Shown here piece after piece: positions 1 to 28,234 of a stretch of 28,234 nucleotides of DNA. Position numbers and translations under genes: made by a program. Position 1 is the first letter of the stretch; each line of letters starts with the position of its first letter. The notes under the pieces are model-generated. The model had not been told where the DNA came from, made no database searches, and was given only the letters and a program-made list of their open reading frames with translations. Source of the stretch: a virus; IMG/VR virus record IMGVR_UViG_3300035670_006159, positions 1 to 28,234 of that record. One strand, 5' to 3'.

Positions 1-576
1 CTCCCCAATCTCAAAATTAAATATTGGTTTATCGACATTAAAGAACCCAACTTCACTTGAATCTTTTCCAATAGATACCACACTAATTCCTTTTTTATTC
101 AACTCAGATGTTAATTTCATCCACTTTTCTGCGTCCCAAGTTCTACTCGGCCAGTTCTGTACTGGATGAATTAAAACATACTTTTCAGGTAAATCTTCAA
201 TTGGTTCGTATTCATTAGGAATGTAATCCAACCCCATTTCATCTTTGGTTAACATAAACCCAAGTTTAACAGCGTGATATTGTCTAATATCCATTCGGTT
301 GTGTTTGTATTCAACACCTTGAGAGTTCTTTCTACCACCTTCGTAAAATGAATTATGGACGATAAAGTTATCGTCCTTTCTGATAAAATCTAAGTTTATT
401 ACAGATGAGTCGTAAACTTTTTCTACGTAAGGGTTGTTTGAGAATAGTTCGGGGTGTTTGGTAATTACAACGATTTTTGAGTTGTAAGCGTCGTATAATT
501 TTCTAATCACGGGTGTAGAACATAAACTATCACCTAAGGCGTTACACTCGGACAAATCCAAACAAATCTTTTTCAT
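1..576 (-). CDS. GT9-family heptosyltransferase-like protein (3' part outside window)
   Basis: This leftward open frame begins at the ATG complementary to 574-576 and stays open for 192 codons to the window edge, so the C-terminus is missing. The visible part fits glycosyltransferase family 9 (ADP-heptose:LPS heptosyltransferase type). The N-terminal Rossmann half has the family's GDSLCSTPVIRKL segment (residues 15-27). A second half starts with YVLIHPVQNWPSRTWDAEKW (133-152) and continues to a VVSIG strand (166-170), like the donor-domain entry of GT9 enzymes. Such enzymes transfer heptose from ADP-heptose to a lipid A core, and relatives O-heptosylate Ser/Thr of surface proteins. The acceptor here is unknown. 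The heptose kinase and adenylyltransferase genes at 8361-9492 support an ADP-heptose donor. The start has no Shine-Dalgarno sequence. Family call is fairly sure; substrate is inferred. Confidence 0.8.
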   Translation of the reverse strand, partial: MKKICLDLSECNALGDSLCSTPVIRKLYDAYNSKIVVITKHPELFSNNPYVEKVYDSSVINLDFIRKDDNFIVHNSFYEGGRKNSQGVEYKHNRMDIRQYHAVKLGFMLTKDEMGLDYIPNEYEPIEDLPEKYVLIHPVQNWPSRTWDAEKWMKLTSELNKKGISVVSIGKDSSEVGFFNVDKPIFNFEIGE

Positions 577-586
577 AGGACAATAA

Positions 587-601
587 TAAGGGAAACCCTT
601 A
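587..601 (-). promoter_or_regulatory. Small leader hairpin before the GT9 gene
   Basis: A perfect 6-bp inverted repeat (TAAGGG / CCCTTA) with a 3-nt loop lies 10 nt upstream of the leftward start codon. No T-run follows, so it is not a terminator. It could shape the 5' leader or be a protein-binding site. Role unknown. Confidence 0.3.
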
Positions 602-657
602 AAAATTACAGATTAATTCTAACCTATTTTCTATTTAAGGTAAACATAATCACCATA

Positions 658-665
658 TATTTATT
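658..665 (+). promoter_or_regulatory. TATTTATT motif, candidate phage promoter element
   Basis: This copy of the recurrent TATTTAT(A/T) motif ends 4 nt before the ATG at 670. Ten genes in the window carry the motif in the same orientation relative to the gene. Here the spacing is so short that a -10 box would give an almost leaderless or leaderless transcript, or the motif has another role. Confidence 0.4.
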
Positions 666-669
666 GATA

Positions 670-1152
670 ATGGAATCAGTTGTTATATATTCGGCGGAAG
701 GTACCCCACCATTTCAAATTAGTCTTTGTGATATGACCAATACCTTCTGTTATATTGTGGGTATTGATGTAACAACTTTTCCGGTAACCCTACAGGTTCC
801 ACCACCATTACAGAATGTTAATCAGATGTTGGTTTCTATTAAGGATGCTTATTATTGTAATACGTTCCAAACATTATCATTCTTAACACCGACCCCAACT
901 CCGTCACCAACCCCAACACCAACACCAATTGTTTCTGATTGTCGTTGTATCACATTTGATAACTCGATGAATAATTTGGACTACGATTTTAGTTTAAACT
1001 TATGTAATGGGTCGTTATTGGAGGGTGTTATCTATTCTGGTACTACCTTATACTATTGTGGTAATTCACCTTCTGTTGAACCTGAGGTGGGGGTTACTAT
1101 AGGTGCTCCATGTTCGAGTGGTAGCTGCCCAACACCTACACCAACTCTTTAA
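670..1152 (+). CDS. Small Cys-rich protein with Thr-Pro repeat linker, probable virion accessory protein
   Basis: This is a 160-residue protein of unrecognised family. The ATG at 670 is preferred over an in-frame TTG at 664. It has two short Cys-containing, probably beta-rich segments (about 1-70 and 90-150) joined by a 14-residue Thr/Ser-Pro linker (73-86, TPTPTPSPTPTPTP), and ends in another short PTPTPTL run. No signal peptide or membrane segment is evident. The same architecture of small domains joined by Thr-rich linkers occurs in the 6410-7480 protein and inside the tail sheath, which suggests a virion decoration or fibre-like role. It sits directly before the glycosyltransferase operon, so the linker may be a glycan acceptor (inference). 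The C-terminus ending within a repeat looks abrupt, as if the protein had once been longer. Confidence 0.6.
   Translation: MESVVIYSAEGTPPFQISLCDMTNTFCYIVGIDVTTFPVTLQVPPPLQNVNQMLVSIKDAYYCNTFQTLSFLTPTPTPSPTPTPTPIVSDCRCITFDNSMNNLDYDFSLNLCNGSLLEGVIYSGTTLYYCGNSPSVEPEVGVTIGAPCSSGSCPTPTPTL
886..927 (+). repeat. Thr-Pro coding repeat (ACN-CCN hexamers)
   Basis: Seven imperfect tandem ACN/TCN-CCN hexanucleotides encode residues 73-86 of the small Cys-rich protein. The codons vary (ACC, ACT, TCA, ACA; CCG, CCC, CCA), so the repeat is kept at protein level more than at DNA level. It gives an extended, hydroxyl-rich linker. Confidence 0.8.
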
Positions 1153-1230
1153 AAAATCTTTATTAGATTTACAGAACAAATCTTAACTTTATTCCTTTTT
1201 CAATTACATTTTCCACAAAAGGATTAATGT

Positions 1231-2475
1231 ATGAGAATTTTTATTCAAATAGCGTCGTATCGCGACCCCGAGTTGGTTAAGACAATCAAGTCAATTTTAG
1301 AAAACGCCAAAAACCCAAAAAATTTAAGATTCGGTATTTGCCGACAATATCACCCTGAAGATGGTTTTGATTCTTTAGAAGAGTATAAAGACGATACTCG
1401 TTTTAGAGTTATTGATGTTTTATATTCGGAATCTAAAGGTGTTTGTTGGGCAAGAAACCTAACCCAAACTTTATATGAAGGTGAGGAATATACGATGCAA
1501 ATTGACTCCCACATGCGTTTTGCAAAGAATTGGGACTCTGAGTTTATCAAGATGATTAAACAACTTCAAAAGGACGGGTTTGAGAAACCTTTGTTAACAA
1601 GTTATGTATCATCATTTAACCCTGAGAACGACCCTGCAGAACGAGTTAAAGAACCGTGGAGAATGGTATTTGACCGATTCATTCCTGAAGGTGCGGTATT
1701 CTTCTTACCTGAGATTATACCTGGATGGGAGAAGATGAAAAAACCTGTACCGTCACGTTTCTATTCAGCTCACTTCTGTTTTACATTAGGTCAGTTTTCT
1801 GAAGAAGTACAACACGACCCTGAGTTCTATTTTCACGGAGAAGAAATTTCAATTGCGGTTAGAGCTTACACGTGGGGTTATGATTTATTCCACCCACATA
1901 AGACTTTGGTTTGGCACGAATACACTCGTAATGGTAGAACAAAACAATGGGACGACGACCCTGATTGGGGTAATAAAAATGTTCGTTCACACCAAAAGAA
2001 TAGAAAGTTATTTGGTATGGACGGTGAAGGTATTACCGACATGGGTAAATACGGATTCGGCCCTGTTAGAACATTAAGAGATTATGAAATCTATTCGGGT
2101 CTTCGTTTTGATAACCGCTCAGTCCAACACTATACACTAGATAAAAACTATCCACCTAACCCTACTATGTTTGAAACAGAACAAGAGTGGTTAGATAGTT
2201 TTGCAACAATATTCAAACATTGTATCGACCTTGACTATTCTTTGGTACCTGAAAAAGATTACGAATTTTGGGTGGTTGCATTTCACGATGAAAACGATGA
2301 AACAATATTCCGTGAAGATGCCGATACCGATGAGATAAACCGAGTTATGAATGACCCTGATGGTTATGGTAAAGTATGGAGAACATTCCAAACATCTGTT
2401 AAACCTACTTATTGGGTTATATGGCCTTACTCAAAATCTAAAGGTTGGTGTGATAGAATACAAAATTACTTATAA
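1231..2475 (+). CDS. GlcNAc-type glycosyltransferase (PF11397-like)
   Basis: The 414-residue product resembles the GlcNAc-transferase family of Pfam PF11397, bacterial and viral relatives of the enzyme that attaches GlcNAc to hydroxyproline of Skp1. Family hallmarks are FIQIASYRDPEL at residues 4-15, FGICRQY (34-40), GVCWARNLTQTLYEGE (70-85) and the metal/nucleotide-sugar site QIDSHMRF (90-97), where D92-S-H94 replaces the usual DxD. It is a soluble GT-A enzyme without visible membrane segments. It opens a compact operon of four sugar-transfer genes (3 nt to the next start). Its start is one of few here with a Shine-Dalgarno-like AAAGGA. The acceptor is not deducible; the protein-hydroxyl acceptors of the family make Thr/Pro-rich virion proteins an interesting possibility. 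Confidence 0.85.
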   Translation: MRIFIQIASYRDPELVKTIKSILENAKNPKNLRFGICRQYHPEDGFDSLEEYKDDTRFRVIDVLYSESKGVCWARNLTQTLYEGEEYTMQIDSHMRFAKNWDSEFIKMIKQLQKDGFEKPLLTSYVSSFNPENDPAERVKEPWRMVFDRFIPEGAVFFLPEIIPGWEKMKKPVPSRFYSAHFCFTLGQFSEEVQHDPEFYFHGEEISIAVRAYTWGYDLFHPHKTLVWHEYTRNGRTKQWDDDPDWGNKNVRSHQKNRKLFGMDGEGITDMGKYGFGPVRTLRDYEIYSGLRFDNRSVQHYTLDKNYPPNPTMFETEQEWLDSFATIFKHCIDLDYSLVPEKDYEFWVVAFHDENDETIFREDADTDEINRVMNDPDGYGKVWRTFQTSVKPTYWVIWPYSKSKGWCDRIQNYL

Positions 2476-2478
2476 TAT

Positions 2479-3741
2479 ATGAATATAGCTGTATGCCAAT
2501 TTTATACCCCTAATGTATCATACGGGGAATATGCTGAAAAAATTAATGAAAAATATTGTCAGGATAATGGTTATAACTACTACGTAGAAAAAGACCCTAA
2601 TAAAATTAAGAGTAAGATTCCCGACCGTTCATGGACATGGTACAAACCACATCTTATTAGAGAGACTTTAGAAAGATTCCCTGAGTCGGATTATGTTTTG
2701 TTTTTAGACATTGATGCAATTTTCTGTAACAACTCAAGAAGAATAGAGGAATTTATTACTGATGATTTTAGTATTTTAATGACCAGAGACCACGGACCAT
2801 CATTGGTTAATGCCGGTGTTATGATTGTTAAAAATAACGATTATACACAGAGGTTTTTAACTGAGTGGTGGGATATCTGTGAAGAATACCCTAAATATAA
2901 AGAAGGTTTATGGCATGACCAAACTTGTATTGGTTTATGGCACGAAAGACTAGAAGATAGAAGTCAATTTAAGATAATCGACCATAACGATTTAAACGCT
3001 CGTGAATATAGTGAAAGTCATTTTATATTTCACGCCTTCTCTTACGGATTAGTCCAAAACAGAACAATAGATGTTATCTATAACAAAAAGTTTGGTATTG
3101 AGGTTGTTTTTGAAACTAAAGACCTGGTTCAAATAGCGAACCATTTTGGTACTGACAAACAACATTTTCATCATTACTACGAAAGATTTTATAAGAAACT
3201 ACTAAAAGATTATCAACCAAAATGTGATATTTTAGAAATTGGTGTTTTAGATGGTGCATCACTTAGAGTTTGGAATGAATATTTTGATGAAGGTGTTATT
3301 CACGGTATTGATATTAATGGTTACCAATCAGATTTAGAACGAGTATGGATGTTTAATGTCGACCAGTCAAATGAACAATCATTATACGACTTTTCAAGTA
3401 ATGGGTTTATGTACGATGTTATTATTGATGACGGTTCACATAAAATGAAAGACTTACAGATAACCGCTCAAATTTTATTTGAAAATGTTAAACCTGGTGG
3501 TTATTTGGTGATTGAAGACTTACAAACGTCAATTGAGTGTAGAATGCCTGAAAAAGAAATCTTTGGTTGGGGTGACCCTGAAAAAACTACATGTTTAGAT
3601 ATGTTACAAAGTATTATTGACGGCAACCCTGTAACTGATTATAAAACTGAAAGATGGGAATCTTTTATTAACAATATAGAATCAATCTTTATTTCTAATG
3701 ATAGAGAAGATTCAATTTATGCAATTATTAAGAAGAAATGA
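2479..3741 (+). CDS. Bifunctional protein: GT34-like glycosyltransferase + class I SAM methyltransferase
   Basis: Two enzymatic domains are visible in 420 residues. Residues 1 to about 205 look like the GMA12/MNN10 (GT34) galactosyl/mannosyltransferase family: WTWYKPHLI (52-60), the metal-binding strand YVLFLDIDAIF (72-82, D77 and D79), NAGVMIVKN (111-119) and a HFIFHAF segment (181-187). Residues from about 215 to 420 match a sugar O-methyltransferase-like Rossmann domain: HFGTDKQHFHHYYERFY (222-238), the SAM-binding loop LEIGVLDGASL (252-262), the acidic GIDIN (276-280) and IIDDGSH (315-321). Such methyltransferases often cap glycans by O-methylation. The fusion suggests one sugar is added and then methylated (inference). 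The gene overlaps the next by 4 nt (ATGA), so translation is likely coupled. Confidence 0.8.
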   Translation: MNIAVCQFYTPNVSYGEYAEKINEKYCQDNGYNYYVEKDPNKIKSKIPDRSWTWYKPHLIRETLERFPESDYVLFLDIDAIFCNNSRRIEEFITDDFSILMTRDHGPSLVNAGVMIVKNNDYTQRFLTEWWDICEEYPKYKEGLWHDQTCIGLWHERLEDRSQFKIIDHNDLNAREYSESHFIFHAFSYGLVQNRTIDVIYNKKFGIEVVFETKDLVQIANHFGTDKQHFHHYYERFYKKLLKDYQPKCDILEIGVLDGASLRVWNEYFDEGVIHGIDINGYQSDLERVWMFNVDQSNEQSLYDFSSNGFMYDVIIDDGSHKMKDLQITAQILFENVKPGGYLVIEDLQTSIECRMPEKEIFGWGDPEKTTCLDMLQSIIDGNPVTDYKTERWESFINNIESIFISNDREDSIYAIIKKK

Positions 3742-4685
3742 ATGTAATCGTTTATCACATATTTTGTGCGGGTAATTACCAAGAAATCGTTAAATCACAA
3801 CTTAACAGAATGATGTCGACAGGGTTATTCCAATGGTGTGACCAAATGGAAGTATCTTGTGTTGACCCTGAAGGAAAATACGAAGGTATTGACGAAATAT
3901 TTGATGGTTTGGGTAAAGTTAATTTATTTAAAACAACTCATAATACCTATGAGTATTGGGGTATTAAGAAAGTATGGGATTTATCTCAAGAACATGATGG
4001 TAAAGTATTTTACATTCACGCCAAAGGTGTTACAAACAATTATAAAAATAAAGTTACTAAAGAAATATCAAACTGGAAAGTTGAGGGTATTGAGTTATGG
4101 AGAGATGCTATGGAGTCCCACTTAATCGATAATTACCCCCAATGTGTTTCAGACTTAGATGAATATGATACTTGTGGATTAACTTGTAATGGTAATTGGT
4201 ATTGGGGTAATTTTTGGTGGGCAAATCTATCATTTGTGAGAGAAAATCCTGAACCTGTTCATGGTGACAGATGGTATTTTGAGGCTTGGTTACATTATGC
4301 AAGACATTATAAAGGTAAAGAATATTTACATTTCGAGTGGAACCCTTATTTCACTAATTTACCTGTTGAGGCTTACGTTAATGAAGATTTTTTTAAGAAT
4401 AAAGAGGTGGAAATTATTAACGGATTATTTGGTGCGACAGGCATCCAACAAGACGAAGGATATCCTGAGAATTACCCTATAGACCAAGTGGATGTGACTG
4501 AAAAGTTAATTGAGAATTTCAATTTAAACGATGGTAAAGAACTTAATATTAGAGTTGATACTAACACATTAGGTGAGCCTGCTCACGGACTACGTAAGTT
4601 CTTAGTAATGATGATTAGGATTGGTGAACAAACATATAGAATAACTTACAACGAAGGTTTTAACGTTGGTCTAAAATTTAATTAA
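3738..4685 (+). CDS. Probable glycosyltransferase with YIHAKGV / GNFWWAN motifs
   Basis: The 315-residue protein resembles a poorly characterised glycosyltransferase-like family of capsule and phage gene clusters. Its marks are an aspartate-free YIHAKGV strand (residues 92-98), a WRDAMESHL helix (121-129), GLTCNG (147-152) and GNFWWAN (157-163), which would form an acceptor or nucleotide-sugar pocket. The last 80 residues form a separate segment (from about IINGLFGATG, with VDVTEKL and a final beta-rich part) that weakly recalls a domain appended to other proteins. I do not name it. The start overlaps the upstream stop by 4 nt and the next gene starts one base after its stop, so this is a middle gene of the operon. 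Glycosyltransferase role is likely from motifs and context; sugar and acceptor unknown. Confidence 0.65.
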   Translation: MNVIVYHIFCAGNYQEIVKSQLNRMMSTGLFQWCDQMEVSCVDPEGKYEGIDEIFDGLGKVNLFKTTHNTYEYWGIKKVWDLSQEHDGKVFYIHAKGVTNNYKNKVTKEISNWKVEGIELWRDAMESHLIDNYPQCVSDLDEYDTCGLTCNGNWYWGNFWWANLSFVRENPEPVHGDRWYFEAWLHYARHYKGKEYLHFEWNPYFTNLPVEAYVNEDFFKNKEVEIINGLFGATGIQQDEGYPENYPIDQVDVTEKLIENFNLNDGKELNIRVDTNTLGEPAHGLRKFLVMMIRIGEQTYRITYNEGFNVGLKFN

Positions 4686-4686
4686 T

Positions 4687-6369
4687 ATGAAATCAAATAT
4701 AACTATTGTAACAGGATTATGGGATATGGGTAGAGGTGATTTACCCGGATGGGCTAATAGAGACTTCCAACACTATAAAGATAGATTTTTTGAGATGTTA
4801 GAAACTGATGCTCAGATGTGTATTTTTATACCACAAGATTTAGAAGAAGATGTTAGACGTATTAGGGGTGAAAAACCGACAAGGATTTTTATTAAAAATT
4901 TAGAGGATTTCGAAACATGGAACCCATTCTTCAATAAAATTCAAGAAATCAGAAATAATCCTCAGTGGCGAAACTTTACCGGTTGGTTAGTTGATTCACC
5001 ACAAGCTGCTCTTAAATACTATAACCCTATGATGTTTACCAAAATGTTCATGCTGAATGACTCGGCCATCATGGACCCATTTGGTAGTGATTATTTCTTT
5101 TGGATTGATGGTGGTTTAACTAACACCGTTGGTAAAAACTATTTTGTTGATGAAAAGGTTTTAGATAATTTGGATAACTATGTTATTAAACACGAAAATA
5201 AATTCGTCCAAATATCTTACCCATATACATCAAACGATGAGATTCACGGTTTTGAGCGTAGAGCGATGGCCAGACATTGTGGTGTTGATTTTGTTAATTA
5301 TGTTTGTCGTGGTGGATTCTTCGGTGGACACAAAGATAGAATTCACGAGGTAAACATGTTGTATTATAACATTATGGAATCAACATTAAATGAAAATTTA
5401 ATGGGTGCTGACGAATGTTTATTTACAATTTTAGCACATAAATACCCAATCGTCAGTCATCGTTTTGAGATTGATGGTAATGGTTTGGTTTGGCCGTTTT
5501 TTGAGGAATTAAAAAAGTATAACGATGATTCGGTTAAACACGACACATCGTTTTCAAACCCTGACAACGTTGGTTTATATGTAATTACTTTTAATAGTCC
5601 AAAACAATTTGAGACATTGATTACCTCGATGTTACAATATGATGACAATTTCATTAATAGACCTAGAAAAATTTTATTGGATAATTCAGGTGATTTATCT
5701 ACAACACAAAGATACATTGAGTTATGTCGTCAATATAATTTTGAACATGTTAAAAAAGATAATTTAGGTATCTGTGGTGGTAGACAATGGATTGCGGAAG
5801 ATGCTGAACAAAGAGGATTTGATTTTTATTTCTTCTTCGAAGATGATATGTTTTTCTATCCAAAACAAGGTGATGTGTGTAAAAACGGATTCAATCGTTA
5901 TGTAAAAGATTTATACAAACACTCAATATCAATTGCTCAAAATGAGAATCTTGATTTCTTAAAACTTAACTTTACCGAATTCTATGGTGATAACTCAACA
6001 CAGTGGAGTTGGTATAATGTCCCACAAAAAGTTAGGGATGAGGTTTGGCCTGAGAAGAATCAATTACCTGAAAGAGGTTATGACCCAAATGCGCCAAGAA
6101 CAGAATTCAAACATATCAAGTCTTATAATGGAATACCATATGCGTTAGGTGAAGTTTATTATTGTAACTGGCCTCAGGTGGTGACCAAAAAGGGTAATAC
6201 GAAAATGTTCTTAGACACAAAGTGGGGTCATCCTTACGAACAAACGTGGATGAGTCATATGTTCCAAGAATCAAGAAAGGGTAATTTATCAACAGGTATA
6301 TTACTAATGACACCAACAGAACACGACCGATTTGATTTTTATGATGGTTCGTTGAGAAAAGAAAGTTAA
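4687..6369 (+). CDS. Two-domain glycosyltransferase: HtrL/YibB-like + GT2-like
   Basis: The N-terminal half (residues 1 to about 275) fits the HtrL/YibB family (Pfam PF09612): ITIVTGLWDMGRG (5-17), RDFQHYKDRF (25-34), the acidic FFWIDGG (137-143), GGFFGG (209-214) and ADECLF (241-246). The C-terminal half (about 290-560) starts with VGLYVITFNSPKQFETLITS (295-314), typical of GT2-type transferases, followed by LGICGGRQ (360-367) and the probable metal site FFFEDDMFF (382-390). No membrane segments are seen. It closes the sugar-transfer operon, one base after the preceding stop. A TATTTATA motif lies between it and the next gene, so the operon may end here. The protein probably makes two glycosidic bonds in one glycan (inference). 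Confidence 0.75.
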   Translation: MKSNITIVTGLWDMGRGDLPGWANRDFQHYKDRFFEMLETDAQMCIFIPQDLEEDVRRIRGEKPTRIFIKNLEDFETWNPFFNKIQEIRNNPQWRNFTGWLVDSPQAALKYYNPMMFTKMFMLNDSAIMDPFGSDYFFWIDGGLTNTVGKNYFVDEKVLDNLDNYVIKHENKFVQISYPYTSNDEIHGFERRAMARHCGVDFVNYVCRGGFFGGHKDRIHEVNMLYYNIMESTLNENLMGADECLFTILAHKYPIVSHRFEIDGNGLVWPFFEELKKYNDDSVKHDTSFSNPDNVGLYVITFNSPKQFETLITSMLQYDDNFINRPRKILLDNSGDLSTTQRYIELCRQYNFEHVKKDNLGICGGRQWIAEDAEQRGFDFYFFFEDDMFFYPKQGDVCKNGFNRYVKDLYKHSISIAQNENLDFLKLNFTEFYGDNSTQWSWYNVPQKVRDEVWPEKNQLPERGYDPNAPRTEFKHIKSYNGIPYALGEVYYCNWPQVVTKKGNTKMFLDTKWGHPYEQTWMSHMFQESRKGNLSTGILLMTPTEHDRFDFYDGSLRKES

Positions 6370-6388
6370 TTTATTTCTTAATTCAAAG

Positions 6389-6408
6389 TATTTATAGTTA
6401 AAACTATA
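6389..6408 (+). promoter_or_regulatory. TATTTATA motif with overlapping 16-bp palindrome
   Basis: TATTTATA lies at 6389-6396, 13 nt before the ATG at 6410. The palindrome TATAGTT-AA-AACTATA at 6393-6408 overlaps the motif and would fold in the short leader or act as a repressor or activator site. Confidence 0.4.
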
Positions 6409-6409
6409 G

Positions 6410-7480
6410 ATGGAATTTTTCATTAAGAAGAACGCGACGTTACCTGTATTAAAATTACAAGTTGTTAAAGACGGTAGAAGTGACTATAATAGTTTCATGA
6501 AAACTATTGAGGAATCTGCCATATTCTTCTCAATGGTTGATGTTGACACTGGCATTCCAAAAATTAGTTCAAGACCCGCAGGTTTTGTTGAGAAAACCCT
6601 TTTAGACCCAAACGCATCACCTGAATATTACATCTATTATCAATTTACAAATAAGGATACTAATAGAGTCGGTCGTTACGAAGGTCAGTTTATGTTACGT
6701 AATGATGACGGAGTTTTAATCGTACCTATTAGAGAGTCTTTATTTATTAATGTCCAAGAATCATTTATTGCCGACGACTTAGAGTATTCGAGTTGTTATG
6801 TCTCAGAGTTCCCGTGTTGTTTACCATACGCAACAACAACCACGACTAATCCACCTATTACAACAACTACTACGGAACCACCAGTAACTACAAGTACAAC
6901 AACTATTACACCTCCGTACACAACAAGTACAACAACATCTTCTTGTTTAACCTGCACCACTGGTTCATCATTACCACCGATTGGTCAAAGTAGAACATAT
7001 AATGGTGTGTTATTAACCGGCTCTGGTTCAGGGTATGTTTCTGGTTCACAAGTACCATCAATACCTACTTGTTACTCTAACTGGGATGGTCCCGTTTTAG
7101 GAACTACGTTTTTAGGTAGACTAAATACCACAATACCATCACCATTTATTTACGAATTAAGTTTCGGTGAAAATGTGAATAATGTTAGTTTCAGATTTAT
7201 AAATTACTCAGGGTTCCCCCCAATGTATAGAGAAACCTTTACAATAACACTATACCAAGATAATGTGGAGGTACCATTAACAATTAACCCTTGTGAATAT
7301 TGTTGTGCAGAAATTATTGGTAATACCATTTTAGCCACCGACGGCTCAGGATGTCAAAATGGTAGTGGTATTTTCAGGTTTGAGACCGAAGTATCATTCA
7401 ATAAAGTTAAAATAGAAGGTCCTGGTGGGGGTGGTGGAACATTCTTAGATGTTTGTCAAGACTCAATTATACCGGTCTAA
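6410..7480 (+). CDS. Virion-like protein: adhesin/baseplate-type N-domain, poly-Thr linker, beta-rich C-domain
   Basis: The 356-residue protein is not assigned to a family with certainty. Residues 1 to about 125 form a beta-rich domain ending in GRYEGQFMLRNDDGVLIVPI (88-107) and INVQESFI, a pattern like N-terminal attachment domains of phage baseplate or receptor-binding proteins (general resemblance, BppU-like). A 40-residue linker follows (about 142-178) of Thr, Pro and a few Ser. The C-terminal 175 residues are rich in Ser, Gly, Thr and paired Cys (PCCLP, SCLTC, PCEYCC) and could be a carbohydrate-binding or Ig-like beta-sandwich. No signal peptide is seen. A promoter-like motif precedes it and it stands alone. 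Probably a tail or head decoration/fibre protein; the linker is a candidate O-glycosylation region. Confidence 0.6.
   Translation: MEFFIKKNATLPVLKLQVVKDGRSDYNSFMKTIEESAIFFSMVDVDTGIPKISSRPAGFVEKTLLDPNASPEYYIYYQFTNKDTNRVGRYEGQFMLRNDDGVLIVPIRESLFINVQESFIADDLEYSSCYVSEFPCCLPYATTTTTNPPITTTTTEPPVTTSTTTITPPYTTSTTTSSCLTCTTGSSLPPIGQSRTYNGVLLTGSGSGYVSGSQVPSIPTCYSNWDGPVLGTTFLGRLNTTIPSPFIYELSFGENVNNVSFRFINYSGFPPMYRETFTITLYQDNVEVPLTINPCEYCCAEIIGNTILATDGSGCQNGSGIFRFETEVSFNKVKIEGPGGGGGTFLDVCQDSIIPV
6833..6943 (+). repeat. Thr-rich coding repeat (ACA/ACT trinucleotides)
   Basis: Imperfect runs of ACA, ACT and ACC codons interrupted by Pro codons encode residues 142-178. The protein-level pattern is blocks of about five Thr followed by one or two Pro, near-identical in style to the segment inside the sheath gene at 21477-21569. 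Confidence 0.8.
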
Positions 7481-7521
7481 AAATATTTTACTTAAATCAC
7501 ATTCCTAATTATATTTCTATT

Positions 7522-7914
7522 ATGGAAAAACCTATTGTTTATAACGCCCTTGAGTGTAGGGAATGTAATGTACCCAAAGGTTGGGGACATGAAGTTATTT
7601 TTGAGAATAACGAATTATATTGTGGGAAGTTGTTGGTGTTTAAGAAAGGTTGTAAATTCTCAATGCACTACCACATGATTAAAGACGAAACTTGGTATGT
7701 TGATAAAGGTGAGTTTATCTATAGATGGATTGATACCGAAAAAGGTGAAGTTCAGGAACGACACTTAAAAGTTGGTGATACCGTAAGACAATTACCGGGA
7801 CAACCACATCAGTTGGAGGCTTTAACTGAAGGTACTATTTTTGAGGTGTCCACAGAACACTTCGATTCTGATTCACATAGAGTTTGGTTAGGTGACGTAC
7901 TTAAGAGTGAATGA
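7522..7914 (+). CDS. Small single-domain cupin, sugar isomerase/epimerase-like
   Basis: The start is placed at the ATG at 7522; a longer frame opens at 7453 inside the upstream gene and adds residues without cupin character. The 130-residue product is a one-domain cupin. Motif 1 is GCKFSMHYHMIKDETWYVDKG, with the expected HxH, Glu and Gly. Motif 2 is GDTVRQLPGQPHQLEA, with the second metal-side His. It resembles the C-terminal half of mannose-6-phosphate isomerase/GDP-mannose pyrophosphorylase type II and other sugar-nucleotide cupins. Metal binding at the two His, Glu and later His is expected. Its neighbours, heptose-phosphate enzymes, fit a role in sugar metabolism, but a small cupin may have other substrates. 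The 3' end overlaps the converging SET gene by 14 bp. Confidence 0.75.
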   Translation: MEKPIVYNALECRECNVPKGWGHEVIFENNELYCGKLLVFKKGCKFSMHYHMIKDETWYVDKGEFIYRWIDTEKGEVQERHLKVGDTVRQLPGQPHQLEALTEGTIFEVSTEHFDSDSHRVWLGDVLKSE

Positions 7915-8308
7915 TGTTAATATTACTACGACCATCATCCCAATATGACTCATCACCATACCAAACAAAAATTTCTTCATTCGGGTGAATAGTTCTATTA
8001 GCAATAAATAGAAATGTTCTAGAATCCTGTTTAGATATCCAATATGCGTTTGCGTTATTACTATGGTTATATAATGAACCATACCCCAATGATATAACTT
8101 GTTCGTCAGGTTCACTACCCTGAGGCCAATTAAACCTATAATCAATTAATAATGATGTTGATTCGCCTTTAGATATTGGTAAAGTTAATATCGGACATTC
8201 CTCAATAATTTCACCTTCATTTATAGTTTCTTTTGCAAAGACACCCCATCCGTGAACTGGTGATTTATCAATATAGATTTTTTTTGGGGTTATTATGAGT
8301 GATGACAT
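7901..8308 (-). CDS. SET-domain protein (putative lysine methyltransferase)
   Basis: The 135-residue frame is read from the ATG complementary to 8306-8308; a TTG 18 nt further out is less likely. The whole protein is a minimal SET domain: SPVHGWGVFAKETINEGEII (16-35), the SAM-binding GSLYNHSNNANAYW (77-90, with N81-H82) and FIANRTIHPNEEIFVWYG (101-118), where Tyr117 is the expected catalytic Tyr. These enzymes methylate lysine side chains of proteins with SAM. No pre-SET zinc cluster or post-SET Cys region is present. It is the only leftward gene between the glycosylation operon and the polymerase, converging with the cupin (14-bp overlap) and diverging from the nucleotidyltransferase. The target could be a host or virion protein; none is indicated. 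Confidence 0.85.
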   Translation of the reverse strand: MSSLIITPKKIYIDKSPVHGWGVFAKETINEGEIIEECPILTLPISKGESTSLLIDYRFNWPQGSEPDEQVISLGYGSLYNHSNNANAYWISKQDSRTFLFIANRTIHPNEEIFVWYGDESYWDDGRSNINIIHS

Positions 8309-8360
8309 ACTATTTCTTTTAATCAATTATACTTTATTTTTTGATAAAATAAAATCAATA
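8309..8360. promoter_or_regulatory. Divergent intergenic region with AT-rich inverted repeat
   Basis: The 52 bp between the SET gene and the nucleotidyltransferase gene must hold both leaders. It contains the inverted repeat TTTATTTT-N5-AAAATAAA (8333-8353). The low complexity makes chance likely; it could be a shared operator. Confidence 0.25.
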
Positions 8361-8765
8361 ATGGTAAGAGTTTGGGTAAACGGAACATTTGATGTATTAC
8401 ATAGAGGTCATTTAGAACTCTTAGAATTTGCATCATCACTTGGTGAAGTTCGAGTCGGTATTGATACGGACAGTAGAGTTAAAGAACTGAAAGGTTCTGG
8501 TAGACCCGTTAATAGTTGTATTGATAGACAATACTTTTTATCGAGAATTAATGGTGTGACCGACGTTGTAACTTTTGATTCTGATTTTGAATTAACCGAA
8601 CACATTAGATTGTGGGGGCCCGACTTCTTAGTTGTTGGCTCTGATTATAAAGATAAAAAAGTAATTGGTTCTGAACATGCCAAAGAAATAATCTACTTCG
8701 ATAAACTAGATGGTTACTCATCAACAAAAATTATAAATTATGGTCAAAGCATTAGTGGTCGGTGA
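8361..8765 (+). CDS. Heptose-1-phosphate adenylyltransferase-like nucleotidyltransferase (HldE C-terminal domain type)
   Basis: The ATG at 8361 begins the family at its usual place; an in-frame ATG at 8295 adds 22 unconserved residues. The 134-residue protein is a cytidylyltransferase-fold enzyme with NGTFDVLHRGHLELLE (7-22, HxGH at 14-17), LKGSGRPV (43-50), WGPDFLVVGSDYKDK (85-99) and the C-terminal SSTKII (120-125), the counterpart of the ISTRI/STT signature. The WGPDFLVVGSDY and KGSGRPV segments best match RfaE2, the adenylyltransferase half of HldE, which makes ADP-heptose from heptose 1-phosphate. A TagD-like glycerol-3-phosphate cytidylyltransferase is the alternative. The adjacent kinase, overlapping by 26 bp, makes the HldE-type role more likely. 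Confidence 0.8.
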   Translation: MVRVWVNGTFDVLHRGHLELLEFASSLGEVRVGIDTDSRVKELKGSGRPVNSCIDRQYFLSRINGVTDVVTFDSDFELTEHIRLWGPDFLVVGSDYKDKKVIGSEHAKEIIYFDKLDGYSSTKIINYGQSISGR

Positions 8766-9492
8766 ATTAGGTACCGACAGATTTGTTTATTGCAAAATAA
8801 CTCGTTTATGTCCTGAAGCACCTGTTCCTGTATTAAATCCTATCGAGATTAAGGAAAATAAAGGTATGGCTGGTAACGTCGTAGAAAACTTAAATGCTTT
8901 GTGTGATGATATTGAAGTTGTTCATTGGCATCAATCTACCAAAATTGAAAAAACTAGATTTGTTGAGAAAAAGAGTAATCAAATGATTACCCGAGTTGAT
9001 GATGGTGAAATCAATAGATGTGACACCTTAAATTTCTTATCGTCAAGACAAAAGAAGACTATTGGTAAATCTGACTTTGTAGTTATTAGTGATTACAATA
9101 AAGGTTATTTAGACCAAACAATTATTGATGAAATATCAAAACTTGCAAAATTGACAATTATGGATACTAAGAAAAAATTGTCAGGGTCTATGATTATGGA
9201 TATTGATTTCATCAAACTAAATGAAACTGAATATCTGAATAACAAAGAACTTGTGGATTTGTACCCTGAAAAGTTTATAATTACTTTAGGTTCCGAGGGA
9301 TGTATGTACAACCATGTGGTTTACCCAAGTAGTAATCCAAAAGAAACTATTGACGTTAGTGGTGCCGGTGACACATTTACCGCTTCGTTTATTTTAAAGT
9401 ACCACGAAACCAAAGACATCCCATCATCTTTAAAGTTTGCGAATGACATGGCAGCAATCGTGGTTTCAAAAAGAGGAGTGGCAACCCCCTAA
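8740..9492 (+). CDS. PfkB-family heptose-7-phosphate kinase-like protein (HldE N-terminal domain type)
   Basis: This 250-residue ribokinase-fold protein has the RfaE1/HldE kinase pattern: VVGELGTDRF (6-15), TRLCPEAPVPVL (21-32), the sugar-binding NKGMAGNVVENL (40-51), KTRFVEKKSNQMITRVDDGE (71-90), VISDYNKGYL (115-124), IKLNETE (158-164) and the anion-hole/catalytic DVSGAGDTF (205-213, Asp211 as base). It would phosphorylate heptose 7-phosphate at C1. Length is about 60 residues below the usual kinase domain. The gap appears between residues 50 and 70, where the lid and GVVGDD region are reduced. HldE order (kinase then transferase) is reversed here and split in two genes. Overlap of 26 bp with the transferase suggests coupled translation. 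Substrate specificity after the lid loss is not certain. Confidence 0.8.
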   Translation: MVKALVVGELGTDRFVYCKITRLCPEAPVPVLNPIEIKENKGMAGNVVENLNALCDDIEVVHWHQSTKIEKTRFVEKKSNQMITRVDDGEINRCDTLNFLSSRQKKTIGKSDFVVISDYNKGYLDQTIIDEISKLAKLTIMDTKKKLSGSMIMDIDFIKLNETEYLNNKELVDLYPEKFIITLGSEGCMYNHVVYPSSNPKETIDVSGAGDTFTASFILKYHETKDIPSSLKFANDMAAIVVSKRGVATP

Positions 9493-9506
9493 TTTTTCAA
9501 AACCCG

Positions 9507-9540
9507 TTTGACTTATTTGTTTGATAAGAATATATTTATA
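9507..9540 (+). promoter_or_regulatory. Candidate Bacteroidota-type promoter of the DNA polymerase gene
   Basis: TTTG at 9507-9510 is followed after 20 nt by TATATTTA (9531-9538). This matches the Bacteroidota housekeeping pattern TTTG-N19-21-TAnnTTTG in all but the last base. TATTTATA (9533-9540), the window's recurrent motif, overlaps the -7 element. Confidence 0.5.
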
Positions 9541-9553
9541 AGGGTAAGGTAAA

Positions 9554-9571
9554 TGTCGTCTTTGTGCGACA
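9554..9571 (+). promoter_or_regulatory. Leader hairpin of the polymerase gene, possible autoregulatory operator
   Basis: TGTCG pairs with CGACA around an 8-nt loop (TCTTTGTG), 30 nt before the polymerase start. T4 gp43 represses its own translation by binding a leader hairpin with an 8-nt loop. Size and place in the leader agree, but sequence and spacing differ, so the role is inferred. A 7-codon ATG frame (9553-9576) coincides with the hairpin. Confidence 0.35.
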
Positions 9572-9601
9572 GCTAATACACCACTCTTAAAAATAATTAA
9601 A

Positions 9602-12397
9602 ATGATAAGTCAAGAAGAAATTAAATCCTTCCTCGAAGGTAATGACCCCGAAGAACATATTGTCGCGGTCGAGTTCGATTATGTTACGGACTCAATTTAC
9701 AAAATCAAAGAAATTCCTGGTCAGGGTAAAGTTATTAAGAAAGATTCGTTCACCGCATTTGCATGGGTCGGTGATTTACGAGGACTTAACTTTTACAAAA
9801 CATCCAAAGATTTACAGAAAGAAGCGATGACCAAATATGGTATCGTGATTGATAAGTTAGAAACCAAAGGTGATGAACGACTTGAGAATGGTCTTAAGTA
9901 TATGGTTAAATCACTTAAAGGTTATCGTACACTTATCCAATTCTTCCGTGATGGTGGATTAGACCCGTGGTCAGATAAAGCTAAAGATAAGATAATGGTA
10001 TTACCCCCTGTAGAACAATACCTCATCTCAAGAGAGAAACGATTGTTCAAAGGGTATGAAGAATACAATGATATCACCAGACTCGGATTCGACTTAGAGA
10101 CGACCGCTCTAGAACCAAAAGACGGTCGTATCTTTATGATTGGAATCAAAACCAATAAAGGATTCCAAAAAGTTATTGAATGTGCCGACGAAGACCAAGA
10201 AAGAAAAGGTATCGTTGAGTTCTTCAGAATTATTGATGAACTTAAGCCTTCAATCATCGGAGGTTACAACTCAGCGAACTTCGACTGGTATTGGATTTTC
10301 GAGAGATGTAAAGCTCTTAATTTAGATATCAAACGTATCGCTAAATCACTAAACCCCCAACGACCAATCGCCCAAAAAGACGGATTGTTAAAATTAGCCA
10401 ACGAGGTTGAGCGTTTTACACAAACTAACCTTTGGGGTTATAACGTAATTGATATTATCCACTCAGTTCGTAGAGCACAGGCAATCAATTCAAGTATTAA
10501 GTCGGCAGGTTTGAAGTATATTACTCAGTATATTGATGCTGAAGCTCCTGACCGTGTATACATTCCCCACGAAGACATCGGGTCTATGTATAGAGATAAG
10601 AACGAATATTGGTTAAACGTTAAAAATGGGAAATATAAAAGGGCTGACCGACCTGAGTTCAAAGACTTAGATAAGAAATTTCCTGGTACTTATATAAAAG
10701 TTACGGGTGATAACATCGTAGAGAGATATCTTGACGATGACTTAGAAGAAACGTTAACTGTGGATGACGAGTTCAACCAGGGTACGTTTCTACTCGCATC
10801 GATGGTACCAACGACATATGAGCGTGTAAGTACAATGGGTACGGCGACTCTATGGAAAATGATTATGTTGGCGTGGAGTTACAAACACAAATTGGCGATT
10901 CCACAAAAAGAAGAAAAGACTGAGTTCGTTGGTGGTTTATCACGACTACTTAAAGTGGGTTACTCAAGAAACGTATTAAAACTTGACTACTCTTCACTAT
11001 ACCCATCTATTCAGTTGGTTCACGATGTATTCCCTAAGTGTGACGTTCTTGGTGGTATGAAAGGAATGTTGTCTTACTTCCGTAATGCTCGTATCATGTA
11101 TAAGAACTTAGCATCTGAGTGGTATGATAAAGATAAGAAGAAGTCACTTTCTTATGACCGTAAACAATTACCAATTAAAATCTTTATCAACTCGATGTTC
11201 GGTGCATTGTCCGCTCCACAGGTATTTGCTTGGGGTGACATGTATATGGGTGAACAGATTACCTGTACGGGTCGTCAATATCTTCGTCAAATGATTAAGT
11301 TCTTCATGAAACGTGGATACACCCCTCTTGTGATGGATACGGATGGTGTAAACTTCTCTAAACCTGAAGGGTGGGAAAACCGTCGTTATATCGGTAAAGG
11401 ATTAAACTGGAAGGTTAAAGCAGGTAAAGAATACACAGGTGATGATGCAGACGTTGCCGAATTCAATGATTTATTCATGAGGGGTGAGATGGCATTAGAT
11501 ACTGACGGAACTTGGCCTTCGTGTATTAACTTGGCTCGTAAGAACTATGCGGTTATGGAGGCGAGTGGTAAAATCAAACTTACGGGTAACACCATTAAAT
11601 CAAAGAAACTACCGTTATATATCGAGGACTTCTTAGATAAAGGGGTAAAACAATTACTCGAAGGTAAAGGTCAGGAGTTTGTGGAGTGGTACTACGAATA
11701 CATTAACAAAATCTTTAACAAGGAGATTCCGTTAATGAAAATTGCTCAACGTGCTAAGGTTAAGTTGTCGATGGATGATTATAAGTTCCGTTGTACTCAA
11801 AAGACCAAAGGTGGTTCACTTATGAGCCGTATGGCTCACATGGAGTTGGCGATACAACACAAACTAAATGTTCAGTTAGGTGATGTTATCTATTACGTAA
11901 ATAATGGTACCAAAGCTTCACAGGGTGATGTTCAAAAGGTTAACAAACTAAAGAATGGGTGGAGAAAAGACGACATCGAATACTACATGGCCGCAAATGG
12001 AAAACTTCCCGATGATACAATGGATTCTATGGTTAGAATCAATTGTTATATGTTAAACCAAAACGAGATTGAGAATAACCCCGATATGAAAGGTGATTAT
12101 AATGTACCAAGAGCAATTGTAACATTTAACAAACGTATCGAACCTCTACTTGTTGTGTTTAAAGAAGAAATTAGAGAAAACCTTTTGGTTACTGACCCTG
12201 AAGAAAGAGGGTTCTTCACTAAAGAACAATGTGAATTGATTAATGGGGTTCCTTTCAAAGAAGGAGACCAAGACAGACTACAAGAGGATGTTTTAGATAT
12301 TAGTGAAGGTGAGTTAAAGTATTGGGCTAAACGTGGTATTGACCCTAACTATATTTACGACTTAGCTTCTGAAGGGTGGGAAGAACACATTATTTAA
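9602..12397 (+). CDS. Family-B replicative DNA polymerase with 3'-5' exonuclease (T4 gp43-like)
   Basis: The 931-residue protein is a complete family-B polymerase, near the 898 residues of T4 gp43. The exonuclease domain has Exo I RLGFDLETTAL (D164 and E166) and Exo II GGYNSANFDWYW. The polymerase domain has motif A LDYSSLYPSI (D462), motif B KQLPIKIFINSMFGALSAP (K526, N530, G534) and motif C VMDTDGVNF (D579, D581; DTDG instead of the usual DTDS). A KLTGNTIKSKKLPLYIEDFL segment follows, as in DNA-binding thumb-proximal parts of the family. Catalytic residues are all present, so it should be active in phage genome replication. No Shine-Dalgarno sequence is present; the leader has its own promoter and hairpin. 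It converges with the leftward block, overlapping the next gene's stop by 4 bp. Confidence 0.95.
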   Translation: MISQEEIKSFLEGNDPEEHIVAVEFDYVTDSIYKIKEIPGQGKVIKKDSFTAFAWVGDLRGLNFYKTSKDLQKEAMTKYGIVIDKLETKGDERLENGLKYMVKSLKGYRTLIQFFRDGGLDPWSDKAKDKIMVLPPVEQYLISREKRLFKGYEEYNDITRLGFDLETTALEPKDGRIFMIGIKTNKGFQKVIECADEDQERKGIVEFFRIIDELKPSIIGGYNSANFDWYWIFERCKALNLDIKRIAKSLNPQRPIAQKDGLLKLANEVERFTQTNLWGYNVIDIIHSVRRAQAINSSIKSAGLKYITQYIDAEAPDRVYIPHEDIGSMYRDKNEYWLNVKNGKYKRADRPEFKDLDKKFPGTYIKVTGDNIVERYLDDDLEETLTVDDEFNQGTFLLASMVPTTYERVSTMGTATLWKMIMLAWSYKHKLAIPQKEEKTEFVGGLSRLLKVGYSRNVLKLDYSSLYPSIQLVHDVFPKCDVLGGMKGMLSYFRNARIMYKNLASEWYDKDKKKSLSYDRKQLPIKIFINSMFGALSAPQVFAWGDMYMGEQITCTGRQYLRQMIKFFMKRGYTPLVMDTDGVNFSKPEGWENRRYIGKGLNWKVKAGKEYTGDDADVAEFNDLFMRGEMALDTDGTWPSCINLARKNYAVMEASGKIKLTGNTIKSKKLPLYIEDFLDKGVKQLLEGKGQEFVEWYYEYINKIFNKEIPLMKIAQRAKVKLSMDDYKFRCTQKTKGGSLMSRMAHMELAIQHKLNVQLGDVIYYVNNGTKASQGDVQKVNKLKNGWRKDDIEYYMAANGKLPDDTMDSMVRINCYMLNQNEIENNPDMKGDYNVPRAIVTFNKRIEPLLVVFKEEIRENLLVTDPEERGFFTKEQCELINGVPFKEGDQDRLQEDVLDISEGELKYWAKRGIDPNYIYDLASEGWEEHII

Positions 12398-12774
12398 CCC
12401 ATCTTAATACCGTCAGAAGATGCAATGTACCAATTACCTTTAATAAAGTAAAATTCAACACAGGCACCTCTATCAATATCAACCTCATCCCAATCTTCAT
12501 CAATAGCTCCTTTATCAGGGGCTATTGTTACTTTGGTTAAAGCCTTAATGATTACGTGTTCTGTTGTTTGTGAATTTAAAGTTAGACGACATTCAGGTGT
12601 CCCTTTAACAACAATAAATTCTTCACCATTAGTCGAGTAAGTTGATGAGGTTACGATTTTAGTTAAATCAACCTCTTCATTCATTCTTGCACTCATAATG
12701 GTTTCAATATCTCTATTTGAGTATAGTTTTTCACCAACAAATTTTCTACCGAAATTTCTTCTCATACTACCCAT
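12394..12774 (-). CDS. Small beta-rich protein, probable virion component
   Basis: The 126-residue frame starts one base after the stop of the gp13-like gene, so the two are one transcription unit. A basic N-terminal stretch (GSMRRNFGRKFVGEK) precedes alternating short strands: VTSSTYST, EEFIVVKG, CRLTLNS, HVIIKAL, KVTIAPDKG, ACVEFYFIKGNWYIASSDG. The spacing and the final aromatic GNWYIAS resemble the small beta-barrel or tip domains at the ends of phage fibres and collar proteins, but no family is recognised. An alternative start is the Met at residue 4. Placement behind a neck protein makes a head-tail joint, collar or decoration role likely. It converges with the polymerase gene, sharing 4 bp. 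Confidence 0.6.
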   Translation of the reverse strand: MGSMRRNFGRKFVGEKLYSNRDIETIMSARMNEEVDLTKIVTSSTYSTNGEEFIVVKGTPECRLTLNSQTTEHVIIKALTKVTIAPDKGAIDEDWDEVDIDRGACVEFYFIKGNWYIASSDGIKMG

Positions 12775-12775
12775 A

Positions 12776-13897
12776 TTAAATCACATATATTTGACGAGGC
12801 ATCGCTCTAAACTTAAGTTGTTTGTTTAAGTTTTCGGCCAATAGGGCTTCTCGTTCCATAACTTTATCAGGTTTTAATCTGGTTAAAGTACCTTCAGCAC
12901 CTGTTAATTCCTCAATCAATTTCATCTTTTCATCTTTACCTTCAGTTAATAAACTTTGGTAATCCATTGTCAATTCTGAATCAGGTGTTTTAATGTTACC
13001 TGAGAACTTACCTCTAACACGACCTAATGTTTCTTTACAGGTCGCAATGAAGTAACGTCTAACCCATTGTTGTGCAGGGTTATTTAAATCAACCCAAGAC
13101 ATTTTATCTAATGGAACGTCTGACGGCATTTTAATAATGTCAGGATTGTTTTTAAGACACTTATCTCTATCATCAGGACCAACGTCGTAATACCAATACC
13201 AAACTTTACCTTTCATTAACTCAGCGTTACCAAAGTCAAACTTACCACCTGGTGTGTTCATTAAGTGGATGGCCTTTTTACCCTCAGGTAAAGCTGTTAC
13301 ACGATAAGTTAATTCACCGGCAATAATTCTTCTTTGGATGTTAATCTCTTGCATTCTTAATAACATATCAAAAGCTGGCATCATAAAATAAGAACCTGAC
13401 ATACCCATTTGTGAATAACCTGCCGGACCACCAAGACCAGCCCCACCTAAGGCTCCGAATGACCAAGGGTCGAATAACATGTTATTCAATTCTGAAGGTG
13501 TAAACCATAATAATTCATTTAACTCACGACCTGCAGGAATTTCATAGATTTGTTGGTTAGGAACCAAATTAATATAATCTTTTTTCAAAACCCAATCACC
13601 ACCAGCTTGTAAACCAACGATTTTAGAATATGCGTAGGTATAACGAGTTTCAAAATCTAAACTCTTGGTGACGAATGCTCGAGCCAAAGACTGAGTCTCA
13701 ACATTAAGACCCCAAAGGTTTGACCATTGAGATTCGATAAGCCAGTTTTGGATATATTGTGAATAGTCGTCAATGGCGAACTCAAGTAGAGTATCCATTT
13801 GTTCGTCCTCTAATTCAACTGAACGTAAAGGTGCACCAAGTACGTGTCTTACCCTTGTGTAAAGTTTACTTCTTTCTGGTTCTGGAATAATTGACAT
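12776..13897 (-). CDS. Neck/head-tail connector protein (T4 gp13-like)
   Basis: The 373-residue protein begins with the conserved N-terminal part of gp13-like neck proteins: KLYTRVRHVLGAPLRSVELE (residues 11-30), then DEQMDTLLEFAIDDYSQYIQ, which forms the helical contact with the portal ring, and NWLIESQW. A central Gly/Met-rich loop (FGALGGAGLGGPAGYSQM) and an aromatic WYWYYDVGPDDRDK segment follow. The C-terminus is helical and charged. T4 gp13 has 309 residues, so this homologue is moderately longer. It is expected in the virion neck, closing the filled head and joining the tail with gp14. Oddly it is on the strand opposite to the tail module at 17305-28234, 3.4 kb away, separated by dismutase and helicase genes. 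The leader carries a TATTTATA motif. Confidence 0.75.
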   Translation of the reverse strand: MSIIPEPERSKLYTRVRHVLGAPLRSVELEDEQMDTLLEFAIDDYSQYIQNWLIESQWSNLWGLNVETQSLARAFVTKSLDFETRYTYAYSKIVGLQAGGDWVLKKDYINLVPNQQIYEIPAGRELNELLWFTPSELNNMLFDPWSFGALGGAGLGGPAGYSQMGMSGSYFMMPAFDMLLRMQEINIQRRIIAGELTYRVTALPEGKKAIHLMNTPGGKFDFGNAELMKGKVWYWYYDVGPDDRDKCLKNNPDIIKMPSDVPLDKMSWVDLNNPAQQWVRRYFIATCKETLGRVRGKFSGNIKTPDSELTMDYQSLLTEGKDEKMKLIEELTGAEGTLTRLKPDKVMEREALLAENLNKQLKFRAMPRQIYVI

Positions 13898-13910
13898 AGT
13901 TTGTTTTCTT

Positions 13911-13918
13911 TATAAATA
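13911..13918 (-). promoter_or_regulatory. TATTTATA motif before the gp13-like gene
   Basis: Read on the minus strand, TATTTATA stands 13 nt before the start codon of the gp13-like gene and directly next to the stop codon of the upstream SOD-fusion gene. It gives the neck gene its own candidate promoter. Confidence 0.45.
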
Positions 13919-15457
13919 TCAATTCAAAGAATAAATTAAATCTTTCTCAGGGAAAACGTATTGTCCATCAACAATCTTGGTATTCTTATTTCTAAAAACA
14001 ACAACATCTTTATTGTTTTTTGTAAAGATTAACCAATCAGTCGAATACTTTTTAACATTTGCAGAACCGAATACGTGAATGAATCCGTCAATCTTTTTAA
14101 GTGATGTGAATGGTTTAATCTGTGAAGTGTGAGTTGTCCCTGCAACATCGATTTCACAATCAATACCACCAATCATATCTTCACGACTACCTAATTTACC
14201 AATCGCTCTAACATTATCTTTACCAAATTTCTTTTTAAGAATATCAACGGTGACATCCTCTCTTTTTTGACCCCAACTATCCGTCTGAGTTAAGATTCTC
14301 ATTAGGTTTTGGAATGTTGCGGATTCTCTGTTAAAGATTCTGAATTTGTATTTGTCTAAAATATTAACAAGTTTTTTAACTTCATTAACTTGTTCTGCAG
14401 GTGTAAGACCAACCATTTGAATTTTTGGTTGATTTGCTTTATCTAACACGGTATTCACATCGTTAAGTAAAACACAGAAACAACTATAGTTTGTGTTTAA
14501 CTTATTGATAACTGAACGACCTTCACCTTCTAAATTATAGACACCCGCCATTTCACCTTTAGCAAATTCATTTACATTAAAGTAATTGTCGGGAAAAACT
14601 TCTCTAAGAATCTTGTTGATTGAAACTTTGAAGATGTCCTTAACTCGTGGATTGATATTAAAGACCATTCTAATCGCTTCGGTTTCTTCACGACTACATC
14701 TTTCAGATTTACCTTCACTTAACACGGTTCTTAGGTTTTCAGTTTCATTCAACTTCTTCTCCATTCTCATAGAGTAGAGTTTATTAACGAATTCCCAATT
14801 AACACATAACCAAAAGTTCTTAATATATTCGTCACGTTTGTTACGATATTTTAAGTAATAGGCATGTTCCCATAAATCAAGACCCAATAACGGATAACCC
14901 CCATCTTCAACCACGTTCATAAGTGGATTATCTTGGTTTGGTGTTGAAACAATTTTTAATTTATTACGTTTAGTTAAAACTAACCAAACCCAACCTGAAC
15001 CAAATCTTTCTTTGGCAACTTCCTCAAACTTATTTTTGAATGTTGTATAAGTTTTAAAATCTTTTTTGATTTGTTTAAGGACTTCACCACCGGGGTTCTG
15101 AGTTTTTGGGGATAACATCTTCCAAAACAATGCGTGGTTAAAAGCCCCACCCGCATTATTTCTAATTGTTTTATCAAAACGACTGATTGATTTAATAATT
15201 TCTTCTAATTCTAAATCACCATATTTTTTCTTACTTAATGCGTCGTTCAACTTTTCAACATAACCTTTATAGTGTTTGTTGTAGTGGACGTTCATCGTCT
15301 CTGCGTCAATAAATTTTTTCAGGGCTGAGTAGGAATAAGGTAAACGGTCAATACCGATTTTTTTCATTTCGACTATCAAACTTTCTTTGACAGCCTCCTT
15401 TTCCACTTTTTTAATTTCTTCAGAGATTAAATTAATCTTCTCTTCTATGTTTTTCAT
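13919..15457 (-). CDS. Mn-type superoxide dismutase fused to a C-terminal PD-(D/E)xK-like domain
   Basis: This 512-residue fusion has a helical leader (1-37), an Fe/Mn superoxide dismutase domain (about 38-235) and a long C-terminal part. The four metal ligands are present: H58, H108 (FNHALFW), D194 and H198 (LDLWEHAYY). The gateway Tyr66 is kept, Gly104 replaces the FeSOD Gln, and Gln175 in STPNQDNPLM is the MnSOD-type Gln. The enzyme should therefore convert superoxide to oxygen and hydrogen peroxide. After a charged linker, residues about 380-512 look like a restriction-endonuclease fold: GSREDMIGGID (D427, D433), then SQIKP (Q446, K448), as in Mrr-like QxK nucleases, and a WLIFTKNNKDVVVF strand pair. 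The same pattern ends the 17820-19298 protein. No known enzyme of this architecture comes to mind. Location before gp13 suggests virion or packaging function (inference). Confidence 0.8.
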   Translation of the reverse strand: MKNIEEKINLISEEIKKVEKEAVKESLIVEMKKIGIDRLPYSYSALKKFIDAETMNVHYNKHYKGYVEKLNDALSKKKYGDLELEEIIKSISRFDKTIRNNAGGAFNHALFWKMLSPKTQNPGGEVLKQIKKDFKTYTTFKNKFEEVAKERFGSGWVWLVLTKRNKLKIVSTPNQDNPLMNVVEDGGYPLLGLDLWEHAYYLKYRNKRDEYIKNFWLCVNWEFVNKLYSMRMEKKLNETENLRTVLSEGKSERCSREETEAIRMVFNINPRVKDIFKVSINKILREVFPDNYFNVNEFAKGEMAGVYNLEGEGRSVINKLNTNYSCFCVLLNDVNTVLDKANQPKIQMVGLTPAEQVNEVKKLVNILDKYKFRIFNRESATFQNLMRILTQTDSWGQKREDVTVDILKKKFGKDNVRAIGKLGSREDMIGGIDCEIDVAGTTHTSQIKPFTSLKKIDGFIHVFGSANVKKYSTDWLIFTKNNKDVVVFRNKNTKIVDGQYVFPEKDLIYSLN

Positions 15458-15460
15458 AAG

Positions 15461-15483
15461 GCTTATTTTTATAATAAATAAGC
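15461..15483 (-). promoter_or_regulatory. TATTTATT motif inside a hairpin, leader of the SOD-fusion gene
   Basis: On the minus strand GCTTATTT pairs with AAATAAGC (8 bp, 7-nt loop) 3 nt upstream of the start codon. TATTTATT (15473-15480) lies in the stem and loop. The tape-measure leader shows the same combination of TATTTATTATAAAA and a surrounding inverted repeat. Confidence 0.4.
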
Positions 15484-15495
15484 GGAAGTTTCAAT

Positions 15496-17256
15496 TTATC
15501 CTCGTTTGTTGATACGGTTCATGACTTCTTCTATAAAATCACCCTTATCCAATAGGTTATCACCCATAACAGTTTCAAAAATATTCTTCTTTTTAATTAA
15601 GATATCGTAGATTGCCCCCTCGATTGTGTTATCAAAAATGGGGTAATAAACTGACACATTATTTTTTTGACCATAACGAAACGCTCTGTCCTCAGCCTGA
15701 CTATGGTCTGATGGAACGAATGATAAGTCATTCATAATAACAGCTTCAGCTGCAGTCAAAGTAAGACCAACACCTGCGGCTTTTAAGTTACCAACAAACA
15801 CTTTAACCTTTTCGTTTTCTTGGAATTGGTCAACCGCAAATTGTCTTGCGGGTTTTGATGTTGACCCGTCCAAACTAACTGCAATTTTACCAAAGTGTTC
15901 GGTAATCTTTTTTAATGTGTCCGTAAAATTGGTAAAAATAATAACCTTCTTACCTTGTTCTATAATATTTTCGGCTAACTCTATAGTGTCTTTAATTTTT
16001 TCTTCCGCAATAACTTGTCTAACCTTCATCAACTTACTGAATTGTACGGTTAATGATGATGACTCGTCTGTTTTATTTTCGTACCAATCATAATATTCAC
16101 CCATCAGACCCTCATATAATCTTGATTTGAGTCTTAGGTACACAGGTGATATAATCTTATCAGGTAAATCCAACACTTCGGTCTTCAACCTTCTTAATAC
16201 TTGTCGAGATGTTCTATCTCTTAATTCCTCTAAATTGGATGCTCCCGTTACATTCCACACTTTTCTTTTACCCGCATTAAACTGATACCCTTGACAATAA
16301 CGAATGGCATAAGCCATCCAATTCTGAGCCACAGGACTATCAATTAGTTGTAGTAGGTTAAAATAATTCATTGGTCGTGATGTCATTGGGGTACCTGTTA
16401 GTAACCACAATCTTTTTACATTCTTAACAAAACTATTAACCAACTTTGTTCTTTGTGCCTGACCATTTTGTATGTAGTGAGCTTCATCAATTACCACCAA
16501 ACCAAAGTTGGCTTGAGTAATTGGTGATTTGTCTTTGTTCTTTATATCGTAAAAGTTTTTTAGAATATCGTAATTCACAATAACGAAGTCGTGTTCCGTT
16601 GAAAAGTTTTTACCTTCAGCAATATACACACTTCTATCAGTGTAATTTCTAATTTCTCTTTCCCAGTTAATCTTAAGTGATGCAGGACAGATGATTAAAA
16701 TCTTTTCTTCACCTGTTTCTAAAGCTGCGATGATTGTTGAAGTTGTTTTACCAAGACCCATGTCATCGGCCAAGATAAATCTTTTGGTTCCCACCAATTT
16801 TTCAATGGCAATCTTTTGGTGTTCAAGTGGGGGACGATGTGAATATTTTGAGTAATCAATTGTTACCACTTCAGTTTTGTGGGTTTTAATTAACGCACCT
16901 TTTGGTAACCAAAAATCGTGAATTTCTTGGGTTTCTAAAATCTTACCCCAAACATGATATGATTTATCCTTTTCAACCAACAACTTCTCAACCCAAATTT
17001 GTTCAGGTATCGTAGTTAATAATTTTTCGTCAGCAATCTTCTTTGCAAAGTAAGGGTCAAGGTCAACCCACTTCTTAGCGACTTTGGGTTGTACATCGTA
17101 ATAAGTTGTAATGTAATCGGCTTGAGCTCGTGTTGGGTAGAACTTTTTGTTTGAGTTCTTTTGTTTTTTTAATCTAAGCAAATAGTTGTTACCCCCCTCG
17201 TATTTATCAAGGAGGTTAAGTGCTTTTTGCTCTATGGTTAAGTTTATATTTTCCAA
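15496..17256 (-). CDS. SNF2-family (SMARCAL1/HARP-like) superfamily 2 helicase
   Basis: The 586-residue ATPase carries the SNF2 set: LEHQKIAIEKL (144-154), Walker A ILADDMGLGKTTS (161-173), the DEAH box VVIDEAHYIQ (254-263), motif III LLTGTPMTSRP (285-295), and in the second RecA lobe VIIFTNFTD, GLTLTAAEAVI and motif VI SQAEDRAFRYGQ. The N-terminal 135 residues (QADYITTYYDVQPKVAKKW and so on) are a substrate-binding arm. Family members remodel forked or branched DNA and can reverse stalled replication forks. In a T4-like phage this could replace UvsW, or a transcription-to-replication switch (inference). Start choice: no ATG is available, and TTG at 17256 begins the frame; TTG at 17262 is also possible. 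It lacks the TATTTATA motif, so it may be expressed earlier than the structural genes. Confidence 0.88.
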   Translation of the reverse strand: MENINLTIEQKALNLLDKYEGGNNYLLRLKKQKNSNKKFYPTRAQADYITTYYDVQPKVAKKWVDLDPYFAKKIADEKLLTTIPEQIWVEKLLVEKDKSYHVWGKILETQEIHDFWLPKGALIKTHKTEVVTIDYSKYSHRPPLEHQKIAIEKLVGTKRFILADDMGLGKTTSTIIAALETGEEKILIICPASLKINWEREIRNYTDRSVYIAEGKNFSTEHDFVIVNYDILKNFYDIKNKDKSPITQANFGLVVIDEAHYIQNGQAQRTKLVNSFVKNVKRLWLLTGTPMTSRPMNYFNLLQLIDSPVAQNWMAYAIRYCQGYQFNAGKRKVWNVTGASNLEELRDRTSRQVLRRLKTEVLDLPDKIISPVYLRLKSRLYEGLMGEYYDWYENKTDESSSLTVQFSKLMKVRQVIAEEKIKDTIELAENIIEQGKKVIIFTNFTDTLKKITEHFGKIAVSLDGSTSKPARQFAVDQFQENEKVKVFVGNLKAAGVGLTLTAAEAVIMNDLSFVPSDHSQAEDRAFRYGQKNNVSVYYPIFDNTIEGAIYDILIKKKNIFETVMGDNLLDKGDFIEEVMNRINKRG

Positions 17257-17293
17257 AACACAATCGTTCTATTAATTATAATAAAAAACATAA

Positions 17294-17301
17294 TATTTAT
17301 C
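17294..17301 (+). promoter_or_regulatory. TATTTATC motif in divergent region
   Basis: The 48-bp divergent region between helicase and neck genes holds this motif only 3 nt before the ATG at 17305, like the copy at 658-665. No counterpart is seen in the helicase direction. Confidence 0.35.
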
Positions 17302-17304
17302 AAT

Positions 17305-17820
17305 ATGTCGGAGAATAAAGTACCTATTACACGTATCGGAAAGTTTTTTGGTTCCGAAGATTTCAACCTTGATATATCAATGGGTGAGGAATGGTTATAT
17401 GGCGATATGAATTTCACTTTAGTTCTTTATCGTGTTGACAAACAAAAGACAAAAACTGATGACGTTTATGGTGAAACACTAACTGACGGTATTAAATTTT
17501 TACCACCCGTAGAATTTAAGGGTTATGTTCAAGTTAGTGCACCTGAAAATAAATATTTAGGTAACTCTAAAATACAACAATCAGAACCAGGTAATGTAAG
17601 AATATCTGTTTATCAAAGACAACTTGATGAATTAGAAATTGATATTAACTATGGTGATTATATCGGGTATTATGAGACCGAAAGCCGTGTTAGATACTAT
17701 GTTGTTAATGATGACGGAAGGGTTGTGTCTGATAATAAACATACTTATGCGGGTTACAAACCATTCTATAGAACAATTATGGCATCACCTGTAACCAATA
17801 ACGAATTTAGAGGATTATAA
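17305..17820 (+). CDS. Probable neck or head-completion structural protein (gp14-like position)
   Basis: The 171-residue protein opens the rightward tail module. It is acidic and aromatic-rich, with conserved-looking segments GKFFGSEDFNLDISMGEEWL (12-31), LVLYRVDK, DGIKFLPPVEFKGYVQV and INYGDYIGYYE, probably a beta-barrel. I do not see a decisive signature, but its size, its place two genes before a gp15-like protein and in front of the sheath and tube, and the separate location of gp13 suggest a gp14-like neck or head-closure role. Its TAA stop overlaps the next start (TAATG), so the downstream gene is translationally coupled. Structural role is likely, exact counterpart uncertain. Confidence 0.55.
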   Translation: MSENKVPITRIGKFFGSEDFNLDISMGEEWLYGDMNFTLVLYRVDKQKTKTDDVYGETLTDGIKFLPPVEFKGYVQVSAPENKYLGNSKIQQSEPGNVRISVYQRQLDELEIDINYGDYIGYYETESRVRYYVVNDDGRVVSDNKHTYAGYKPFYRTIMASPVTNNEFRGL

Positions 17821-19298
17821 TGAAATTTAGAATAACTGAACAACAAGCCAAAAGATTATTCGATAAAGTCGACGATAAAGTTACTTGCTCAGAATGTGGG
17901 TGGAAATGGAGTTTATCTGATGGTGGTGATGACCCTTATGTTTGTCATGAATGTGGTCACGACAACGCCAAAAATGAATTTATCGGTAAACGAGTGATGG
18001 TTTATTATAACCTACACAAACACACCTTCTCTGTAACATATAAGAGTAAGGTTATTTTACATGCCGACTATGTTAAACTTGGTGATGTGGAGTTTAGAGT
18101 TAGAAAAGGTGGGAAAGAAAAAGTTCGTACTGAGAAGGCAAAAAACGTTCACGCATTTGTTATTGGTAAATTATTAGACTATTGTCAGTTCCCTTGTGAA
18201 AATATTCCTGAGGAACCAAATAGTAATATCGTTACATATAATCCTTACAAATACGACTCATTTGTTTATAAGGATAGTGAACAACCTGTATATAAAGCCA
18301 AAGAGGTTGATATGGTTAACCTAAGAAATAAATTGTTTGTTATTTCTGAAGTTAGAAAGATTGGTATTACTGAACAAATTTCTGAAAGACCAAATAGTTT
18401 TACCTATACAACAATTGGTAAATACGAAAAGTTTAATACAAGAAGATATTATTTTAATAACCCATTACCTGTACCAAGTAGTGACACCCCTAATGGTTTA
18501 GTTAGTATTAAAGGTGGTAATGGTAATTTTATTTTTAATGAAGATGAGGTTAATTACGACCCCATCAAAAATAAGCTAAGTGTGGACATTTCAAAGTTTG
18601 ACGAGAAATACCCAAAATCAACTAAAACTAAAGAACCGTCTAAAGTGGGTATTAATTCTACCAACATTAAAAAAGCGTTAGAATTAGCCTTTCCTGAAAA
18701 TTGGCATCAAGAAGATGAAATCTTCACACCTGGTTTAAGGGATGTATATACCATTGGTGAAAAACTTGGTGATGATGAATCTTGGTCGGTTCTAAATTAC
18801 TTTGATACCAAAGACGAAATTCATTCGTTAATTTATTTGAAATATATTGAGGAAAACACTGATAAAGACATTGTTGAGTGGATGGTGGATTTATTTAAAA
18901 ACAATAAAGAATACACGAAATTATTGGTTGATAGACAATGGATGTCAATTGCCAACGGATTAAAACTTGAGAGAGATTCAGTAAACAACTTCTTAAAAAA
19001 TATTGATACAACAGATATTACTTATTACCCACACGGTTCAAAGATGGACAGATGGGCTGGTGTTGACGTAACCATCAATGGTGTTAACTACCAAATCAAA
19101 CCACTTAAATCTTACAACACTGAAGAGGGTATTACCATAGTTGATACTTATGGAATGAGAGATTACACCAACAAATCTAAAGTTGATAAGATTGCTTTCG
19201 CTAACCCAAGTAAAGTAATTGAGTTTGATAACAAAGATTACGATGTGATTAGTAAGAGTCGTGTAGTATTTAAACAAGAACCAAAAATAACGAAATAA
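17820..19298 (+). CDS. Zinc-ribbon protein with C-terminal Mrr-like PD-(D/E)xK domain
   Basis: The 492-residue protein is modular. After KFRITEQQAKRL (2-13) comes a zinc ribbon with C23-x2-C26 and C42-x2-C45 around an acidic GGDDPY turn. Residues about 55-120 hold a domain with YYNLHKHTFSV (62-72) and KNVHAFVIGKL (108-118), a pattern I associate with phage hypothetical proteins but cannot name. A long middle part has no recognised fold. The C-terminal 120 residues have GSKMDRWAGVD (406-416) followed by YQIKPLKS (424-431), giving D410, D416, Q425 and K427. The same D-x5-D then QxK order stands in the SOD fusion at 13919-15457. A nuclease-like function is inferred from that pattern. It sits inside the neck/tail module, coupled to genes on both sides (TAATG before, TAA directly followed by ATG after), so it may be virion-associated. 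Confidence 0.7.
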   Translation: MKFRITEQQAKRLFDKVDDKVTCSECGWKWSLSDGGDDPYVCHECGHDNAKNEFIGKRVMVYYNLHKHTFSVTYKSKVILHADYVKLGDVEFRVRKGGKEKVRTEKAKNVHAFVIGKLLDYCQFPCENIPEEPNSNIVTYNPYKYDSFVYKDSEQPVYKAKEVDMVNLRNKLFVISEVRKIGITEQISERPNSFTYTTIGKYEKFNTRRYYFNNPLPVPSSDTPNGLVSIKGGNGNFIFNEDEVNYDPIKNKLSVDISKFDEKYPKSTKTKEPSKVGINSTNIKKALELAFPENWHQEDEIFTPGLRDVYTIGEKLGDDESWSVLNYFDTKDEIHSLIYLKYIEENTDKDIVEWMVDLFKNNKEYTKLLVDRQWMSIANGLKLERDSVNNFLKNIDTTDITYYPHGSKMDRWAGVDVTINGVNYQIKPLKSYNTEEGITIVDTYGMRDYTNKSKVDKIAFANPSKVIEFDNKDYDVISKSRVVFKQEPKITK

Positions 19299-20339
19299 AT
19301 GCCGTTACCTAAAAAAAGTATAAAGAAGAATATACCTTTAACATTCCCCAAGACTTTATATCCAAGAAGAGAGGAATTGTTAGAGAAGATTAATAAGGAT
19401 GGTACCTACCTTCCTAAGTCGATTCTTCATGCCGATTTAGACGGGGGTTTTTTGGATTTCGTTAAGAATGATTTAAAGACCGTTGTTGATGGTAAGGTAA
19501 TACCTATGGTTGATATTATTATTACAACACAAAACTGGTCACAATTTGCCGAAACGTGGAATATTCAAAGTATTGATAAGAACGTTGAGCCACCTTTTAT
19601 TACTGTCGTAAGAATACCTGAAGTTAAGTATGGTACTAACCCTGCATTACTTTACAACATACCAAATAGAAGACAATATTTTTATGCTCAAGTACCAACT
19701 TGGGACGGACAAAGACACGGAGCAGATGTTTATAAAATACCACAACCCGTACCTGTTGATATTAGTTATCAAGTTAAGATTGTGTGTAACCGAATGAGGG
19801 AATTGAATCAATTCAACAAAAACATTCTTGAGATGTTTGCGTCAAGACAAGCCTACTCAGTCATTAAAGGACATTATATACCAATTGTGATGGGTAATAT
19901 TTCTGACGAATCTGTAATGGACATCACAAAAAGAAAATATTATGTCCAATCATATGAATTTACAATGTTAGGGTTTTTAATTGACGAGAATGAGTTTGAG
20001 GTTTCACCTGCGGTGTCAAGAATATTACAAGTTGTTGAGTTTGATGCTCAATCAAGACCAAAACAAAAAAGAATTGTTGTAGATAATAAATCGGTAGATA
20101 TGGATATATTATTTGTAACAGGTAATAATACTATTACAGAAGTTTTTGAATATACCACAGACTCATCTATTAGTGGTACTGAGAATGTTGATAGTTATGA
20201 TGTTTTTATTAATAATGATTATTATGGTTCAGACATCAATGAAATTCAAATCAACACTAATGATGTTGTTAAGTTTGTAATTACTAAAACAGATAGTAAT
20301 CTTGAATCAATAATTAAGTTGCGAAACTCAATTATTTAA
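19299..20339 (+). CDS. Tail-completion / sheath-stabilizer-like protein (gp15-like)
   Basis: The 346-residue protein starts immediately after the preceding stop. Its conserved part is in the middle: VDIIITTQNWSQFAETW (72-88), PPFITVVRIPEVKYGTNPAL, RQYFYAQVPTWDGQRHGADV, then an extended VDISYQVKIVCNRMRELNQF helix-strand pair and NKNILEMFASRQAYSVIKGH. The last pattern resembles tail-terminator or T4 gp15 proteins, which cap the tail tube and sheath and bind the neck. T4 gp15 has 272 residues; the extra length here is a C-terminal beta-rich domain (about 265-346). Neighbours (possible gp14, then sheath and tube) support the role. It converges with the small RHH gene, overlapping 4 bp. Confidence 0.6.
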   Translation: MPLPKKSIKKNIPLTFPKTLYPRREELLEKINKDGTYLPKSILHADLDGGFLDFVKNDLKTVVDGKVIPMVDIIITTQNWSQFAETWNIQSIDKNVEPPFITVVRIPEVKYGTNPALLYNIPNRRQYFYAQVPTWDGQRHGADVYKIPQPVPVDISYQVKIVCNRMRELNQFNKNILEMFASRQAYSVIKGHYIPIVMGNISDESVMDITKRKYYVQSYEFTMLGFLIDENEFEVSPAVSRILQVVEFDAQSRPKQKRIVVDNKSVDMDILFVTGNNTITEVFEYTTDSSISGTENVDSYDVFINNDYYGSDINEIQINTNDVVKFVITKTDSNLESIIKLRNSII

Positions 20340-20500
20340 TCCTCACCGTAGATATCAGGTTTACCCTTACATTTATCAAGTATTAGTTTTTCTAAGAACC
20401 GATACATTTTAATACCTCTCTTTTCACAATAGGTCTTCAAGACATCGTGTACCTCAACAGATATCTTTAAATTCTTAATCTTTTTGTTGTCATTACTCAT
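20336..20500 (-). CDS. Small ribbon-helix-helix-like DNA-binding protein
   Basis: A 54-residue leftward frame fills most of the gap before the sheath gene. It reads as an Arc/MetJ/CopG-type ribbon-helix-helix unit: a short strand KIKNLKISVE (7-16), helix VHDVLKTYCEKRG (17-29) and helix KMYRFLEKLILDKCK (31-45), with a basic start and a short acidic tail. Such proteins dimerise through the strand and bind inverted repeats as repressors. A perfect hairpin sequence lies 10 nt upstream of its ATG, and a TATTTATT motif stands 34 nt upstream on the same strand. Both support it as a real gene. It would be a transcription regulator of late genes, perhaps including itself (inference). It overlaps the gp15-like gene's end by 4 bp. 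Confidence 0.7.
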   Translation of the reverse strand: MSNDNKKIKNLKISVEVHDVLKTYCEKRGIKMYRFLEKLILDKCKGKPDIYGED

Positions 20501-20510
20501 GGTAGAAAAA

Positions 20511-20530
20511 AGGCAGAAAATAGTCTGCCT
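20511..20530 (-). promoter_or_regulatory. Perfect inverted repeat upstream of the RHH gene (operator or attenuator)
   Basis: AGGCAGA and TCTGCCT (7 bp, 6-nt loop) are followed on the minus strand by a run of six T. It is a plausible leftward intrinsic terminator or attenuator, or an operator of the RHH protein, whose start codon is 10 nt further. Confidence 0.5.
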
Positions 20531-20534
20531 GAAT

Positions 20535-20542
20535 AATAAATA
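20535..20542 (-). promoter_or_regulatory. TATTTATT motif before the RHH gene
   Basis: Minus-strand copy of the recurrent motif, 34 nt before the RHH start and just upstream of the inverted repeat. Confidence 0.35.
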
Positions 20543-20579
20543 CTTCGTATAAAGTAAAGTATTTTGGGTTTTTTGATAA

Positions 20580-20587
20580 TATTTATA
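20580..20587 (+). promoter_or_regulatory. TATTTATA motif before the tail sheath gene
   Basis: TATTTATA is followed by ATAAAA, in a 60-nt AT-rich leader ending 31 nt before the sheath ATG. This is a strong structural gene, and the motif is the best candidate late promoter there. Confidence 0.5.
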
Positions 20588-20618
20588 ATAAAATAAAATT
20601 TAAGAAACAAAAAGACTA

Positions 20619-23600
20619 ATGGCAACAAACAGTAAAGTATTCGTATCACCTGGAGTGTATACATCAGAAGTTGACTTAAGTTTCGTAGCTCAGAGTGTTG
20701 GTGTAACAACGTTGGGTATTGTTGGTGAAACCTTGATGGGTCCAGCATTTGAACCAATCTTTATCACTAACTTTGATGAGTTCTCGACTTACTTTGGAGG
20801 TACTTCACCCGAAAAATTCATTAATACCCAAATCCCTAAATATGAAGCCGCTTATATTGCGAAGGCTTATTTACAACAATCTAATCAATTGTTCGTAACA
20901 AGAATTTTAGGTTTATCAGGTTATGACGCGGGACCATCTTGGTCTATTAGCATTAAAGCTAATGTTGACCCATCAACAATTGACTTCTATTGTGAAGACC
21001 CTGTTGTGGTGGATTGTCAACCAGCATGTAACGACTTTTTAACTATTGATTTTGCAATTGATTTCTCAGGTTGTACCAATAGTCTTAACTCAATCGAGTT
21101 TTTAGACCCAAGTCAAATTCCTACAGAAATTGCGAACAGAATTGATACTCCTTATGAGTTGTTTGATGGTAGTACGAGTACATTAAGAACGAACATGAAT
21201 AATCAAATTTTTGATATCATGAATACACCATCAACTGAAGCATCTTCAATCTATTATTATGGTGCAATTTCAGGTGACACTTATGAAGCATTTGCACCAA
21301 TATTTACAGGTGAAACTAACGTAATGGGTGTTGAGTCAATTGATGCGTCACTTATTAATTATGCCGCACCACAGAACGACCCTTGGTACTACGCATTATT
21401 TGATAACTTAGGTAACGCTGCTTACACAGGTTATTCATTCTGGTCAATTGTTACAGGTTTAACTATGACACCAGTTACAACAACAACTACTCAGGCACCT
21501 GTAACTACAACTACTACAACTGACCCTTGTGTTACACCTGGTCCAACTACAACAACCACAACAACTACCGTAGCGCCTGTTAATTGTTATACAGGTACAT
21601 TGATTGGTAGAATCTATGTTTATTCAGGAACGGCATACACCGATTACGATGACGTTGTAATTGCAACACTTCGTTCAAGAGGGTTAGCGACTTACGGTAC
21701 TGATAACGGTGCGGTATATGAAGTACCTAACTTAAATGACGTTTCTATGGTTTGCACAGGTCAATACTCAGGTGTTACTAAAAACCCATACTCAACATTC
21801 GGATTAAATGTGACTAACAAAGATGGTAAACAATTCTTCTTTGAAACTTCATTCCAAAATTCTGACACACAATACTTACCTAAAGTATTTGGTTCTTCTA
21901 ACTTCGCAAAACCAAGAACAGTAGTTCCTTTATTTGTTGAAGAAAGATTCCAAGCAATGTTAAACTATGGTTGGAGAAAAGGTTACGTTAGAGGTTTAAG
22001 TTGTGACCTAACCGCTTTACCTGACGCAAGACAAGGTAATGACCCAACATCAATAGCATTCTACTTAGAACAATACCAATCACCAGAAACTCCATGGATT
22101 GTTTCGGAATTACGTGGTAATAAAGTTTACAACTTATTTAAGTTCAGATTAATTTCTGATGGTGATGCAGCTAACACAATGGTTAAGATTTCAATGGCTA
22201 ACATGTCATTTAATAACGGTACGTTTGATATCTTAGTTCGTGACTTCTTTGATACGGATGCTAATCCAGTTGTTTTAGAGAAATTCACTAACTGTACAAT
22301 GAACCCAATGGAAAATTCATTCGTGGCACAAAAAATTGGTACTGTTGATGGTGAGTATTTATTAAACTCTAAATTTATAATGGTTGAGATGAACGAAGAT
22401 GCTCCGATTGACGCATTACCTTGTGGTTTTGACGGATTTAATTTCAGAGAGTATGCGGGTGTTAAACCTCCGTTCCCAATTATTAAGAATAAATATGACT
22501 TCCCGGGTGAAGTTGTTTACAACCCACCATTTGGTTTAGCGTCAGGTGCTGACGATATCACAAGAAGTAATGGTGATAATGTACGTAGAACTTACTTAGG
22601 TATTTCTGATACTATCGGTATCGACGTTGATTACTACTCTTATAAAGGTAAACAATTACCATTAGATATCTGTACAGACACTACGGGTGAACCTTGGAAC
22701 TGGAGAAGTAAAGGTTTCCACATGGACATCAACGCATCAGCAATCACAATTCCTGATGTATTTGTAACAAGTGGTACACCAGCATTCGTTTGTGGTGATG
22801 CACCATTTACACAAGACCCTGATAACGCAGAAAACCCATACTACAGAATTTACGCTCGTAAGTTCTCGGTATTAGCACAAGGTGGTTTTGACGGATGGGA
22901 TATCTATAGAGAATCAAGAACTAACACTGACAGATTCGCAGTTGGTAGACAAGGTTACTTAAAAGGTGCTTGTCCTTCAATTAAATACCCAACGGCTACA
23001 GGATGGGGAGCTTTCAAACAAATCACTGTGGGTGACGCAACTCAAACATTTGCAAACACTGACTACTACGCATACTTATTAGGTCAACAAACGTTCGCTA
23101 ACCCTGAAGCGGTTAACATCAACGTATTTGTAACACCAGGTATTGACTACGTAAACAACTCAAACTTAGTTGAGGAAGCAATCGACATGATTGAAACTCA
23201 AAGAGCTGACTCACTTTATGTATGTACAACACCTGACTACAACATGTTTGTCCCTACAAGTACTAATCCTCAAGACTTTATTTACCCTCAAGAAGCGGTA
23301 GATAACTTGGACAACACTGGTATCGACTCTAACTACACGGCAACTTATTACCCTTGGGTATTAACTCGTGATAGTGTGAACAATACACAACTTTATATCC
23401 CTGCAACAGCTGAGGTTACAAGAAACTTGGCGTTAACCGATAACATCGCTTACCCTTGGTTCGCAACGGCAGGTTACACTCGTGGTATTGTAAATGCGGT
23501 TAAAGCTCGTAAGAAGTTGACACAAGAAGATAGAGACGTATTGTATCAAGGTAGAATTAACCCAATCGCAACCTTCTCTGACGTAGGTACAGTAATTTGG

Positions 23601-23948
23601 GGTAACAAAACTTTACAAATTAGACAATCTGCTCTTGACAGAATTAACGTAAGAAGATTATTACTACAAGCTCGTAAATTGATTTCAGCAGTTTCTGTAA
23701 GATTATTGTTCGAACAAAACGACGCTAAAGTAAGACAAGACTTCTTAGATGCGGTGAATCCTATATTAGACGCAATCAGAAGAGACCGTGGTTTATACGA
23801 CTTCCGTGTAACAGTTTCTTCAGACGCAGCTGATTTAGACAGAAACCAAATGACAGGTAAGATTTATATCAAACCAACTCGTTCACTTGAGTTCATCGAC
23901 ATCACGTTCTATATCACTCCGACAGGAGCGTCTTTCGAGAACATCTAA
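20619..23948 (+). CDS. Tail sheath protein (T4 gp18-like) with internal poly-Thr insertion
   Basis: The 1109-residue protein is much longer than T4 gp18 (659). The N-terminus has the sheath start VFVSPGVYTSEVDLSFVAQS (7-26) followed by GIVGETLMGPAFEP and FGGTSP. The C-terminal domain, which forms the inner contractile layer, has the family features FATAGYTRGIVNAVKARKKL, RINPIATFSDVGTVIWGNKT, INVRRLLLQARKLISAVSV and a final KIYIKPTRSLEFIDITFYIT. Between them lie inserted surface domains and, at residues 287-317, a Thr-rich segment with a few Pro, Gln, Asp, Val and Cys. That segment joins two probably beta-rich parts and should be exposed on the outside of the tail. The protein would polymerise around the tube and contract to drive it through the host envelope. 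It lies downstream of a TATTTATA motif and is closed by a strong terminator, so it may be transcribed alone. Confidence 0.92.
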   Translation: MATNSKVFVSPGVYTSEVDLSFVAQSVGVTTLGIVGETLMGPAFEPIFITNFDEFSTYFGGTSPEKFINTQIPKYEAAYIAKAYLQQSNQLFVTRILGLSGYDAGPSWSISIKANVDPSTIDFYCEDPVVVDCQPACNDFLTIDFAIDFSGCTNSLNSIEFLDPSQIPTEIANRIDTPYELFDGSTSTLRTNMNNQIFDIMNTPSTEASSIYYYGAISGDTYEAFAPIFTGETNVMGVESIDASLINYAAPQNDPWYYALFDNLGNAAYTGYSFWSIVTGLTMTPVTTTTTQAPVTTTTTTDPCVTPGPTTTTTTTTVAPVNCYTGTLIGRIYVYSGTAYTDYDDVVIATLRSRGLATYGTDNGAVYEVPNLNDVSMVCTGQYSGVTKNPYSTFGLNVTNKDGKQFFFETSFQNSDTQYLPKVFGSSNFAKPRTVVPLFVEERFQAMLNYGWRKGYVRGLSCDLTALPDARQGNDPTSIAFYLEQYQSPETPWIVSELRGNKVYNLFKFRLISDGDAANTMVKISMANMSFNNGTFDILVRDFFDTDANPVVLEKFTNCTMNPMENSFVAQKIGTVDGEYLLNSKFIMVEMNEDAPIDALPCGFDGFNFREYAGVKPPFPIIKNKYDFPGEVVYNPPFGLASGADDITRSNGDNVRRTYLGISDTIGIDVDYYSYKGKQLPLDICTDTTGEPWNWRSKGFHMDINASAITIPDVFVTSGTPAFVCGDAPFTQDPDNAENPYYRIYARKFSVLAQGGFDGWDIYRESRTNTDRFAVGRQGYLKGACPSIKYPTATGWGAFKQITVGDATQTFANTDYYAYLLGQQTFANPEAVNINVFVTPGIDYVNNSNLVEEAIDMIETQRADSLYVCTTPDYNMFVPTSTNPQDFIYPQEAVDNLDNTGIDSNYTATYYPWVLTRDSVNNTQLYIPATAEVTRNLALTDNIAYPWFATAGYTRGIVNAVKARKKLTQEDRDVLYQGRINPIATFSDVGTVIWGNKTLQIRQSALDRINVRRLLLQARKLISAVSVRLLFEQNDAKVRQDFLDAVNPILDAIRRDRGLYDFRVTVSSDAADLDRNQMTGKIYIKPTRSLEFIDITFYITPTGASFENI
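21477..21569 (+). repeat. Poly-Thr coding repeat in the sheath gene
   Basis: Imperfect ACA/ACT/ACC runs encode residues 287-317, in blocks of 5-8 Thr separated by QAPV, DPCVTPGP and similar spacers. It is the same composition as the linker of the 6410-7480 protein. Confidence 0.85.
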
Positions 23949-23960
23949 TAATTATAAAAC

Positions 23961-23987
23961 AAAGTGGGGTTACAAGCCCCACTTTTT
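23961..23987 (+). terminator. Intrinsic terminator after the sheath gene
   Basis: AAAGTGGGG pairs with CCCCACTTT (9 bp, 7-nt loop), giving five T in a row at the end. The hairpin is 13 nt after the sheath stop and only 16 nt before the next ATG, so the HAD gene depends on read-through or on a promoter overlapping the terminator. Confidence 0.85.
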
Positions 23988-24003
23988 AGCCTAAATTAAA
24001 AAA

Positions 24004-24831
24004 ATGAAAGTAAGAAAAATGGTAAAAGAAGGGTTTGACGAATCAGGTACACCCGACATGAAATATTATTCTTTTGACTGGGATGACAATATTGCGGTTA
24101 TGCCAACAAAAATCGTTTTATTAGACGAAGAAGGTAACGAAGTTGGTATGTCAACAGAAGACTTTGCGGAATATAGAACAGAGATTGGTAAAGAACCATT
24201 CGAATATGAAGGACATACCATAACAGGTTTTGCTGACGATGCGTTCAGATACTTCAGAACATTAGGTGACAAACAGTTTATTGTTGATGCAATGACTGCT
24301 AAACCAGGTCCTGCATGGAATGACTTCGTAGAAGCAATCAACAACGGGTCAATCTTTTCAATCGTTACCGCAAGAGGTCACCACCCAAACACTTTAAAAG
24401 AAGCGTGTTATAACTATATTGTGTCTAATCACAATGGTATTGACTCAAACGAGTTGGTTAAAAATTTAGAGAAGTATAGAGACCTTGCTGACGAAGAACA
24501 ACTTTCAAAGAAGGATATGATTCGTGAGTATTTAGATATGTGCAGATTTTACCCGGTAAGTTATGGTGAAGGTTCTGCAACAAATCCTGAAGAAGGTAAG
24601 ATTAAGGCTTTAAAAGAATTTATCCAATATGTGAGAGACTTATCTCAACACATTCATAAAAAAGCATACTTAAAGAATAAAGTATCTAATAATTTTGTAA
24701 TACCTAGTATTGGTTTTTCTGATGATGACCCTAGAAACGTAGAGAAAGTAAAATCTCATTTTGACCAGGAACCAGATAACATTTTAAAAACTTATTCTAC
24801 AGCAGGAGGAGTTAAAAAATTACAAAACTAG
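24004..24831 (+). CDS. HAD-superfamily hydrolase-like protein between sheath and tube
   Basis: The 275-residue protein has the HAD phosphohydrolase motifs: motif I YYSFDWDDNI (21-30; nucleophile D25, acid D27), motif II SIVTARGHHPNT (119-130; T122), a Lys-containing helix GKIKALKEF (198-206) and motif IV IGFSDDDPRNVEKV (236-249; D240-D242). About 80 residues between motifs I and II form a cap-like insert. It would hydrolyse a phosphate ester or act as a nucleotide or polynucleotide phosphatase; the substrate is not indicated. T4 has sheath and tube genes adjacent, so an enzyme inserted here is unusual and might ride in the virion or act in tail assembly. The N-terminal VRKMVKEGFDE is a short basic-acidic extension. 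Starts without a Shine-Dalgarno sequence. Confidence 0.8.
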   Translation: MKVRKMVKEGFDESGTPDMKYYSFDWDDNIAVMPTKIVLLDEEGNEVGMSTEDFAEYRTEIGKEPFEYEGHTITGFADDAFRYFRTLGDKQFIVDAMTAKPGPAWNDFVEAINNGSIFSIVTARGHHPNTLKEACYNYIVSNHNGIDSNELVKNLEKYRDLADEEQLSKKDMIREYLDMCRFYPVSYGEGSATNPEEGKIKALKEFIQYVRDLSQHIHKKAYLKNKVSNNFVIPSIGFSDDDPRNVEKVKSHFDQEPDNILKTYSTAGGVKKLQN

Positions 24832-24902
24832 AAAACTAGATACTTATATGCAATGATAAATTTTTAAAATCCAAAAGTAAATACAAAAAATTTATTTGGT
24901 GA

Positions 24903-24910
24903 TATTTATA
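24903..24910 (+). promoter_or_regulatory. TATTTATA motif before the tail tube gene
   Basis: The motif lies 43 nt before the tube ATG, in a 122-bp gap without any open frame. It is followed by an A-rich leader (repeated AAACAAA) typical of strong non-Shine-Dalgarno initiation. Confidence 0.5.
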
Positions 24911-24953
24911 AACAAAGATAAACAAAAAATAAGAAAAACAAAAAACAACTGAA

Positions 24954-25442
24954 ATGGCTGATTTATTAATGAAAATGCCGATACCTTATGAGCCTAAAAG
25001 ACAGAACAGGTTCATTCTTCGTTTCCCTACAACATTGGGAATTAACGAGTGGTTCGTAGAATCAACGGCTAGACCAAATATTACTGTTAACCCTGTGGAG
25101 ATTCCATTCTTAAACACATCAACTTATGTAGCAGGTCGTTTTACTTGGGCTACTATACCTGTAAAATTCCGTGACCCTATCGGACCTTCAGCGTCTCAAG
25201 CTTTAATGGAATGGGTTCGTTTATGTGCGGAGTCTGTAACAGGTCGTATGGGTTATGCTGCGGGTTACAAAAAGAATGTGGACCTTGAAATGTTAGACCC
25301 AACAGGTGTTGTTGTAGAGAAATGGATTTTAGAAGGGACTTGGTTAACAGGTGTTAACTTCGATTCATTGGCGTACAACACTGACGCTTTAGCTAGTATT
25401 TCAGCAACACTTCGTATGGACCGTTGTGTACTTGTTTACTAA
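24954..25442 (+). CDS. Tail tube protein (T4 gp19-like)
   Basis: The 162-residue length nearly equals T4 gp19 (163). The pattern PKRQNRFILRFPTTLGINEWFVESTARP (start RQNRFILRFP at 16-25) is the conserved first beta hairpin that stacks tube rings. It is followed by VNPVEIPFLNTSTYVAG (46-62), WATIPVKFRDPIGPSASQAL, a helix MEWVRLCAESVTGR and the closing VVEKWILEGTWLTGVNFDSL and ISATLRMDRCVL strands. Six subunits form each ring around the DNA channel. The gene has its own upstream motif and is followed by an intrinsic terminator, consistent with strong separate expression. Confidence 0.9.
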   Translation: MADLLMKMPIPYEPKRQNRFILRFPTTLGINEWFVESTARPNITVNPVEIPFLNTSTYVAGRFTWATIPVKFRDPIGPSASQALMEWVRLCAESVTGRMGYAAGYKKNVDLEMLDPTGVVVEKWILEGTWLTGVNFDSLAYNTDALASISATLRMDRCVLVY

Positions 25443-25472
25443 TCACATAAAATTTCAGTTAAATATATTAAT

Positions 25473-25500
25473 AATCCACGTCTTATGGCGTGGATTTTTT
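25473..25500 (+). terminator. Intrinsic terminator after the tube gene
   Basis: AATCCACG pairs with CGTGGATT (8 bp, 8-nt loop), followed by further T residues (six in all at the end). The stem lies 30 nt past the tube stop. Confidence 0.85.
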
Positions 25501-25557
25501 GTTTACTATTTAAAAAAAACCTTTGGTTCGTATATTTTCTTATAAAAGAGAAATTAT

Positions 25558-26316
25558 ATGGAACCGAATATTATTGATGCAGGAACACAAAATTTTAACT
25601 TACCCCACGATGTAGTATCACTACCTTCAAAAGGTTTGTTTTACAAATCAAAAAAGAAATCTATTAAGGTTGGTTATCTAACCGCAAATGACGAGAACAA
25701 TTTAATTGGTTCCGTTAATAATGGTAATGACAGTATTATCATGACATTACTTAGAAATAAAATTTATGAGCACGATTTACGTCCTGAAGAACTAATTGAT
25801 GGTGACATTGAAGCTATCTTAATTTATTTACGAAATACATCATTTGGTCCTGAATATAAAGTGACTTTAAATGACCCACAAACTGGTAAATCATTTGAAC
25901 ACACACTTATTTTAGATGAGTTAAATATTAGAAGAACCGAACATCAACCTGATGAATACGGTTTATTTACAACAACATTACCTAAGACAGGTGCTACTGT
26001 TAAATTAAAAGTTTTAAGTTTCGGTGAAAACATTGAACTTGGTAAAATGGCTGAACAATACCCAACAGGTAGAGTTGCTCCTACGGTAACTTGGAGATTG
26101 ATGAAACAGATTGTTGAAGTTAATGGTGACCAATCAAAAGAAAAAATTGCTGAGTTCGTTAACGTATTACCTATTATGGACTCAAAGTATATCCGACAAT
26201 TTATTCGTGATAACGCCCCTTCATTAGACTTAACCCAAACAGTAAAAGCCCCGTCAGGAGAAATGGTGAAATTTGATATCACCTTTGGGGTTGAGTTTTT
26301 TCGGCCTTTCTTCTAA
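25558..26316 (+). CDS. gp26-like baseplate/tail-assembly protein, upstream frame of a possible frameshift pair
   Basis: The 252-residue protein resembles the T4 gp26 baseplate family (Pfam PF12322): VVSLPSKGLFYKSKKKSIKV (19-38), then VGYLTANDENNLIG with the typical acidic pair, DSIIMTLLRNKI, IDGDIEAILIYLRNTSFGPEY and KVLSFGENIEL. T4 gp26 acts in hub/baseplate assembly; in many tailed phages the gene pair between tube and tape measure encodes tail-assembly chaperones. Position here fits: tube, this gene, an overlapping second frame, tape measure. The frame ends FFRPFF after a T-rich slippery site, and the second frame overlaps in the +1 register. The pair may make a short and a long product. 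A terminator precedes it, so expression level may be set below that of the tube. Confidence 0.75.
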   Translation: MEPNIIDAGTQNFNLPHDVVSLPSKGLFYKSKKKSIKVGYLTANDENNLIGSVNNGNDSIIMTLLRNKIYEHDLRPEELIDGDIEAILIYLRNTSFGPEYKVTLNDPQTGKSFEHTLILDELNIRRTEHQPDEYGLFTTTLPKTGATVKLKVLSFGENIELGKMAEQYPTGRVAPTVTWRLMKQIVEVNGDQSKEKIAEFVNVLPIMDSKYIRQFIRDNAPSLDLTQTVKAPSGEMVKFDITFGVEFFRPFF

Positions 26317-26461
26317 TTACCGACAAGTTTTAATTGAGGAATACTACATCCTCTCAAGGTTTATTAGGTTGTCCTATTCTGACTTCCATATAATGCCAAC
26401 CTACGTGAGAAAATATCTTATTGATAGGATAGTAGAAGATAACACCCCTAAAAACCAATAA
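26273..26461 (+). CDS. gp51-like C-terminal frame, probably expressed by frameshift from the gp26-like gene
   Basis: This frame is open from 26273 but has no suitable ATG at the front; its first codon there is TTG inside the overlapping gene. The conserved-looking part starts at about 26294: SFFGLSSNYRQVLIEEYY, then HIMPTYVRKYLIDRIVEDN near the end. A short helical protein with a MPTYVRKYLIDR-type end is typical for the second frame of tail-assembly chaperones and of gp51-like assembly factors. If read by shifting from the upstream gene at 26296-26304, the shared product would have 248 residues plus about 52 from this frame. An internal ATG (M of MPTYV) would give only about 20 residues, so independent initiation is less attractive. 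It ends 42 nt before the tape measure. Confidence 0.6.
   Translation: MISPLGLSFFGLSSNYRQVLIEEYYILSRFIRLSYSDFHIMPTYVRKYLIDRIVEDNTPKNQ
26296..26304 (+). other. Candidate programmed ribosomal frameshift site (TTT TTT CGG)
   Basis: In the gp26-like frame the codons are TTT TTT CGG, followed by a stop 9 nt later. The downstream open frame is +1. A shift of the P-site tRNA-Phe from TTT to TTC while a CGG codon (probably rare in this AT-rich genome) waits would join the frames; a -2 slip from TTT to TTT is equivalent in frame. Confidence 0.55.
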
Positions 26462-26479
26462 TAAAAATAAGGTTGGGGG

Positions 26480-26487
26480 TATTTATT
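26480..26487 (+). promoter_or_regulatory. TATTTATT motif before the tape-measure gene
   Basis: It lies 16 nt before the ATG at 26504 within the inverted repeat GTATTT-N6-AAATAC (26479-26496), resembling the SOD-fusion leader. Confidence 0.45.
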
Positions 26488-26503
26488 ATAAAATACTTTA
26501 TAT

Positions 26504-28234
26504 ATGGCTGAAGACGATTTTAAACCTGATGATATTTTTAGTAAACTTAATGGTGCGTTTGAAGCGGCGTTAAGTAAAGTTGGTAAGGCGATTAGTGATA
26601 ATCTAGATACCACCGTAATTGCTAAAACTATATTAGATTTAGATGATGCCGCTGTGGGTGTTGCCAAAGCTTTTGGTCAAGGTCGTGAAAACGTCCAAGG
26701 TATTAAAGCAGCAATGGCTGACGCTTATATGAGTGTGGTTGCTTTAGGTGGAGATTTAGATAAAATCCAAAAAATCCAAATAGAAGCTGGTCAGGCGTTA
26801 GGTCGAAATTTAGTATTATCTTCAGATTCTTATGAAAAATTATATGCCACTGCTCAGGTAACAGGTAAATCTGCAAAAGAAGTTATTGGTAGTTTTAAAG
26901 ATGCTGGATTCTCGGCTTACCAAGCGGGTTCACAAATGGAAAAAGTTGTTAACCAAGCAAGAGCTGTGGGTGTTAGTGCTGAGGCGGTTAGTGGCAAAGT
27001 GTTGGAGAATATGTCCGCACTAAATAAATTTAATTTTCAGGGTGGTGTTGAAGGTATGGCTAAGATGGCCGCACAAGCAACCGCTTTGAGAATTGATATG
27101 AGAACGGCTTTAGATTTCGCAGATAAAGTTTTTGACCCTGAAGGTGCTATCGAGATGGCGGCAGCAATGCAACGATTAGGTGTTGCAAATACTGAGTTAT
27201 TGGACCCATTAAGATTAATGGACATGGCTCAGAACGACCCCGCAGAATTACAAAATCAGTTAGCCGAGATGTCAAAAAAATTCGTTCAATTAGGTAAAGA
27301 CGGTAATTTTGAAATTGCTCCTGGTGCGAAACGAGAACTTAGAGAACTTGAAAAACAATTACAATTACCTGCAGGACAATTATCTAAAATGGCGTTAGGT
27401 GCCGCTGAACTTGATAAAAAGATGAGTTCAATTAAGTTTCCTGACACATTTACTGAAGAACAAAAACAGTTATTTGCCAACATGTCTGAAATGGGTAAGG
27501 ATGGTGAATTCAAAATTACTGTTGATGGTACCGCAATGAATTTAAGTGAAGCGATGGCTAAAGCGGGTAGTGAAAACGGAGCTGAGTTCATTAAAAAACT
27601 TGAAGAAACTAGTAAGCCTAAGTCAATGGAGGAGTTGGCTAAGGGTCAGTTAGATATTTTGACAACAATCAATTCAAATATTAAAACACTAACTAAATTA
27701 CCAATGGGAATTGCTCGTGGTAAAACCGCAACCCAAGCCTTAGAATTACCTGCTGAGTTAACCACTTTATTATCTAAAACTTTTGATACACAAGAATTAA
27801 GTATTAAAAATTTAGGTAAAGGGTTTGATGAAGGTGCTCAAGATATATTAGGTTCGTTAACCAAACTTGCTTCTGGTGAAGGTTCTTTAACTGAGGTATT
27901 TACTAAATTAGCTGAAAATGGTGAAAAATTAAATAATTTTGCTCAAGACGCATTCGTATCATCAGCAGAGAAATATAAAGAATCATTAGGGGAGTTAACA
28001 AAAAGTAACAACATGTTCTTCAAGTTGACTGAGGAGATTTTTAAATCTATAGGTAAAAGCGGTACCGATTTCATTCAAGGAAAAGACCAAAATTATAATA
28101 CTCTAAACACACCCCAAGTTGTACCACAAACAGTTAATAGTGCGGTACCAAACGCTCAAAATTTACAGACACCATCAAGTCAGTCGTCAACACCTATAAA
28201 AACAGAAAGTACTGTAACAGCAAATGTCAATTTA
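26504..28234 (+). CDS. Tape-measure-like tail protein (N-terminal part; continues beyond the window)
   Basis: The frame is open from the ATG at 26504 for 577 codons to the window edge. The protein is Ala/Leu/Lys-rich and mostly helical: DDIFSKLNGAFEAALSKVGK (9-28), GQGRENVQGIKAAMADAYM, LYATAQVTGKSAKEVIGSF, and long amphipathic helices such as ELRELEKQLQLPAGQLSKM. The repeated Ala/Gly helices and its position after the tube and gp26/gp51-like pair fit a tape-measure protein, which sets tail length and may exit on DNA ejection. T4 gp29 is the functional counterpart, not recognisably homologous from sequence reading. The last visible 40 residues are Pro/Gln/Ser-rich and could link to a next domain. 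It has a TATTTATT motif in its leader. Confidence 0.75.
   Translation, partial: MAEDDFKPDDIFSKLNGAFEAALSKVGKAISDNLDTTVIAKTILDLDDAAVGVAKAFGQGRENVQGIKAAMADAYMSVVALGGDLDKIQKIQIEAGQALGRNLVLSSDSYEKLYATAQVTGKSAKEVIGSFKDAGFSAYQAGSQMEKVVNQARAVGVSAEAVSGKVLENMSALNKFNFQGGVEGMAKMAAQATALRIDMRTALDFADKVFDPEGAIEMAAAMQRLGVANTELLDPLRLMDMAQNDPAELQNQLAEMSKKFVQLGKDGNFEIAPGAKRELRELEKQLQLPAGQLSKMALGAAELDKKMSSIKFPDTFTEEQKQLFANMSEMGKDGEFKITVDGTAMNLSEAMAKAGSENGAEFIKKLEETSKPKSMEELAKGQLDILTTINSNIKTLTKLPMGIARGKTATQALELPAELTTLLSKTFDTQELSIKNLGKGFDEGAQDILGSLTKLASGEGSLTEVFTKLAENGEKLNNFAQDAFVSSAEKYKESLGELTKSNNMFFKLTEEIFKSIGKSGTDFIQGKDQNYNTLNTPQVVPQTVNSAVPNAQNLQTPSSQSSTPIKTESTVTANVNL

Follow-up and report, generated by a model that had tools for sequence, protein, structure and literature searches.

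Few cases of phage virion glycosylation are known, and the role of the many glycosyltransferases that are found in phages is debated, with 'DNA' and 'host LPS' being the usual answers. Mucin-type O-glycosylation has, to our knowledge, been described so far in eukaryotes. The closest described enzymes are the GT60 polypeptide alpha-GlcNAc-transferases (Skp1 Gnt1 and Trypanosoma cruzi TcOGNT1), which belong to the PF11397 family, carry a DSH motif and have a ppGalNAc-T-like fold; UDP-GlcNAc is the donor of the characterised family members. In T. cruzi, GT60 forms GlcNAc-alpha-Thr on its acceptors, Thr-rich mucins (PMC9472816, PMC8724618, PMC6939170), and the enzyme was assayed on KPPTTTTTTTTKPP (PMC3769586). 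In TibC, which together with Aah represents the BAHT protein O-heptosyltransferases, residues 1-97 form an N-terminal beta-barrel (PMC4358343). Among phages, Xanthomonas phage XacN1 and Stenotrophomonas phages RAS14 and CM1 encode a YibB-type glycosyltransferase and a PF11397 homologue that is 43-46% identical to the enzyme considered here. In XacN1, the homologue is ORF334 (46% identical), a GT9 is annotated nearby (ORF328) and at least two virion glycoproteins were detected by proteomics (PMC5852040); among the compared phages with a PF11397 enzyme, such glycoproteins were reported for XacN1 only. Mycobacteriophages also encode the glycosylation of their capsid and tail proteins, with the glycans located at the C-termini of the capsid and tail tube subunits; a mucin-like acceptor is not part of the description as relayed (Freeman et al. 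2023, via PMC12619734). The Moraphages, large aquatic phages with four core glycosyltransferase groups, T4-like tail genes and predicted Bacteroidota hosts, were described without a proposed mechanism (PMC12619734).

Here, we analysed a stretch of 28,234 nucleotides from an uncultured tailed phage (IMG/VR record IMGVR_UViG_3300035670_006159), hereafter the window, whose left end carries a glycosylation island. A DNA-level search returned no close named phage, and searches of open-access literature yielded no work on mucin-type glycosylation in phages. With a probability of roughly 0.6, we read the island as a phage-encoded system for the mucin-type O-glycosylation of Thr/Pro segments in virion proteins, to which heptose is an accessory branch. 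The initial annotation had proposed a self-contained ADP-heptose system decorating the phage's own Thr-rich proteins; glycosylation of Thr/Pro-rich virion-type proteins remains the best reading, while a self-contained ADP-heptose system is not supported by the gene content of related phages.

Results and Discussion

The core of the proposed system is the gene at 1231-2475 (plus strand), whose product is a member of PF11397 (239.8 bits against the Pfam cut-off of 21), the family of the Skp1/T. cruzi mucin GlcNAc-transferases (GT60). D92-S93-H94, the DSH form of the DXH metal/donor motif, was invariant in an alignment of 48 homologues. The AlphaFold (AF2) model, with a pLDDT of 93.4, has a predicted GT-A fold of the ppGalNAc-T type, and in a Foldseek search against the PDB, ranks 1-45 were all mucin-type ppGalNAc-Ts (best E 5.5e-11), with no solved structure being related by sequence to the phage enzyme. 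Based on the profile and the model, the protein is a candidate mucin-type polypeptide transferase and initiator, for which HexNAc transfer to Thr is putative. Unlike the GT60 enzymes, it is phage-borne and its gene is linked to those of Thr/Pro-rich phage proteins, whose Thr/Pro segments the acceptor from the T. cruzi assay closely resembles. Hydroxyproline, the acceptor in the Skp1 model, was rejected; Thr is favoured because a 2OG oxygenase was found in only 6 of 34 records. The family was above its cut-off in 32 of 50 records. The identity of this gene had been overlooked in the initial annotation.

The Thr segments that had been noticed in three proteins of the window proved to be real. 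The first protein, TPR (670-1152, plus strand), has a small conserved N-terminal domain and a (TP)n segment. Its Thr count by itself is unremarkable (reached in 55 of 300 composition shuffles), but the TPTPTP pattern is kept and greatly expanded in relatives, in which the protein spans 75-1778 aa. The second, fibT (6410-7480, plus strand), is fibre-like, with a conserved beta-rich N-domain and a Thr/Pro segment (TTTTTNPPITTTTTEPPVTT); the fold match of the N-domain was non-significant, and INPHARED gave no match to it. The third is the tail sheath (20619-23948, plus strand; phrog_23), whose residues 283-323 form a Thr/Pro insert. For both fibT and the sheath, the Thr clustering was matched by 0 of 300 shuffles. 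TPR and fibT are candidates for virion-displayed acceptors, and the sheath is a further candidate acceptor. Its insert was Thr-rich in 25 of the 29 relatives examined and missing in four. The absence of the insert, in at least one case alongside the PF11397 enzyme (L084/L242, same contig), counts against the mucin-type reading.

The gene order is kept in dozens of related environmental phages: a Thr/Pro-rich protein, the PF11397 enzyme, variable sugar genes, a YibB-type transferase, a Thr-rich fibre-like protein and DNA polymerase. In 62% of 86 cases, a Thr/Pro-rich gene lay directly upstream of the PF11397 enzyme, compared to a background of 7.9% of 2124 (Fisher p about 1e-33), and 47% of 94 genes downstream of YibB were Thr/Pro-rich (p about 4e-22), while the inner neighbours of both enzymes were Thr/Pro-rich in 0-2%. 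These p-values overstate independence because the loci, which are related to one another, were collected with fibT, YibB and GT9 queries. A point against the mucin-type reading is that no Thr/Pro-rich gene adjoins the PF11397 enzyme in XacN1 or RAS14; the XacN1 cassette, unlike that of the window, includes a carbamoyltransferase. The genes for Thr/Pro-rich proteins flanking mucin-type enzymes suggest that the phage coats its own particle with sugar.

It is unlikely, in our view, that the transferases and NDP-sugar genes instead remodel the LPS or capsule of the host during infection and thereby block rival phages. YibB indeed takes its name from a protein of the E. coli LPS region, and the GT9 protein is similar to LPS heptosyltransferases; this has to be set against the Thr/Pro-rich phage genes that bracket the cassette and the tail and replication genes that adjoin it. 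The PF11397 and YibB pair also occurs on bacterial chromosomes, with Thr-rich neighbours in 3 of the 28 bacterial loci examined, and therefore may also act on other acceptors; the fold predicted for PF11397, however, is that of polypeptide transferases, and the TibC-type enzyme discussed below belongs to a protein O-heptosyltransferase family. Cyanophage clusters with the same kinase, nucleotidyltransferase, cupin and epimerase genes were read as host-surface modification (PMC7824862), whereas the glycoproteins of XacN1 point to the virion (PMC5852040).

The heptose branch begins at the contig end with a GT9-family gene (1-576, minus strand) that lacks its 3' part. The GT9-like assignment was confirmed for this fragment, 192 of about 315 aa, at 22.6 bits against the Pfam cut-off of 22; INPHARED gave no match to it, and a full-length GT9 is seen in the relative L104. 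Full-length relatives share an invariant G15-D16 and a C-terminal Cys4 (C264, C268, C291, C300), yet its spacing is unlike that of TibC (339/342/358/370), and the Cys4 is not decisive for the TibC type. The window GT9 was rejected as a TibC-type enzyme (BAHT, TIGR04414): its full-length relative P0001 scored 34.7 bits against an equivalog cut-off of 200, and the protein starts at the GT-B domain, with no N-terminal barrel and a match from profile position 91. The equivalogs of LPS heptosyltransferases I, II and III did not fit either (best 41.1 bits against 170.2).

An autotransporter-type heptosyltransferase, which had been ascribed to the window GT9, was found instead in the island of the near-identical L104, just past the position of the window's left end (16340-18478 of L104). 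It reached 302.6 bits in TIGR04414 (cut-off 200) and E 6e-56 against the TibC structure, and the alignment kept the barrel region, the catalytic-Asp position and all four Cys of the iron finger, which makes protein heptosylation plausible. The L104 and L110 proteins pass TIGR04414; unlike TibC and Aah, they are fused to a GT4-type domain and phage-borne, and they lie outside the window. Of 50 records, 25 had the TibC-type domain, as did 8 of the 10 environmental records that carry the kinase; 17 records had the enzyme without an HldE-type kinase. Thr-rich content was not tied to it (5.1 residues/kb near, 3.6 far and 4.5 in contigs without the enzyme).

The proposed HldE-type pair is HldE-like, with the catalytic motifs HRGH and GAGD, and both halves are below the equivalog-domain cut-offs. 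The nucleotidyltransferase (8367-8765, plus strand; ORF opening at 8295) matched TIGR02199 best among NCBIfam profiles at 84.9 bits (cut-off 181.5), and the PfkB kinase (8740-9492, plus strand), which is about 30 residues shorter, as in cyanophages, matched TIGR02198 best at 127 bits (cut-off 345). The kinase occurred in 12 of 50 records, and only 2 of 10 kinase-bearing environmental records also had the nucleotidyltransferase. A cupin domain (7526-7914, within 7453-7914, plus strand) keeps the metal-ligand motif GX5HXHX4EX6G and occurs together with the kinase in the window, L110 and cyanophages; the sugar substrate assigned to it earlier is a weak inference, and one might guess, from weak isomerase matches and its constant company with the kinase, that it replaces GmhA. 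A SET-domain gene (7901-8326, minus strand) had been overlooked earlier. Cyanophages P-SSM2, S-SM2 and S-CAM3 resemble the window in having the HldE-type kinase and cupin; P-SSM2 and S-SM2 also encode the nucleotidyltransferase, and in P-SSM2 and S-CAM3 the cassette lies near tail-fibre genes. They differ from it in an extra HldD-like epimerase and HAD phosphatase, and PF11397 is absent in P-SSM2; by profile, the so-called 'phosphoheptose isomerase' of cyanophages is a HAD phosphatase.

Of the remaining pathway genes for which the initial annotation had called for a search (gmhA, gmhB, hldD), gmhA and hldD were searched for, and no complete phage ADP-heptose pathway was found: the window is a fragment, gmhA was present in 0 of 50 records and strong hldD-like genes were limited to P-SSM2, S-SM2 and one contig. 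A self-contained system in which GT9 heptosylation of virion Thr segments is the main reaction is therefore very doubtful. It would fit the head-to-head arrangement of GT9 and TPR in most GT9-bearing relatives, the HldE-type pair and the frequency of the TibC-type domain; on the other side, the kinase is infrequent, most GT9 relatives have neither kinase nor nucleotidyltransferase, TPR-PF11397-YibB-fibT also occurs in many phages without GT9 and the window GT9 is not TibC-type. The best-supported core of the island is not heptose, whose genes look like an optional add-on.

The claim of four further genes with six putative transfer or methyl-transfer domains held by profile for 1231-2475 and two others, some domains being weak. 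These are an accessory GT34/DUF273-type transferase with a weak methyltransferase domain (2479-3741, plus strand) and the conserved last enzyme of the cassette, a YibB-type transferase (4687-6369, plus strand; HtrL_YibB 62.6 bits in Pfam, and synteny) with a weak second GT domain. The fourth, also accessory (3738-4685, plus strand), had no Pfam or NCBIfam match and is a transferase by context only. Glycosylation of phage DNA bases by these enzymes is highly improbable, as the C-terminal domain of the YibB protein matches TAGT (E 0.027) and the beta-glucosyl-HMC-alpha-glucosyltransferase family (E 0.0018) weakly, the window has no recognised gene for base hydroxymethylation, and the PF11397 and YibB pair occurs on bacterial chromosomes, where such modification is unexpected.

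Enzyme family, fold, motif, gene order, Thr/Pro-rich flanking genes and the TibC-type enzyme of a neighbouring relative were obtained computationally, and the mucin-type reading would link them as follows. The PF11397/GT60-type enzyme would place the first HexNAc (GlcNAc in characterised relatives) on Thr post-translationally in the host cytosol, with the Thr/Pro-rich segments of TPR, fibT and possibly the sheath insert as acceptors. The glycan would be extended and capped by the YibB-type enzyme, the variable accessory transferases and the methyltransferase; since these genes vary among close relatives, the glycan would vary too. Optionally, heptose may be added by the GT9 and TibC-type enzymes in this phage and in some of its relatives, with the HldE-type kinase and nucleotidyltransferase raising the ADP-heptose supply and GmhA and the remainder coming from the host. 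On the particle, the glycosylated mucin-like proteins would serve as spacers or shields.

Conclusions

This island carries relatives of the mucin-building enzymes of protists and animals. We propose tentatively, at slightly less than even odds, that a large uncultured aquatic phage lineage builds true mucins from length-variable Thr/Pro-repeat virion proteins, a phage homologue of the eukaryotic mucin initiators, swappable extenders and, in some phages, TibC-type O-heptosylation fed by phage HldE-type genes. The order of enzyme and acceptor genes yields a specific, testable claim about the modified protein, the enzyme and the residues, and TibC-type protein O-heptosyltransferases are now placed in phages. 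If the reading is true, the odd Thr/Pro repeats of environmental phage proteins would be explained, soluble bacterial-style mucin glycosyltransferases could become available as tools, and mucin-type O-glycosylation would extend to bacterial viruses.

Discussion

The glycosylation genes of this window are best explained as a phage-encoded island for mucin-type protein O-glycosylation in which protein O-heptosylation would be an optional branch, a reading to which we give a probability of about 0.6. Family searches confirmed the presence of a GT9 protein (1-576, minus strand, truncated by the contig end) and placed on the plus strand a PF11397 transferase (1231-2475), a GT34-type/methyltransferase fusion (2479-3741), a YibB-type transferase (4687-6369) and a cupin (7526-7914); 3738-4685 had no match in Pfam or NCBIfam. 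A SET-domain protein of the lysine methyltransferase type (7901-8326, minus strand; Pfam SET, 58 bits) has a 71% identical copy in L136, a relative that lacks the HldE-type gene pair. The window, a 28,234-base fragment of an IMG/VR virus, also encodes, by family searches, a family B DNA polymerase and the sheath, tube and hub of a T4-like tail. Its phage is without a close named relative: the sheath region (20619-23948, plus strand) matched no named phage at the DNA level, and the closest sheath protein is that of Microcystis phage Mel-JY01 (31%). A minus-strand block (12394-17256) that includes a gp13-like neck protein (12776-13897) splits the plus-strand tail genes, and 13919-15457 (minus strand) encodes a 512-aa phage protein with a domain of the iron/manganese superoxide dismutase type (134.7 and 81.2 bits) and a long additional C-terminal part. 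The moraphages, which are large and aquatic, have four core glycosyltransferase groups (PMC12619734).

The nature of the PF11397 enzyme, whose family we take to be GT60, is central to this explanation. DSH is kept in all 48 aligned homologues, and a fold search with the AlphaFold model (pLDDT 93.4) returned mucin-type ppGalNAc-transferases at PDB ranks 1 to 45, with a moderate whole-chain TM-score of about 0.5 and 0.65 for the best catalytic-domain-sized chain. GT60 members include the GlcNAc-transferases that modify hydroxyproline in Skp1 and the mucins of T. cruzi (PMC6939170, PMC9472816, PMC8724618). The assay acceptor of the T. cruzi enzyme, KPPTTTTTTTTKPP, is similar in kind to the window segments TTTTTNPPITTTTTEPPVTT and GPTTTTTTTTVAP. 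No regular association with prolyl hydroxylase-type genes was seen, which favours Thr over hydroxyproline as the acceptor residue.

Among the loci examined, dozens of phages share the order Thr/Pro-rich protein (670-1152, plus strand, in the window), PF11397 enzyme, variable sugar genes, YibB-type enzyme, Thr-rich fibre-like protein (6410-7480, plus strand) and polymerase, many of them without GT9. A Thr/Pro-rich gene lies next upstream of the PF11397 enzyme in 62% of 86 non-redundant cases, against a background of 7.9% among 2,124 genes of these loci; the next gene downstream of YibB is of this kind in 47% of 94 and the inner neighbours of both in 0-2%, the p-values being indicative only because the loci were picked with queries from the same region and are mutually related. 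From this context, both Thr-rich products are taken to be putative virion proteins; a fold search with the fibre-like one gave no significant match. Of the Thr segments proposed as acceptors by the initial annotation, those of the fibre-like protein and sheath cluster beyond all composition shuffles, but the Thr count in 670-1152 is not unusual by itself. Among relatives, the latter protein ranges from ~75 to 1,780 aa, the long forms being mostly PTNTPTPT-like repeats; in L105 and L141 it has grown to about 1,760-1,780 aa adjoining the same enzymes. Of 29 relatives examined, 25 have a Thr-rich sheath insert and four have none, so this insert is a possible, not a necessary, acceptor. Bacterial PF11397 and YibB pairs mostly lack Thr-rich neighbours, as does the PF11397 enzyme of phage XacN1; in other settings the pair may thus use other acceptors.

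The proposal of a TibC-type heptosyltransferase holds for the island but not for the GT9 gene to which it was attached. In full-length GT9 relatives the catalytic G-D is conserved, as are four C-terminal Cys, but the scores against LPS and TibC-type families are weak and about equal. In L104, a near-identical relative (GT9 95%, polymerase 97-99%), further transferases lie beyond the window's left end together with a 713-aa protein that is TibC-type in its C-terminal half (302.6 bits against a family cut-off of 200; E 6e-56 against the TibC structure, four of four iron-finger cysteines being aligned; PMC4358343), from which we infer such a gene in the window's own phage. This family was represented above threshold in 25 of 50 records. 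A second Thr/Pro-rich mucin-like protein (18935-19408, minus strand) follows the TibC-type gene at the island's far end in L104. In Mel-JY01 (L454), 4750-8430 is annotated 'methyltransferase FkbM'; its C-terminal part is 40.8% identical to the TibC-type enzyme, and GTSGTSG-type repeats lie close by, the strand being uncertain relative to the deposited annotation.

The predicted HldE-type nucleotidyltransferase (8367-8765) and kinase (8740-9492, both plus strand) were recovered, each under its equivalog cut-off. Relatives of the kinase occur on 19 environmental contigs and, among named phages, in cyanophages. P-SSM2 and S-CAM3 group it with a HAD phosphatase, the window's cupin family and an HldD-like epimerase, adjoining tail-fibre genes, and P-SSM2 additionally with a nucleotidyltransferase; this neighbourhood supports heptose chemistry, and the pair is an already known phage cassette, interpreted in cyanophages as host-surface modification (PMC7824862). 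In P-SSM2, PSSM2_311 (L101, 12722-13066), annotated 'phosphoheptose isomerase', is by profile a HAD phosphatase (TIGR01689, 35.2 bits), and the 'nucleotide-sugar epimerase' beside it is HldD-like (209.9 bits). The pair is accessory within the window's own lineage: L104 has both genes, L110 only kinase and cupin, and neither gene was seen in L107, L135 or L136. The ADP-heptose system can no longer be called self-contained, because of this variability and because, among 50 records searched, of which the environmental ones may all be fragments, gmhA was found in none and the kinase in 12.

Independent support for the island as a protein glycosylation system comes from the isolated jumbo phage XacN1, which encodes a 46% identical PF11397 protein (ORF334) and a GT9 (ORF328). 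At least two XacN1 glycoproteins are reported from proteomics (PMC5852040), the sole experimental datum found, the glycan there not being tied to an enzyme. Phage virion glycosylation is already known; the enzyme family has so far been characterised in eukaryotic mucin and Skp1 glycosylation.
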